Assembly (NCBI GenBank): GCA_945892755.1
Contig: CAMDDO010000001.1
Coordinates: 62,001 to 126,000 of the forward strand
Length of the DNA stretch: 64,000 nt
Reading direction: 5' to 3'
From: Rhizobium sp. Q54
GTDB taxonomy: Bacteria > Pseudomonadota > Alphaproteobacteria > UBA828
Positions 1-64,000 of this stretch are shown here, in pieces. Each line of letters starts with the position of its first letter. Positions within the stretch are counted from its first letter, which is position 1. The notes under the pieces are model-generated. The model did no database searches. It saw only the letters and a program-made list of their open reading frames with translations, and was not told the origin of the DNA. Position numbers and translations under genes: made by a program.

Positions 1-2
1 GC

Positions 3-857
3 GACGGCAAGGTGCTCGATTGCGCTTTCGTGCCTCTGCCTGACGGCGCCACGCTGCTCACCTATCTCGACATCAGTGACCGTTTCCAGGTCGAACGCGC
101 GTTGCGCGATCGAACCGAGGCGCTTGAGACCGCCGATCGACTCAAATCGGAATTCGTCGCCAACGTGTCCTACGAGCTGCGCACACCGCTCAACACGGTG
201 ATCGGTTTCACCGAAATCCTGGTCAACCAGTATTTCGGGCCTCTCAACGAGCGCCAGCTGGAATATGCCCGAGGCGTGCTCGAATCGTCGCAGCAGCTTC
301 TCTCGTTGATCAACGACATTCTCGATCTCGCCACCATCGAAGCCGGCTTGATTCAGCTCGAAATCGAATCGGTCGACGCGCACAGCGTCCTAGTCAGCAT
401 GCTCAATCTGGTGCAGGAGAGAGCGCGCAAGCAGCAGCTCGAGCTCACGCTCGATTGCTCACGCTCGATCGGCAGACTCGACGCCGACGAACGCCGGCTC
501 AAGCAGGTGCTCTTCAACCTGTTGAGCAACGCGCTGAAGTTCACGCCGGCCGGCGGCCAAGTCACATTGGGCGCGCGGCGTGACGAGCAGTCGATGATGT
601 TCTGGGTCTCCGATACCGGCATCGGTATCGAGCGCGACCAGCAGAAGAACGTGTTCGACAATTTTCATCGCGGCACGTCGCCGGTCGCGCGCCAATCGGG
701 CGCCGGCCTTGGCCTCTCGCTCGTGCGCTACTTCGTGGAGTTGCATGGCGGCGAACTCAGCCTCGATTCGCAGCCCGACGTCGGCACGACGGTGGCTTGC
801 ACGTTTCCGCTCGAGCCGCCGGCCGATGTCAAAGCGATGTCGCCGCTCAGCCAATGA
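3..857 (+). CDS. divL: PAS/HATPase sensor kinase, DivL-like (5' truncated by window edge)
   Basis: Reading frame open to the window edge; DHp box FVANVSYELRTPLNTVIGF, with Tyr where His is expected; HATPase motifs (LLSNALKFT, DTGIGI, GAGLGLSLV); directly upstream of tsaE. Confidence 0.65.
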   Translation, partial: DGKVLDCAFVPLPDGATLLTYLDISDRFQVERALRDRTEALETADRLKSEFVANVSYELRTPLNTVIGFTEILVNQYFGPLNERQLEYARGVLESSQQLLSLINDILDLATIEAGLIQLEIESVDAHSVLVSMLNLVQERARKQQLELTLDCSRSIGRLDADERRLKQVLFNLLSNALKFTPAGGQVTLGARRDEQSMMFWVSDTGIGIERDQQKNVFDNFHRGTSPVARQSGAGLGLSLVRYFVELHGGELSLDSQPDVGTTVACTFPLEPPADVKAMSPLSQ

Positions 858-1363
858 CACCGCTCTCATCCGTTGTGCCATCGGGACCAAGCTCGACTTT
901 CGAAGTCGAGCTCGCCGACCTTGCCGACACCGAACGGTTCGCGGCCCACCTCGCGCGTCAGACGCGGTCAGGCGACGTCATCGGTCTCGAAGGGCCGCTT
1001 GGCGCCGGCAAGACGACGTTCGCGCGCGGCTTTATCGTGGCGCTCTTGGGCCCCGTTGAAGTGCCAAGCCCGACCTTCACGTTGTTGCAGACCTACGAGC
1101 GGAACGACCTTTCGCTCTGGCATTTCGATCTCTATCGCCTCTCGAAACCCGAGGACGTTGTGGAACTCGGCCTCGAGGAAGCGCTCGGCCGCGCCATTGT
1201 CCTGATCGAGTGGCCCGAGCGACTTGGCGCCTTTGCGCCGGTCGATCGGTTGGTGATCCGCTTCGAGCCCGGTCCGGCGCACAATTTCCGGCATGCGCGG
1301 TTGACGGCCCATGGGCCGCGCGGTCATGCGCTGCTTGCCGCGCTGAGGGCGAAGACACCATGA
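854..1363 (+). CDS. tsaE: tRNA threonylcarbamoyladenosine biosynthesis ATPase TsaE
   Basis: GLEGPLGAGKTTFARGFI Walker A, SPTFTL, HFDLYRL and IEWPERLG motifs; ATG at 854 overlaps upstream stop (ATGA). Confidence 0.93.
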   Translation: MTPLSSVVPSGPSSTFEVELADLADTERFAAHLARQTRSGDVIGLEGPLGAGKTTFARGFIVALLGPVEVPSPTFTLLQTYERNDLSLWHFDLYRLSKPEDVVELGLEEALGRAIVLIEWPERLGAFAPVDRLVIRFEPGPAHNFRHARLTAHGPRGHALLAALRAKTP

Positions 1364-2376
1364 GCGAGCGCGACGACCAGATCGTGCGTTTCCTTGCCTC
1401 GGCCGGATGGGCTGGCGCCGTGCGTCGGCCGCTGGCTGGCGACGCCTCCTTCCGGCACTATGAGCGCTTGAGCCGAAGCGGCGGCAGCGCCGTCCTGATG
1501 GACGCCCCGCCGCCCAAAGAAGACGTGCGCCCGTTCCTCGCCATCGCGCGCCATCTGAGCCGTCTTGGCTACAGCGCGCCCGTGATCAAGGCCGCCGACG
1601 AGGTGGCCGGATTCGTGCTGCTCGAAGATCTAGGTGACGATCTCTATACGCGTGTGCTGGCTGGCCCGGACGGCGCCCGGCTTGAGCCCGAGCTCTACGC
1701 CGCGGCGATCGATTTGCTGGCCGATCTTCACACGCGCCAGGCGCCGGAGGGGCTCGCGCGCTATGACGAGCCGCGCCTGCTGACCGAGACGGAATTGTTT
1801 CTCGACTGGTACGTGCCACGCCGCTTCGGCCGCATGGTCGAGCCGGCCGAACGCGAAGCCTATCGCGCGGCCTGGCGCGAGGTGCTGCCGTTTGCCTGGC
1901 GGGCACCCGCCGCGCTCGCCTTGCGTGACTACCACGCCGATAATCTGATTTGGTTGCCGACGCGCGGCGGAACAACACCCGACCCGCAAGGCATTTGCCG
2001 TGTCGGGCTGCTCGACTTTCAGGACGCCATCGTCGCGCCCATGCCCTATGACTTGGTCTCACTGCTCGAAGACGCCAGGCGCGACGTGCCGGCGCCGCTT
2101 GTCGAAACCATGATTGCCCGGTATCTGGCCGCGCGCCCCGAGCTTGACGAAACGATTTTTCGCACCGCGTATGCCGTGCTCGGCGCGCAACGCAATGTGC
2201 GCATCCTCGGAATCTTCTCGCGTCTCTGCGTACGCGACGGCAAGGCGCGCTATCTCGGCTTCCTGCCGCGCGTTTGGGCTTTGGTCGAGCACGATCTGTC
2301 GCACCCGGCGCTCGCCCCGGTTGCCCGATGGTTCGCACGGGCCGTGCCACCCGCCGAACGCGAGCGAGCCGCGTGA
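1360..2376 (+). CDS. amgK: AmgK-like aminoglycoside phosphotransferase-family sugar kinase
   Basis: APT fold motifs (LRDYHADNLIWLP, GLLDFQDAIVAPMPYDLVSLLEDAR); gene pair with MurU-like nucleotidyltransferase. Confidence 0.8.
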   Translation: MSERDDQIVRFLASAGWAGAVRRPLAGDASFRHYERLSRSGGSAVLMDAPPPKEDVRPFLAIARHLSRLGYSAPVIKAADEVAGFVLLEDLGDDLYTRVLAGPDGARLEPELYAAAIDLLADLHTRQAPEGLARYDEPRLLTETELFLDWYVPRRFGRMVEPAEREAYRAAWREVLPFAWRAPAALALRDYHADNLIWLPTRGGTTPDPQGICRVGLLDFQDAIVAPMPYDLVSLLEDARRDVPAPLVETMIARYLAARPELDETIFRTAYAVLGAQRNVRILGIFSRLCVRDGKARYLGFLPRVWALVEHDLSHPALAPVARWFARAVPPAERERAA

Positions 2377-3101
2377 TCGAGCCGCCGCGCCACGCCATGG
2401 TGCTGGCCGCGGGCAAGGGTGTGCGGCTGCGGCCGATCACCGAACGGGTGCCGAAGCCGCTCGTCAAGGTCGGCGGCCGCGCGTTGATCGACTACGCGCT
2501 CGGCGCCTTGATCGCGACCGGTGTGCGCGAGGCGGTGGTCAATGCGCACTATTTGCCCGAGGCGATCGAAGCCTTCGTCGCCGACTTTCGGCGCAGCCAT
2601 CCTGCGCTTCGACTGCACCTCTCGCGCGAAGAGGCGTTGCTCGAGACCGGCGGCGGCGTGGTTTTCGCGCGCGGCCTGCTCGGCGGCGCGCCGTTCTACG
2701 TGCTCAATTCAGATGTCATCGTGCGCGATGGCGCGACGCCCGCGCTGCTTCGGCTCGCCCAGATGTTCGACCCGGCGCGCATGGACGCCCTGCTTCTGCT
2801 GCAACCGGTGTCGCGTGCCGTCGGCTATGACGGCAAGGGCGACTACCTGCTTGCACCCGACGGTCGATTGATCAGTCGCAGCAACGAGCCGAGCGCGCCG
2901 TTCGTCTTTACCGGCGCACAGATACTGGCACCGCGCCTGCTCGACGGCGCACCGGAAGGCGCGTTCTCTCTCAAGGTTCTCTACGACCGCGCCGAGGCCG
3001 AGCGCCGCCTGTTCGGCCTGGTTCATGACGGCGCCTGGCTGCATATCGGCACGCCCGATGCGCTGGACCTCGCCGAGCGGGCGATCGCGGCCGCGTCATG
3101 A
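2373..3101 (+). CDS. murU: MurNAc-1-phosphate uridylyltransferase-like nucleotidyltransferase
   Basis: AMVLAAGKGVRLRPITERVPKPLVKVGGRALIDYAL; GTG start at 2373 overlapping the amgK stop (alternative ATG 2397). Confidence 0.8.
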   Translation: MIEPPRHAMVLAAGKGVRLRPITERVPKPLVKVGGRALIDYALGALIATGVREAVVNAHYLPEAIEAFVADFRRSHPALRLHLSREEALLETGGGVVFARGLLGGAPFYVLNSDVIVRDGATPALLRLAQMFDPARMDALLLLQPVSRAVGYDGKGDYLLAPDGRLISRSNEPSAPFVFTGAQILAPRLLDGAPEGAFSLKVLYDRAEAERRLFGLVHDGAWLHIGTPDALDLAERAIAAAS

Positions 3102-6100
3102 GCCGGGCGGAGGCGCCCTCGCGCGCGCCCGCCGTCTATTCCATTCCCGCGGGCCTGCCATTCGCCAAAACCTTGGCGGACGCGCTGTTCGGCCCTGGCG
3201 CCTTGGCCCTGGCGACGGACGACCCCCTTGCCATCGCGCGTGCCACGATCTTCGTGCCGACGCGCCGCGCCGCTCGCGCGCTGAGTGAGGCGTTGGTGCG
3301 GCGGAGCGGCGCCCGGGCCACCTTGCTGCCGCGAATCCGCCCATTCGGCGATCTCGACGACGACGAGGCGTTGCTGGGTGACGCACCACACGACGAATCC
3401 GACGATTTGCCGCCGGCGGCCGCCCCGATGGCGCGTTGTTTCCTCCTGATGCGTCTGGTCATGGCATGGCGCGAAAGAAAGACCGGCGTGCCTATGGTGC
3501 GCGCCGACGAGGCCGCCAGGCTGGCGCAAACGCTTGCCCGTTTCATCGATGAAATGCAGAGCGAGCGTCTTGACCCGGCGGCGCTCAAGGATCTCGCGCC
3601 CGAGCGCTTCGCCGCGCATTGGCAAGAGATCGTCGAGTTCCTCGCCATCGTCACGCGCGAGTGGCCGGCCGTCATGACGCGGCTCGGGCTGATCGACCCG
3701 ATCGCGCGGCGCAATCTTGCGCTCCAGCGCCTCGCGGCGCGCTGGCGGGCGAAGCCGCCGCCTCATCCGGTGATCGCGGCGGGCTCGACCGGCAGCCTGC
3801 CGGCGACCGCCGAGCTGATCGCCACCATCGCTCGCCTTCCGAAGGGCGCGGTCGTGTTGCCAGGACTCGACCGCACCCTTGATGACGAGGCCTGGGCCGC
3901 GCTCGAGCCTTCCCACCCGCAATATGGCCTGAAAATGCTCACCGAGGGGCTTGGCATGCCGCGCGTGGCGGTGCGCGATCTGGTCGCGGCTCAACCAAGG
4001 CGCGGCGCGCGGCTCGCGTTGATCGCCGAGGCCTTGCGCCCCGCCGTGACGACCCATGTTTGGCGCGCTCTGACGCCGCTCGACCGTACGGCCCTTGATG
4101 GCTTCGCGTGGGTCGAATGCGCCAATGAGGAGGCGGAGGCCGGCGTGATCGCGCTCAAACTGCGTGAGACGTTGGAGACGCCTGAAAAGACCGCCGCGCT
4201 CGTGACCGCCGATCGAGGCCTCGCGCGGCGCGTCGCCGCTCAGCTTGAACGTTACGGAATCGTCGTCGACGATTCGGCGGGGCGGCCGCTTGCGCTTACG
4301 CCGCCCGGCGCGTTCTTGCGACTATCCGGCTCGCTTGAGATCGAGCAAGTCGCGCCGGTGTCGCTGCTTGCGTTATTGAAGCACCCCCTTGCCGCCGGCC
4401 GCCTTGCGCCTGAAGCGTTCCGTCGTCGGGTGCGAGCGTTAGAGCTCGCCTGTTTGCGCGGCCCGCGCCCGAGCCCGGGCTTCGAGGGCTTGCGCGCGGC
4501 GCTTCAAGACGCCGCGAACGAGCCAGAGACGAAGACCCGACGTGACGAGATCGCCGCGCTTCTACCCTGGCTCGATGGCATCGTCGCGGCCCATGCCCCA
4601 TTGGCCCAATTGATCGCATCGCCGCGCGCGACGATCGCCGCGCTGCTTGCCGCTCATATCAGCTTCGCCGAATGGCTGGCGGCGAGCGATGCCGAACATG
4701 GACCGGGGCGGCTCTGGGCCGGCGAAACGGGGGAGCGTGCCGCGGCCTTCATTGCCGAGCTCGCCGAGGCTGCCGACGACGCGCCTGAGATCGCCCCGTC
4801 GAGTTATCCCGCACTTCTCGATGCGCTGATGGCGGGCATCATGGTTCGCCCCGCGCGGCCGCGGCATTCCCGCCTGTTCATCTGGGGGCCGCTCGAAGCG
4901 CGCCTGCAAAGCGCCGATGTGATGATCCTGGGCGGATTGAACGAGGGCAGTTGGCCGCCTGAGCCGGAGCCGGACCCTTGGCTCAGCCGCCCCATGCGTG
5001 TGGCGCTCGGCTTGTCGCCACCCGAGCGGCACATCGGCCTCGCCGCCCACGACTTCACGCAGTGCTGCGGCGCGCCCGAAGTCTTGCTGACCCGCTCGCG
5101 GCGCGCTGGCACGTCGCCCACCATCGCCTCGCGTTGGCTGACCCGGCTCGACGCCTTGGTCGGCCTGATCGCGCCGGACGGGCGGTCACGGATCGATGCG
5201 CACCATCTCCGCACGTGGCAGAGCGCGCTCGAAGCGCCGGCGCGCGTCGTGCCGTGCGCCCCGCCCGCGCCTCGCCCACCGTTGCACGCGCGGCCTAGGC
5301 GGTTTTCGGTCACGGCGGTCGAGACCTGGCTGGCCGACCCCTATTCGATCTTTGCACGTCGAATTCTGCGCCTCACGCCGCTCGACGAGCTCGACGCCGA
5401 CCCAAGCGCGGCCGAGCGCGGCAGTTTAATCCACGACGTCCTCGATCGCTTCGTGCGCGATCATCCGACGGATTTGCCCGACGATGCGTTGGACCGCTTG
5501 ATCGCGGCGGGCGCGACACGCTTCGCCGCGCTCGCCCATCGCCCAGCCGTGATGGCCTTCTGGTGGCCGCGCTTCGAGCGCATCGCCGCCTGGTTTATCG
5601 ATGTAGAGCGCGAGCGCCGGGCGCAAGGCACACATCCCTGTGCGACCGAGATCGCCGGTACGCTCTGCTTCGACGCGCCTGGTGGCACATTCACGCTCAG
5701 CGCCAAGGCCGACCGCATTGACCGCGGCGCCGATGGCGGGCTCGTCATCATCGACTACAAGACCGGCACGATCCCCTCGAAGCGCGAGGTGGAAAAAGGA
5801 AAGCGCTCTCAGTTACCGCTTGAGGCCGCGATTGCGCTGGCGGGCGGCTTCGGCACGGCCGTGCCGGAAGCGCAGATCGCCGCGCTCGAATATTGGCGGC
5901 TAAGTGGCGGCGAGGAGCCGGGTGAAATCCGATCCGTGAGCGATGATCCGGGTGCGCTCGCGCGTAGCCTTCTTGCCCGCTTGCAGAATTATGTCGCGGG
6001 CTTCGATGACCCGAACACGCCCTATCGTGTGACGCCCCGACCCTCGTTCTTCCTGTCTTATCCAGATTACGACCATCTGGCGCGGGTCGGCGAATGGACT

Positions 6101-6118
6101 GTGGAGCCGGCGGAATGA
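3098..6118 (+). CDS. addB: Double-strand break repair protein AddB
   Basis: 1006 aa; GLNEGSWPPEPEPDPWLSRPMR, C-terminal PD-(D/E)XK region (VIIDYKTG); adjacent to addA. Confidence 0.92.
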   Translation: MSRAEAPSRAPAVYSIPAGLPFAKTLADALFGPGALALATDDPLAIARATIFVPTRRAARALSEALVRRSGARATLLPRIRPFGDLDDDEALLGDAPHDESDDLPPAAAPMARCFLLMRLVMAWRERKTGVPMVRADEAARLAQTLARFIDEMQSERLDPAALKDLAPERFAAHWQEIVEFLAIVTREWPAVMTRLGLIDPIARRNLALQRLAARWRAKPPPHPVIAAGSTGSLPATAELIATIARLPKGAVVLPGLDRTLDDEAWAALEPSHPQYGLKMLTEGLGMPRVAVRDLVAAQPRRGARLALIAEALRPAVTTHVWRALTPLDRTALDGFAWVECANEEAEAGVIALKLRETLETPEKTAALVTADRGLARRVAAQLERYGIVVDDSAGRPLALTPPGAFLRLSGSLEIEQVAPVSLLALLKHPLAAGRLAPEAFRRRVRALELACLRGPRPSPGFEGLRAALQDAANEPETKTRRDEIAALLPWLDGIVAAHAPLAQLIASPRATIAALLAAHISFAEWLAASDAEHGPGRLWAGETGERAAAFIAELAEAADDAPEIAPSSYPALLDALMAGIMVRPARPRHSRLFIWGPLEARLQSADVMILGGLNEGSWPPEPEPDPWLSRPMRVALGLSPPERHIGLAAHDFTQCCGAPEVLLTRSRRAGTSPTIASRWLTRLDALVGLIAPDGRSRIDAHHLRTWQSALEAPARVVPCAPPAPRPPLHARPRRFSVTAVETWLADPYSIFARRILRLTPLDELDADPSAAERGSLIHDVLDRFVRDHPTDLPDDALDRLIAAGATRFAALAHRPAVMAFWWPRFERIAAWFIDVERERRAQGTHPCATEIAGTLCFDAPGGTFTLSAKADRIDRGADGGLVIIDYKTGTIPSKREVEKGKRSQLPLEAAIALAGGFGTAVPEAQIAALEYWRLSGGEEPGEIRSVSDDPGALARSLLARLQNYVAGFDDPNTPYRVTPRPSFFLSYPDYDHLARVGEWTVEPAE

Positions 6119-9100
6119 GCCGAGAATCGCCCGCCGATCCACGCGCCCGCGCGCTGGAGCCTGACGCCACTGTCTGGGTCACCGCCTCGGCCGGCAGCGG
6201 CAAGACGCGGCTTTTGACCGAACGCGTGATTCGCCTGCTGGTCGGGGGCACGCCACCGGAACGCATTCTCTGCGTCACCTTCACGCGCGCCGCAGCGGCG
6301 GAAATGGCGCAGCGCATCAACGAAACGCTCGCCGCCTATGCGACGGCCGAGGACGCCGAGCTTGATAAAGCACTCGCGGCGCTGCTGGACCGCACCGCGC
6401 GATCCGCCGAGCGCCTGCGGGCGCGGCAATTGTTCGCCCAGGTGCTCGACGCGCCGGGCGGTATCCGTATTCTGACCATTCACGCCTTTTGCCAATCGCT
6501 TCTACGACGCTTTCCGCTCGAAGCGGGGCTCGCCCCGCATTTCGACGTCCTCGACCAACCGGGCCAACGCGCACTTCTCGCCGATGCCGAGGCACGGCTC
6601 TTTGCCGAGGCCGGCGCGGCGCCCGACAACCCAGCCTCGCTGGCACTCAGCCGCCTCAGCCCAGCGTTCGATGAGGCGCGCTTCGCGGAATTGATCGAGG
6701 CGCTGCGCCTTGAACGCGCCCGCCTCGCTGCCGCACGAACCGCTTTTGGCGGCATCGACGCCTTGATCGGCGCCGTGCATCGGCGGCTCGACACGCCGGT
6801 CGGCGCCGATCAATCCCATGTCGTGGCGGACGCGGCCGCCGACGGCGCGTTCGAGCGCGACGCGCTGGCCCGTGCGGTCACGGCGCTGGACCGCCATGGC
6901 GGGAAAACCGACAAGGAGCGTGGCGCGAGAATCAAGACCTGGCTGGCGCTCGATCATGGCGAGAGAGCCGCGAGATTCGATTTCTACATCATGGCGTTTT
7001 TGACCAAGGACGATCTCGCACCCCGAGCCAGGCTCGCGACCAACGCCGTCAACACCGCCGCCCCTGAGACCAATGAAGCCCTCGCGCAAGAGCAGACGCG
7101 CTTGCTCGATTTCGTCGGGCGACGGCGTAGCGTGACGCTGGCCGCCAACACGGCGGCGTTGCTGCGCATCGAGGCGCGCTTCGAGACAATTTATGCCGAT
7201 GAGAAGGCCAACCACGCGGCGCTCGACTTTGACGATCAGATCGAGGAAGCACGGGCGCTTCTGGAGGAAAAAGGCGCCGGCGCCTGGGTGCTCTACAAGC
7301 TCGATGGCGGGCTCGATCATATTCTGCTCGACGAGGCGCAGGATACCGCGCCCGCGCAATGGCGTGTCATCGCGGCCCTCGCGGCCGAGTTTTTCGTCGG
7401 TCTCGGCGCGCGCGAGCAGAAACGCACCGTGTTCGCGGTCGGTGACGAGAAACAATCGATCTTTAGCTTCCAAGGCGCCGATGTGAAGGCGCTCGAGGCC
7501 GAGCGCGAGCGCCTGATGGCGCGCGTACAGGCGGCCAAATTGCCGTTCCACGACGTGCCGCTCGTGCGCTCATTCCGCTCGACCGCGCCGATACTCGCGC
7601 TGGTCGACGCGACCTTCGCCGATGAAGCGGTGCGCCGGGGCGTCGCGCGCGACAGCGGGGTGATCGGTCATACGCTCGTGCGCGAGGGGCAGGCCGGCCT
7701 GATCGAGCTTTGGCCCATGATCGAGCCGGGCGAGAATCATATCGCCGATCCCTTCGACCTGCCGCTCACCCAAGAGGCCGTGGATGACTCCGAGGCACGT
7801 CTCGCGCGCTATGTCGCGACGCGCATCTTGCGCTGGTTGAGGCCGCGCGATGCCGCCGAGCGCGCCGACGCCATGTTACCCGCGCGCGCGCGTGCGATAA
7901 AGCCGGGCGACATCATGGTGCTGGTGCGTCGTCGCTCGGCGTTCGTGCCTCGATTGGTCGCTCTCCTGAAAAAGGAGAACGTACCAGTCGCCGGCGTCGA
8001 TCGCATGGTGGTGACCGAACAGCTCGCCGTGAAGGATTTGCTCGCGCTCGGCCAAGCGCTGTTGTTGCCGCAGGACGATCTCAATTTCGCCTGCCTCCTC
8101 AAGAGCCCGCTGATCGGCTTCGACGACGATCAATTGTTTGCGCTCGCTCATGATCGTGGCGCCGCCTCGCTTTGGCAGACGCTGAGCGCACGGCAGAACG
8201 AAAATCAGGATTTCGCCGTTGCGCATGGCTGGTTCGCCGCCCTGCTGGCGCGCGCCGATTTTCAACCGCCCTTCGAGTTGTTGGCTGGCGTGCTTGCGCG
8301 CGGCGGCCGTGCCAAATTGCTGAAGCGTCTCGGCCCGGAATCCAACGACGCGATCGATGAGCTGCTGATTCTCGCGCTCAGTTATGAGCGCGATCACGCG
8401 CCGTCCATGCAGGGGTTCTTGCACTGGCTGCGCACAAGCCAGAGCGCTATCAAGCGCGACCTCGACCATGGCCGCGACGAAGTGCGCGTCATGACCGTAC
8501 ATGGCGCGAAAGGCCTGCAGGCGCCGGTCGTGATCCTGCCCGATACGGTCAGCGCGCCGGCGACCAAGCTTGGCGTCCTGTGGACCGAGGCCGACGCGCG
8601 GTCGCCTGCCCTGCCGTTGTTTCCGGCGCGCGCCGCTCATCTCGATGCCATTGGCCAGGCGGCCCTTGCCGCGAAAAAAGTGGCGGAGGCCGAAGAGCAG
8701 CGCCGACTGCTCTATGTCGCGCTGACCCGCGCCGAGGATCGGCTCTATGTCGGCGGCTGGCGGGGGCCGAGGCAGGCGCCGGCGGATTGCTGGTATCACT
8801 TGATCGAGGCGGGTTTCGCGCGGCTCGAAGGCGTTCGATCCGTGCCTTTGCTCGGGTCGAGCGTGGCTGCCAAGCAACTTTCCGCGCCGCAAACAGCGAA
8901 GCCCGACCCCGCCCAAACGGAGGAAATCGCGCCTGCGCCTGCGCCGCCGCTGCCTGAATGGGCGCAACGACCACCGCCACCCGAGCCCACCGTGGCGCGT
9001 GTCATCACGCCGTCACGCCGATACGCGGTCGAACTGGCCGCCGGCTCGCCCTTGACGCCAGCGGGCGATTCGGCGCGTCGACGCGGCCGCCTGATTCACC

Positions 9101-9564
9101 GCCTGCTCGAGCTTCTGCCCGAGATCGCGCCGGACGCTCGCCAAGCGACGATCGCGCGTTATCTTGGCCGTGAGTCGCTCGGACTCGAGCCCGAGGAGCG
9201 CGCCAACATCGCGGCGGCGGTCGGCCGCGTGCTCGACGATCCCAAGCTGAGCCCGCTCTTTGGCCCGGACAGCCTCGCCGAAGTGCCGCTTTCGGCCGAG
9301 ATCGGCGGCGCGGTGATTTCCGGCCAGGTCGACCGGCTGGTGGTCACACCGGAACGCGTCACGGTGCTCGACTACAAGACCGGCGCCGTGGTGCCTGATT
9401 CGCCGTCCGACCTGGCGCCGGCCTACGCCGCGCAAATGGCGGCCTACCGCTCGGTGCTCCGACGTGCCTTTCCGGGCCGGATCATCGCCAGCGGGCTCCT
9501 GTTCACCGATCGGCCGGTCCTATACTGGCTAGAAGATTCGCTGCTTGACGCCTTCGCACCTTGA
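6115..9564 (+). CDS. addA: Double-strand break repair helicase AddA
   Basis: UvrD-type motifs (TASAGSGKTRLLTERVIRLL, LLDEAQDTAPAQW, VGDEKQSIFSFQGAD, VHGAKGLQAPVVILPD) and C-terminal nuclease region VLDYKTG. Confidence 0.95.
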   Translation: MSRESPADPRARALEPDATVWVTASAGSGKTRLLTERVIRLLVGGTPPERILCVTFTRAAAAEMAQRINETLAAYATAEDAELDKALAALLDRTARSAERLRARQLFAQVLDAPGGIRILTIHAFCQSLLRRFPLEAGLAPHFDVLDQPGQRALLADAEARLFAEAGAAPDNPASLALSRLSPAFDEARFAELIEALRLERARLAAARTAFGGIDALIGAVHRRLDTPVGADQSHVVADAAADGAFERDALARAVTALDRHGGKTDKERGARIKTWLALDHGERAARFDFYIMAFLTKDDLAPRARLATNAVNTAAPETNEALAQEQTRLLDFVGRRRSVTLAANTAALLRIEARFETIYADEKANHAALDFDDQIEEARALLEEKGAGAWVLYKLDGGLDHILLDEAQDTAPAQWRVIAALAAEFFVGLGAREQKRTVFAVGDEKQSIFSFQGADVKALEAERERLMARVQAAKLPFHDVPLVRSFRSTAPILALVDATFADEAVRRGVARDSGVIGHTLVREGQAGLIELWPMIEPGENHIADPFDLPLTQEAVDDSEARLARYVATRILRWLRPRDAAERADAMLPARARAIKPGDIMVLVRRRSAFVPRLVALLKKENVPVAGVDRMVVTEQLAVKDLLALGQALLLPQDDLNFACLLKSPLIGFDDDQLFALAHDRGAASLWQTLSARQNENQDFAVAHGWFAALLARADFQPPFELLAGVLARGGRAKLLKRLGPESNDAIDELLILALSYERDHAPSMQGFLHWLRTSQSAIKRDLDHGRDEVRVMTVHGAKGLQAPVVILPDTVSAPATKLGVLWTEADARSPALPLFPARAAHLDAIGQAALAAKKVAEAEEQRRLLYVALTRAEDRLYVGGWRGPRQAPADCWYHLIEAGFARLEGVRSVPLLGSSVAAKQLSAPQTAKPDPAQTEEIAPAPAPPLPEWAQRPPPPEPTVARVITPSRRYAVELAAGSPLTPAGDSARRRGRLIHRLLELLPEIAPDARQATIARYLGRESLGLEPEERANIAAAVGRVLDDPKLSPLFGPDSLAEVPLSAEIGGAVISGQVDRLVVTPERVTVLDYKTGAVVPDSPSDLAPAYAAQMAAYRSVLRRAFPGRIIASGLLFTDRPVLYWLEDSLLDAFAP

Positions 9565-9618
9565 CCCAGCGGGGCTCGCGCCCCAACATTCCTCGAGCCT
9601 CTAATGGAGTCCCCCCGA

Positions 9619-9939
9619 ATGGACGTATTGCACGTTAAAGACAGTGAATTCGATCAGAAGGTTCTGAAGGCGACCGGCCCCGTATTGGTCGATTTTTGGG
9701 CCGAATGGTGCGGCCCATGCAAGGCCATAGCGCCGGCGCTTGAGGAACTGGCGAAGGACATGGGTGAGGCCGTCACGGTGGCCAAGGTCAATGTCGACGA
9801 AAACCATGCGACGCCCGCCAAATATGGCGTGCGCGGCATTCCGACGCTGATTCTGTTCAAGAACGGCCAAGTCGCGTCGATGAAGGTCGGCGCCATGCCG
9901 AAACAAAAACTCTATGATTGGGTCAAGGGCACGCTCTAG
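9619..9939 (+). CDS. trxA: Thioredoxin
   Basis: FWAEWCGPCKAIAPALEELA, GIPTLILFKNG. Confidence 0.95.
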   Translation: MDVLHVKDSEFDQKVLKATGPVLVDFWAEWCGPCKAIAPALEELAKDMGEAVTVAKVNVDENHATPAKYGVRGIPTLILFKNGQVASMKVGAMPKQKLYDWVKGTL

Positions 9940-9967
9940 ACGCTCGGCCACCCGCTTCCGCCAATGC

Positions 9968-10007
9968 AAAAGGCCCCGCGCGGTTGAGGCGCGGGGCCTT
10001 TCGTTTG
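9968..10007 (+). terminator. Rho-independent terminator after trxA
   Basis: Perfect 11-bp stem AGGCCCCGCGC/GCGCGGGGCCT (9971-9981 / 9989-9999), 7-nt loop, A-rich on the left and TTTCGTTT on the right; lies between convergent genes so may act both ways. Confidence 0.88.
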
Positions 10008-10020
10008 ACCAAGGTCGCAC

Positions 10021-11334
10021 TTACTCCGCGGCTTGGCGCGCGCGGACCTTGCGGATTGGCTGCAGTGCTTTGTGGAAGTCGCCGTCCTTCATGATCATGA
10101 GAATGTTCGCCTGATCCAGGAAGAGATCGAGATCCTCGAGCGGGTTGCCATCGAGCATCACCAAATCCGCCAAATAGCCGGCCTTGACCTGGCCAAGCTC
10201 GTTCGGCTTGCCGAACGCCTCGGCGCCATAGGCGGTCGCAGCGCGCAAAATCTCATAGGGCTTGAAGCCGAGCATTTTTTGGAAGTGCCGAAAATCGCGC
10301 GTGTCGGTGCCGTGCGGCGTCCAGGGGAACCCATAATCGCCGAACGGTAGAATGCGAATACCGCGCTTGTGCATCTTCTTCATCGTCTCGGCGCCCTTGG
10401 CGAGCTCGTCGACGAAACCCCATTTCTCGGCGGTCGCCGGCGAAATGCCAAAGTCGCCCGCCTCATAGGCGGTCGCATAGGTGAAGCCGAGCGCCGGCAC
10501 GATCCAGTGCTTGTCCTTGTTCGCCTCCAAAAGATCGAGCGATTCCTCATCGGCGAGCGTTGCGTGATAGATGCGCTGGATGCCGTATTTGATCGCGCGC
10601 TTGATCGATTCCGGATTGCGCGCGTGGCAATTGAGGGTGCGCCCGCGCTGATGCGCGATGTGCGTGCCCACCGCGACTTCGTCTTCGTCCATCGCGGTCT
10701 GGTCGGCATCGCAAAAATTCGGGATCAAATGATCGCCCGAGATCATCAGCTTCACGACATCGACGCCCTCACGGCAATATTCGCGCACGATGCGCCTTAG
10801 TTCATGCGGCCCATCGAAATAGTGCGCGAGCTCGTTGTGATGCATGTGCAGCTGGCGCGAATCGCCGAGCCCGCCGGTCACGGTGATCTCGGGCGTCGCG
10901 GCCAAATAGCGCGGGCCCGGGATATAGCCGGCGTTGATTTCGTTCCTGACCGCGATATCGAGCCGCGGTTTGGCCGAGCCGGCACCGACTGCGGCCGTCA
11001 TGCCATGATCGAGGATGATCTTGGCCTGCCGCGCGGTGATCAGCGTATGCTCCTCGGGCGGGATGTGCCCCATATTCTGCGGGCCGGTATAGCTCATATG
11101 GCAATGCGCGTTGATCAGGCCCGGCATCAACGTGGCGCCACCGCCATCAACGACTTCAGCGCTGGCGCGCGGTAGTTTTTCGCCGCCGGTCGCGACCTTC
11201 TTGATGCGATTGCCCTGGATCAGCACCTCGCCCGCGCTCAGCGCCTTGGCGGTGCCATCAAAGATCCTGACATTGGTGAACAGAATTGGTCCGCGCTTCT
11301 CGGCAGAAAGCGCTGGTTGATCGGCGTGCATCAT
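10021..11334 (-). CDS. Metal-dependent amidohydrolase (imidazolonepropionase-like)
   Basis: MPGLINAHCHMSYTG (HxH), VVKLMISGDH, CHAR, YHATLADEES, FGDYG. Confidence 0.85.
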   Translation of the reverse strand: MMHADQPALSAEKRGPILFTNVRIFDGTAKALSAGEVLIQGNRIKKVATGGEKLPRASAEVVDGGGATLMPGLINAHCHMSYTGPQNMGHIPPEEHTLITARQAKIILDHGMTAAVGAGSAKPRLDIAVRNEINAGYIPGPRYLAATPEITVTGGLGDSRQLHMHHNELAHYFDGPHELRRIVREYCREGVDVVKLMISGDHLIPNFCDADQTAMDEDEVAVGTHIAHQRGRTLNCHARNPESIKRAIKYGIQRIYHATLADEESLDLLEANKDKHWIVPALGFTYATAYEAGDFGISPATAEKWGFVDELAKGAETMKKMHKRGIRILPFGDYGFPWTPHGTDTRDFRHFQKMLGFKPYEILRAATAYGAEAFGKPNELGQVKAGYLADLVMLDGNPLEDLDLFLDQANILMIMKDGDFHKALQPIRKVRARQAAE

Positions 11335-11367
11335 GGCATGGCCCTCGTGGTTGATCGTTGAGGTGGC

Positions 11368-12561
11368 TCAGAGCATCGGCGCATCGACCGGCAGACCCAA
11401 AAGGAACTTGGCATAGGGTGCGCCGTTCACGTCGAGATTCTGCGTGATGTGCGACGTGCCGGCATGGGCGTCGCGAAAATGGCGTGCGAACACGTTGGTC
11501 TCATAGAGCCCGCCCGCACCACCGGCGCGATGCAATATATCGACCGCGCGCAGGCAGAGTTCGCCGGCAAAGGCGCCATCGGCGCGGTATTTCAGCTTTT
11601 GCTCGAGGCTCGGCACGCCGCCGGCCTTGGCGATGGCTTGCGCGTCGCGGACATTGCCATAGACCAGCGCCTTGGCCGAGTTGATGGCGCCCGCCGCCTC
11701 GCCGACCTTGGCCTGTACGGTCGAAAAATCGGCCATCTTGCCGCCGCTGATGCGCGCCACGCGTTTCCGGGTTTCCGCGCTGAAATCTTGTAGTGCGCCT
11801 TGCGCGACACCGAGCACGGACGCGCCAACCCAGGAGGAAAACAACGCGAACATCGGCATGCGATAGAGCCACCCGGTATTGACCCGCGCGCCCGGCGAAT
11901 CACCCCCCTTGGTTTGCTCGACCAACAAGGACCGATGCTCGGGCACGAATTTGTCGGCCATTTCGACATCGTTCGAGCCCGTGCCCTTGAGGCCGGAGGA
12001 AAACCAAGTGTCGTGAATCACATAATCGGCTTTCGGCACGACGAACATGCGGAATTTCTCAGGCCCTTCCGCGCCCTCGACCAGCGCGGCCAGCACCAGC
12101 CATTCGGCATGATCGCAGCCCGAGACCAAAGGCCAGCGGCCAGTCAAACGATACCCGCCCTTGGCCGGCACCGCCTTGGCGGCGTTGAAGATGAGCGAGC
12201 CCGCGAGTAGCGTGTTGGCACTCTTGGTCCACAATTCCTGCTGCACCTCATCCGGCCAATAGCACGGCATGAAATTGCAGCTGATCAGATTGGTCAGCAC
12301 CCAGGAGGTCGACGCGCACGACCCGGCAACCGCCGAGATCACGTCATAGAGCGCGACATAATCAAGCTCGCTGCCGCCCCAGCGCTTGGGCAGCATGAGA
12401 TTGACGATGCCGGCCTCGACCAGTTCATCGATCGTCTCGCGCGGCACTTTGCGCAGGCCCTCGCATTCGGTCGCGCGCGCGCGGAGTTTGGGCAACAAGG
12501 CAGTGGTGCGCGCCATCATCTCGGCGTGCGTGCCGGTCGGTGCGGCTATACGTGCGACCAT
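11368..12561 (-). CDS. Acyl-CoA dehydrogenase-like flavoprotein (HsaA/flavin-dependent monooxygenase type)
   Basis: VPRETIDELVEAGIVNLMLPKRWGGSELDYVALYDVISAVAGSCASTSWVLTN, typical of the ACAD-type hydroxylase branch. Confidence 0.8.
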   Translation of the reverse strand: MVARIAAPTGTHAEMMARTTALLPKLRARATECEGLRKVPRETIDELVEAGIVNLMLPKRWGGSELDYVALYDVISAVAGSCASTSWVLTNLISCNFMPCYWPDEVQQELWTKSANTLLAGSLIFNAAKAVPAKGGYRLTGRWPLVSGCDHAEWLVLAALVEGAEGPEKFRMFVVPKADYVIHDTWFSSGLKGTGSNDVEMADKFVPEHRSLLVEQTKGGDSPGARVNTGWLYRMPMFALFSSWVGASVLGVAQGALQDFSAETRKRVARISGGKMADFSTVQAKVGEAAGAINSAKALVYGNVRDAQAIAKAGGVPSLEQKLKYRADGAFAGELCLRAVDILHRAGGAGGLYETNVFARHFRDAHAGTSHITQNLDVNGAPYAKFLLGLPVDAPML

Positions 12562-12622
12562 CGCTTGAGCCCCCTAGCCCCTTCACGCTAGCGCATCTGG
12601 GGCGCTGGCATGAAGCGCCGAA

Positions 12623-13903
12623 TCAACCGTGCTCGGCCAAGACCGTGCCGATCAAATAGAGCGAGCCGCAGATCAGCACGCGCCTTGGCCCCTTTTGTTC
12701 CAGCCGGCCGAGCGCCGCTTTTATATCTGGCGCGCACTCAGCCGCGATCCCGAGGGAAAGGGCCGTGCTGGCGACGGCCTCGGCGGGCAGGCTATTGGCC
12801 TCGCCCGGTATGGCGACCGCGACCAGGCGCCTGATATGAGGCGCGAGTGGCTTGAGGAAACCGTCGACCGTCTTGGTGTTGAGCATGCCGACAATGAGGT
12901 CGAGTGGTCGATCGGCGAACATCGTGTTTGCCGTGCGCGCCAAGGCCTCGCCCGCCGAGGCATTGTGCCCGCCATCGATCCAGAGCTCGATCTCCTTTGG
13001 CTGGGCATCGATCAAAGGCCCGCGCGTGAGACGCTGTAGGCGGCCGGGCCAGCGCGCCTGGGTCAAACCGTCGGCGATCGCCCTGTCCGACACCGCGAAG
13101 CGGGTCAGCGCCTTGGCGCAGGCGATCGCGGTTCCGGCATTGTCGATCTGGTGCGGACCTAAAAGCACGGGCAAAGGAAACTCGCGGTGGGCGCCGAGCG
13201 CATCGAACATCAATAGGTCGTTGTCTTGTTGCGCGTTCCATTCAATGCCGTGGCGCAAGAGCGGCACGCCAAGGGCCGCCGCGCGTGCCTCGATCACCCG
13301 TGCCGCTTCCGGATCTTGGGGTCCGATTACGGCGGTGACGCCCGGCTTTAGGATCCCCGCCTTCTCGCCCGCGATCGCCGCGATGCTATCGCCCAGATAG
13401 TGCATGTGATCCATCGAGACCGGCGTGATCGCGGTGAGCACAGGCTTTGCGATCACGTTGGTCGCATCGAGCCGGCCGCCGAGCCCAACTTCGAGGATCA
13501 GCGCCTCGGCCGGGCGGCGCGCGAAGGCAACAAAGGCCGCGGCCGTGGTGATTTCAAAAAAGGTGACCGGTGCGTTTTGGTTTGCCCGCTCGCATTCTTC
13601 GAGCACGGCAACCAGTTCACTCTCCTCAATTGGCACGCCATCGAAGCGGATGCGCTCGGCAAAACGCACCAAGTGCGGCGAGATATAGGACTGCACGCGC
13701 AGGCCCTCGGCGCGGAGCATCGCGTCGAGATAGGCGACCAGACTGCCCTTGCCGTTGGTGCCAGCGATATGGATGACCGGCGCGACACGACGTTCCGGAT
13801 TGCCGAGCGCTCCCAGCAATCGCTCGATACGGCCGAGCGAGAGGTCGATCGCCTTTGGGTGCAGCGCCTTCAGGCGTTCGAGGATCGGATCGCTGGCGGC
13901 CAC
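12623..13903 (-). CDS. folC: Bifunctional folylpolyglutamate/dihydrofolate synthase
   Basis: VIHIAGTNGKGSLVAYLDAML, SPHLVRFAERIRFDG, LEVGLGGRLDATN. Confidence 0.95.
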   Translation of the reverse strand: MAASDPILERLKALHPKAIDLSLGRIERLLGALGNPERRVAPVIHIAGTNGKGSLVAYLDAMLRAEGLRVQSYISPHLVRFAERIRFDGVPIEESELVAVLEECERANQNAPVTFFEITTAAAFVAFARRPAEALILEVGLGGRLDATNVIAKPVLTAITPVSMDHMHYLGDSIAAIAGEKAGILKPGVTAVIGPQDPEAARVIEARAAALGVPLLRHGIEWNAQQDNDLLMFDALGAHREFPLPVLLGPHQIDNAGTAIACAKALTRFAVSDRAIADGLTQARWPGRLQRLTRGPLIDAQPKEIELWIDGGHNASAGEALARTANTMFADRPLDLIVGMLNTKTVDGFLKPLAPHIRRLVAVAIPGEANSLPAEAVASTALSLGIAAECAPDIKAALGRLEQKGPRRVLICGSLYLIGTVLAEHG

Positions 13904-13909
13904 TTAGAG

Positions 13910-14824
13910 TCAGGCGCGGGGCTGGGCTGGGATGTCGAGCCCGGTGCGCGGATAAGCCACCACATCGGCACTGCGTGGCGCCGTCATCAAGAGATCGATC
14001 ACGCGCGTCAAGGTTTCGCGCAGCTTGTGCCGGTGCACCACCATGTCGAGCATGCCGTGGTCGAGCAAATATTCGGCTTTTTGGAACCCGGCCGGCAATT
14101 GCTGGCGAATGGTCTCCTCGATCACGCGCGCGCCGGCGAAGCCGATCATCGCGCCGGGTTCCGCGATCGCGATATCGCCGATCATGGCGAATGAGGCGGT
14201 GACGCCGCCCGTGGTCGGGTCGGTCAGCACAACGATGTAAGGCAGGCCGGCCTCGCGCAGTTCTTCGATCGCAACCGTGGTGCGCGCCATCTGCACCAGC
14301 GAGAGCACGCCCTCTTGCATGCGCGCGCCGCCCGACGCGGGGATGACGATGAGCGGCGCTTCCTGCAGCGTGGCGAGGCGCGCTGCCGCGACCAGCGCTT
14401 CGCCCACCGCCATGCCCATCGAACCGCCCATGAAGCTGAACTCAGACGCGGCGATCACCGTTTGATGGCCGCCCAATTTGCCGTGCGCGACGATGATCGC
14501 GTCCGCAAGCGTGCTCGCGCCCTGCGCCTCGCGCAGACGATCGGGATAGCGCTTGCGGTCGCGGAAGCGGAGCGGATCGACCGGCACCGCCGGCAGCTCG
14601 ATGGTTTGAAAGGCGCCGTCGTCGAACAACTGCGACAGCCGCGTCCGCGCATCGATCCGCATGTGGTGGCCGCAATGCGGGCAGACGCGCATCTGCGCTT
14701 CAAGTTCACGATGGAAGATCATTTGTTCGCAAGCCGGGCACTTTTCCCAGAGCTTTTCCGGAATGTCGTCTTTGCGAAACAGCGCGCGGACCTTGGGCCG
14801 CGCGAACCGTTCGAGCCAGCTCAT
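13910..14824 (-). CDS. accD: Acetyl-CoA carboxylase carboxyltransferase subunit beta
   Basis: CxxC zinc ribbon (CPACEQMIF...CPHCGHHM), [29 protein letters not shown]. Confidence 0.96.
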
Positions 14825-15675
14825 CCGACCTCCTTCTTGCGCGCGGCCTTGACGCCGTCGCTCAAGCGCCGCACCAGATCGAGCACTGCCTTGGCCGTGC
14901 CTGCGCTGGTCCGGCCCTCGCCATCGAGGCTCGAGGCCAATGCCGAGACCAGCGCTGAGCCGACCACCGCGGCATCGGCCACGCGCGCCACCTCGGCCGC
15001 GTCGTCAGGCGTCTTGATGCCGAAGCCGACAGCGAGCGGCAGGTTCGTATGCCTTCTCAGCCGCGCGATCGCATCGCGCGTCGAGACCGCGCCGGCGCCC
15101 GCCGCGCCGGTGATGCCCGTGATCGAAACGTAATAGACGAAGCCCGTGGTGTGCGCCAGAACCGCCGGCAGGCGCTTGTCATCGGTCGTCGGCGTCGCCA
15201 GCCGAATGAAGCGGAGCCCCGCCTCGATCGCCGGCAGGCAAAGCTCATCGTCTTCCTCCGGCGGCAGGTCGACGACGATCACGCCATCAAGCCCGGCGCC
15301 GAGCGCGTCCTTGAGGAAGCGTTGCACGCCATAGATGTAGATCGGGTTGTAATAGCCCATCAGCACGAGCGGCGTTTCCGAATCGGTCGCACGAAACCGG
15401 CGCACCAGATCGAGCGTTTTCTTCAGCGTGATGCCGGCCTTGAGCGCGCGCTGACCGGCCGCTTGGATCACCGGACCATCGGCCATCGGATCGGTGAACG
15501 GCGAGCCAATCTCGATCAGGTCGGCGCCCGCGGCGGGCAAGCCCTTCAGGATTTCGAACGAGGTCTCGATCTCGGGGTCGCCCATCATCGTGAAGGTGAT
15601 CAACCCTGCCCGACCCTCGCGCTTCAATTTGGCAAAGCGCCGCTCGATCCGGCCTTCCGTCCGATTTGCGCTCAC
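14821..15675 (-). CDS. trpA: Tryptophan synthase alpha chain
   Basis: [45 protein letters not shown] start at 15675 overlaps the trpB stop. Confidence 0.95.
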
Positions 15676-16886
15676 AGACCGACCCCGAGCGCGTCGGCGA
15701 CGGTGAAAATATCCTTGTCGCCGCGCCCGCACATGTTCATCACCATGAGGTGGCTCTTCGGCAGCGTCGGCGCGAGCTTGATCACATGGCCGAGCGCGTG
15801 CGCCGGCTCGAGCGCCGGGAGTATCCCTTCGAGCCGCGCGCACAGCTTGAAGGCCTCAAGCGCCTCGGTGTCGCTGATCGGCACATAGGTGACGCGCCCG
15901 CTATCCTTGAGCCAGGCGTGCTCGGGGCCAATGCCCGGATAATCGAGCCCTGCCGAGATCGAGTGCGCCTCCGTCACCTGGCCATCATCATCCTGAAGTA
16001 AATAGGTGCGGTTGCCATGCAGCACACCGGGCGAGCCGGCGGTCAACGAGGCGGCGTGCTGCCCGGTCTCGATGCCGTGTCCGGCCGCCTCGACGCCATA
16101 CATCTTGATTCCCGGATCGTCGAGAAAAGGATGGAACAAGCCAATCGCGTTAGAACCGCCGCCGACGCAGGCGACCAATGAGTCTGGCAGCCGGCGCTCC
16201 GCCTTCATGATCTGCTCGCGCGTCTCGCGCCCGATCACGGATTGAAAGTCACGCACCATGGCGGGATAAGGGTGCGGACCGGCGACCGTGCCAATCAAAT
16301 AATAGGTTGAGTCAACATTTGTCACCCAATCGCGCAGCGCCTCATTCATCGCATCTTTGAGTGTGCGTGAGCCCGATTTGACCGGCACGACTTCCGCGCC
16401 GAGCAATTTCATGCGGAACACGTTCGGCTTTTGGCGCTCGATATCGACCGCGCCCATATAGACGACGCAGGGCAGCCCCATCAGCGCGCACACCGTCGCG
16501 GTCGCGACGCCGTGCTGGCCGGCGCCCGTCTCGGCGATGATGCGCGTCTTGCCCATCCGCTTGGCCATCAGGATCTGGCCCATGCAGTTGTTGATCTTGT
16601 GCGCACCGGTATGGTTGAGCTCGTCGCGCTTGAAATAGATTTTGGCGCCGCCGAGGTGCCGCGTCAGCCGCTCGGCGAAATAGAGCGGGCTCGGCCGGCC
16701 GACATAGAATTCGAGCCAATAGTCGAGCTCGGCCTGAAACGCGAGATCCGTCCTTGCCTTGGCATAGGCCGTTTCGAGATCGAGGATCAGCGGCATCAAA
16801 GTCTCGGCGACAAAGCGCCCGCCATAGATGCCGAAATGGCCGCGCTCGTCCGGCCCCGCGCGATAGCTATTGATGGCCGTATTCAT
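15672..16886 (-). CDS. trpB: Tryptophan synthase beta chain
   Basis: [51 protein letters not shown]. Confidence 0.97.
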
Positions 16887-16900
16887 TTCGGTCTCTCGCT

Positions 16901-17554
16901 TCAGGCCGCGCCCGCGGCCTTGAGAAAGGCACGGATCGCGCCCGGATCCTTGTGGCCGGGTGCGTTCTCGACGCCCGATGATACGTCGACCGCGCCCGCT
17001 CCGGTAATTCGAATCGCCTCGCCGACGTTCTCGGCACTCAGCCCGCCCGAGAGAATCCAGCCCTCGCGCCCTTTCGCGGCGTGGCCCGAAAGCAACGTCC
17101 AGTCGAACGCGATGGCATTGCCGCCCGGCAGACCGAGGCCCTGACCGCTCGGAACCTTGGCATCGTATAGCAACCAATCGGCGGTCGCGGCGAAGCTCGC
17201 GGCGGCGGCGACATCTTCCGCGCGCGCGACCTTGATCGCCTTGATCACCCGCTTGCCGGTCAGCGCACGCACTGCCTCGATCCGGCCGACGTCTTCATTG
17301 CCGTGCAACTGAATCAGATCGAGCGGCACGCGCGCCAATGTGGCGAGCAGGTCGTCGTCGCGCGGATCGACAAACACGCCGACCCGCTCGACCCTGGCCG
17401 GCACCGCGCGAGCCAGTGTGCCGGCGGCATCATGCGAGAGGGAACGCGGCGAAGGCGGATAGAAGACCATGCCGACGAAGCGCGCGCCGCCTCCCAGCGC
17501 CGCATCAAGCGCGGGCCGATCGGTAATGCCGCAAATCTTGACCGAGACGCCCAC
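16901..17554 (-). CDS. trpF: Phosphoribosylanthranilate isomerase
   Basis: [43 protein letters not shown]. Confidence 0.95.
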
Positions 17555-17565
17555 GAACGATTGTC

Positions 17566-18309
17566 CTAGGTATGGCTCGACACGGGGGCGGCGGCGCGGG
17601 CCGTGGCGGCGACCATCTCATCCACGATGCGCCGCGCCGCGGCCGCCGGGTCGAACGCCTGCGTAATCGGTCGCCCGACGACCAGATAGTCGGCACCGCC
17701 GCGCACTGCATCGCCCGGCGTCACGATGCGCTTTTGATCGTCGCTCGCCGACCAGACCGGGCGGATCGCCGGCACGACCAACAGAAAATCGTCGCCGAGC
17801 TCGGCACGCAGACGCGGTAGTTCATCGGCCGTGGTCCATACGCCATCGAGGCCGCAGGTTCGCGCGAGTGCGGCGAGCCTGAGCGTTTGCTCGCGCAATG
17901 AACTGGCGACACCGACGGCACCAAGTTCTGCCTCGTCCATCGTCGTGAGCACGGTCACCGCGAACAATTTCGGTCGCATGAAACCGCCCACCTGAGCAGC
18001 GGCGTGCGCCGCCGCGGCCGCCGCGCGCATCATCGGGGCGCCACCGCTGGCATGAACCGTGATCGCGAACGGCCGCGCCACCGCTGCGCGCCGTACCGTA
18101 TCCGAGACGACGCGCGGCAAGCCGTTCAACTTCATATCGGCGATGATCGGCAGGCCAAGCGCCTGGAACGGCTCGAGCCCGCGAAGGCCATTGAGGAAGA
18201 GATACTCGGTGCCGAGCTTGATGCCGCCGACCGCGCCCTTGAGCCGGCCAGCGAGCTCGACGGCATGCTCGGGGTCAACCCAGTCGAGCGAGCAGAACAG
18301 ACGGTTCAT
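17566..18309 (-). CDS. pyrF: Orotidine 5'-phosphate decarboxylase
   Basis: FCSLDWVDPEHAVELAGRL, IIADMKLNGLPRVVSDTVRRA, VVPAIRPVW, YLVVGRPIT. The active-site motif reads DMKLNGLP rather than the usual DxKxxDIP. Confidence 0.88.
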   Translation of the reverse strand: MNRLFCSLDWVDPEHAVELAGRLKGAVGGIKLGTEYLFLNGLRGLEPFQALGLPIIADMKLNGLPRVVSDTVRRAAVARPFAITVHASGGAPMMRAAAAAAHAAAQVGGFMRPKLFAVTVLTTMDEAELGAVGVASSLREQTLRLAALARTCGLDGVWTTADELPRLRAELGDDFLLVVPAIRPVWSASDDQKRIVTPGDAVRGGADYLVVGRPITQAFDPAAAARRIVDEMVAATARAAAPVSSHT

Positions 18310-18310
18310 C

Positions 18311-18670
18311 TTATGCCGCGTCCTTGGTCGGCCCGCCCGGCAGCGAGCGACCGCCGCGCGCGGCTGACGCGCCGGCCCCGCGCAACCGGTCGCGCTCTCC
18401 ACGAAGCTCGGCGATCTCGCGTTCAAGAGCCCGAACGCGATGCTGGCGCTCCCGCGCGATGCGGCGATGAGGCGTGCCGGCCAGCATCTTGGCAAGCGCG
18501 CCGGCGAGCAGGCCGACCGCGAGCGCGGCAAGCCCCAGCGCGAACAAGGGCACATCGAGCGTGAAAGGCAGCGGCGCGAACGAGATCGTAACGCCACCGC
18601 GGTTCGCGACCGAAAAGGCGACGAGCATGAGCGCGGCCACCGCCGCGACGATCCATCCGACAATGCGCAC
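18311..18670 (-). CDS. LapA-domain (DUF1049) inner membrane protein
   Basis: Two N-terminal TM segments (IVGWIVAAVAALMLVAFSVANRG; FALGLAALAVGLLAGAL) followed by coiled coil; sits between ihfB and pyrF. Confidence 0.75.
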   Translation of the reverse strand: MRIVGWIVAAVAALMLVAFSVANRGGVTISFAPLPFTLDVPLFALGLAALAVGLLAGALAKMLAGTPHRRIARERQHRVRALEREIAELRGERDRLRGAGASAARGGRSLPGGPTKDAA

Positions 18671-18712
18671 TACGACCTTGCTCCGCTAACTGGCGCCACC
18701 ATGACCGGGCGC

Positions 18713-19000
18713 TCAGCCGCCATTGACGCGGTCGCGCAGCTCCTTCCCGGTCTTGAAGAACGGCAGACGCTTTTGGCCGACCTGCACGGCCGCGCCGGTG
18801 CGTGGATTGCGCCCGACGCGGGCATCCCGCTCGCGGACCGAAAACGCGCCGAAGCCGCGCAGTTCGACCCGATCGCCGCGGGCGAGCGCCACCGTGATTT
18901 CCTCGAAAATCTTGTTCACGACCCGCTCATAGTCGCGGTGGTAGAGTCGTGGGTCCGGATACATTTCGGCAAGGCGTTGGATGAGTTCTGATTTGGTCAT
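18713..19000 (-). CDS. ihfB: Integration host factor subunit beta
   Basis: [43 protein letters not shown]. Confidence 0.95.
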
Positions 19001-19065
19001 CGGTCTGGCTGCCCCGCGGGCCCGCGCCCAGCGCGCCAATGCCCTGTTCTGGTTGAATTATTCGA

Positions 19066-19989
19066 TCACTTCCCAGGCTGAGCCTGCCAAAGCGAAACGA
19101 GACCGTCAAGCCTGAGCCGTGCCGGCACGATCGCCTCGCCGAGCCGCGAGCCAAGAGAATCCAACCAATCCTCCTCGATTCCCTCGCGCCTGAGCTCACG
19201 CAAAGGCAGCTCGGCGGACACCGCCGCGCCGGTTTCGAGCCATTTGCGGGCTTCGGGCTCACCCCCGATCGCATCGATCAGGCCGGCTGCCTCGGCCTGG
19301 CGGCCGGTGAAGATGCGGCCGTCCGCGAGCGTGAGCACGGCCTCGCGCGGCAGCCTGCGCCGCTCGGCCACCAAATCGACGAACATGCCATAGGTGTCGT
19401 CGATCACCGCCTTGGTTGCCACGCGCGCCTCGTCGGTCAGCGGCTCGAACGGCGAGGGCTGCGCCTTCAGGGGCGTGCTCTTGATCGCCTCGGCATTGAT
19501 ACCGAGATCGGCGAGCAGCTCGGTCAGCTCGGCGGTCTGCAAGATCACCCCGATCGAACCGGTAATGCTCGAGATGCGCGCAAGCAGGTGGTCGGCGGCG
19601 AGCGCCACCATATAGGCGGCCGAGGTAGCGGTGGTGCCCATGACCGCGACCACCGGCTTCTTTTCGGCGACGCGGCGCAATGCGAGATAGGTCGATTCTC
19701 CACCGGTCGCGGTGCCACCCGGACTATCGATCCTGACGATTACCGCCTTCACGGACGAATCATCGGCGATTTCGTCGAGCGCGGTCTCAAGCTTGGGGTC
19801 GTCGAGCACGATGCCATCGAGCCAGAGCCGAACCACGTGGTCGCGCGGCACGCCGTCGAAACCGAAGCGGCCCACCGCGACAATCGCGAGCGCGACGAGG
19901 GCCACGATTCCAAGCGTGCGCCAAATGATGACGCCGCGCTTGAGGCGGCGCCGCTCAATCAGACGATCGGGATCGAAGGCCATGATCAC
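19066..19989 (-). CDS. sppA: Signal peptide peptidase SppA (short form)
   Basis: N-terminal TM, VIVRIDSPGGTATGGESTYLALR, TATSAAYMVALAAD, ITGSIGVILQ. Confidence 0.92.
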   Translation of the reverse strand: MIMAFDPDRLIERRRLKRGVIIWRTLGIVALVALAIVAVGRFGFDGVPRDHVVRLWLDGIVLDDPKLETALDEIADDSSVKAVIVRIDSPGGTATGGESTYLALRRVAEKKPVVAVMGTTATSAAYMVALAADHLLARISSITGSIGVILQTAELTELLADLGINAEAIKSTPLKAQPSPFEPLTDEARVATKAVIDDTYGMFVDLVAERRRLPREAVLTLADGRIFTGRQAEAAGLIDAIGGEPEARKWLETGAAVSAELPLRELRREGIEEDWLDSLGSRLGEAIVPARLRLDGLVSLWQAQPGK

Positions 19990-20075
19990 CGCCCCTGCGG
20001 CCGGACACGGGACCGACCGCCTAGATCGCGCGCGGCCCGCCCGGCTTTACGCGGCCGGGCAGGCGCCGGCCGTGT

Positions 20076-21791
20076 TCAGCTGCCGTCGCTTTTTTGCTCT
20101 TTCTTGCGGCTCAGCGCGGCGCCGAGAATATCGCCGAGGCTCGCGCCGCTGTCGGCGGAACCGAAATCCGCCATCGCCTGCTTTTCCTCTTCGACCTCAA
20201 GCGCCTTGATCGAGAGCTGGGCGCGCCGCCCGCCGCGCTCGATCGTCATGATCTTGGCGTCGAGCTTGTTGCCGACCGCAAAGCGATCGGGACGCTGCTC
20301 GCCGCGCTCCCGCGCTAGGTCGGCGCGCCGGATGAAACCCATCATGCCGTCGAGGAAGCTGACCTCGATTCCGCCATCGGTCACCGCCGTCACCGTGCAG
20401 GTCACGGTCTCGCCCTTGCGCGAGTCGAGACCGCGCATCGGATCGTCGGAGAGTTGCTTGATGCCGAGCCCGATGCGCTCCTTCTCGGTGTCGATCGAGG
20501 TCACCTTGGCCTTGATCACGTCGCCTTTCTTGTAGCGCTGAATCGCTTCCTCGCCGGCGACCTGCCAATCGATATCGGACATGTGGACCATGCCGAAGAT
20601 CTCGCCCGGCAATTCGACGAACAGGCCGAATTCGGTGATGTTCTTGATCTCGCCCTGGACCTCGCTGCCCTCGGGCTGTTTATCGGCGAAGCTCTGCCAT
20701 GGATTGGGCATGCACTGCTTGAGACCGAGGCTGATGCGCCGCTTTTCGGGATCGACATCCAAGACCATGACCTCGACTTCCTGGCTGGTCGAGACGATCT
20801 TGCCAGGATGCACGTTCTTCTTGGTCCAGCTCATTTCCGAGACGTGCACCAGGCCCTCGACGCCGGCCTCGAGCTCGACGAATGCGCCATAGTCGGTGAT
20901 GTTGGTCACGCGACCCGTGAGCTTCATGTTGGCCGGGTATTTGGCGACCACGCCCTGCCACGGATCGGCCTCGAGCTGCTTCATGCCAAGGCTGATGCGC
21001 TGGGTCTCGGGATTGAACCGGATGACTTGAACCTTGACCGGTTGGCTGATGTGGAGCGCTTCGGATGGATGGTTGATGCGCTTCCACGAAATGTCGGTGA
21101 CGTGGAGCAGACCATCGACGCCGCCAAGATCGACGAACGCGCCGTAATCGGTGATGTTCTTGACGATGCCTTCGAGGATCTGGCCTTCGTGCAGATCGGC
21201 AATCAATTGGGTGCGCTGTTCGGCGCGCGTGTCCTCAAGCACCGCGCGACGCGAGACCACGATGTTGCCGCGCCGGCGATCCATTTTGAGAATCTGGAAT
21301 TGCTGCTCGGTGCCAAGCAAGGGCGTGACGTCGCGCATCGGCCGGATATCGACCTGGCTGCCCGGCAGGAACGCAACCGCACCACCGAGATCGACCGTGA
21401 AGCCGCCTTTGACGCGGCCGAACAAGACACCGGAGACGCGTTCGTTGTTCTTGTAACCCTGCTCGAGCTTCTCCCAAGCTTCCTCGCGCCGCGCGCGTTC
21501 GCGTGACAACGAGGCCTCGCCGCGCTTGGTCTCGATGCGATCGATGAAGACCTCGACGGTATCGCCCACTTTCAACTCGGCGGTCTGACCCGGCGCGCTG
21601 AATTCCCTGAGCGGTACGCGGCCTTCGACCTTGAGCCCGACGTCGATCACCGCGGCGTCATTCTCGATCGCGATGATGCGGCCCTTGACGACGCCGCCTT
21701 CGAAGCGCGGCTTGTCGCTAACAAATTCATCGAGCAGGTCCGCGAACCGCTCCTTGCGCGGCGATGCCGCGGTCATGGTCTCAGTCGTCAT
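20076..21791 (-). CDS. rpsA: 30S ribosomal protein S1
   Basis: Tandem S1 domains (VKNITDYGAFVDLGGVDGLLHVTDISWKRINHPSE and similar); upstream neighbour cmk. Confidence 0.97.
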   Translation of the reverse strand: MTTETMTAASPRKERFADLLDEFVSDKPRFEGGVVKGRIIAIENDAAVIDVGLKVEGRVPLREFSAPGQTAELKVGDTVEVFIDRIETKRGEASLSRERARREEAWEKLEQGYKNNERVSGVLFGRVKGGFTVDLGGAVAFLPGSQVDIRPMRDVTPLLGTEQQFQILKMDRRRGNIVVSRRAVLEDTRAEQRTQLIADLHEGQILEGIVKNITDYGAFVDLGGVDGLLHVTDISWKRINHPSEALHISQPVKVQVIRFNPETQRISLGMKQLEADPWQGVVAKYPANMKLTGRVTNITDYGAFVELEAGVEGLVHVSEMSWTKKNVHPGKIVSTSQEVEVMVLDVDPEKRRISLGLKQCMPNPWQSFADKQPEGSEVQGEIKNITEFGLFVELPGEIFGMVHMSDIDWQVAGEEAIQRYKKGDVIKAKVTSIDTEKERIGLGIKQLSDDPMRGLDSRKGETVTCTVTAVTDGGIEVSFLDGMMGFIRRADLARERGEQRPDRFAVGNKLDAKIMTIERGGRRAQLSIKALEVEEEKQAMADFGSADSGASLGDILGAALSRKKEQKSDGS

Positions 21792-21810
21792 CACTTCTCC
21801 TGGTCGACGC

Positions 21811-21891
21811 CCGGAGAGATCCGGACGTGCGGCGCGTCTCGATGCGCCGCGGTTTGTTGTGAAACACCGCGGGCGCCGGACAGCGGCGCCC
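21811..21891 (-). other. Structured rpsA 5' leader (candidate)
   Basis: GCGGCGC/GCGCCGC stem (21829-21850), GCGGT/ACCGC (21849-21870) and GGGCGCCG/CGGCGCCC (21871-21891) in the cmk-rpsA gap. Confidence 0.4.
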
Positions 21892-21939
21892 AATAGAAAA
21901 CTCTAGTCTGCACGCTCCAACCGGCGAGCGTGTGGACGG

Positions 21940-22575
21940 TCATCCGCCCTTCGAGTCGATAAAGCCAACCGCCCGATGGAAGACCTCGTCCGGGCCGAGG
22001 TCGGTGGTATCGATCACCAGCGCGTCATCGGCCGGCTTCAGCGGAGCGACCTCGCGACTACCGTCTCGCGCGTCACGTTCCGCCATTTCCTCAAGAACGC
22101 GGGATTCTATAGCCTTGTTGCCCTTTTCCCGCAACTGCTTCACGCGCCTGGTGGCGCGGATTTCGAGGCTGGCGGTGACGAAAATCTTGGCCTCGGCGTC
22201 CGGAAACACGACCGTCCCGATATCGCGCCCATCGAGCACGGCACCCGGCGGGCTGCGCCCGTAGCGGCGTTGATAGTTAAGAAGTGCCGAACGAACCCCG
22301 GGATGGGCCGCGACGATCGACGCCGCCTGACTGACCCGCTCGCTACGCAAATCGGCCCGATCCATGTCGTCGGGCTCGAGCGAAGCAGCGATTTCGGCCG
22401 CGACCACGGCATCGTTCGGGTCGAGCCCGGCGCCGAGCAGACGCGCCGCCACCGCCCGGTAAAGCTTGCCCGTGTCGAGGAAGCTGAGCCGGTAATGCGT
22501 GGCGAGGCGGCGCGCCAGCGTGCCCTTGCCTGACGCCGCCGGCCCGTCGACCGCGATCACGCGTGCGCGCGCCAA
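21940..22575 (-). CDS. cmk: Cytidylate kinase
   Basis: VIAVDGPAASGKGTLARRLATHY, FLDTGKLYRAVA, LDGRDIGTVVFPDAEAKIFVTAS. Confidence 0.96.
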   Translation of the reverse strand: MARARVIAVDGPAASGKGTLARRLATHYRLSFLDTGKLYRAVAARLLGAGLDPNDAVVAAEIAASLEPDDMDRADLRSERVSQAASIVAAHPGVRSALLNYQRRYGRSPPGAVLDGRDIGTVVFPDAEAKIFVTASLEIRATRRVKQLREKGNKAIESRVLEEMAERDARDGSREVAPLKPADDALVIDTTDLGPDEVFHRAVGFIDSKGG

Positions 22576-22582
22576 GGCTGGC

Positions 22583-24481
<1,899 letters not shown>

Positions 24482-24570
24482 CTAAACGGAGCGCGTGCCA
24501 GGCTCTTGCACCGCGTGGCACGCAACCCTATCGTCGAGTCTCGCGCGGTCCGCGCGTCCCAAATCTTTCC

Positions 24571-24646
<76 letters not shown>

Positions 24647-24651
24647 ATATA

Positions 24652-24687
24652 ATCAGGGGCTTAGCTGGAAACGGCTAAGCCCCTGAT
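24652..24687 (+). terminator. Strong hairpin directly after tRNA-Ala
   Basis: Perfect 14-bp inverted repeat ATCAGGGGCTTAGC / GCTAAGCCCCTGAT with 8-nt loop, 5 nt after CCA; no U tract. Confidence 0.55.
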
Positions 24688-24707
24688 GGTTGATGGGCCA
24701 ACCTCTC

Positions 24708-25364
24708 TCAGCTGGCCTCGACCACGATGTCGAAGTGGCCGGCACGCGCGCCCGGCTCAGTTCCGGGGGCCGGCTGGAAATCGACCAGGAGCCTGCGTTG
24801 CTCGTCGGGAGCGAGACGCGAGAACAGGCCGTCGCGCGCATTGCTAGGCGCGCCAACCACATAAAGCTGCGTGACCAGGCGGTGAATTCCCACGGCGCTC
24901 ACCATGACGTGGATGTGCGGCGTCCGCCCCGCATAGGGCACTGGCTGGATGGTTCGAAAGCGATAGCTGCCTTCGGCATCGGTGAGCGCTGCGCCGTAAC
25001 CTTGGAATCCGGGATCGGGCAAGCCTTCTTGTTCGTCATCAATATGGTGATAGCGGCCACCGAAATCGCATTGCCAAATTTCGATGAGCGCCCCGGCCCG
25101 CGGCGCACCATCGGTACCAAGCACCCGGCCCGAGACAAGCGCGATTTGCCCCAAGGCGTGAGGCTTTCCTGCAACCGACACGAGGTCAGCGTCAAGCTCG
25201 GGCGGCTTGGACGCCGGATAAAATGGCCCGGCCGGCTGCGCCGGTGTCGGCTCAAGCACTTGGGCGGCGCTCGCGCGTCGGCCAAATCGCCCGAGCGCTA
25301 GGCTGGCGCCGCCGGCCAAAACGGCGCTGAAAAGATGACGCCGCGTCAAAGAGCGTGCGTGCAC
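24708..25364 (-). CDS. Intradiol ring-cleavage dioxygenase-like protein with Tat-type signal
   Basis: N-terminus MHARSLTRRHLFSAVLAGGASLALG; PAGPFYPA; ligand-type motifs GRYHH and PYAGRTPHIHV. Confidence 0.82.
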   Translation of the reverse strand: MHARSLTRRHLFSAVLAGGASLALGRFGRRASAAQVLEPTPAQPAGPFYPASKPPELDADLVSVAGKPHALGQIALVSGRVLGTDGAPRAGALIEIWQCDFGGRYHHIDDEQEGLPDPGFQGYGAALTDAEGSYRFRTIQPVPYAGRTPHIHVMVSAVGIHRLVTQLYVVGAPSNARDGLFSRLAPDEQRRLLVDFQPAPGTEPGARAGHFDIVVEAS

Positions 25365-25464
25365 TCGCGGCCCCTTTTTATGCGGTGTCGCACTTCAGAC
25401 TTAGCGCGACGGATTCGCCAATCCAATAGACACTCCCGCTGGATCGGCACAAGGTTTCTGGATA

Positions 25465-25474
25465 TTGTATACAA
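25465..25474. promoter_or_regulatory. Candidate GntR/FCD operator palindrome TTGTATACAA
   Basis: Perfect 10-bp palindrome in the divergent gap between the dioxygenase (-) and the alpha/beta hydrolase (+). Confidence 0.5.
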
Positions 25475-25541
25475 AATGCAGTGCGGGTGGGGCGCGCGGC
25501 GTGGGCCGCTATGACGGGGGCTCGCAAAGGCAGGGGATAGA

Positions 25542-26357
25542 GTGACACTCAGCGAAATCGACGTCGAGGTTGCGGGCCATCGCGCGCACGCTTGGGAAGG
25601 CGGCGCGGGTTTTCCGATCCTCATGCTGCATGGCTCGGGGCCGGGTGCCGGCACGATCGGCAATTGGCGCCTCGTGCTCGAGCCCTTGGCATCGCGCTAT
25701 CGGGTGCTGGCGAGCGATTTGATCGGCTTCGGCCAATCGGCGCGCAAAAAGACCGAGCCCTATTTCGATCCCGCGCTATGGCTGGCCCAAGCCGAGGGCC
25801 TGCTGCAACGGCTCCCCTCCGGCCCGGTCGGCATTATTGGGCATTCGGTCTCCGGCGCGCTTGCGTTGAAGCTCGCCGCGCGGAACCCGGAGCGTGTCGT
25901 CAAGGTTTTGACCACGGGCTCGATGGGCCATCGCTTCAAGGCCAATCGCTATACCGAGGAATGTTGGAACTTCCCCGAGACCAAAGACGCGCTGCGCTCG
26001 GCGGTCGGCAATCTGGTTTACGATGCCGCGGTGATCACCGAGGAATTCCTCGACAATCGCATGAAGATTCTGCACGGCGGCGATTACGCGCCCTATTTCA
26101 GATCGATGTTCGCCGGCGACAAACAGCGCTATATCGATGCGGCGGCGCTTGGCGATGACGAGTTGAAACGCATTCGCGCCGATGTTTTGATGCTGCACGG
26201 GCGGGACGACAAGCCGTTCCCCTGTGCCGACAACACGCTGGTGCTCGCGCCCAAGATCGCGCGCGCGGATGCCATGGTGATCGCGCGCTGCGGCCATTCG
26301 CCGGCGCTCGAACATCCGCAGAAATTAGTCGCTGCCGCCCACATGCTGTTCGGCTGA
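25542..26357 (+). CDS. Alpha/beta hydrolase (meta-cleavage-product-hydrolase-like)
   Basis: LHGSGPGAGTIGNWR, GHSVSG nucleophile elbow, HGRDDKP acid, CGHSPALEHP His. Confidence 0.88.
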   Translation: MTLSEIDVEVAGHRAHAWEGGAGFPILMLHGSGPGAGTIGNWRLVLEPLASRYRVLASDLIGFGQSARKKTEPYFDPALWLAQAEGLLQRLPSGPVGIIGHSVSGALALKLAARNPERVVKVLTTGSMGHRFKANRYTEECWNFPETKDALRSAVGNLVYDAAVITEEFLDNRMKILHGGDYAPYFRSMFAGDKQRYIDAAALGDDELKRIRADVLMLHGRDDKPFPCADNTLVLAPKIARADAMVIARCGHSPALEHPQKLVAAAHMLFG

Positions 26358-26387
26358 TACGATCAACAAAACTCAGGGAGACTGAAG

Positions 26388-26795
26388 GTGTCGCAATTGA
26401 AGATGCAACGGGTCTTGACCGATAAAGTGGCCGAGCCGCCGCCCGGCTTCTGGTCGAATTGCAAGCGGATCGGCGACTGGTTCTGGGTTTCGGGCTTTGT
26501 CGCGCTCGACAAGGACGGCGACATCGTCGGCCCGAACGACCCCGGCGCTCAGGCGCGTTATATTTTCTCAAACATCAAGCACTATGTCGAGGCCGCCGGC
26601 GGCAAGATGTCGGACGTGGTCAAGCTCAACATCTATTTGACCGACATGCGCCATCGCCCCGCGGTCTTGGAAGCGCGGCGGCAATTCTTCAGCGGCGACT
26701 TTCCGTGTTCGACTCTGGTTGGCGTCACCTCGCTGTTCGATGTTCGCGCGTTCGTCGAGATCGATTGTTCCGGCCATATCGGCTCCAGCTCCTGA
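26388..26795 (+). CDS. RidA/YjgF-family protein
   Basis: Rid fold motifs (WVSGFVALDKDGDIVGPNDPGAQARYIFSNIKHYVEAAGGKMSDVVKLNIYLTD). Confidence 0.87.
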   Translation: MSQLKMQRVLTDKVAEPPPGFWSNCKRIGDWFWVSGFVALDKDGDIVGPNDPGAQARYIFSNIKHYVEAAGGKMSDVVKLNIYLTDMRHRPAVLEARRQFFSGDFPCSTLVGVTSLFDVRAFVEIDCSGHIGSSS

Positions 26796-26829
26796 GCGGA
26801 GCGACCATTGATGCCCAAGGAGGCTCGTC

Positions 26830-28191
26830 ATGCGTAAGCACATCCGTTGCGGCAGGCTTTTCACCGGACTCTCGGACAAAGCCGAGAGGGATCAGACCAT
26901 CGTCATCAATGACGAGCGGATCGACTATGTCGGCCCAACCGCAGGCGCGCCGAAAGCGGCGCCGGGCGAACAGGTGGTCGATCATTCCAAGCACTTCGTG
27001 TTGCCCGGGCTGATCGACGTTCACGTCCATCTCGCTTATGGCAATTGCAAAACGGAAGAGGACATCGACCTCTACGCGCCGGTCGAATTTCGCGCGCTGC
27101 GCGGGCTCGAAGCAGCGCAGCGCGTGTTGAAGGCGGGCTTCACCTCGATCTGCGACCCGGCGACCAGCGGCCTGGTCTCGCCCTCGATTCGCGATGCGAT
27201 CGAGGCCAATTTGTTCGTCGGCCCGCGCGTCTCGGCCTCCGGCCCGCAAATCACCAACCGCCAGGGCCTGACCGACTGGTACCCGACCTGGATCGGCGTG
27301 CCCTCGACCGCGATCGGTGTGCTCTGCAAGGACGCCGCCGAAGGCGTCGCCGAAATCCGGAAAGAGGTGAAGGACGGCGTCGACTTCATCAAGATCGCCA
27401 TGGACGGCGATTCGATGAACCCGACAAGCAGCACGCTGACCGCCGGCTACAACCAGGAAGAAATCACCGCCATGGTGCGCGAGGCGCATCGCCTCGGCAA
27501 GAAGGTGGTGGTCCATGCGCGCGGCGATGAGGCAACGCTTTATTCGGCCCGCGCCGGCGTCGACGTGATCCTGCACGCCTCGTACATGACCGAGAAGACG
27601 CTTGAAGAAGTGGCGAAGAGCGGCGCGATGCTCTGCCCGTCCTATCTGCTCCTGGTCAACAATATCGATTTCACCCGGCCCGGCGATGGCGCCTATCCGG
27701 CCTTCCCCGACGCCCATAAGCGCGAGCTCGAGGCCGGCGCGAAAATCCACACGCTCGGCCGCAAGGCCGGCGTGAAATATCTGGTCGGCACGGATTCGGG
27801 CTTCGCCATCACGCCCTATGGCGAGTGGCATGCGCGCGAGCTTGAAACCTTCGTCAAATATTTCGGCTTCTCGGCCGCCGAGGCGATCAAATGCGCGACC
27901 GTCAACAATGGCATGTTCGTGCGCCATGCCGGCCATGTCGGCTCGCTCGAAAAAGGTCGCTTCGCCGATATCCTCGTGTTCGATGGCGACCCCTTGGCCG
28001 ATATCGCGCAATTGCAGGATCGCTCGCGCGTTCGCGAGATCTTCCTCGGCGGCGACGCGGTGACGCACGAGGTCAATCCGAAGGCGCATCGTTTGCGCTC
28101 GGAGTTCTCCTACCAAATGTGGAACGACGTCTATAGCCAGGCGCGTATCGCGGAACTGAAGCGCGAGCACACGCGCCACGCGGCCGAATAA
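26830..28191 (+). CDS. Metal-dependent amidohydrolase (imidazolonepropionase-like)
   Basis: LPGLIDVHVHLAYG, FIKIAMDGD, VVHARGDEA, ILHASYM, GTDSGFA. Confidence 0.9.
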   Translation: MRKHIRCGRLFTGLSDKAERDQTIVINDERIDYVGPTAGAPKAAPGEQVVDHSKHFVLPGLIDVHVHLAYGNCKTEEDIDLYAPVEFRALRGLEAAQRVLKAGFTSICDPATSGLVSPSIRDAIEANLFVGPRVSASGPQITNRQGLTDWYPTWIGVPSTAIGVLCKDAAEGVAEIRKEVKDGVDFIKIAMDGDSMNPTSSTLTAGYNQEEITAMVREAHRLGKKVVVHARGDEATLYSARAGVDVILHASYMTEKTLEEVAKSGAMLCPSYLLLVNNIDFTRPGDGAYPAFPDAHKRELEAGAKIHTLGRKAGVKYLVGTDSGFAITPYGEWHARELETFVKYFGFSAAEAIKCATVNNGMFVRHAGHVGSLEKGRFADILVFDGDPLADIAQLQDRSRVREIFLGGDAVTHEVNPKAHRLRSEFSYQMWNDVYSQARIAELKREHTRHAAE

Positions 28192-28210
28192 GGGAAAGGA
28201 CTGAACCATC

Positions 28211-29335
28211 ATGGGAGAGCGGTGGGTCTTATCGGCAGATAGCCACGTCATCGAACCGAGCGATTTGTGGCAGAAGACGATTGGCAAGAAATGGGGCGAC
28301 AAGGTGCCCCATCTGGTCAATCAACATAAGGGCGTGAAGGCGAAGTTCTTCTTCACCGGGCACGAATATGTCCGAATCGATGAGATCGTCGAAGGCGATC
28401 CCGAGCTACAGGCAAAGCTTGTGGCGTCGGGCACGAAACCGAGCGTGCGCGTGCAGTGCATGGACGAAGACGGCGTTTGGGGCGAGATCGTCAACGCGAC
28501 CTGGACCCTCTATTCGCTGCGCATTCCGAACGACGATCTGGTGCGCGACGTCTGCCGCGCCTTCAACAACTGGCTGGCCGACTATTGCAAGGTTGCGCCG
28601 AAGCGGCTCTACGGCACCGCGATGGTGCACATGGAAGACGTCAACTGGGCCTGCAAGGAGCTCGAACGCGCCGCCAAACTCGGCCTCAAGAGCGTGCTGA
28701 TCAATTGCGACACGCGGCCGAAGTGGAAGCCCTATCAGGACAAGTCCTACGACAAGTTCTGGGCCCGCGCGCAAGAGCTGAACATGCCGGTGACGCTGCA
28801 CATCATCACCGGCAACGTCGTCGACCTGTTCACGCTCCATGGCGATCGGCGCATCAACATACCGCGCTATACGCTCGAACTGTTCAATGAAGCAGGCTGG
28901 ACGCTTGGCAATGAATTCATCTTCGGCGGCATTCTTGACCGCTTCCCAAAGCTGAAAGTTATTCTGTCCGAATACGAAGTCTCGTGGCTGCCGCATTGGC
29001 TGTTCCGCATGCGCCAGCTCCAGAAGAATTTCATGCCGGCGATGCGCATGCCCGAAATCAAGCGGCCGATCGACGACTACATGACCCAAGTGCATCACGG
29101 CCTGATCGACGATCCCTTGCTCGATGAGGCGCTCAAGCATGTTGACTCGAAGACGGTGATGTGGGGCTCGGACTTCCCGCACGCGCGCTGCACCTATCCG
29201 AATACGCACAAGGTGATCGATAAGCTTTATGGCCACCTCGACCGGAAGACGCGCGACGACATCACGATTTACAACTGCGCGCGCTTCTATGGCTTCGACT
29301 TGCCTGCGAGCCTGAGACGGCAGGCGGCGGAGTAG
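28211..29335 (+). CDS. Amidohydrolase_2 family TIM-barrel hydrolase/decarboxylase
   Basis: VLSADSHVIEPSDLW, YGTAMVHMEDVNWACKELERA, HIITGNV, VMWGSDFPHARCTYPN. Confidence 0.9.
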   Translation: MGERWVLSADSHVIEPSDLWQKTIGKKWGDKVPHLVNQHKGVKAKFFFTGHEYVRIDEIVEGDPELQAKLVASGTKPSVRVQCMDEDGVWGEIVNATWTLYSLRIPNDDLVRDVCRAFNNWLADYCKVAPKRLYGTAMVHMEDVNWACKELERAAKLGLKSVLINCDTRPKWKPYQDKSYDKFWARAQELNMPVTLHIITGNVVDLFTLHGDRRINIPRYTLELFNEAGWTLGNEFIFGGILDRFPKLKVILSEYEVSWLPHWLFRMRQLQKNFMPAMRMPEIKRPIDDYMTQVHHGLIDDPLLDEALKHVDSKTVMWGSDFPHARCTYPNTHKVIDKLYGHLDRKTRDDITIYNCARFYGFDLPASLRRQAAE

Positions 29336-29359
29336 AACTGATACGCCCCGCACGAGAAC

Positions 29360-29405
29360 CCTTCCTCCCCGGACAGGGAGGAAGGCGCAAACGCATGCGC
29401 TTGCG
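29360..29405. repeat. REP-like double palindrome
   Basis: CCTTCCTCCC-CGGACA-GGGAGGAAGG hairpin followed by near-palindrome CGCAAACGCATGCGCTTGCG, whose core resembles the 63453-63472 palindrome. Confidence 0.55.
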
Positions 29406-29520
29406 GGGTTGGTGGGGCGAATGCTGATCGGGCAAGGCCCGGTCGATCGCGTGCGGTTTGAAAGAGCGACCCCAACCTATTGCGCGTGACCGGACAACGA
29501 CCCGCCTCTAAATTGCTCCG

Positions 29521-30459
29521 ATGATTCGTGACGCACCCCTCGCCGCGGTGCGCCCCTGGCGCGGGGCGATCTTCGCGCTGGCTTCGTCGGCTTGTTTTGG
29601 CGGCGCCGCGCCGGCCTCCAAATTATTGCTCGCCAAGATCGACCCGTTCTTGATGGCGGGGCTGCTTTATGCCGGCGCGGGCATCGGGCTGTCGGCGCTT
29701 TGGCTCGCGCGCGAGCTTGGCGCGCCGGGTTTGCCGCGCGGCCCGCGTTTGTCTGGCCGCGCCTGGTGGTGGTTTCTGGGCGCGACAATGTGCGGTGGCG
29801 GCCTGGGGCCCGTGCTCCTGATGCTGGGCCTGGCCCGTACCCCGGCCTCGACCGGCTCGCTTCTGCTCAATCTCGAGGCGGTGCTGACCGTGCTGATCGC
29901 GGGCGCTTTCTTCCGCGAGCGAATCCTCGGCCTGGTCGGGCTCGGCATTGCCGCCGTCATCGCGGGCGGCGTGATCCTTGCGTGGCAGGGCGAATTCATG
30001 CTGGGCGGGCCGCTTGGGCCGCTTGCGGTCGCGGGAGCCTGCTTCGCCTGGGCCCTCGACAACAACATGGTCCGACAGATCGCGCATCATGACCCGGTTC
30101 AGATCGCGGCGCTGCGCGGGCTGTGCGCCGGCGCGCTCGTGATCGCGCTCGCCTTTCTGATTGGCGCGAGCGGGGTTGACCCGTGGCTGATGGTAAGCGC
30201 CGGCGCGCTTGGCCTGTTCGGCTATGGCTTGCCGCTGGTCTTCTTCGTGATGGCGCTCCGCGATCTCGGCACGGCACGCACCGGCGCCATGTTCGCGACC
30301 GCGCCCTTTGTCGGCGCCATCGTCAGCATCCTCGCGCTCGGCGATCCGGTCACGCTGCAACTTGGTATCGCCGGAATCTGCATGGTGCTGGGCGTCTGGC
30401 TCATGCTTGCCGGTCAGCGCCGCTCCGAAGCGGCACCGGCCGGTGAGGGCACCGCCTAA
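29521..30459 (+). CDS. EamA/DMT-family transporter
   Basis: About 10 hydrophobic segments; SSACFGGAAPASKLLLAKIDP, RTPASTGSLLLNLEAVLTVLIAGAFFRERI. Confidence 0.88.
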   Translation: MIRDAPLAAVRPWRGAIFALASSACFGGAAPASKLLLAKIDPFLMAGLLYAGAGIGLSALWLARELGAPGLPRGPRLSGRAWWWFLGATMCGGGLGPVLLMLGLARTPASTGSLLLNLEAVLTVLIAGAFFRERILGLVGLGIAAVIAGGVILAWQGEFMLGGPLGPLAVAGACFAWALDNNMVRQIAHHDPVQIAALRGLCAGALVIALAFLIGASGVDPWLMVSAGALGLFGYGLPLVFFVMALRDLGTARTGAMFATAPFVGAIVSILALGDPVTLQLGIAGICMVLGVWLMLAGQRRSEAAPAGEGTA

Positions 30460-30507
30460 TGGCGCGATGCCAACGGATGCTACCCATCCTTTGGCTGGAT
30501 CGGATCA

Positions 30508-31539
30508 CTAATCGCGCAGCGTCAACAACACCTTCTGCCGGTAATTGTCGGCGATTACGGCCAAGACCAGCAGAATGCCGACCACGATCATCTGCTGATA
30601 GGAGCCGATGCGCATGAGGTTCATGCCGTTCTGCACCAGAATGATGAAGATCGCGCCGAGTACGACATTGGCGAGCCGACCTGTACCACCGAAGAGACTC
30701 ACGCCGCCGATCGCGCAGGCCGCGATCGAGTTCAGCGGATAATCACTCCCGATATTCGATTCGCCGCTTTCAAGGCGTGCGGTCAGCATCAGCGCCGAGA
30801 CCGTCGTAATGGCGGCGCACACGACATAGGCCATGAACAAATAATAGCGCGTGCTGATGCCGGACAGCATCGAGGCCTTCAGATTGCCGCCAAGCGCATA
30901 AAAATATCGCCCCATGCGGGTCCAGGCCAACAGCACGTAGGTAATCACCACGAAGCCGATGGTGATCCAGATCGGCACCGGCACGCCGAGCGCCGAGCCA
31001 TAACCGAAGACGCCTGCGAATTCCTCGGGCATGCCATAGATCGGCGTGCCACCCGTGATGGTGAGCGCGATGCCGAAGACGATCGTCGACATGGCGAGCG
31101 TCATGATGAAAGGCGGCACGCGGAAGACCGCGACACCGACGCCGTTGATCGCTCCAACGATCAAGCCCGCGCCAAGCCCGGCCAGGCTGCCGAGGATGAT
31201 CGAGCCCCACACCGCCTCCTTGCCCGAGGCGTTGAAATGATCGACCATCACCATCGAGCTGATCACCGAAACGATGGCAAAGATGACGCCGACCGAAAGA
31301 TCGAGCCCGGCGGTCAGCAGCACAACCATTTGCGCCATCGCGACCATGACCAGATAGGTCGCCTGCCGGGCCACCAGCATGAAATTCTGCCCGGTCATGA
31401 AGGATTCGGTCGCGAAGGTGAAGATGATGATGGCGAAAACCAGAAACCACGGCAAAACACCGCCGCGCACGAACACCTGCGCAGCCACGCGCTCGATCGA
31501 ACCCATGAGTTCCACTTGCTTTCGCATGGCGCCGGCCAT
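30508..31539 (-). CDS. Sugar-type (RbsC-like) ABC transporter permease
   Basis: Polytopic; AGLDLSVGVIFAIVSVISSM, GGVSLFGGTGRLANVVLGAIFI; ORF extends to 31629 but MAGAMRKQ start is more plausible. Confidence 0.88.
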   Translation of the reverse strand: MAGAMRKQVELMGSIERVAAQVFVRGGVLPWFLVFAIIIFTFATESFMTGQNFMLVARQATYLVMVAMAQMVVLLTAGLDLSVGVIFAIVSVISSMVMVDHFNASGKEAVWGSIILGSLAGLGAGLIVGAINGVGVAVFRVPPFIMTLAMSTIVFGIALTITGGTPIYGMPEEFAGVFGYGSALGVPVPIWITIGFVVITYVLLAWTRMGRYFYALGGNLKASMLSGISTRYYLFMAYVVCAAITTVSALMLTARLESGESNIGSDYPLNSIAACAIGGVSLFGGTGRLANVVLGAIFIILVQNGMNLMRIGSYQQMIVVGILLVLAVIADNYRQKVLLTLRD

Positions 31540-31555
31540 CTCCCCGTCTCCCCAG

Positions 31556-33124
31556 CTAAACCGTTTGTTTTTCGAAGAAGTGGCCGAGAACGGCCTGCTC
31601 GCTGATCTCTGCCTTGGGCAGCTCGGCACGCAATTCGCCCCGATACATGACGTAGGCGCGATTGGTCAGATGGAGGATCTCCGGCAAATCGGAAGAGATC
31701 AACAGAATGCCGGCGCCGGCCTCACAAAGCGTCTTGATGAAGTTATAGATATGAACACGGGCACCGACATCGACGCCGACCGTCGGCTCATCGAAAATGA
31801 ACAGCTTTACGTCGCGCGCGAGTGATTTGCCGACCAGCACTTTTTGCTGATTGCCGCCTGAGAAATGCTCGAGCGCGCGCTCGACATTGGGCGGGTCGAG
31901 ATCGAGCCGGCGCACCAAGTCCTTCACCACCGTACGCTCATTGGCGCGACGCAAGAAAAAGCCGTTCGAGAACGTGCGCAGCCAAAGCGACGAAAGCGCG
32001 ATGTTCTCGCGCACGTTCTGCATCATCACCAGACCTTCTTGGCGACGATCCGACGGCAAATAGTAAAGCCCGCGATCGAGCATGCGGCGCGGGCCCAGCT
32101 TGTTGGTCTTGCGCACCTCATAGACCACCTGGCCATTGAAAGAGATGCGCCCCGCGCTGATTTTTTCCAAGCCAAAACAGGCGCGACCGATCTGTGATTT
32201 GCCTGAACCAACCAGGCCGGCGAGACCCACGATCTCGCCCGCGCGGACATTGATCGAGACGTCGCGCACGCCGCCATCGGCGGTCGACAAATTCTCGATC
32301 TGAAGCAGATTGTCCTTCGGCGCGAAGTGCACCGCGGGGAAGACTTGATCGATGACCCGGCCGGTCATGAGCTCAACCAGCCTTTGATCGCTGGCTTCCT
32401 CGACCCCGATGGTCGCGACGAACTTGCCGTCGCGCAGCACCGTGATGCGATCGCCGATGCGCTTGATTTCGTTCATCCGATGCGTGATGTAGATGATCCC
32501 GATGCCTTCTTTCTTGATCTGCTCGATCAGCGCGAACAGGCGATCGGTTTCGCGCTCGGTCAAGGAGGCCGTGGGTTCATCGAAAATCATGACGGATGGT
32601 TTGGTGCGAAACGCCTTGGCGATTTCGACCATTTGTTGCTGCGCGCGCGACAGATACATCACCAGGTCGCGCGGCTTGAGGTCGAAGCCGAGGCGATCGA
32701 GTACTTCGCGCGCCTGCCGGCGCAGGCCCACTTTGTCGAGCAGCGGGCCCTTGTGGACCTCGGAGCCGAGGAACAGATTGTCCTCGATGGAGAGTTGCGG
32801 CACCAGGGAGAACTCCTGGAATACCGCGCTAATGCCGAGCGCGCGCGCGTGGTGAACCGAGGAAATGCTGATCGGCTCGTCCTTGAAGAAGATTCGCCCG
32901 CCTGACGGCCGATGAACCCCAGCGATGATCTGAATCATCGTCGACTTGCCGGCCCCATTCTCGCCGAACAGGACGTGGACCTCGCCCGGTCGCACGTCGA
33001 AATTCACCTGATCGAGCGCGAGCGTGCCCGGGAACTGCTTGGAGATCGCCTCCAAGCGCAAAAGAACAGGAGCACCAGAACCTTTCGGTTCCGGGCTCCC
33101 AACATCATCGCTGACCATGGCCAT
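31556..33124 (-). CDS. Sugar-type (RbsA/MglA-like) tandem ABC ATPase
   Basis: FGENGAGKSTMIQII, SRAQQQMVEIAKAF, second half GLVGSGKSQIGRACFG and SGGNQQKVLVGKSLARDVKLFIFDEPTVGVDVG. Confidence 0.93.
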   Translation of the reverse strand: MAMVSDDVGSPEPKGSGAPVLLRLEAISKQFPGTLALDQVNFDVRPGEVHVLFGENGAGKSTMIQIIAGVHRPSGGRIFFKDEPISISSVHHARALGISAVFQEFSLVPQLSIEDNLFLGSEVHKGPLLDKVGLRRQAREVLDRLGFDLKPRDLVMYLSRAQQQMVEIAKAFRTKPSVMIFDEPTASLTERETDRLFALIEQIKKEGIGIIYITHRMNEIKRIGDRITVLRDGKFVATIGVEEASDQRLVELMTGRVIDQVFPAVHFAPKDNLLQIENLSTADGGVRDVSINVRAGEIVGLAGLVGSGKSQIGRACFGLEKISAGRISFNGQVVYEVRKTNKLGPRRMLDRGLYYLPSDRRQEGLVMMQNVRENIALSSLWLRTFSNGFFLRRANERTVVKDLVRRLDLDPPNVERALEHFSGGNQQKVLVGKSLARDVKLFIFDEPTVGVDVGARVHIYNFIKTLCEAGAGILLISSDLPEILHLTNRAYVMYRGELRAELPKAEISEQAVLGHFFEKQTV

Positions 33125-33156
33125 GAATCGGACTCAAACGCCGATGGTCTTCGTGC

Positions 33157-34350
33157 TCAGTCGACCGTGAACACCGGCGTCCAACCTTCGGGCGCCAGGG
33201 TCGTCGCGGTATTGAAGTCCTTGATATTTTCCGGCGTGACATTGGTCGGCACCGGCTGCACGTGCTCGGTGGTGAGGCCGGTCTTGTTGTATTCGGGTCG
33301 TCCGCCGGTAGCAAAGGGCTTCTTCTCCAGGATACGCACGGCCTGATCGATGCTAATCCGAGCTTGGATAATCATCTGGTCAGACGGGGCCATGGCCACG
33401 CGGCCCTGACCGACGAACATATGCATGCCTGGCGTGTAGTAATAAGCCACCAGCTTGACCTGCTTCTCGATGCCACGCTCGCGCACCGCCGAAACTGCGG
33501 CTTCGATCGCCGGGGCCACGCCGACGATATAGTCGAGATCCGTCTTGCCGCCCGAGGACTGCGCCTGGATGACGTCCTCGACTAGCGGCAGCTGAGTGTC
33601 CTTGTTTGTATTGCCCCATTTGGTGGAGATGAGTTCAGCGTCGCTGCCTTTCACGCCGGCGTTACAACCTTTGTCTCCTGCGACCGACCAACTGGCGCCG
33701 GGCGGGCCCGGGTACCAAGCGAGCTTCTTTTTGCCGCTACCGGCCGGATGTTGATCGGCAATCCACTTACAGGCGATGAAGCCCATGGTGTAGTAGCTCT
33801 CGAGCGATTTCGCATCGACCTTGGTGTCAATGCCGTTGATCAGGTCGATCGCAGGGAGGCCCTTACCGCGAATCTCCTCGATTTGCTTGGTGTTGCCATC
33901 GCCCGAAATCGCAGCAAAGATCAGCGCTTCTGCACCGTTGGCCACGCAATCTTCGATCTGGGCGATCTGCTTTTCGAGTTTGTCGTACCCGCCGGCCTCG
34001 ACCAGCGTGATCTTCTGGCCGAGCCGCTTGCCTTCTTCGATGATGCCGTAGGCCGCCCCCACCCAATATGAATCCGCGAGGTGCGGGAACGACACGCAGA
34101 TGTGGTGCTTCTTGGCGACATCGCCCGACATCAGCGGCACATAATCGACCACTTCTAGTTTGGCCGCGTCATTGGCCGGATCGGCCCAGCACTTGGGATC
34201 GCCGTCCGTGCAGGCCGGATTGTAGATTTGGACTTTGGCCGGCCACCATTGGGCCGCGTCTTCCGCCTTGGCTGCCGGTGCTTGCGTCAGTGCGCCGACG
34301 ACCATCGCCGCGCCGAGCGCCAATCCGGCGCCGATTGATAAGATCTTCAT
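33157..34350 (-). CDS. Periplasmic substrate-binding protein, TorT-like
   Basis: Signal peptide; CVSFPHLADSYWVGAAYGIIEEGKRLGQKITLVEAGGYDKLEKQIAQIEDCVANGAEALI resembles TorT-type periplasmic binding proteins. Confidence 0.83.
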   Translation of the reverse strand: MKILSIGAGLALGAAMVVGALTQAPAAKAEDAAQWWPAKVQIYNPACTDGDPKCWADPANDAAKLEVVDYVPLMSGDVAKKHHICVSFPHLADSYWVGAAYGIIEEGKRLGQKITLVEAGGYDKLEKQIAQIEDCVANGAEALIFAAISGDGNTKQIEEIRGKGLPAIDLINGIDTKVDAKSLESYYTMGFIACKWIADQHPAGSGKKKLAWYPGPPGASWSVAGDKGCNAGVKGSDAELISTKWGNTNKDTQLPLVEDVIQAQSSGGKTDLDYIVGVAPAIEAAVSAVRERGIEKQVKLVAYYYTPGMHMFVGQGRVAMAPSDQMIIQARISIDQAVRILEKKPFATGGRPEYNKTGLTTEHVQPVPTNVTPENIKDFNTATTLAPEGWTPVFTVD

Positions 34351-34899
34351 GTTGCTATTGCCCTCCCATTCATTGGCATTTGAGCGTCCGCCTCGCTCAG
34401 TCAGATGCGAAAGTCAGCATCGTTAGCGTGGCCCGTCAGATACCCGTTGTCAACGATGCTCAGGTCTTTGCAAGGAAAAGCAAAACTAGCCAATCATGCG
34501 TACATGCCGAACGCTCCGGGCGCTGCGTTTGCGTAGCACTTGCCCGGTCTGCGATTGGCCCTGAATCTGTCGGCTAGTCCCGCGTGAACCCGTGACGGCG
34601 TGCGCCAGAGGCGCCGTTTTCGCGATTGTGTCACTTCGGTTTGCATTGTCTTTTCGTTGAGGGCGTGCGCTCGGCAACGGCGACGCAACAACGCCTAAAA
34701 TTGAGTCGCGCGCGGCGCTCGGAAAATAATCGCTCAAGATCTCATAGAATTGGTCCGACCAAATCGAATGCTCGCTCCAGGAATCCGGCTTGTTCTTATT
34801 GAAAGCGAGCGCCCCCACGCCTACGCTGAATCTGTCGTCGACAAAAGTTTGACGACGCCCTGAGGGGCAAGCGGTCGCGCAATAAATCGGGAGGGACGC

Positions 34900-35316
34900 A
34901 TGGCGACCAAGACAGGCGTGCAGCTCAATCTTGGCTATACGGCAACCGACGATTTCATCACCCGCACCTGGATCCTGCCGCTTCTGGCCGACAAGGCGAA
35001 GCGCGCGAAATTGATCGAGGAGCATCGCAACAATCCGGTCGGCAAGCCGGGCAAGGCCGGCAAGGCGGCGGTACAGCACAGCGACGATCTCGCGCGCGTC
35101 ATCGACAAATTTCGGCGCGCGCCGCAAGCCGGCAAATATGTTCGCATCGCGGTGGTGCCGCACAAGGAATACGCCATCGGCGTGCTTTCGGGCGTCCGCG
35201 GCAAGCCGGTCAAGGTGCTCGAGAACAAGACCTACAAGAGCGAAGACGAGTGCGAACACGCGATCTTCGTGCGGCGCGTCGAAGACTTCTTGGCCGCCTA
35301 TCGCGTGAAAAAATAA
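34900..35316 (+). CDS. Putative N,N-dimethylformamidase small (alpha) subunit
   Basis: 138 aa basic protein with GGAGGG-type RBS immediately upstream of the large-subunit-like gene; size and position match DmfA1; the sequence itself is not diagnostic by eye. Confidence 0.6.
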   Translation: MATKTGVQLNLGYTATDDFITRTWILPLLADKAKRAKLIEEHRNNPVGKPGKAGKAAVQHSDDLARVIDKFRRAPQAGKYVRIAVVPHKEYAIGVLSGVRGKPVKVLENKTYKSEDECEHAIFVRRVEDFLAAYRVKK

Positions 35317-35398
35317 CTGGCACCCGACGCAACCGGCTTTGGCGCGGCGGCGCTGGCACAGCGCGGCGCGCGCCTGACGACATCAGGGAGGGACAAGC

Positions 35399-37759
35399 AT
35401 GCTTCGGATCGTGGGCTATTCGGATTGTTATTCGCTCCACCCCGGCGACACCATCAAGTTCTATGTCAATTCGGAGAAGGGTGAGTCGTATCAAGCTGAC
35501 ATCGTGCGCCTGATTCACGGCGACACCAACCCGGAGGGACCGGGCTTCAAGGAAGAAGTCAAAAAGACCCCGGTCAGCGCCAAATACAAGGGCCGCAACC
35601 AGAAGATCCATGGCGGCTCCTATGTGATCGTGCCGAACGATCCGCGCTTCAATCTTCAGAGCTTCACGCTGCAGGCGATGATTTTCCCGACCACGCCCGA
35701 AAAAGGCATGCAGGGCATCCTGACCAAATGGGACCATGGCAAGAAGGCGGGCTATGGCCTGATCATTGACGACAAGGGCTGCCTCGCGGTCGGCATCGCG
35801 AACGACAAGGGCAAGATGACCATGCTCTCGAGCGGCAAGAAGCTCCTGCGCAAGGTCTGGTACCTCGCCGCCGCGAGCTATGACGCGGAATCGGGCAAGC
35901 TCAAGCTTTATCAAATTCCGATCCCGACCTCGGCCAATGGCGGGCTTGGCATGTCGCTCGTGCATCCCTTGAGCGAAACCTCGCGCATCGTTTCGCAGGA
36001 CGCCAAGCTCGGCGCACCCGCCGCCAATGACGCGCCGTTTCTGATGGGCGCCTGGGCGGAAAAGCCGCGCTCCGGCCGACGCATTTTCGGGGCGCATTAC
36101 AAGGAAGCAACCAGCCCGGTCGAGCTCCCGGTTCAAGGCGGCTGTTATAACGGCAAGATCGACCGGCCGCGGCTCGCCCGCCGCGCCCTCAGTCACGCCG
36201 AGATCGATGCGCTCGCGCGCGGCTACAGATATTGCCCGAGCGAATTGCGCAATGAGGTGATCGCGGCGTGGGATTTCCACGCCAATATCAGCAACAACAT
36301 CGCCTCGACCTACATCATCGACACCTCGACCAGTTTGTTGAACGGCCACGCGGTCAATCTGCCGGCGCGCGGCATGACCGGCTATAACTGGACCGCGGAT
36401 GAGATCGTCTATCATCACAAGCCCGAGGAATATGGCGCGATCCATTTCCACGATGACGACATCGACGATGCGCGTTGGGAAGTCGATTTCGAATTCACCG
36501 TGCCGGCTGGTTGGAAAAGCGGCGTCTATGCGGCGCGGCTCCGCATCAATGGGGAGTCGACGCCCGAGACCGAGGACTATGTGCCGTTCTTCCTCCGTCC
36601 GCCCAAGGGCACGACCACGGCCGACATCTGCTTCATCGTGCCGCTGCAAAGCTACCTCGCCTATTCGAACGACAATCTCGGCGCGAACTCGGTCGCGGCC
36701 CAGTTGCTCGGTGGCAAAGTGCCAATCTTGCAGGCGTCCGACCTGTTCCTCAACGAACACCGCGAATATGGCCTTTCGACATATTCATGCCACTCGGATG
36801 GCTCGGGCGTGTGCTATTCCTCGCGCCTGCGGCCCATTCTCAACATGCGGCCCAAATATCGCCACTGGCTGTCGCCTTCGCTCTGGCAGCTCAATGGCGA
36901 TCTGCACTTGACCGACTGGCTCGAGGAGATGGGCTTCAATTTCGACGTCCACACCGATGAGGATTTGCAACGCGAGGGCGTCGACCTGCTGAAAAAATAC
37001 CGCGGGGTGCTGACCGGCACGCACCCGGAATATGCCTCCGAGAAAATGCTCGACGCCTATGAGGCCTATCAGCAGCATGGCGGGCGTTGGCTCTATCTCG
37101 GCGCCGACGGCTTCTATTGGGTGACCGAATTCCACCCCGACAATTACAACATCGTCGAAGTGCGCAAGGGTGAGGCCGGCACGCGGGCCTGGACCGCCAA
37201 TCCGGGCGAATACAACAACGCCTTCGATGGCAAATATGGCGGCATGTGGCGCGCGCGCGGACGTATCCCGACCAAGGTGTGCGGCCTCACCTTCACCGGC
37301 TATGGCTTCGACGTGTCGACTTATTATCGCCGCATGCCGGATAGCGAACGGCCCGAATGCGCCTGGATGTTCAACGGCATCGGCAAGGACGAGATCATCG
37401 GCGATTTCGGCCTGGTTGGCGGCGGCGCGGCAGGGCTCGAGATCGATCGCTATGACCTCGAATTCGGCACGCCGCACAATGCCTATCTGCTCGGACGCTC
37501 GGAAGGTCATACCGATCTGATGATGCAGGTAAACGAAGAAATTCATTTCACCTGTCGTGGCTATTATGGCGGCGGCGATGAGAACCCGATGATCCGTGCC
37601 GACATGATCTACTACAAGACGCCGAATGACGGCGGCGTATTCGCGCCCGGCTCGCTTGCCTGGTGCGGCTCGCTCTCGCACAACAATTACAAGAACAACG
37701 TCTCCAAACTGATGGAGAACGTGATCAAGGGTTTCCTGAAGCCGGGCCCCTTGCCCTGA
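35399..37759 (+). CDS. N,N-dimethylformamidase large (beta) subunit-like protein
   Basis: 786 aa; MLRIVGYSDCYSLHPGDTIKFYVNSEKGESYQADIVRLIHGDTNPEGPGFKEE, SYLAYSNDN, HREYGLSTYSCHSDGSGVCYSSRLRP, LHLTDWLEEMGFNFDVHTDEDL typical of this family. Confidence 0.85.
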   Translation: MLRIVGYSDCYSLHPGDTIKFYVNSEKGESYQADIVRLIHGDTNPEGPGFKEEVKKTPVSAKYKGRNQKIHGGSYVIVPNDPRFNLQSFTLQAMIFPTTPEKGMQGILTKWDHGKKAGYGLIIDDKGCLAVGIANDKGKMTMLSSGKKLLRKVWYLAAASYDAESGKLKLYQIPIPTSANGGLGMSLVHPLSETSRIVSQDAKLGAPAANDAPFLMGAWAEKPRSGRRIFGAHYKEATSPVELPVQGGCYNGKIDRPRLARRALSHAEIDALARGYRYCPSELRNEVIAAWDFHANISNNIASTYIIDTSTSLLNGHAVNLPARGMTGYNWTADEIVYHHKPEEYGAIHFHDDDIDDARWEVDFEFTVPAGWKSGVYAARLRINGESTPETEDYVPFFLRPPKGTTTADICFIVPLQSYLAYSNDNLGANSVAAQLLGGKVPILQASDLFLNEHREYGLSTYSCHSDGSGVCYSSRLRPILNMRPKYRHWLSPSLWQLNGDLHLTDWLEEMGFNFDVHTDEDLQREGVDLLKKYRGVLTGTHPEYASEKMLDAYEAYQQHGGRWLYLGADGFYWVTEFHPDNYNIVEVRKGEAGTRAWTANPGEYNNAFDGKYGGMWRARGRIPTKVCGLTFTGYGFDVSTYYRRMPDSERPECAWMFNGIGKDEIIGDFGLVGGGAAGLEIDRYDLEFGTPHNAYLLGRSEGHTDLMMQVNEEIHFTCRGYYGGGDENPMIRADMIYYKTPNDGGVFAPGSLAWCGSLSHNNYKNNVSKLMENVIKGFLKPGPLP

Positions 37760-37780
37760 GCCTTTGGGCTCGCGATGATA

Positions 37781-37810
37781 GCGGGGCGGCTCGCAAGGGC
37801 CGCCCCGTTT
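37781..37810 (+). terminator. Rho-independent terminator-like hairpin
   Basis: CGGGGCGGC-TCGCAAGG-GCCGCCCCG followed by TTT, 20-50 nt after the large-subunit stop. Confidence 0.65.
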
Positions 37811-37837
37811 GATTTCGAGATGCGGGAGAGAGAGGCC

Positions 37838-38197
37838 ATGCCAACCGATCCTGATCGCTGGCTCAAGCCAGGCTACACGCCCTCCGCCAAAGTGCGGCCG
37901 ACCGATCTCGACCGGCGGAGTCCGCGTTTGCCCGAGCTTCTCAAGGGGCTCGACCGAGATAAGCTCGCCGAGTTCGCCCAGGTGCTGTTTCAGTTGAACG
38001 GTTTTCGGCGCGGACCCGTGAAGGGCTATTACGTCGTGGTCGAGACCAAGCCCGGCGTGGAATGGAAAGTCGGCCAGCTTTGCGCCGATCCTGACGCACC
38101 GCTCCATATCGTCGATGAGCGCAGCTTCGATAACAGCGATGAACCGCTGAAACTCGCCGAAGCGCTGCGCGCGGCCGACCCGCCGCGCTATGGCTGA
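37838..38197 (+). CDS. Conserved-looking hypothetical protein, coupled to downstream monooxygenase
   Basis: MPTDPDRWLKPGYTPSAKVRPTDLDRRSPRLPELLKGL...; stop overlaps the start of the 38190 gene by 8 nt. Confidence 0.6.
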   Translation: MPTDPDRWLKPGYTPSAKVRPTDLDRRSPRLPELLKGLDRDKLAEFAQVLFQLNGFRRGPVKGYYVVVETKPGVEWKVGQLCADPDAPLHIVDERSFDNSDEPLKLAEALRAADPPRYG

Positions 38198-39359
38198 ACG
38201 TCACGTCGAGATCGCCGGCGCAGGTTTCTCCGGCCTCACGATCGCGACCGCGCTCGCGCAACGTGGCTGGTCGGTGCGCGTGCATGAGCGCGCGCCCGAA
38301 GTGCGCGCCTTCGGCGCCGGCATTTGGTTGTGGGACAATGGCATCCGCGTGCTGAACGCGATCGGCGCGGCCGATGAGGCGCTCGACGGTTGCACCGAAG
38401 CCAAGGTCTGGGAAAGCTGGGACCGCACAGGCGACCTGATCGATCGCGTGCAATTCGGCATCGGCGGCGGCTCACGGGTTTTTTGCGTCGTGCGCCAGCA
38501 ATTACTGATGGCGATCCTGCACGCGGCGGAGCGCGCCGGTGTCGAGGTGTGCACCAATTCGGAAGCGGTTGGCGCGACGGCGGACGGCGCGCTCAAGCTC
38601 GCGAGCGGCGAAACGCTCAAGGCCGACCTCGTGATCGGCGCCGATGGTATCCGCTCGAAGGTGCGCGATTCGCTTGGCCTCTTGAAGCGCCGCCATGTTC
38701 ATATCGACGGTGCGATTCGCGTGTTGATCCCGCGCACCGCCGAGGAATACGAAACCGAGGAAGGCCGCAAAATCCGCGAATGGTGGTATGGCTCGCGCCG
38801 CCTGCTCTATACACCCTGCAGCAAGGACGTGGTCTATCTCTGCTTCACCATGATGGCGCGTGACAAGGAGGCGGCCGAGATTCCCTTGCGCAAGGAAGTC
38901 TGGGCCCGGAGCTTTCCCCAACTGAAGCACATGATCGATCGGGTCGGCACCGACGGCCGTTATGATCGCTTCGAGACCTCGAGACTGCATCGCTGGTCGA
39001 AGGGCCGGGTCGCGATCATGGGTGATGCCGCGCATTCCATGTCGCCGGGCCTCGGCCAAGGCGGCGGCTCATCGCTCGTTAGCGCGCTTACCTTGCCGGC
39101 GCTGATTGACGAGATGGGCGCGATCGAGCCCGCGCTTGAGGCCTGGGAAACAGCGCTTCGCCCCTTGGCCGAACACACCCAGCGCTGGTCGAAGATCACC
39201 TGGCCCTTGATTCCCTGGCCGGCCTGGGTTGCGCGGCGCTATTACGCCTTCCCGCTGGCGAAAGGCTGGATCGCCAAGCAGCGCATGCGCCCATCGCTCC
39301 ACGTCGCGAAGGGAACGGAGGGTCACAGGCTCTGGGTGCCAACAAGAGCGGGCGTGTAA
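38190..39359 (+). CDS. FAD-dependent aromatic monooxygenase (salicylate-hydroxylase-like)
   Basis: IAGAGFSGLTIATALAQRGWSVRVHERA, DLVIGADGIRSKVRDSLG, VAIMGDAAHSMSPGLGQGG. Confidence 0.92.
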   Translation: MAERHVEIAGAGFSGLTIATALAQRGWSVRVHERAPEVRAFGAGIWLWDNGIRVLNAIGAADEALDGCTEAKVWESWDRTGDLIDRVQFGIGGGSRVFCVVRQQLLMAILHAAERAGVEVCTNSEAVGATADGALKLASGETLKADLVIGADGIRSKVRDSLGLLKRRHVHIDGAIRVLIPRTAEEYETEEGRKIREWWYGSRRLLYTPCSKDVVYLCFTMMARDKEAAEIPLRKEVWARSFPQLKHMIDRVGTDGRYDRFETSRLHRWSKGRVAIMGDAAHSMSPGLGQGGGSSLVSALTLPALIDEMGAIEPALEAWETALRPLAEHTQRWSKITWPLIPWPAWVARRYYAFPLAKGWIAKQRMRPSLHVAKGTEGHRLWVPTRAGV

Positions 39360-39371
39360 GCTCGCTTACTT

Positions 39372-39451
39372 CGTCATGCCCGGGCGTAGACCCGGGCATT
39401 CAGTTCTCTTCAAGAAAACCCTGGATTGCCGGGTCAAGCCCGGCAATGACG
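39372..39451. repeat. REP-like paired palindromes (CGTCAT...ATGACG family)
   Basis: CGTCATGCCCGGGCGTAGACCCGGGCAT and TGGATTGCCGGGTCAAGCCCGGCAATGACG facing each other between convergent genes. Confidence 0.75.
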
Positions 39452-39479
39452 TGAAAAGAGAGTTCGGAGCATCAACCAT

Positions 39480-39929
39480 TCACGCCTTGCGGTGAGTCTT
39501 GGCGAGCGCGATCAGCGGGTGCGTCGGTGACATCTGGAATTTGATCAGCAGCTCGCGCGCCAGCATGTCGCGGTCTTGCTGGTTGTCGGGCAGCTTCAAG
39601 TTCGCCGGCACCTGAACCCAGCCATTGATGTTGCGGTCGAACACCGCCGGCCGCCCCTCCTCATAGCCCATGTGCACGTCTTCGAGCCAATTGAGGTCAG
39701 GCCAGCCCATGATCTCGATGTATTTTTTCAGGAACGGCGTGATGCGCGCATAGTCCGGCACGAGGTTCACGTCATAGCGATAGCCGATGTGCTGGCCGAT
39801 CTCCTTCTCGCGCGCGGTGTCGAGGCCCTTCGACTTCAGGAAATAGTCGACATCGGTCTTTTTCGCGCCTTTGGTTTTAGCCGCGGGCTTCTTCGCGGGC
39901 TTGGCCTTGAGCTTGATGACTTTCGCCAT
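39480..39929 (-). CDS. Hypothetical protein with Lys/Ala-rich N-terminal tail, at 3' end of the mgs/glx-like cluster
   Basis: MAKVIKLKAKPAKKPAAKTKGAKKTDVDYFLKSKGLDTAREKEIGQHIGYRYDVNLVPDYARITPFLKKYIEIMGWPDLNWLEDVHMGYEEGRP; same strand, 9-nt gap. Confidence 0.65.
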   Translation of the reverse strand: MAKVIKLKAKPAKKPAAKTKGAKKTDVDYFLKSKGLDTAREKEIGQHIGYRYDVNLVPDYARITPFLKKYIEIMGWPDLNWLEDVHMGYEEGRPAVFDRNINGWVQVPANLKLPDNQQDRDMLARELLIKFQMSPTHPLIALAKTHRKA

Positions 39930-39938
39930 GGTCGGCTC

Positions 39939-41333
39939 CTAATAGCGCGTCATGTCGGGGCGGCCGACCGTGTGCTGCGTGCCGGCGAGCGGCACCTGCG
40001 CCATGGCCGAGGCCTCCATGGTGAGGGCCGCCAGATCTTCCGGCTCGAGTGAATGGACGTTGGTCTTGCCGCAGGCGCGCGCCATCATCTGGCACTCGAG
40101 CGTGAGCGTATGCAGGAAGTTGAACACCCGCACCGCCGCTTCATCGGGGTCGAGGCGTTTTCTCAGAAGCGGATCTTGCGTGGTCACGCCAACCGGGCAG
40201 CGACCCGTGTGGCAGTGATAGCAATGGCCGGCCGGCACGCCGACCTCGGCCTCGTAATCGGCCTCGGGAATATCCTTGTTGCAATTGAGCGCGATCAGCG
40301 CGGCATGACCGATCGCGACAGCGTCGGCGCCGAGCGCCAGCGCCTTCGCGACGTCGCCGCCATTCCTGATGCCGCCGGCATAGACCAGCGAGATCGAGCC
40401 TGACGCGCCGAGGTCGTCGAGCGCCTTCCGCGCTTGGCGGATTGCCGCGATTCCGGGCACGCCGGTTTCCTCGGTCGCGATGTGTGGCCCGGCCCCGGTG
40501 CCGCCCTCCATGCCGTCGATATAGATCGAATCAGGCCCGGTCTTGATCGCCATGCGCACGTCGTCGTAAACCCGCGCGGCGCCGAGCTTCAATTGAATCG
40601 GAATTTGGTGATCAGTCGCCTCGCGAATTTCCTGGATCTTGAGCGCGAGATCATCAGGCCCGAGCCAATCGGGATGGCGCGCCGGCGAGCGCTGGTCGAT
40701 ACCGGCCGGCAGCGAGCGCATCTCGGCCACCTGATCGGTCACCTTCTGGCCCATCAAATGGCCGCCGAGCCCGACCTTGCAGCCCTGGCCGATGAAGAAC
40801 TCGCAGGCATCCGCCAGGCGCAAATGGTTTGGGTTGAAGCCATAGCGCGATTGAATGCACTGATAGAACCATTTCGACGAATAGCGCCGCTCATCCGGGA
40901 TCATGCCGCCTTCGCCCGAGCAGGTCGCGGTGCCGGCCATGGTGGCGCCACGCGCCAACGCCATTTTTGCTTCATATGAGAGCGCGCCGAAACTCATGCC
41001 CGTGATGTAAACCGGAATGTCGAGCACGAGCGGGCGCTTGGCCTTTGGCCCGATCACCGTCGTGGTTTCGCACTTCTCGCGATAACCTTCGATCACGAAG
41101 CGGGTCAGCGTGCCGGGCAAGAAGGTCAGATCATCCCATGTCGGGGTCTTCTTGAAGATCGAGAAGCCGCGCATGCGATAGCGGCCGAGCTCAGCCTTGA
41201 TGTGGATGTCGTCCATCACCTCAGGCGTGAAGATGCGGCTATGCCCGAGCAGAGATTTATTGCGCTCTGGCTTCGCGCTGCGTTTGACGGTTTTTTTCGT
41301 CCGCGCCTCGAGCGCGCGTCTTTTGGTTGCCAT
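39939..41333 (-). CDS. FMN-binding glutamate synthase-family protein (GlxD/MgsC-like)
   Basis: GMSFGALSYEAKMALARGATMAGTATCSGEGGMIPDER, PIQLKLGAARVYDDVR, DGMEGGTGAGPHIATEETGVP. Confidence 0.9.
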   Translation of the reverse strand: MATKRRALEARTKKTVKRSAKPERNKSLLGHSRIFTPEVMDDIHIKAELGRYRMRGFSIFKKTPTWDDLTFLPGTLTRFVIEGYREKCETTTVIGPKAKRPLVLDIPVYITGMSFGALSYEAKMALARGATMAGTATCSGEGGMIPDERRYSSKWFYQCIQSRYGFNPNHLRLADACEFFIGQGCKVGLGGHLMGQKVTDQVAEMRSLPAGIDQRSPARHPDWLGPDDLALKIQEIREATDHQIPIQLKLGAARVYDDVRMAIKTGPDSIYIDGMEGGTGAGPHIATEETGVPGIAAIRQARKALDDLGASGSISLVYAGGIRNGGDVAKALALGADAVAIGHAALIALNCNKDIPEADYEAEVGVPAGHCYHCHTGRCPVGVTTQDPLLRKRLDPDEAAVRVFNFLHTLTLECQMMARACGKTNVHSLEPEDLAALTMEASAMAQVPLAGTQHTVGRPDMTRY

Positions 41334-41371
41334 GGCTAACTCCTTCGCGGGCGAACGCGCCCGAAAGCGGT

Positions 41372-42211
41372 CTACAACGCGATCTTCTTCTCGGTCGGCT
41401 CGAGCGTGTCGTAATTCCAGAGCTGCCGGCCGGCGACGATCTTTTTCAAATTCTCCGCGCCATTCGGGGCCTTTAGGCCATAGGTGCCGAGCTTGCGCTT
41501 GAGCCAGGCGATCTCGGTCTCGTTAAGTTCGCCCGGCACCGCATCGACGCCGAGCGAGCCGATCTTGCCGCCGACATAAATCGTGCCGTCATACATCGAA
41601 TCGCCGAGATTCTTGCCGGTATCGCCGAGGATGATCATGCGGCCGCGCTGCATCATGAAGCCGCAGAACGAGCCCGCCCGGCCGCCGATGATGATGGTGC
41701 CGCCCTTCTGGTCGATGCCGACACGCGCGCCGACATCGCCCTTGCAGACGAGATCGCCGCCACGGATCGCGGCGCCAAAGGTCGAGCCGGCGTTCTTTTC
41801 TATCAACACCACGCCAGCCATCATGTTTTCGGCGCAAGACCAGCCGACCCGGCCCGTGATGTGCACCATCGGCCCGTCGAGCAGGCCGCAACCGAAATAG
41901 CCGAGACTGCCCTCGAAATCGAGCTTGAGCCGGTTCAGCAGCCCAACGCCGATGCCGTGCTTGGCCATGGGGTTCTGCACGACGATATGGCCATAGCCCT
42001 CGGCCATCAGCGCGCGAATGCGCGCATTGATCGCTTGCGCGGTCATGGCCGCCGCATCGAACGCGGCGCGGCGCTTCAAATCGACGACCACCGCATCGGC
42101 ATAGACGAAGTTCTCGCCCTGCGCGGCGGAAAAAAAAGTCTGTTGCGTGCGACCGCGCAGCGATTCTTGATGTTCGGCGCCGGCGAGCGCCTTTACCTCT
42201 AGCTTTGCCAT
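41372..42211 (-). CDS. GXGXG-domain glutamate synthase-like protein (GlxC/MgsB-like)
   Basis: Beta-helix GXGXG repeats: FGCGLLDGPMVHITGRVGWSCAENMMAGVVLIEKNAGSTFGAAIRGGDLVCKGDVGARVGIDQKGGTIIIGGRAG. Confidence 0.9.
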   Translation of the reverse strand: MAKLEVKALAGAEHQESLRGRTQQTFFSAAQGENFVYADAVVVDLKRRAAFDAAAMTAQAINARIRALMAEGYGHIVVQNPMAKHGIGVGLLNRLKLDFEGSLGYFGCGLLDGPMVHITGRVGWSCAENMMAGVVLIEKNAGSTFGAAIRGGDLVCKGDVGARVGIDQKGGTIIIGGRAGSFCGFMMQRGRMIILGDTGKNLGDSMYDGTIYVGGKIGSLGVDAVPGELNETEIAWLKRKLGTYGLKAPNGAENLKKIVAGRQLWNYDTLEPTEKKIAL

Positions 42212-43155
42212 ACGCGGACCTCGCCGTCATAGGGATCCCAGGTGTCGATTTCCTTCGGGAAGATGCTGCGAATCGCCACTTCCTCGGAGGCGAGCGCGAC
42301 CATGTCGTCGCTCTCGAACAAAACCATCGGCTTCGCCGCCATGGTGTCCTTCGCCATGCCGAGCTGGTCGGAGGTCGCCACCAAATAGGTGAACACGCCA
42401 TCGAGCTCGGCGACGGAGGCCGTCATCGCGTCTTTCAACTTGGCGCCCTGGTGCATGCGATCGGCCAAATAAACCGCGATCAATTCCGAATCGCAGTTCG
42501 AGACGAAGCGGTGGCCGCGATGCTCAAGCTCGCGACGGAATTTCCAATAATTGGTCAGCTGGCCGTTGTGCACGACCGAGACATCCATGAACGGATAGGC
42601 CCAATAGGGATGGGCCGAGCGGATATCGACATCCGATTCGGTCGCCATGCGGGTGTGGCCAATCGCGTGCGTGCCTTTGAACTGGCTGAGCTTGTATTCG
42701 CCCGAAACACGTTCGGCATCGCCCAAATCCTTGATCAACTCGAGCGCATGGCCGAGCGAGAGGATTTCAGCGCCTTCGATGTCCTCGATATAGTCGGCGA
42801 ACTTCTTATAGGCATCGTGCGAATTCATCGTGCCCGGCTTGAAGCGAAGCTGATAGCGGAAGGCGTATTCGGTGGCGGGCTCATGCGCCACGATCTCGCC
42901 GCCAAATTGCGCGATGCGCTTGTCGACCTCGGCGCGCCGCTCGACGACCTGGCGGTGGATCTCGAAGCCTTTGCTCATGTCTTCCTGTTCGGCGACCTTG
43001 AAGCGCATGACGAAATCGCCGTCGCTTGGCGTGCCATAAAGCGCGAAGCCGGTCGAATCCGGGCCTCGGTGTTTGAGCGCGCGTAGCATCGAGGTCATCT
43101 CGAAGCCAACATCGGCGCGCGCGCCGCGATGAATAACGCCTGCTATGCCACACAT
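42199..43155 (-). CDS. Class II glutamine amidotransferase (GlxB/MgsA-like)
   Basis: MCGIAGVIHRG N-terminal Cys2, LKHRGPDSTGFALYG, HTRMATESDVDIRSAHPYW, VVHNGQLTNYWKFRRELEHRGHRF. Confidence 0.92.
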   Translation of the reverse strand: MCGIAGVIHRGARADVGFEMTSMLRALKHRGPDSTGFALYGTPSDGDFVMRFKVAEQEDMSKGFEIHRQVVERRAEVDKRIAQFGGEIVAHEPATEYAFRYQLRFKPGTMNSHDAYKKFADYIEDIEGAEILSLGHALELIKDLGDAERVSGEYKLSQFKGTHAIGHTRMATESDVDIRSAHPYWAYPFMDVSVVHNGQLTNYWKFRRELEHRGHRFVSNCDSELIAVYLADRMHQGAKLKDAMTASVAELDGVFTYLVATSDQLGMAKDTMAAKPMVLFESDDMVALASEEVAIRSIFPKEIDTWDPYDGEVRVWQS

Positions 43156-43186
43156 GGTCTGTAACTCCGCGAAGCGCCCGCCACGA

Positions 43187-44653
43187 TCACGGCAGGCAAT
43201 CGAGATAGGTGTTGAGATCCCATTCGGTGACGGTTGAGAGGAACTTCTCCCACTCGTCGCGTTTGTAATGCATATAGACCCGAAACATTTCATCCGGCAT
43301 GGCGCGTTTGATCACCTCATCACGCTCCAGCGCAGCGAGCGAATCGCCAAGCGACATCGGCAACTTCTTGACCTGCTTGCCGGCCTCCATCGCTTGATAG
43401 ATGTTGCGCTCCTCCGGCTCGCCCGGATCGATTGCGTTATCGATGCCATCGTCGAACGCCATGAGAATCGCGCTCGCCATCAAATAAGGATTCACCATCG
43501 AATCGACCGCGCGATACTCGAAGCGCCCGGGCGCCGATATGCGCAATCCGCAGGTGCGGTTCTGATAGCCCCAATCGGCGAAGATCGGCGCCCAGAAGCC
43601 GGCATCCCACAAGCGCCGATAGGAATTCGCGGTCGAGCAGCCGATCGCGGTCAAGGCCGGCAAATGCTTGATGATGCCGCCGATCGACATCAGGCCATAT
43701 TTGCCCGGCTTATTGCTGCCCTTGGTGTCGGGCATGAAGGTATTGTCGCCGCCCTTGGCGTATTGAAAGACGCTCGGCAATCCAGGCAGCGTGCTATGGC
43801 CGAGATTGTTGAGTTTGTCCGCGCCGCCTTTCCAGAGCGAAATATTGTGGTGGCAGCCATTGGCCGAAACGCCCATGAAGGGCTTGGTCATGAAGCACGC
43901 GATCAAATTGTTCTCGCGCGCGACCTGGGCGCAGATTTGCCGATAGGTGGTGAGCCGGTCGGCGGTCCTGAGCGCGTCGTCGAACATGAAATTGAGCTCG
44001 AGCTGGCCCGGCGCGTCTTCATGGTCGCCCTGAATCATGTCGAGACCCATGGCGCGCGAATAATCGATGACCTTCAAGAAGATCGGCCGGAGCGCCTCGA
44101 ACTGATCGATGTGATAGCAATTCGGCTTGGTCATGCCGCCAGCCATTTGACCATCGGGGCCGCGCTTCAGCCACATCATCTCGGGCTCGCAGCCATGACG
44201 CATTTGCAGCCCGTGCTTCTTTTGGAAGGCGTCGTGGTGCAGGCGCAAATTGCCGCGGCAATCCGAGGTCAGATGGCCGCCCGGATTGACCTTTTCCTCG
44301 CGATTGCGGAAGCAGGTGCAGAAAACGCGCGCGACCCGTTTGTCCCACGGCAATTGCACGAAGGTGTCAGGGTCGGGCAAGCCGATCAGCTCGGACGCCT
44401 CGGGGCCGTAGCCGATATAATTCTTGTGGCGATCGACATAGAGGTTCGCGGTCGAGCCATAGACCAGCTGAAAGCCGCGCTCGGCGATCGCTTCCCAATG
44501 GTCCGCCGGTATGCCCTTGCCGACGATGCGGCCGGTGACCGAGACGAACTGATAATAGATGTAGGTGACGCCAAGCTCGTCGATCTTGGCTCGAACCTGT
44601 TTGATTTCCTCGGCGCGTCCTGGCCGCGCGACATGGGCCTCAAGATCAGTCAT
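43187..44653 (-). CDS. GlnT/type III glutamine synthetase-like enzyme (possible gamma-glutamylmethylamide synthetase)
   Basis: GGHLTSDCRGNLRLHHDAFQKKHGLQMRHGCEPEMMW, QGDHEDAPGQLELNF, NGCHHNISLW, EYRAVDSMVNPYLMASAIL; immediate upstream of the glx/mgs-like trio. Confidence 0.85.
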   Translation of the reverse strand: MTDLEAHVARPGRAEEIKQVRAKIDELGVTYIYYQFVSVTGRIVGKGIPADHWEAIAERGFQLVYGSTANLYVDRHKNYIGYGPEASELIGLPDPDTFVQLPWDKRVARVFCTCFRNREEKVNPGGHLTSDCRGNLRLHHDAFQKKHGLQMRHGCEPEMMWLKRGPDGQMAGGMTKPNCYHIDQFEALRPIFLKVIDYSRAMGLDMIQGDHEDAPGQLELNFMFDDALRTADRLTTYRQICAQVARENNLIACFMTKPFMGVSANGCHHNISLWKGGADKLNNLGHSTLPGLPSVFQYAKGGDNTFMPDTKGSNKPGKYGLMSIGGIIKHLPALTAIGCSTANSYRRLWDAGFWAPIFADWGYQNRTCGLRISAPGRFEYRAVDSMVNPYLMASAILMAFDDGIDNAIDPGEPEERNIYQAMEAGKQVKKLPMSLGDSLAALERDEVIKRAMPDEMFRVYMHYKRDEWEKFLSTVTEWDLNTYLDCLP

Positions 44654-44734
44654 CCCGTCATCCCCCACGATTGATTCTTAGACCGCCGCGTCATGGCGCG
44701 ACGCTTTGCACGCCGTCGCGCTAGCGGCCTCTGC

Positions 44735-46078
44735 TCAACTCCATGGGAACGGGCTGTTCGAGACCGGGTGGAGCCGACCCGCCGCGAAACGCGACTGCCG
44801 AAACGGCTCCATGAGCCCGCTCTTTTCGCCCAGAATTTCCTCGGCGGCGAGCTTGCCGACCGCCATCATCTTGTAGCCGTGGTTGGAGTCCGCGATGACG
44901 TAGCAATTCTCGCGGAACACGTCGAACACCGGGAAGCTGTCGGGCGTGAACGCGCCAATGCCGCCCGAAGGCTCCATGCGATATTTGCCCGACTGGCCTT
45001 CATAGCGCTTCTGGCAGAAGGCGAGCGCGGAGCACCACATATCGGCGAATTTCTCGTCGACCACGAATTCGGGCGAGTCGACGCCATAGGGATCGATTGC
45101 GACCTGATCGGCCGGCCGCTCGACCTTCCAAGGCGAGGCCCCGCCCTGAATGCCGTTGAAGTTGAAATCGGGCTTATAGTAGATGCCCCAAAGCTTATCC
45201 GTGATCAGCCGCCCATCCAGATCGGAATGGAGCGGCGCGTCGGTATCGACGTGCATCACGGGCGGCATGGCGCCATCATTGGTCAGACCATATTGGGGCT
45301 CGACGCCAAGAGTGCCCTCTTCCAGGCACCAGAAGGTCCACATCGGTACGTCACGGTGAACCTTTCCGTCGCGGCCCTTCACCTCGATCGCATCGGGCAG
45401 GTCGAGCATCTTCCAAATGCGGGGGATCCAAGGCCCGGCGCCGACCACGACATGATCGGTCCGGATCGTTCCGCCGCTGGTCTCGACCGCGGTGATCGCG
45501 CCGGAATTGCTGCCGCTCTTGAAGCCGGTCACCTCGACCCCGGTGAGGATGCGAACGCCCGCCGCTTCGGCCTTGTCGGCCAAGCGATAGATCGAGGCGC
45601 GGTTATTGGCGTAGCCGCCCTTCTTCTCGTGCAGGACCGAGGTGATGCCCTTGGCCTGCCAATCGCTGAAGATGCCCTTCATGTAGGACGTGCACGCCGC
45701 TTCGCCCTCGATGAAGCTCGAGGTATAGCCGATATCCCGCTGTTCCCGGGCGATCTGGGCCACGTTCTCGTGCATGCTCTCGGGGCTGATCTGCATGTAG
45801 CCGACCGGGTGATAGCTATAGCCCTTGGCGTCGCTTTCCCATTCCGCGACGCATTCGGCCATCAGCGCACGCATGGCGGGCTGAAAATAGTTGTTGCGGA
45901 TCACGCCGCAGGCGATGCCGGACGCGCCTGAGGCGATGCCGCCCTTGTCGAGCACGACGATGTCCTGACCGGCGGTCTTGCCCTTGGCCTTGAGCTTGAG
46001 TGCGAGGTGATAGGCGGTGCTCAAGCCGTGAATGCCGGCGCCGATCACGACATATTTCGCTTGCGTGGGAAACGCCAT
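44735..46078 (-). CDS. FAD-dependent oxidoreductase, sarcosine oxidase beta/MgdA-like
   Basis: YVVIGAGIHGLSTAYHLALKL, GIASGASGIACGVIRNNYFQPAM, VVVGAGPWIPRIW; same strand as the GlnT-like gene. Confidence 0.85.
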   Translation of the reverse strand: MAFPTQAKYVVIGAGIHGLSTAYHLALKLKAKGKTAGQDIVVLDKGGIASGASGIACGVIRNNYFQPAMRALMAECVAEWESDAKGYSYHPVGYMQISPESMHENVAQIAREQRDIGYTSSFIEGEAACTSYMKGIFSDWQAKGITSVLHEKKGGYANNRASIYRLADKAEAAGVRILTGVEVTGFKSGSNSGAITAVETSGGTIRTDHVVVGAGPWIPRIWKMLDLPDAIEVKGRDGKVHRDVPMWTFWCLEEGTLGVEPQYGLTNDGAMPPVMHVDTDAPLHSDLDGRLITDKLWGIYYKPDFNFNGIQGGASPWKVERPADQVAIDPYGVDSPEFVVDEKFADMWCSALAFCQKRYEGQSGKYRMEPSGGIGAFTPDSFPVFDVFRENCYVIADSNHGYKMMAVGKLAAEEILGEKSGLMEPFRQSRFAAGRLHPVSNSPFPWS

Positions 46079-46162
46079 CTTCCGACCCGCCATCTGGCTC
46101 GTGGCGCCAAGACCGGCGCCTGATGAACGCAATAATAGGGTGAACCGCCCGAAATATGTCAA

Positions 46163-46181
46163 GCCAATTTGCGCCAATTGG
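46163..46181. promoter_or_regulatory. Candidate operator: GCCAATT repeated at 10-bp spacing
   Basis: GCCAATTTGCGCCAATTGG in the gap between the oxidoreductase (-) and the GntR regulator (+). Confidence 0.3.
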
Positions 46182-46261
46182 TTCCGTGCGGTGTAATTTT
46201 CTGGCATTCTGCGTCGCAATGAATCAGAATGGCTAGTCCAATGTCAGGAAGGCGTCGCCCC

Positions 46262-46981
46262 ATGTCCGTCGCCGCAGAATTCCAAGTCGTGCCGCGCCCG
46301 ATTTCGGGGCCGCTCGCCATCGCCGCCACGTTGCGCAATCGAATCGTCACCGGCACCTATAGTTATGGCGAAAAAATGCCGACCGAACGCGCGATGGCGA
46401 TCGCGTTCGGCACGTCGCGCGCGACGCTGCGCGAAGCGCTGCGGCTCTTGGAGCAGGGCGGTCTCATTCAACGAAAAGTGGGGTCGGGCACCTATGTGAT
46501 CTACCAACCGGCAGGCGAGGCCGGCCAATCGAGCGAGGACGTCGCCGAAATCACCAGCCCCTTGGAGTTGGTCGATGCACGCACCGCGATCGAACCGCAC
46601 ATGGTGCGCTTGGCCGTGCTGAGCGTGACCTCGAAGGACATTGCCGGCCTCGAGGAAGCGGTTGCCGGCATGGCGGCCGCAGGCACCGACGCCGAGCGCT
46701 TCACCCACTGGGATCGCATCTTCCATCAGCGCATCGCCGATAGCACCCGTAACCCCCTGATTGCCGCCCTCTACCGCCAGATCAATCACGTGCGCGGCCA
46801 TACCCAGTGGCGCACCATCAAAAGCGCGGTGCTCACGAGCGAGCGCATGGCCCACTACAACACGCTGCATCGCCAGATTTGCGAGGCGATTCGAGCGCAC
46901 GATGCCGAGGCCGCGTGCCGCATCGTCGAGACGCACATGGACGAGGCGCGGAACGATCTTCTGCGCGGCGGCTCGCGCTGA
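46262..46981 (+). CDS. FadR/GntR-family transcriptional regulator (FCD domain)
   Basis: LRNRIVTGTYSYGEKMPTERAMAIAFGTSRATLREALRLLEQGGLIQRKVGSGTYVI plus all-alpha C-terminal domain. Confidence 0.9.
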   Translation: MSVAAEFQVVPRPISGPLAIAATLRNRIVTGTYSYGEKMPTERAMAIAFGTSRATLREALRLLEQGGLIQRKVGSGTYVIYQPAGEAGQSSEDVAEITSPLELVDARTAIEPHMVRLAVLSVTSKDIAGLEEAVAGMAAAGTDAERFTHWDRIFHQRIADSTRNPLIAALYRQINHVRGHTQWRTIKSAVLTSERMAHYNTLHRQICEAIRAHDAEAACRIVETHMDEARNDLLRGGSR

Positions 46982-47170
46982 GGCGAACAACGCCCGAATC
47001 CGGGCGGCCGGGCGCGGCCGCGGCTATCCGTTCACGGCCACGATTTTCGATTTGACGACGGATTCGCGGCGAATAGCGAAGCTCGGTCTTGCCGAGTGCA
47101 CCCCATTTGCGCTTCCATCCCGACAATCAGCGCGGGGAAACCCGCAATAGCCCAACAGGGAGGGGAGCGC

Positions 47171-47929
47171 GTGAAGCTCAAAGGTAGAGTCGCCATCGTG
47201 ACCGGCGGATCGCGCGGCATCGGCGCCGCGATTTGCCGACGCTTCGGCAAAGAGGGCGCCAAGGTCGCCGTGGTCGGCAACACGAACATGGCCAAGGCCA
47301 AGGCGGTCGCCGACGAAATCGTCAAGGCCGGTGGCATGGCCAAGGCCTTCAAGGCCGATGTCTCGAAGCCAGCGCAATGCGAAAAGCTTGCCAAGGACGT
47401 CGCGAAAGCCTTGGGCGCGGTCGACATTCTGGTCAACAACGCCGGCATCTTTCTGTGGGCCTCGGTCGAGGAAACCACCGAGAAACTATGGGATGACCAG
47501 CACGATCTCAATTTGAAGGGCGCCTTCTTCATGACCAAGGCCGTGGTGCCGGGCATGAAGAAGAAACGCCATGGCAAGATCGTCAACGTGACCTCGATCG
47601 CCGGCGTCGGCGGCTTCCCTAATTCAGCGGCCTATTGCGCGACCAAGGGCGGCCTCGAAATCATGACCAAGGCGCTTTGCCTCGAGCTCGCCAAATTCGG
47701 CATCAATGTGAATTCGGTCGCGCCCGGCAATATCAGGACCGACATGAACGCGCCTTTGCGCAAGGGTGACAAAGGCTATGACAAGCGCCAAGCTTCGCTG
47801 ACGCCGTCCGGCATCGGTCATCTTGAGCCCGAGGACCTGACCGGCGCCGTGGTCTATTTTGCCTCGGACGACGCGCGGCAGACCCACGGGGCGACGCTCT
47901 TGGTTGATGGTGGTTGGGCAGCCTGGTGA
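47171..47929 (+). CDS. SDR-family oxidoreductase
   Basis: KGRVAIVTGGSRGIGAAICRRF, LVNNAGIF, YCATKGGLEIMTKAL; GTG start after GGGAGGGG. Confidence 0.93.
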   Translation: MKLKGRVAIVTGGSRGIGAAICRRFGKEGAKVAVVGNTNMAKAKAVADEIVKAGGMAKAFKADVSKPAQCEKLAKDVAKALGAVDILVNNAGIFLWASVEETTEKLWDDQHDLNLKGAFFMTKAVVPGMKKKRHGKIVNVTSIAGVGGFPNSAAYCATKGGLEIMTKALCLELAKFGINVNSVAPGNIRTDMNAPLRKGDKGYDKRQASLTPSGIGHLEPEDLTGAVVYFASDDARQTHGATLLVDGGWAAW

Positions 47930-47999
47930 ACCGATGCGCGGCGCATTGGCGGTACCGCTTGCTGATTAGCCTGTTCGACAATGAGGGAGAGAGAACAAT

Positions 48000-48860
48000 A
48001 TGAAACCCGCGCCCTTTCGCTATGTGCGCGCCCGCTCGGTGGATGATGCCGTGGCGGCGCTGGCACGCGACCCCGAGGCGAAGCTGCTAGCCGGTGGCCA
48101 GAGCCTGATCGCCATGATGAATGTTCGAGCGGTCAAGCCCGAGACATTGGTCGACATCAACGCGCTTTCGGCGCTCGACTATATCAAAGTCAAGGATGGC
48201 GGCATCGCGATCGGTGCGATGACGCGCCATGAAACGGTGAAGAGTTCGCCTTTGGTCGCAGAGCATTGCCCGCTCTTGGCCGAGGCCTATCACTGGATCG
48301 CGCATCGTGCGGTCAGGAACCGCGGCACCTATGGCGGCAATTTGTGCCACGCCGACCCGGCCTCGGAGAACCCGGCGGTTGCCTTGGTCACCGGCGCGAC
48401 CATGGTGCTGAAAAGCGCCAAGGGCGAGCGCACCGTGGCGGCCGATGATTTCTTCAAAGGCGTCTACCAAACCGCGGCGAGGCACGACGAACTCCTCATC
48501 GAAGTGCGCATCCCCTCACGGCCCAAGGGCCAGGGCTGGGGCTTCATGGAAGTCAGCCCGCGCAAGGGCGATTTCGCGATGACCGCGGTGGTCTGCACGC
48601 TCGAGCTGGCCGGCGCCACGGTGAAGACGGCGCGCGTCGCCTATGCCGGCATCGCCGATCGGGCGATGCGGTTCGCGCCCGTCGAAGCGGCGCTTACCGG
48701 CAAGCCGGCCAATGAGGCAACCTTTGCGGCCGCCGGCGCGGCGGCGCGCAAGGCGATCAATCCGTCGTCGGATTTCCATGCCGACGAAGCCATGCGGCGC
48801 GACCTCGCGGAGACATTGACGCGCCGCGTGCTGGCCGCTGCCAAAGCGCGCTGCACCTGA
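48000..48860 (+). CDS. Molybdenum hydroxylase FAD-binding (medium) subunit
   Basis: KLLAGGQSLIAMMNVR, TYGGNLCHADPASENPA. Confidence 0.92.
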   Translation: MKPAPFRYVRARSVDDAVAALARDPEAKLLAGGQSLIAMMNVRAVKPETLVDINALSALDYIKVKDGGIAIGAMTRHETVKSSPLVAEHCPLLAEAYHWIAHRAVRNRGTYGGNLCHADPASENPAVALVTGATMVLKSAKGERTVAADDFFKGVYQTAARHDELLIEVRIPSRPKGQGWGFMEVSPRKGDFAMTAVVCTLELAGATVKTARVAYAGIADRAMRFAPVEAALTGKPANEATFAAAGAAARKAINPSSDFHADEAMRRDLAETLTRRVLAAAKARCT

Positions 48861-48871
48861 GGGAGAAAAAA

Positions 48872-49351
48872 ATGAGCAACGAGAAAATCACGATCACGGT
48901 GAACGGCAAGCGCTATGACAAAGAGGTCGAGCCACGCCGCCTGCTGAGCGACTTCATTCGCGACGATCTGCGCCTGACCGGCACCCATGTCGGCTGCGAG
49001 CATGGCGTGTGCGGCTCGTGCACGGTTCTGATGAACGGCAAATCGGTGCGCTCCTGCCTGACCTTCGCGGTGATGGCCGATGGCGCCGAGATCATGACCA
49101 TCGAAGGCCTTGGCACCGCCGAGAACATGCACCCGCTGCAAAAAGGCTTTTGGGAGAAGCACGGGCTCCAATGCGGTTTCTGCACGCCCGGCATGCTGAT
49201 GACCGCGGTCGAGCTGCTGAAAGAGAAACCGCGACCGAGCGTCGATGAGATTCGCGAAGCCTTGTCGGGCAATCTCTGCCGCTGCACCGGTTATCAAACC
49301 ATCGTCGAATCGATTCAGCGTGGCGCCGAGATCATGCAGGGAGGCAAATAA
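48872..49351 (+). CDS. Molybdenum hydroxylase (2Fe-2S)-binding (small) subunit
   Basis: GTHVGCEHGVCGSCTVLMNGKSVRSC and CGFCTPGMLMTAVELL...[10 protein letters not shown]. Confidence 0.95.
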   Translation: MSNEKITITVNGKRYDKEVEPRRLLSDFIRDDLRLTGTHVGCEHGVCGSCTVLMNGKSVRSCLTFAVMADGAEIMTIEGLGTAENMHPLQKGFWEKHGLQCGFCTPGMLMTAVELLKEKPRPSVDEIREALSGNLCRCTGYQTIVESIQRGAEIMQGGK

Positions 49352-51828
49352 TGGCTCAGAACCGCGGTCATATTCCGAAGAGCCGGCAGCGCGAGAAACC
49401 GCGCGAGGGGCTGAAATATATCGGCAAGAGCATGAAGCGGGTGGAAGACCCGCGCATCCTGACCGGGCGCGGCATCTATGCCGACGATATCAATCTGCCC
49501 GACATGGCGCATGTCGCGATCGTGCGGAGCTCCCACGCACACGCCCGCATCAAGCGCATCGATACCTCGAAGGCTGAAAAGCTTCCGGGCGTGCTCGCCG
49601 TGCTAACCGGCGCGCAAGCCGCAGAGCTGACCGGGCCGCTGCCGACCTGGTCGAGCCCGCCGGTCTTTCAGCGGGTCATCGCGCACGAGAAGGTGCGTCA
49701 TGTCGGAGAGGCGGTCGCGGCAGTCTGCGCCGAGAGCCGCTATATCGCGGAGGATGCTTGCGATTTGATCGAGGTCGAGTACGAGCCTCTGCCCATCGTG
49801 GTCGATCCCGAGGAGGCCCTGAAGTCGCGTGGCGATGCCGTGCTTCACCCCGACCATGGCGACACCAACCTCATCCTCGAAAGCAAATTCGATTTCGGCC
49901 CGGTCGCCGAGGATTTCGCGCGTGCCGATCATGTCGTCAAGCGGCGCCTCCGCTGGCCGCGCTCGGGCGGCACGCCGATGGAGACCAATGGCGCGACCGC
50001 CGTGTGGGATCCTGGCTCGCAGCGCTTCACCATCCACGCCAATACCTCAATGTATAATTTCGTCGGCTGGATGATCGCGGACACGCTGAAAGTTCCGCAT
50101 CACAAGCTGAATATCGTGCCGACACTCGCCGGCGGCTCGTTCGGCGCCAAGCTGTTCCTCTATAAGCAGCCAGTGATGGCGGCGATGTTCGCGAAGCTCG
50201 TTGGACGGCCGGTGAAATATCTCGAGGACCGGCTCGATGCCTCTCTCAACAACGACGCCCACGCTTCCGACCGCGTCTATTATGTCGAGCTCGCCTGCAA
50301 GAAAGACGGCACGCTGCTCTCCTTCAAGCAGCGCATCATCGATGACTATGGCGCCTATTTCCAATACGGCGTCGGCCAGCACGGCAACGCACTCGCCCAA
50401 GTGGTCGGGGCCTATGCGATCAATTCGGTCGGCGTCCATGTGCAAGCCGTGCTGACCAACAAGAATCAACAGGGCGCCTATCGCGGCTTCGGCTCCGAGG
50501 TGGCGAATTTCGTGATCGAGCGCTTGGTCGACGCGGCGGCGGACGAACTCAAGCTCGACCGCATCGAAATTCGGCGAAAGAATTTCATCAAGAAGGATCA
50601 GTTCCCGTTCCTGATCCCGACCGGCAACATGTACGATTCGGGTGATTACGAGAAGGTACTCGATGAGACGCTGAAACTGCTCGACTACAAGGGCTGGAAG
50701 AAGAAGGTCGAAGAAATGCGCAAGGCCGGCCGCTATGTCGGCATCGGCATCGCCTCGACCCAGGAACGCAGCGTGTTTTCCTCGACCGAGTTCTGGATGT
50801 GGAATCTCGACGGCAAGATCGGCTGGACCTCATCGCCCGATTCGATGTCGCTCAAGATCGATCCGCGCGGGCGCATTTATGGCACGCTTCATTCGCCGTT
50901 TTGGGGCAACAGCCCCGAGACGGTGGCGACCCAAGTGATCGCCGAGCAGTTCCAGGTTGATCCCTCGAACATCGAGATCACCTATTCGGATTCCGACAAG
51001 GGCCTGCATTCGACCGGGCCAGGCGGCAGCCGCTTCACGGTGATGGTGACTGGCGCGATCGTCGGCGCGGCGGCAATCCTGAAGAAGAAGATTTTCAAGA
51101 TCGCCGCGCACATGATGGAGGCCAATGCGGACGATCTCGAGCTGAGAGACGGCAATGTCGTGGTCAAGGGTGCTCCGGGCAAGAAGGTCTCGCTGCAAGA
51201 CCTCGCCTTCCACGCCTATTATATGCGCCTCTCAATGCCCGACCCCGAAGATCCGGAGCTAACCAGCGGGCTCGATGCCACGTATGTCTACGATCACCCG
51301 GTGACCACATTGCCCGATCCGAAGCGCGAGCACATGGGCATTTTCTATCCGATCATGGGCCATATGTGTCATTCGATGGTGGTCGAGGTCGACCCCGAGA
51401 CCGGGCAATTCAAGTTCCTCGATTATGCCTGCGTCCATGATTCGGGCGTCATGATCAATCCGATGACGCTCGAAGGCCATATGCGTGGCGGCGTCGTGAA
51501 CGGCATCGGCAGTGCCGCCAGCGAGCAGTATTTCTACGATAAGAACGGCCAGCCGACCAACAACCTGTTCACCGATTACATTATCCCCTCGATCAGCGAA
51601 TCGCCGGCCGACATGAAATGTGGCCATGTCGAAACACCCTCGCCCTTCACCGAATATGGCATCAAGGGCGGCGGCGAAGGCGGCCGCATGGGCACGCCGC
51701 CCGCGCTTGCGCAAGCAATCGAGGACGCGCTCAGTCCGTTCGGTATCAAGATCACCGAGCTGCCATTGACGCAAAACGTAATCCGCCGTCTGGTGCGCGA
51801 GGCCCAAGCCAAGAAGGCAGCGGATTGA
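49351..51828 (+). CDS. Molybdenum hydroxylase molybdopterin-binding (large) subunit, non-canonical active-site loop
   Basis: KYIGKSMKRVEDPRILTGRGIYADDI, GSFGAKLFLYKQP, GAYRGFGSEVANFVIE, GIKGGGEGGRMGTPPA. Confidence 0.92.
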   Translation: MAQNRGHIPKSRQREKPREGLKYIGKSMKRVEDPRILTGRGIYADDINLPDMAHVAIVRSSHAHARIKRIDTSKAEKLPGVLAVLTGAQAAELTGPLPTWSSPPVFQRVIAHEKVRHVGEAVAAVCAESRYIAEDACDLIEVEYEPLPIVVDPEEALKSRGDAVLHPDHGDTNLILESKFDFGPVAEDFARADHVVKRRLRWPRSGGTPMETNGATAVWDPGSQRFTIHANTSMYNFVGWMIADTLKVPHHKLNIVPTLAGGSFGAKLFLYKQPVMAAMFAKLVGRPVKYLEDRLDASLNNDAHASDRVYYVELACKKDGTLLSFKQRIIDDYGAYFQYGVGQHGNALAQVVGAYAINSVGVHVQAVLTNKNQQGAYRGFGSEVANFVIERLVDAAADELKLDRIEIRRKNFIKKDQFPFLIPTGNMYDSGDYEKVLDETLKLLDYKGWKKKVEEMRKAGRYVGIGIASTQERSVFSSTEFWMWNLDGKIGWTSSPDSMSLKIDPRGRIYGTLHSPFWGNSPETVATQVIAEQFQVDPSNIEITYSDSDKGLHSTGPGGSRFTVMVTGAIVGAAAILKKKIFKIAAHMMEANADDLELRDGNVVVKGAPGKKVSLQDLAFHAYYMRLSMPDPEDPELTSGLDATYVYDHPVTTLPDPKREHMGIFYPIMGHMCHSMVVEVDPETGQFKFLDYACVHDSGVMINPMTLEGHMRGGVVNGIGSAASEQYFYDKNGQPTNNLFTDYIIPSISESPADMKCGHVETPSPFTEYGIKGGGEGGRMGTPPALAQAIEDALSPFGIKITELPLTQNVIRRLVREAQAKKAAD

Positions 51829-51865
51829 TGCAGAAGCGGGCCGGCACGAGGCAGAGCGCACGCGC

Positions 51866-52762
51866 GTGACCGGCCCGCTCTCTTCCATCGCGGCGGTTGA
51901 GGCCGGGCTCGCGGCGCATGGCTACGTCGCCGACCGGAGGCTCGCGACCGCGGTCTTTCTGGCGCTTGAAATAGGCAAGCCGCTGTTCCTCGAAGGTGAA
52001 CCCGGCGTCGGCAAGACCGAGATCGCCAAGGCACTCTCCGCTCTTCTCAAGCGCCCCCTGATTCGCCTGCAATGCTATGAGGGCCTCGACGTTTCGACCG
52101 CGGTCTATGAGTGGGATTATGCGCGACAAATGCTCGCGATCCGGCTCATCGAGGCGATGGGCGAGGCCGACGAGGCGCGCGCGGAAGAGCGCATCTTCGC
52201 GCGCAAATATTTGCTGAAGCGCCCGCTGTTGGAAGCGGTCGAGCCGAGCGGCGGTCAGCCGGTCGTGCTCTTGATCGACGAGCTTGATCGGGCGGACGAG
52301 GAGTTCGAGGCCTTTTTGCTGGAATTCCTCTCGGAATACCAGATCAGCGTGCCCGAGATCGGCACCATCAAGGCCGCGCGGCCACCCGTGGTGATCATCA
52401 CGTCGAACCGCACGCGCGAGATTCACGACGCGCTGAAGCGCCGTTGCTATTACCAGTGGATCGATTATCCAAGCTTCGAGAAGGAATGCGCGATCGTCAA
52501 AGCGCGCGCACCCAAGGCCTCCGCTGCGCTCACCGCCGAGGTCGTTCGCTTCGTCCAGGCGCTGCGCGCCGAAGACGTTTATAAGCGCCCTGGCGTCGCC
52601 GAAACGCTCGATTGGATGGCGGCGCTTGGCGCGCTCGACCGCGAGACATTGTCGGAAAGCGTGGTCGATGACACGCTCGGCGTGCTGCTGAAATATCGCG
52701 ACGATGTCGCGCAGATCGAGGGCGCCGCGGTCAAGCGCTTGCTGCGCCGCCCGCATGGCTGA
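51866..52762 (+). CDS. MoxR-family AAA+ ATPase (CoxD-like)
   Basis: LFLEGEPGVGKTEIAKALSALL, VLLIDELDRADEEFEAFLLEFLSE, IITSNRTREIHDALKRRCYYQWIDYP. Confidence 0.92.
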   Translation: MTGPLSSIAAVEAGLAAHGYVADRRLATAVFLALEIGKPLFLEGEPGVGKTEIAKALSALLKRPLIRLQCYEGLDVSTAVYEWDYARQMLAIRLIEAMGEADEARAEERIFARKYLLKRPLLEAVEPSGGQPVVLLIDELDRADEEFEAFLLEFLSEYQISVPEIGTIKAARPPVVIITSNRTREIHDALKRRCYYQWIDYPSFEKECAIVKARAPKASAALTAEVVRFVQALRAEDVYKRPGVAETLDWMAALGALDRETLSESVVDDTLGVLLKYRDDVAQIEGAAVKRLLRRPHG

Positions 52763-54014
52763 GGCGCCGGGCCATCTGCTCGACAATTTGATCCGCTTCG
52801 CCGAGATATTACGCGGTCTTGGCATCAGGGTGACGGCGCGGCAGATCGCCGAGCTCGGCCACGCCTTGACGCTGATCGACATTGTCGAGCGCGAGGACGT
52901 ACGCGCGGCGGCCGGGACCATCTTTGTTCGGCGCAAAACTGATATCGCGTTGTTCGAGATGGCGTTCGATCAATTCTTCCGTGATCCCGCGACGCGCTTC
53001 AAGAATCAGAGCCTGCCGCAGCGCTTCAGCGTCAATCGCCCGCCGGCCGCCAACGCAACCGAAAGCGCGCTGACGCGGAGCGAGGCGGAATCGCAACAAG
53101 CCCAGACGACGAACGACGAGCGGAACGGGCCATCGCAGGGCCTTGGCGTCGCCGAGGCCGAAGGCGCTCAAGGCGGCGATGAGGCGGAGGAAATGACGCT
53201 CGCGAGCTATAGCCCCTCGGCGTCGCTCCGCCACAAGGACTTTGCCGAGATGAGCCAGTCCGAGCTCGACGCGGTGAAGCGGTTTTTGCGTGATCGCCAT
53301 TTCGATTTCGCCGGCCGTATTACGCGCCGCCTCCGGCGCGCTGGGCGCGGGCCGAGGCTCGACATGCGGCGTATGCTGAAAAGCGAAGCGAACACAGCGC
53401 TTCAACCGCCGACGCTTCGCTTCCGTGCCAAAAAGCTGAAGCCACGTCCGATCGTCGTGTTGTGCGATGTCTCGGGCTCGATGGAGCCCTATGCGCGCAT
53501 CTTGCTGGCGTTCGTCTATGCGCTGACGCACGAGGCGCGGCGCGTGGAAGCCTTTGCCTTTTCAACCGAGCTCAGCCGCATCACGCGCGCCTTGAAGGAG
53601 CGCGAGATCGACGGTGCGCTGCGCCATGCTGCCGCGACGATCCATGATTTTGCCGGCGGCACGCGCATCGGCGCGGCGCTAAAGAATTTCAATTTCGATT
53701 GGGCGCGGCGCGTGCTGGGCGGCGGCTCGATCGTATTGATCATTTCCGATGGCTGGGATCGCGGCGATACCGAGCTTCTGGCGCGCGAAATGGAACGGCT
53801 GAATCTGTCGTGCCACGCTTTGGTTTGGCTCAACCCCTTGGCCGGCATGGCGGGCTTCGAGCCGCTCACCAAGGGGCTTTTGGCCGCGCTACCTTTCGTC
53901 GATCACTTTCTGCCGATCCACAATCTCGACAGTCTGGAGAAGCTCGCCCGGCTCCTCACCGTGCTCGACTCGCCCCTTCCCCTCCGCCGCGCCGTGCGGC
54001 TGAGAGCGGCGTGA
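52755..54014 (+). CDS. VWA-domain protein (CoxE-like)
   Basis: IVVLCDVSGSMEPYARILLAFVYAL (MIDAS), start overlaps upstream MoxR stop. Confidence 0.92.
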   Translation: MAEAPGHLLDNLIRFAEILRGLGIRVTARQIAELGHALTLIDIVEREDVRAAAGTIFVRRKTDIALFEMAFDQFFRDPATRFKNQSLPQRFSVNRPPAANATESALTRSEAESQQAQTTNDERNGPSQGLGVAEAEGAQGGDEAEEMTLASYSPSASLRHKDFAEMSQSELDAVKRFLRDRHFDFAGRITRRLRRAGRGPRLDMRRMLKSEANTALQPPTLRFRAKKLKPRPIVVLCDVSGSMEPYARILLAFVYALTHEARRVEAFAFSTELSRITRALKEREIDGALRHAAATIHDFAGGTRIGAALKNFNFDWARRVLGGGSIVLIISDGWDRGDTELLAREMERLNLSCHALVWLNPLAGMAGFEPLTKGLLAALPFVDHFLPIHNLDSLEKLARLLTVLDSPLPLRRAVRLRAA

Positions 54015-54033
54015 CGGCATGCCGTCCCTTGGT

Positions 54034-54191
54034 CGTGGCCGGGCTTGACCCGGCCATCCATCGCGATGCGGGCACGAGCGTCGAAAGACAAGCACCACAA
54101 AGGCACAAAGCCACAAAGGAGACGCCTCTTTGTGTCTCTGTGCCTTTGTGGTGAATAAGCCTGGATGCCCCGGTCAAGCCGGGGCATGACG
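54034..54191. repeat. Composite nested palindromic element
   Basis: Outer copies CGTGGCCGGGCTTGACCCGGCCATCCA and CTGGATGCCCCGGTCAAGCCGGGGCATGACG flank an inner 15-bp inverted repeat CACCACAAAGGCACA...TGTGCCTTTGTGGTG; between convergent genes. Confidence 0.75.
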
Positions 54192-54209
54192 AATATGAGA
54201 AAGGCACGC

Positions 54210-54611
54210 TTAGGCCGCCTTCACCACCTGTTTCCAATAGGTGTCCTTCTTGGTGATCTTGCCGCCTTTCAGCTCCCAAATGTCGACGCCGAGCCAATTG
54301 ATGCGCGGGCCGGATTTCGGCGTGCCGGTTACCGTCCACTCTGAGCAAACGAGGTTGCCGCTCGCGAAGTGACGGATGACGGCCCAGTTCATATCGGGAA
54401 TGTCGCGAAAGCGCTGTGTGAGCAACGCGCGAATCTCCGCCTTGCCGTTGAGCTTGCGCCCGTCCGGGTTGGGTCCGAGCGCCAGCAGCCAGACCGAGGC
54501 ATCGGCGAAATCCGACAAAATGCCCTCGATATCGTGGCGGTTGAACGCGTCGCAGCAGCGCTCGATCACCGCCAGAGCGTTTGCTTCGTCAGTCTTTCCC
54601 ATCGCCATCAC
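54210..54611 (-). CDS. SnoaL/NTF2-like family protein
   Basis: VIERCCDAFNRHDIEGILSDFADASVWLL, WTVTGTPKSGPRINWLGVDIWELKGGKITKKDTYW. Confidence 0.85.
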   Translation of the reverse strand: MMAMGKTDEANALAVIERCCDAFNRHDIEGILSDFADASVWLLALGPNPDGRKLNGKAEIRALLTQRFRDIPDMNWAVIRHFASGNLVCSEWTVTGTPKSGPRINWLGVDIWELKGGKITKKDTYWKQVVKAA

Positions 54612-54693
54612 CCCAAGCCTCTTTGATTTGCCATCGGCGCCAATGCCAAACTAGGATGACCGGCAAGCGGTCGTCAACGCGCGGGGGGCTCCC

Positions 54694-56100
54694 ATGGCTG
54701 GCACTCTGATCACGGGCGGCACGATCATCGATTGCACCGGCGGGAAGCCGAAGAAGAACACCGCGCTGTTCGTCGAGAACGGGCGTATCGCGAAGCTCGG
54801 CACGGCCGAGGCGGTCAAGGCCTTCGCCGCCAAGCGCGGCCCGCATAAGACGATCGACGCGAGCGGCATGACCGTGATGCCCGGCTTGGTCGATGCGCAT
54901 TGTCATATTTCGTACGGCGACATTCTCTCGGTCGAGGAGCTTGATCTTTATGCCGGCGTCGAGTTTCGCGCCATTCGTGCCGCGCATAACGCCAAGAAGG
55001 TCTTGCGCGCCGGCGTCACCGCGATTTGCGATCCGGGCTCGACCTGGAATATTTCAGTCGCGGTCAGGGATGCGATCAATTGCGGCATGATCGAGGGCCC
55101 GCGCATGGCGTCCGCGGGCCGCTATATCACTACCTTCAACGCGATCGGCTCGTTCTGGCCGACCTGGATGGAGCACCCGCAATCATCCTTCGCGGTCCTG
55201 TGCAATTCGCGGGATGAGATGATCACCGAGGTCAGGCGCGAGGTGAAGGAGGGCGTCGATATCGTCAAGGTGGCGGGCGATGGCGATGCGGTGCAAAGCC
55301 ACGCGCGCGAATCGGAAGGCAGTCTTTCGCCAGACGATCTCCGCGCGATCGCCGATACGACCCACCGCCTGGGCCGGCGCTGCACCATCCACGCGCGCAC
55401 CGGCGTGGTCGCCGCGGCGGCGGCCGAGGCCGGCTTCGATTGGTTGATCCATGCCTCCTATCTGAACGATCAGCAGCTCGGCGTGATTTTGCGTAAGCGC
55501 ACGCCGATCAACCCGACGCTCTCCCTCCTCGCCAACGCGGTCGATTGGGCGCCCGAGCTTGGCGCGCCGGCCGGTTTGATCGAGGCCTATAAGCGCGAGC
55601 TCGAGGCGGCCAGTCGCGGCCTCTCCAAGGCTTACAAAGAAGGCGTCATGATCATGGCCGGCACCGATAGCGGCCAAGGTGCCGTGCCTTATGGCGAGTG
55701 GCATGCGCGCGAGCTCGAGCATTTGATGAATTATCTGGGCCTAAGCGCGATGGACGCGCTCAAGGCCGGCACCATCCATGCCGCGGTCGCGACCGGGATG
55801 CAGAACGAGATCGGCACGCTCGAGGAAGGCAAATATGCCGATATTCTCGTGGTCGACGGCGATCCTCTCGCCGACATCCAAGTGTTGCAGGACAAGGCAC
55901 GGCTCAAGGTGATCATGAAGGGCGGCGTGGTGATCGATACCGAAACGCCGCTGCCCGAGCGCTCGATCTATGCCTGGGAAAAGCCCATGCTCTATTGGAA
56001 CGACCCGCGCCTCCCCGGCCAGGACTATGTGCGCCAGCACGCCGCCAACAAGCCGGATTGGATGAAGAAGAAGGCGTCCTCCCGCCGCGCGGCGGAGTAG
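54694..56100 (+). CDS. Metal-dependent amidohydrolase (imidazolonepropionase-like)
   Basis: MPGLVDAHCHISYG, IVKVAGDGDA, CTIHARTG, WLIHASYL, MAGTDSGQGAVPYGEWHARELEHL; same family as the 26830-28191 product. Confidence 0.9.
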   Translation: MAGTLITGGTIIDCTGGKPKKNTALFVENGRIAKLGTAEAVKAFAAKRGPHKTIDASGMTVMPGLVDAHCHISYGDILSVEELDLYAGVEFRAIRAAHNAKKVLRAGVTAICDPGSTWNISVAVRDAINCGMIEGPRMASAGRYITTFNAIGSFWPTWMEHPQSSFAVLCNSRDEMITEVRREVKEGVDIVKVAGDGDAVQSHARESEGSLSPDDLRAIADTTHRLGRRCTIHARTGVVAAAAAEAGFDWLIHASYLNDQQLGVILRKRTPINPTLSLLANAVDWAPELGAPAGLIEAYKRELEAASRGLSKAYKEGVMIMAGTDSGQGAVPYGEWHARELEHLMNYLGLSAMDALKAGTIHAAVATGMQNEIGTLEEGKYADILVVDGDPLADIQVLQDKARLKVIMKGGVVIDTETPLPERSIYAWEKPMLYWNDPRLPGQDYVRQHAANKPDWMKKKASSRRAAE

Positions 56101-56104
56101 AGGC

Positions 56105-57283
56105 TCAGGCCGGCCCGGCAGCCAACGGCCGCGGCAGCGCCAGCGTGGCGAGCAGGCCGACCACGCCGACGATCGCGGCAATCAGAATCGCCAGCTCATA
56201 ATTCCCGTTCAAATCATGCAGCGCGCCGGCGATATAGGGCGCGGCGAGGCCGGCCACGCCATAGGCCGTGCAGACCCGGCCCAGAATGGCCGGCACCCGC
56301 GCCAGGCCGTAATGGCTTGCGATGGTGACCGGATAGCACGACGTACCGGCGCCGAAGCCGACGCCCAGAACCGCCAGCACAAGAAGACTGACGCTCGCGC
56401 TCGGTACGGCGTAAAGCAGAAACAAGGGTGCCGCGGTCAGCACCGCCATGCCGATCATCACGCGCCGGCCGCCGAACATTTCGCTCAAATAACCGGCCGA
56501 AAGCGCGCCCACGATATAGCCGAGATTGACCAGCATGGCGCCGAGATAGGTTTGGTCCTCGGGCACGCCGTAATCAACCGCGATACCGGCGGCGTGGCTG
56601 ATCGCGATCAGCCCGCCCATGCCGAGAAACACGAAGTTCAGCCACATCACAATCACGACGCGGGGCCGCTCGGTAAGGAAATTCTCGAATGGTCCCTCGC
56701 CTCTCTCCACGTCATGCGGCATCGCCGCGCCGGAGAGCGTGAGCAGCGTGGCGCTGATCAGACCCGTGGCAAGGAGCACGGCGGCGATCACGGTCAGTGC
56801 GCCATGTGGCCCGAGCTCAGCCAGAAGCGGCGTCACGATGCCGGGCCAGACCAGACCGCCAATCGCGAAGGACGAGGTTGCGAGCCCGAGCGCGATTGAG
56901 CGGCGAATCGGCAGGTCGGTGCTGGCGGCGGCCAGGCAGAGGAAATAGTTGATTCCGACGCCGATGCCGAACAACACGCCATAGCCCGCCATCAGCGCGG
57001 CATAGCTTTCGATGAAACCGGCAAGGCCAACGCCGACACCCATCGCGCCACAGACGCCGAGCGCGACAACCGGCAAGCGCGCGAGGCGAAACACACTGTC
57101 CGCCACGAACATGCCGATGGTGAAACCGAGGAGGGCCACGGAATAGACCGCACTGACCGCACCCCGGCTCAGCTCCAGGCTTTGCTCAAGCGGCACGATC
57201 AGCACGCTCCAGCCATAGAGCGAGCCGGCGCAGAAATTGAGCAGCACCGCGGCAATGAGCGCGAGCAAAGGCAGACGGGGCAC
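56105..57283 (-). CDS. MFS transporter (OFA/monocarboxylate-type)
   Basis: 12-TM pattern; AAVLLNFCAGSLYGWSVLIVPLEQSLELSRGAVSAVYSVALLGFTIGMF. Confidence 0.87.
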   Translation of the reverse strand: MPRLPLLALIAAVLLNFCAGSLYGWSVLIVPLEQSLELSRGAVSAVYSVALLGFTIGMFVADSVFRLARLPVVALGVCGAMGVGVGLAGFIESYAALMAGYGVLFGIGVGINYFLCLAAASTDLPIRRSIALGLATSSFAIGGLVWPGIVTPLLAELGPHGALTVIAAVLLATGLISATLLTLSGAAMPHDVERGEGPFENFLTERPRVVIVMWLNFVFLGMGGLIAISHAAGIAVDYGVPEDQTYLGAMLVNLGYIVGALSAGYLSEMFGGRRVMIGMAVLTAAPLFLLYAVPSASVSLLVLAVLGVGFGAGTSCYPVTIASHYGLARVPAILGRVCTAYGVAGLAAPYIAGALHDLNGNYELAILIAAIVGVVGLLATLALPRPLAAGPA

Positions 57284-57365
57284 GTCAGGCGGGGCGCTAG
57301 AGTGGTTTCAGCATCGGTGGAGTCGACCGATCTCTGAGCGTCAATGCAGTCGGTCTCCCCTCTGT

Positions 57366-57396
57366 CGTCATTGCCGGGTCAAGCCCGGCCATGACG
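57366..57396. repeat. REP-like palindrome (CGTCATTGCCGGG family)
   Basis: CGTCATTGCCGGGTCAAGCCCGGCCATGACG, near-identical to the arm at 39422-39451. Confidence 0.72.
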
Positions 57397-57541
57397 AATG
57401 TGGGGGTGGTCCGCCGTTCCGTTCTCAACCAGACAGCCGTCCTCGCCGTCCTCGCTGGCGCGGGAAAGACAAACGATGAGACGTGTCCATTCATGTTGAA
57501 ACCGTCCAAGACGCCGAGCGGGCGACGCGGCGCGCCATGAC

Positions 57542-58792
57542 TCATTTCGCCGCGTCGCCGGTAAACGCCGTGTCGTGCTTGAAGAAGCGCTCATGGCCCT
57601 TGAGCATGTAGTTCCAGTAGAGGATCGGCAGGCCGGTTTTCTTGATCCACCAGCCGAGGCGGGTTTCGCGTGACGGGTTGTTCGGCCAGGTTGGCGTCAC
57701 CTTGCCGCCATAGATGAACTCGGCCACGATCGCCTTGCCGCGCGCGGTGGTCAGCGGGCAAGAGGCGTAGCCGTCATAGACCGCGGTCAGTTCCTTGCCC
57801 TTGATCGCCCGCAACAGATTCCGCACCACGACGGGCGCTTGTTTGCGTACCGCCGCCGCGGTCTTCGAGTTCGGCGTCGAGCAAACGTCGCCGAGCGAAA
57901 ACACGTTCGAGAGCCGAACATGGCGCATGGTCTTTTGGTCGACCTCGACGAAGCCGGCCGCATTGACCAGCGGGCTCGATTTGACGGCCGCGGGAGGGCT
58001 TTGCGGTGGCGAGACATGCAGCATGTCGAACGGCACGGTGAGGCGCTGGCCCTGTTTGTCGCCGCCGGCGATCTCGAAGGTCGCGCTCTTCGCCGCGCCA
58101 TCGACCGCGACCAGGTTATGCTGATAATTGACCTTGATGCCGTAGCGCTCCGCCACCTTGACCAGTTGCTTCGCGAAGTAGGGCACACCGAAAATCACCG
58201 GCGCGTGCACATAGTAATTCAACTCGCAGTCCTTCAAGAGGCGCTTGCGGCGCAGATAGTCGGCCGTCAGGTAGACGATCTTCTGCGGCGCGCCGGGACA
58301 TTTGAACGGCAGCGGCGGCTGGGTGAATACCGCTTTCGAGCCTTTCTTCAAATCATCCATGCAGCGCCGCGTGTAGGGCACGTGGGTCGGCGAGTAATTG
58401 CTGCACACGCCATTCTGGCCGAGCGAGGCCGAAAGCCCTTGCACCTTGTCCCAATCGAGTGTCAGGCCGGTGCAAACAATCAGCCAATCGTAATTGACGA
58501 ACTCGCCATTCGAGAGTCGGACGGAGTTTTGCTCAGGCTTGAATTCCTCGACAGCGGCACGAATCAACGCGACGTGCGGCGGTACCAAGGAGGCGACCGG
58601 ACGGCGTGTCTTTTCCAGCGGGTAAAGGCCGGCGCCGACCAAGGTGAAGGCGGGCTGGTAATAGTGATTCTCCGCCGGCTCGACGATCGCGATATCGAGT
58701 TTGCCGGGCCCGCGCTTGCGCAGGCTTGCAGCCAGCGTGATCCCTGCCGTGCCGCCACCGACGATCAAGACTTGATGATGTGACGCCGCCAT
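57542..58792 (-). CDS. Sulfide:quinone oxidoreductase-like FAD/NAD(P) oxidoreductase
   Basis: VLIVGGGTAGITLAASLRKRGPGKLDIAIVEPAENHYYQPAFTLVGAGL, FTQPPLPFKCPGAPQKIVYL, VFSLGDVCSTPNSKTAAAVRKQAPVV. Confidence 0.88.
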   Translation of the reverse strand: MAASHHQVLIVGGGTAGITLAASLRKRGPGKLDIAIVEPAENHYYQPAFTLVGAGLYPLEKTRRPVASLVPPHVALIRAAVEEFKPEQNSVRLSNGEFVNYDWLIVCTGLTLDWDKVQGLSASLGQNGVCSNYSPTHVPYTRRCMDDLKKGSKAVFTQPPLPFKCPGAPQKIVYLTADYLRRKRLLKDCELNYYVHAPVIFGVPYFAKQLVKVAERYGIKVNYQHNLVAVDGAAKSATFEIAGGDKQGQRLTVPFDMLHVSPPQSPPAAVKSSPLVNAAGFVEVDQKTMRHVRLSNVFSLGDVCSTPNSKTAAAVRKQAPVVVRNLLRAIKGKELTAVYDGYASCPLTTARGKAIVAEFIYGGKVTPTWPNNPSRETRLGWWIKKTGLPILYWNYMLKGHERFFKHDTAFTGDAAK

Positions 58793-58904
58793 CGATCCCT
58801 CCCCTGCAGCCGAGTCCGCTACCTTCTTGAGCGTTGCGCGGCCGGTTCGCTCTGTTTGCCCCTAATCCAATTATTCTAGCCGCTTCGAGCTGGGGAGCTA
58901 CCGC

Positions 58905-59633
58905 TTATTGTTTGGCTGCCGAAACGTGGGTGATCGCGATCGCAAGCAAGCGTTCGCACGATTTCTTGATGTGCTCGGCGCACAACCGCCCAACCTCTTC
59001 GGCCGCGCCGAGCCGGAACAGATCGATGATGCGTTGGTGCTCGGCGGTTGCGTGGATCAAATAGTCGGACAGGCTGAGCTCGATCCGAATGAACGGCTCG
59101 AGCTGGTCGCGCGCCAGGCCGATCATGCGGCACAGGCTCTTGCGCCCGCTGGCGGCAAAGAGGCGCGCGTGAAACTCGCGGTGGCGCGCCGCCCATGCGG
59201 TCAGCGCCGCGCCATCGCTACCACGCGCGAGCGTGCCAAGTCGATCCATCTCGGCCAGGATTTCTTCGAGCGCGGCGACATCTTCCGCCGTGCGCCGTCT
59301 GGTCGCCTCGACCGCGGCCAATTCCTCGAGCCGCTCGCTGATATCCGATAGTTCGCGAATATCGTCGGGCGTGATGGCGACCACGACATAACCGCGACGC
59401 GGGCGGAGCGCGACAAGGCCCTCGCTTTCGAGCCGGGTCAGCGCTTCACGTACGGGCACGCGGCTGACATGGAGCGAGCGTGCGATCTCTTCCTGGCGCA
59501 AGGGCTGGCCGGCCGCGAACGTTCCATCGAGGATGCGGTCGCGCAGATGCGCATAGACCACATCGGGCAGGCTCGGCACCGGCCGCTGTTGCGACGCCGC
59601 GGACCTAACGGATGACTCGCGTTCGGGTTTCAT
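58905..59633 (-). CDS. GntR-family transcriptional regulator (FCD domain)
   Basis: PDVVYAHLRDRILDGTFAAGQPLRQEEIARSLHVSRVPVREALTRLESEGLVALRPRRGYVV. Confidence 0.93.
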   Translation of the reverse strand: MKPERESSVRSAASQQRPVPSLPDVVYAHLRDRILDGTFAAGQPLRQEEIARSLHVSRVPVREALTRLESEGLVALRPRRGYVVVAITPDDIRELSDISERLEELAAVEATRRRTAEDVAALEEILAEMDRLGTLARGSDGAALTAWAARHREFHARLFAASGRKSLCRMIGLARDQLEPFIRIELSLSDYLIHATAEHQRIIDLFRLGAAEEVGRLCAEHIKKSCERLLAIAITHVSAAKQ

Positions 59634-59643
59634 GAGTTGTAGA

Positions 59644-59653
59644 TTGTATACGG
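59644..59653. promoter_or_regulatory. Candidate GntR operator TTGTATACGG
   Basis: Ten nt upstream of the gntR start, between gntR (-) and the Mo-hydroxylase operon (+); shares TTGTATAC with 25465-25474. Confidence 0.45.
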
Positions 59654-59723
59654 TTTCGCTCGGGGGCCAACACCGCTTGATCTACGGCGGGCCGCCCCCG
59701 CATGGCGAAAGGGGGAGGTAACG

Positions 59724-62090
59724 ATGTATGTAGGGCAACCAATCCGGCGCCGCGAGGATTTTCGCTTCCTCACGGGCCGAGGCACGTTTGTCGACGACGT
59801 TCAGCTGACGCAGCCGATTTTGCACGCGGCTTTCGTGCGGAGCCCGCACGCGCATGCGCGGATCAAGGCCATCCGCACCGATGCCGCACGGAAAATGCCC
59901 GGCGTGCACACGGTCTTGACCGGGGCCGATTGGCTCAAGGCCGGCTATGGCGAGGCCGAGGGCGTCTGGCCGGTCAATGACCGCTCCGGCAAGCCGGCGC
60001 GCACGGTCAACCGGCCGTTCATCTGTGTCGACAATATGGTGCGCTGCGTCGGCGAGATTGTCGCCATGGTGGTCGCCGACGATCGCCATCAGGCGCTCGA
60101 TGCCTGCGAGGCGATCGAGGTCGATTACGAGGCGCTGCCCGCAAACGTCGTGACCGCCAAGGCGCTCGATAAGGGCACGCCGCTGGTGCATCCGAAATTC
60201 GGCACCAATGAAGTGCTCGAGTCCTATCACGGCAATCCCGAGGTGGTGGAGGCCGGGTTCAAGAAGGCGCACCACATCACAAAGCTCGAAGTGCCGACCA
60301 ATCGCGTCACCGCCTCGCCGATCGAGCCGCGCGCCTATATGGGCCATTACGACGTGATGAATGATCGCTATACGGTGTGGACTACGGCTCAGGCGCCCCA
60401 CATCGTACGGCAATATTTCACCAAGTCGCTCCGCATTGACGAACACAAGCTGCGCGTGATCGCGCCTGATGTCGGCGGCGGCTTCGGCATGAAGCTTTAT
60501 CACTATCCCGAGGAGCCGCTCGCGCTGTGGGGCGCGATCGTCACCGAGCATCCGGTCAAGTGGACGGGCACGCGCTCGGAATGCCTGATGGGCGACACGC
60601 ATGCGCGCGACCATTACACGGTCGGCGAAATGGCGTTCGACAAGGACGGCAAGATTCTCGCCATGCGCTTCAAGACATTGGCGGCCTTCGGCGCCTATGA
60701 GAGCCAGTGGCAGGCCTCAATCACCAACGCCTACCACTTCACCATGCTCTCGCTCGCCTATGACATTCCGGGCATCTTCACTGAGGTGAAGGGCGTCTAT
60801 ACCAATTGCACGCCGGTTGACGCCTATCGCGGCGCGGGCCGCCCCGAAACCGTTTATCAGGTCGAGCGGCTGATCGAGAACGGCGCCAAGGAAATGGGCA
60901 TGGACCCGTTCGTCTTGCGCGAGAAAAATGCGATTCGGCCCGAGAAGATTCCCTACACGACCGCGATCGGTATCACCTATGATTCGGGCGATCCGCCCGA
61001 GCTGTTCCGCAAAATGCGCGTGCTCGCCAAGTATGACGCGCTGCGCGAGGAGCAGAAAAAGCTGCACGCCCAGGGCATTTGCATGGGCATCGGCATTTGC
61101 GGTTTCTTCGATATGGCGGGCGCCGGCCCGGTCAAGATGATGAACGATCTTGGCGCCAAGATCGGTTGCTATGACGTGGCGAGCGTGCGCGTGCATCCCT
61201 CGGGCAAGGTGACCGTGTTCGCCGGTTCGCACAGCCACGGCCAGGCCCACGCCACAACCTGGACGCAAATCGCGGCCGACCGCCTGGGCATCGATATCGA
61301 AGAGATCGATCTGGTCGAGGGCGATACCGATCGCGTGCCCTTCGGCATCGGCACCTGGGGCTCCCGTTCGCTCTCGACCGCCGGCATGGCGGTGGTGGCC
61401 GCCTGCGACCGCGTGATCGAAAAAGCCAAGAAACTCGCCGCTCACATGCTCGAATGCGCGCCGAGCGACCTCGTGATCGAAAACGGTCAGTTCATCGTCA
61501 AAGGTACCGACAAGAAAATCGCTTTCGCCGAAGTCACGAACGCCGCCTATCACTCGGGCGACCGGCCGAAGGGCCTCGAGATCGGGCTCGAAGAAACCGC
61601 GTTCTACGACCCGACCGATTGCACCTATCCCTCAGCCGTGCATCTTTGTGTCGTGATCGTCGACCCGGAAACCGGGCGCGTGACCTTACGCGATTATTTC
61701 GCGGTCGATGATGTTGGCCGCGTGATCAACCCGATGGTCTTTGAAGGCCAGGTCCATGGCGGCTGCGCGCAAGGCATCGGCCAGGCGCTGATGGAAGAGT
61801 GCGCCTATGACCCGTCATCGGGTCAGTATCTCTCCGGCACGTTCATGGACTACGCCATCCCGCATTCGACCGATATTCCCTCCTTCGGCATCGAATCGCA
61901 CACCACGCTGACGCCCTCCAATCCCCTGGGCGCAAAGGGTGGCGGCGAATCCGGCACGATCGGCGCGCCGGCCTGCATCGCGAATGGCGTGATCGACGCG
62001 ATCTGGCACCTTGGTGTCAGGCAGATCAGCCAGCCTATGACACCAAAAAAGATTTGGCACGCGCTTCAAAGCGCCAAAGCCGGCCGGTAG
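59724..62090 (+). CDS. Molybdenum hydroxylase large subunit, form II CoxL-like loop
   Basis: [72 protein letters not shown]. Confidence 0.93.
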
Positions 62091-62102
62091 GGAGAGCGGA
62101 TC

Positions 62103-62585
62103 ATGGCCAACGCAAAAATTTCACTGACGATCAATGGCCGCGCTGTTTCGGCCGAGGTCGATACGCGCACGCTGCTCGTCCACTTCATCCGCGAACATGT
62201 CAAACTGACCGGCACGCATGTCGGTTGCGATACCACGCAATGTGGCGCCTGCACGGTTCACGTCAATGGCACACGCATCAAATCGTGCACCATGTTCGCG
62301 TGCCAGCTTGAGGGTGCGCAGGTCACCACCATCGAAGGCCTCGCCAAAGGCAAGCAGCTCCACCCCATGCAAGAGGCGTTTCGCGAGCATCACGGGCTGC
62401 AATGCGGCTATTGCACGCCCGGCATGGTGATGAGCGCGATCGGCATCGCTGAGCGCTATAAGGGCAAGGCGCTGACCGAAGACATCGTGCGCCACGAGCT
62501 TGAAGGCAATCTCTGCCGTTGTACCGGCTATCACAACATCGTCAGGGCCGTGATCGCCGGCGCCAAAGCCATGAGCGCGGGTTGA
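62103..62585 (+). CDS. Molybdenum hydroxylase (2Fe-2S)-binding subunit
   Basis: [26 protein letters not shown] and [16 protein letters not shown]...[10 protein letters not shown]. Confidence 0.95.
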
Positions 62586-62595
62586 GGGGGACATC

Positions 62596-63393
62596 ATGTA
62601 CGCATTCAACTATCACCGGCCGTCCTCGATCGCCGAAGCGGTGAAATTGCTCAAGGCCTCGTCCGACGGGCGCTGCCTCGCCGGCGGCATGAGCCTGATC
62701 CCGACCATGAAACATCGACTCGCCTCGGCCGCAGATCTGATCGATCTGAACGGCATCAGGGAACTCGCCTTCATTCGGCGCGAGGGCGATGCACTGGTCA
62801 TCGGCGCGCTGGCGCGCCATGTCGAGATCGCCGATTCGGCCGACGTGAAAAAATCGATCCCCGCGCTCGCGGCCTTGGCGGCGAGCGTTGGCGACCCGCA
62901 GGTGCGCAATCGCGGCACGTTTTGCGGCTCGCTCTGCTTCGCCGATCCGGCGGCCGATTGCCCGGCCGGTCTGGTCGGCCTCAATGGCACGGTGATCACC
63001 GACAAGCGGCGCATCGCGGCCGACAAATTCTTCAACGGACTCTACGAGACCACATTGGAGAAGGGCGAGATCGTCACCGGCGTGAGCTTCCCGATCCCCG
63101 AGAAAGCCGGTTGGGCCAAATTCGCCAACCTCGCCTCGCGTTTTGCCATCGCCGCCGTGATGGTGGCGAAGACCGGCGGGGGCGTGCGCGTGGCCGTCAC
63201 CGGCGCCAAGGCGAGCGTCTTCCGCGTGCCCGAGATGGAGGCGGCGCTCGCGAAAAACTTCAGTGCCGCCGCGCTCGACGGCATCAAGATTTCGCCCGAC
63301 GGCATGAACAACGATTTGCACGGCGATCCCGACTACCGCGCGCATCTCGTGAGCGTGATGGCGAAGCGGGCCGTACAAGCGGCAACTGCTTGA
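62596..63393 (+). CDS. Molybdenum hydroxylase FAD-binding subunit
   Basis: RCLAGGMSLIPTMKHRL, RGTFCGSLCFADPAADCPA. Confidence 0.93.
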   Translation: MYAFNYHRPSSIAEAVKLLKASSDGRCLAGGMSLIPTMKHRLASAADLIDLNGIRELAFIRREGDALVIGALARHVEIADSADVKKSIPALAALAASVGDPQVRNRGTFCGSLCFADPAADCPAGLVGLNGTVITDKRRIAADKFFNGLYETTLEKGEIVTGVSFPIPEKAGWAKFANLASRFAIAAVMVAKTGGGVRVAVTGAKASVFRVPEMEAALAKNFSAAALDGIKISPDGMNNDLHGDPDYRAHLVSVMAKRAVQAATA

Positions 63394-63431
63394 AGACCCT
63401 CTGCCAATGGAAGTGCCGCGATGCGGTGGCC

Positions 63432-63610
63432 CGCCCCCTCTCCCCTCGCGGGCGGAAACGCATGCGTTTCCGGGAGGGGCCCATCGCAAAGCGATGGGAG
63501 GGTGAGGCGGACAGGCGGCCCGTCAATCAGCTGATTGACTATGCAAAGAGAATCTCGTTAGACCCCTCACCCGCCGCTGCGCGGCGACCTCTCCCACAAG
63601 GGGAGAGGTG
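63432..63610. repeat. Multi-palindrome REP-like element
   Basis: CGGAAACGCATGCGTTTCCG (63453-63472), CCCATCGC-AAA-GCGATGGG (63480-63498), GTCAATCAGCTGATTGAC (63522-63539), CGCCGC-TGC-GCGGCG (63572-63586), ACCTCTCCC-ACAAG-GGGAGAGGT (63587-63609). Confidence 0.72.
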
Positions 63611-63647
63611 ACTTTCTCAAAAAGGGGCGTAGGATTTCTCGATTTTC

Positions 63648-64000
63648 ATGGTCGAATCCTCTCCCGATTCCATCCTCGCCCTTCTCGGACGCGGCCATTA
63701 CGTCGCCGATCGGGCGCTCGCGACCACGCTCCACCTCGCGCTCACGCTCAATCGCGCGCTCTTGCTTGAGGGCCGCGCCGGCGTCGGCAAGACCGCGCTC
63801 GCGCGCACGCTCGCAACCGCGCTTGGCCGGCGGCTCTTGGCGTTGCACTGCCATGAGGGGCTCGATCTCGCGCACGCGGTCTATGAATGGAACGTGCCGG
63901 CGCAACTCCTCGAGCTGCGCCTGACGCAAATCGCGAAGGGCAAGGGCGCGCCGGCCGAGACGCCCGATCTATTCGATCCGCGTTATTTGATCCGCCGGCC
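63648..64000 (+). CDS. MoxR-family AAA+ ATPase (3' truncated by window edge)
   Basis: My reading of 63648 onward: MVESSPDSILALLGRGHYVADRALATTLHLALTLNRALLLEGRAGVGKTALARTLATALGRRLLALHCHEGLDLAHAVYEWN, paralogous to the 51866 product. Confidence 0.88.
   Translation, partial: MVESSPDSILALLGRGHYVADRALATTLHLALTLNRALLLEGRAGVGKTALARTLATALGRRLLALHCHEGLDLAHAVYEWNVPAQLLELRLTQIAKGKGAPAETPDLFDPRYLIRR

Follow-up and report, generated by a model that had tools for sequence, protein, structure and literature searches.

We wondered if a pair of adjacent genes in Rhizobium sp. Q54 encodes an N,N-dimethylformamidase (DMFase) and, if so, whether N,N-dimethylformamide (DMF) is the compound that is hydrolyzed. Enzymes of this kind are known from solvent degraders, where they act on xenobiotics. 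The locus lies within a stretch of 64,000 nucleotides, all of which was analyzed here (the window). The original prediction was that a 138-aa protein and a 786-aa protein make up a two-subunit DMFase-like enzyme, encoded in small-large order, and that a divergent importer forms a unit for uptake and hydrolysis with them. The coordinates and + strand of both genes agree with the ORF list (Table 1). We refer to the 138-aa protein as small1 and to the product of the gene that follows the large subunit gene as small2.

Table 1. Features surrounding the DMFase-family genes, in window coordinates
Feature	Position	Strand	Basis
Two amidohydrolases	26830-28191 and 28211-29335	+	PF01979 and PF04909
ABC permease, BPD_transp_2	30508..31629	-	PF02653 2e-22
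Ribose-type ABC ATPase, 522 aa	31556..33124	-	ABC_tran twice; AraG/RbsA-like below cut-offs
TorT-like periplasmic substrate-binding protein, 397 aa	33157..34350	-	PRK10936, TIGR02955 and PDB matches
Divergent intergenic region, importer vs enzyme genes	34351..34899	.	549 bp
small1, DMFase-type small subunit, 138 aa	34900..35316	+	6lvb_B phmmer, family profile, Foldseek
DMFase-family large subunit, 786 aa	35399..37759	+	6lvb_A E 8e-187, PF20254 1.8e-94, residue mapping
small2, diverged second small subunit, likely 119 aa	37838..38197 (open frame from 37775)	+	Profile match, HMM, 77/77 loci
FAD-dependent monooxygenase, accessory	38190..39359	+	FAD_binding_3; overlaps small2 stop
mgsC-like FMN glutamate-synthase domain protein	39939..41333	-	55% to P. 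aminovorans homolog
mgsB-like GXGXG domain protein	41372..42211	-	37.5% to P. aminovorans homolog
mgsA-like class II glutamine amidotransferase	42199..43293	-	30% to P. aminovorans homolog
Glutamine-synthetase-like amine ligase, 493 aa	43187..44668	-	PDB matches; 33% to P. aminovorans GlnT
DAO-type FAD oxidoreductase, possible amine-block member	44735..46219	-	PF01266 1e-35

Family and active site of the enzyme

In a PDB search, the large subunit aligned over its whole length to residues 5-760 of 6lvb_A, the large chain of Paracoccus DMFase, and it also matched the Pfam family DMFA2_C. It is 41-43% identical to DMFases that have been linked to DMF use. The homologous large chain of N-acetyl-(R)-beta-phenylalanine acylase (8huy) was found as well, at 445 bits, a weaker match than that to the DMFase. 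The iron of the Paracoccus enzyme is held by Y399, Y440, and E521, and its Y440A, E521A, and H519A variants are inactive (PMC7686228). Residue mapping placed the corresponding ligands in the window protein at Y422, Y462, and E544, with none missing, which bears out the Tyr/Tyr/Glu iron site that had been proposed. The same mapping identified H542 as the counterpart of H519, F717 as the counterpart of F693, and E681 as the equivalent of E684. The three ligands and the histidine are unchanged in all 63 aligned DMFase-family sequences. On these similarities, the product of the large subunit gene almost certainly belongs to the iron amidase/DMFase class.

Two other positions may bear on specificity. 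F693 of the neighboring subunit narrows the pocket of Paracoccus DMFase and is said to restrict larger amides, and N547 is called essential in a figure legend (PMC7686228). In the alignment of 63 family sequences, the F693 position is invariant across the 31 sequences of the clade that contains the window enzyme and varies outside of it. The N547 position is occupied by D570 in the window and by Asp in 20 of the 31 clade sequences; the pAMI2 and Methylobacterium DM1 enzymes have Asn here, and Asp is found in the pAMI5 homolog, which has no established link to DMF use (PMC4543880).

The assignment of small1 as the small subunit also held. No Pfam family was found for it, and its sole PDB match was the DMFase small subunit 6lvb_B (phmmer E 1.6e-5); no small subunit of 8HUY was among its PDB matches. 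A profile of the small1 family matched 6lvb_B at 1.3e-10, and the AF2 model of small1 matched 6lvv_B by Foldseek (E 2.2e-6, prob 1.00). Both the small1 and large subunit ORFs display strong third-position GC bias, have a GGGAGGGAC motif shortly before the ATG, and show a dN/dS of ~0.09 against a same-genus genome. A same-genus ortholog of the large subunit (L045 949-3306) contains an in-frame TAA at codon 63, reflecting either a broken gene or an assembly error.

A probable second small subunit gene

A strictly two-subunit DMFase would be expected to have a single small subunit gene and Asn at position 547. The window has D570 at that position and a further gene, small2, directly downstream of the large subunit gene. 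The small2 ORF (37775-38197) had no match in Pfam or NCBIfam. When aligned with two Aminobacter orthologs, it matched the small subunit family in a profile comparison at E 3e-8, and larger alignments gave E 1.6e-8. An HMM built from 34 small2 homologs recovered, at up to 42.8 bits, the small subunits encoded upstream at other DMFase loci; over 80 genome loci, the 30 weaker matches listed all fell on small1 ORFs, and none of 12,580 shuffled ORFs was matched. On the basis of these profile matches and HMM results, we rejected the idea that the ORF is an unrelated gene. Its start is probably at 37838, as judged from an RBS-like GGGAGAGAGAGG and the length of its orthologs.

We found that AF2 models of small1 and small2 (the input alignment for which was made without two rows from plasmid records) share a common core of helix - three strands - helix. 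The small2 model is without the two N-terminal helices of small1, which contact the large subunits. A fold search with the small2 model returned no significant match, with 6lvv_B and 6lvb_B third and fourth in the list; the claim of homology therefore rests on the sequence profiles, plus the shared topology. The small2 profile did not recover 6lvb_B from the PDB, and an intermediate small subunit (L032) reached it at E 0.11 only.

The conservation of small2 is strict. Among the genome loci, 77 were evaluable in that they were not cut by a contig end, and small1, the large subunit, and small2 are all present in 77/77 of these loci of the window clade. The gene order is small1-large-small2 in 68, large-small2-small1 in eight, and includes an extra small1 in one, such that small2 stays beside the large subunit in two gene orders and across classes of Proteobacteria. 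Its dN/dS of 0.14 indicates purifying selection. Other DMFase paralogs that we examined, including four more in the window genome, have one small subunit or none. The prediction of two subunits was thus right about the large subunit and small1 but incomplete, as every evaluable relative in the clade has a second small subunit gene.

Small1 would be the classical small subunit; in the solved homolog, a long N-terminal helix of this subunit wedges between two large subunits. Small2, with the core and without the wedge, would probably be a second, non-equivalent subunit or a cap at the substrate entrance, and we consider it probable that it is a working subunit of the enzyme. Alternatively, small2 could be a separate protein, perhaps a regulator or a chaperone, whose resemblance to the small subunit core is a coincidence. 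The absent contact helices and the lack of a significant fold match for its model would agree with this, but its position directly beside the large subunit at all evaluable loci, in either order and in several classes of Proteobacteria, makes a separate protein unlikely. The downstream FAD monooxygenase was ruled out as a core part of the unit, being absent from L045 and the remaining loci.

The importer and the distribution of the three genes

The importer had been predicted to diverge from the enzyme genes across a gap of roughly 550 bp, in good agreement with the interval found. This gap contains one sigma-70-like site on the + strand (34701-34730), which is not evidence of function. The binding protein exceeded the NCBIfam cut-off of PRK10936 (287 bits, cut-off 200) but fell below that of the TIGR02955 TorT model (214 bits, cut-off 310), and its PDB matches included 4yhs_A (1.9e-81) and TorT 3o1h (3.8e-40). 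Because the listed permease ORF overlaps that of the ATPase by 74 bp, the true permease start is probably downstream.

The proposed link between import and hydrolysis is upheld by three observations. In two genomes of another genus (G014 and G018), the genes for the binding protein, ATPase, permease, small1, large subunit, and small2 follow one another in this order on one strand. Within the family, all ten genomes with the orthologous enzyme have an ortholog of the binding protein (66-80%; one is incomplete because its contig ends), compared with 1/11 of those without the enzyme, namely G001, which is 67% complete (Fisher p 3e-5, ignoring the relatedness of the genomes). Finally, a binding protein and ATPase of the same kind (54-55%) are found ~5 kb from three Thioglobus-like loci. 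At most SAR11 loci, an importer of the window kind is not nearby. The importer is, we conclude, very likely coupled to the enzyme. That it instead transports another compound, such as TMAO or a sugar, and lies here incidentally is suggested by the pairing of a TorT-like binding protein with a sugar-type importer; given the single operon in G014 and G018, the phyletic match, and the recurrence beside Thioglobus-like loci, we regard this as improbable, and for TMAO the TIGR02955 score counts against it as well. The linkage offers a direct handle on the substrate, through the ligand of the binding protein.

To see how widely the three genes occur, we used the clade alignment to search 84,980 species genomes, which yielded 191 relatives; none was found among viral contigs. 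The best 80 of the 191 include many SAR11/Pelagibacteraceae single cells (72-74% identity), AG-337-type Alphaproteobacteria (68%), which we read as HIMB59 relatives, and Thioglobus-like and other Gammaproteobacteria, as well as lake and groundwater MAGs. In a phylogenetic tree, the window enzyme fell inside a supported clade of 31 rows with the Aminobacter plasmid enzymes in a sister group, separate from the Paracoccus and Methylobacterium DMFases. The known DmfA1-DmfA2 enzymes (Paracoccus sp. strain DMF, PDB 6LVB; P. aminophilus pAMI2; Methylobacterium DM1) share with the window the small-large order, the homologous large subunit, the Tyr/Tyr/Glu/His site, F693, and small1, whereas the second small subunit gene, the importer, Asp at the N547 position, and the separate clade set the window apart, as does the lack of a detected dimethylamine monooxygenase.

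The Aminobacter niigataensis enzymes (DMFA1 plasmid p1 and MD1 plasmid pcAMD1) are closer, with large subunits of 56-57% identity and both small1 and small2 in the window order. Unlike the window, these loci have a urea/branched-chain-type importer, a flotillin (DMFA1) or LuxR regulator (MD1), and enzymes with Asn at the N547 position and Tyr at the F693 position. On the DMFA1 plasmid, the flotillin gene is directly upstream of the three genes (L009 9226-10992) and the rhodopsin context is absent.

One of the relatives, locus L097, comes from SAG AG-390-L03, which served as reference genome in a paper on flotillin-associated rhodopsin (FAR; PMC10308929). The FAR cluster was described as ten same-strand genes, among them an "N,N-dimethylformamidase" and an "inner membrane translocator" (PMC10308929). 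We find at L097 ten same-strand genes encoding a rhodopsin, flotillin, 129-aa protein, alpha/beta hydrolase, small1, large subunit, small2, sodium symporter, Fe-alcohol dehydrogenase, and MBL-fold protein. The FAR-cluster DMFase genes of SAR11, HIMB59, and Pseudothioglobus (PMC10308929) belong to the same clade, with 68-74% identity and the same trio. The window clade is the one to which the published "N,N-dimethylformamidase" belongs. The "inner membrane translocator" (L097 9553-9978 and other FAR clusters) is probably small1, based on elimination and on a Halalkalicoccus small subunit that carries the identical product name; such a misreading would alter how the FAR cluster is interpreted. 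Thioglobus-like loci have a TorT-like importer nearby, as in the window. In contrast to the FAR clusters, the window encodes amine assimilation and an importer that is divergent from the enzyme genes. No flotillin match was detected in the window genome, in a search with no positive control among the genomes covered; elsewhere, the trio of this clade lies inside FAR clusters.

Several further observations were made among the relatives. Two gammaproteobacterial genomes have window-type and Aminobacter-type large subunits close together, at L049 10001 and 17121 and at L060 9503-16161, the latter in the order small1-large-small1-large-small2. The trio is also present on a MAG contig titled Klebsiella pneumoniae (L046, CAMAXW010000032.1), which clusters among environmental gammaproteobacteria and is probably mislabeled. 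The window genome encodes five DMFase-type large subunits (the others at C1:14863, C25, C32, and C75; loci L002-L005), and genomes of its family (G001-G021) encode up to nine, which makes this an expanded family, although it is commonly regarded as rare.

Substrate and fate of the amine

The original reading thus stands as to family. DMF itself appears an unlikely substrate, and the caveat that came with the prediction, that another amide may be hydrolyzed, fits the data. Were this a true DMFase for growth on DMF, the cell would import DMF, hydrolyze it to formate and dimethylamine, and demethylate the dimethylamine. The identity to DMFases linked to DMF use is in keeping with this, as is the suggestive name of the Aminobacter strain with the closest plasmid match, DMFA1; a literature search found no papers on that strain, and a paper on strain MD1 does not mention DMF. 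We nevertheless consider DMF quite unlikely because the window enzymes form a separate clade, are conserved in pelagic oligotrophs such as SAR11, and have Asp at the N547 position, and because no dimethylamine monooxygenase marker scored above cut-off in the 22 genomes searched, the window genome included. DMF has, moreover, been present on earth only since 1893 (PMC7686228). The lack of a detected dimethylamine monooxygenase argues against DMF, the product of which is dimethylamine, and for an amide that releases a primary amine, unless dimethylamine is broken down by some unrecognized route; likewise, the presence of the trio in abundant ocean bacteria suggests a natural N-alkyl amide rather than a solvent. 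The catalytic efficiency of Paracoccus DMFase is ~24-fold higher on N-methylformamide than on DMF (PMC7686228). An N-alkyl amide yielding a primary amine such as methylamine fits the data better than DMF, and we lean toward an N-alkyl, probably N-methyl, amide as the natural substrate.

The genes on the far side of the FAD monooxygenase speak to the amine. Putative amine-handling genes span 39480-46219, and they include the same split glutamate-synthase parts as the N-methylglutamate pathway (mgsABC, gmaS) together with a glutamine-synthetase-like ligase. The listed start of the mgsA-like ORF, which overlaps the ligase, is probably too early. The ligase matched a glutamate-methylamine ligase (9qur, 1.7e-50) and a GmaS-type enzyme (7cql, 3e-52) in the PDB, with glutamine synthetases scoring similarly. 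The block differs from the N-methylglutamate pathway in the 33% identity of its ligase to GlnT/GmaS, the 30-37.5% identity of its mgsA- and mgsB-like proteins, and the absence of dehydrogenase genes next to it; since the ligase is distant from GmaS, we do not name the block outright after that pathway. A closer GmaS copy (61%) is encoded with SoxD on contig C69 of the window genome.

Similar mgsABC-like blocks are found near the enzyme in the same-genus locus L045 and in a groundwater gammaproteobacterium (L049). In 22 related and hence not independent genomes, we counted 13 cases of an mgsC-like gene and a DMFase gene separated by no more than 15 kb, compared with at most 2.5 expected. The window genome has a further instance (L167, G000:C75, 5013-15531), in which the genes that follow a second, non-orthologous DMFase paralog encode an ABC ATPase, mgsABC-like proteins, and a ligase resembling glutamine synthetase. 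That the block is amine-assimilating is well supported. Methylamine as its amine is a guess, given the distance of the ligase from GmaS.

A different possibility is that the enzyme and importer act on something other than an N-methyl amide, be it a primary amide, a different N-alkyl amide, or an N-acyl amino acid. The family does include the N-acetyl-(R)-beta-phenylalanine acylase, and the best relatives of the ligase are encoded close to glutamine synthetases, an aldehyde dehydrogenase, and an amidotransferase, a setting like that of polyamine-type gamma-glutamylation. Two amidohydrolases are also linked to the locus; homologs of these (69% and 67%) adjoin the trio in G018, and they possibly belong to the pathway of the enzyme. 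Against such substrates, all clade sequences keep the phenylalanine that reportedly restricts larger amides in Paracoccus DMFase, and mgsC-like genes are repeatedly close to DMFase genes. We regard this possibility as real, if doubtful.

Returning to an N-methyl or related N-alkyl amide, a reasonably probable account of the whole locus would run as follows. The TorT-like periplasmic protein would bind a small N-alkyl amide, which the ribose-type ABC importer would take up. In the cell, the DMFase-family enzyme, with its two small subunits, would hydrolyze the amide at a mononuclear iron held by the mapped Tyr/Tyr/Glu ligands. With help from H542, the reaction would yield an amine and a carboxylate, which for a formamide substrate would be formate. 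This amine, most simply methylamine, may then pass to the adjacent ligase and N-methylglutamate-synthase-like proteins.

The window clade would then be a natural version of DMFase with an extra conserved subunit, found in very abundant ocean bacteria and in lake and groundwater relatives, and the importer link would bear on the role of the FAR cluster. We tentatively propose, as a less likely extension, that an amidase with two non-equivalent small subunits and a TorT-like importer constitutes an uptake-hydrolysis route for an unrecognized natural N-methyl amide, and that the trio is the metabolic core of FAR clusters in SAR11, HIMB59, and Thioglobus. If so, the FAR cluster would be a module for scavenging amides and not, in the main, a system for membrane structure.

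Two additional features of the window were observed. A 149-aa ORF beside the mgsC-like gene (39480-39929) has no Pfam or NCBIfam match and is found beside mgsC-like genes in L045 (89%) and L049 (79%) as well. The window also encodes molybdenum hydroxylases of the CO-dehydrogenase/xanthine-dehydrogenase type at two loci (47096-54014 and 59724-62090), which include accessory genes for AAA and VWA proteins.
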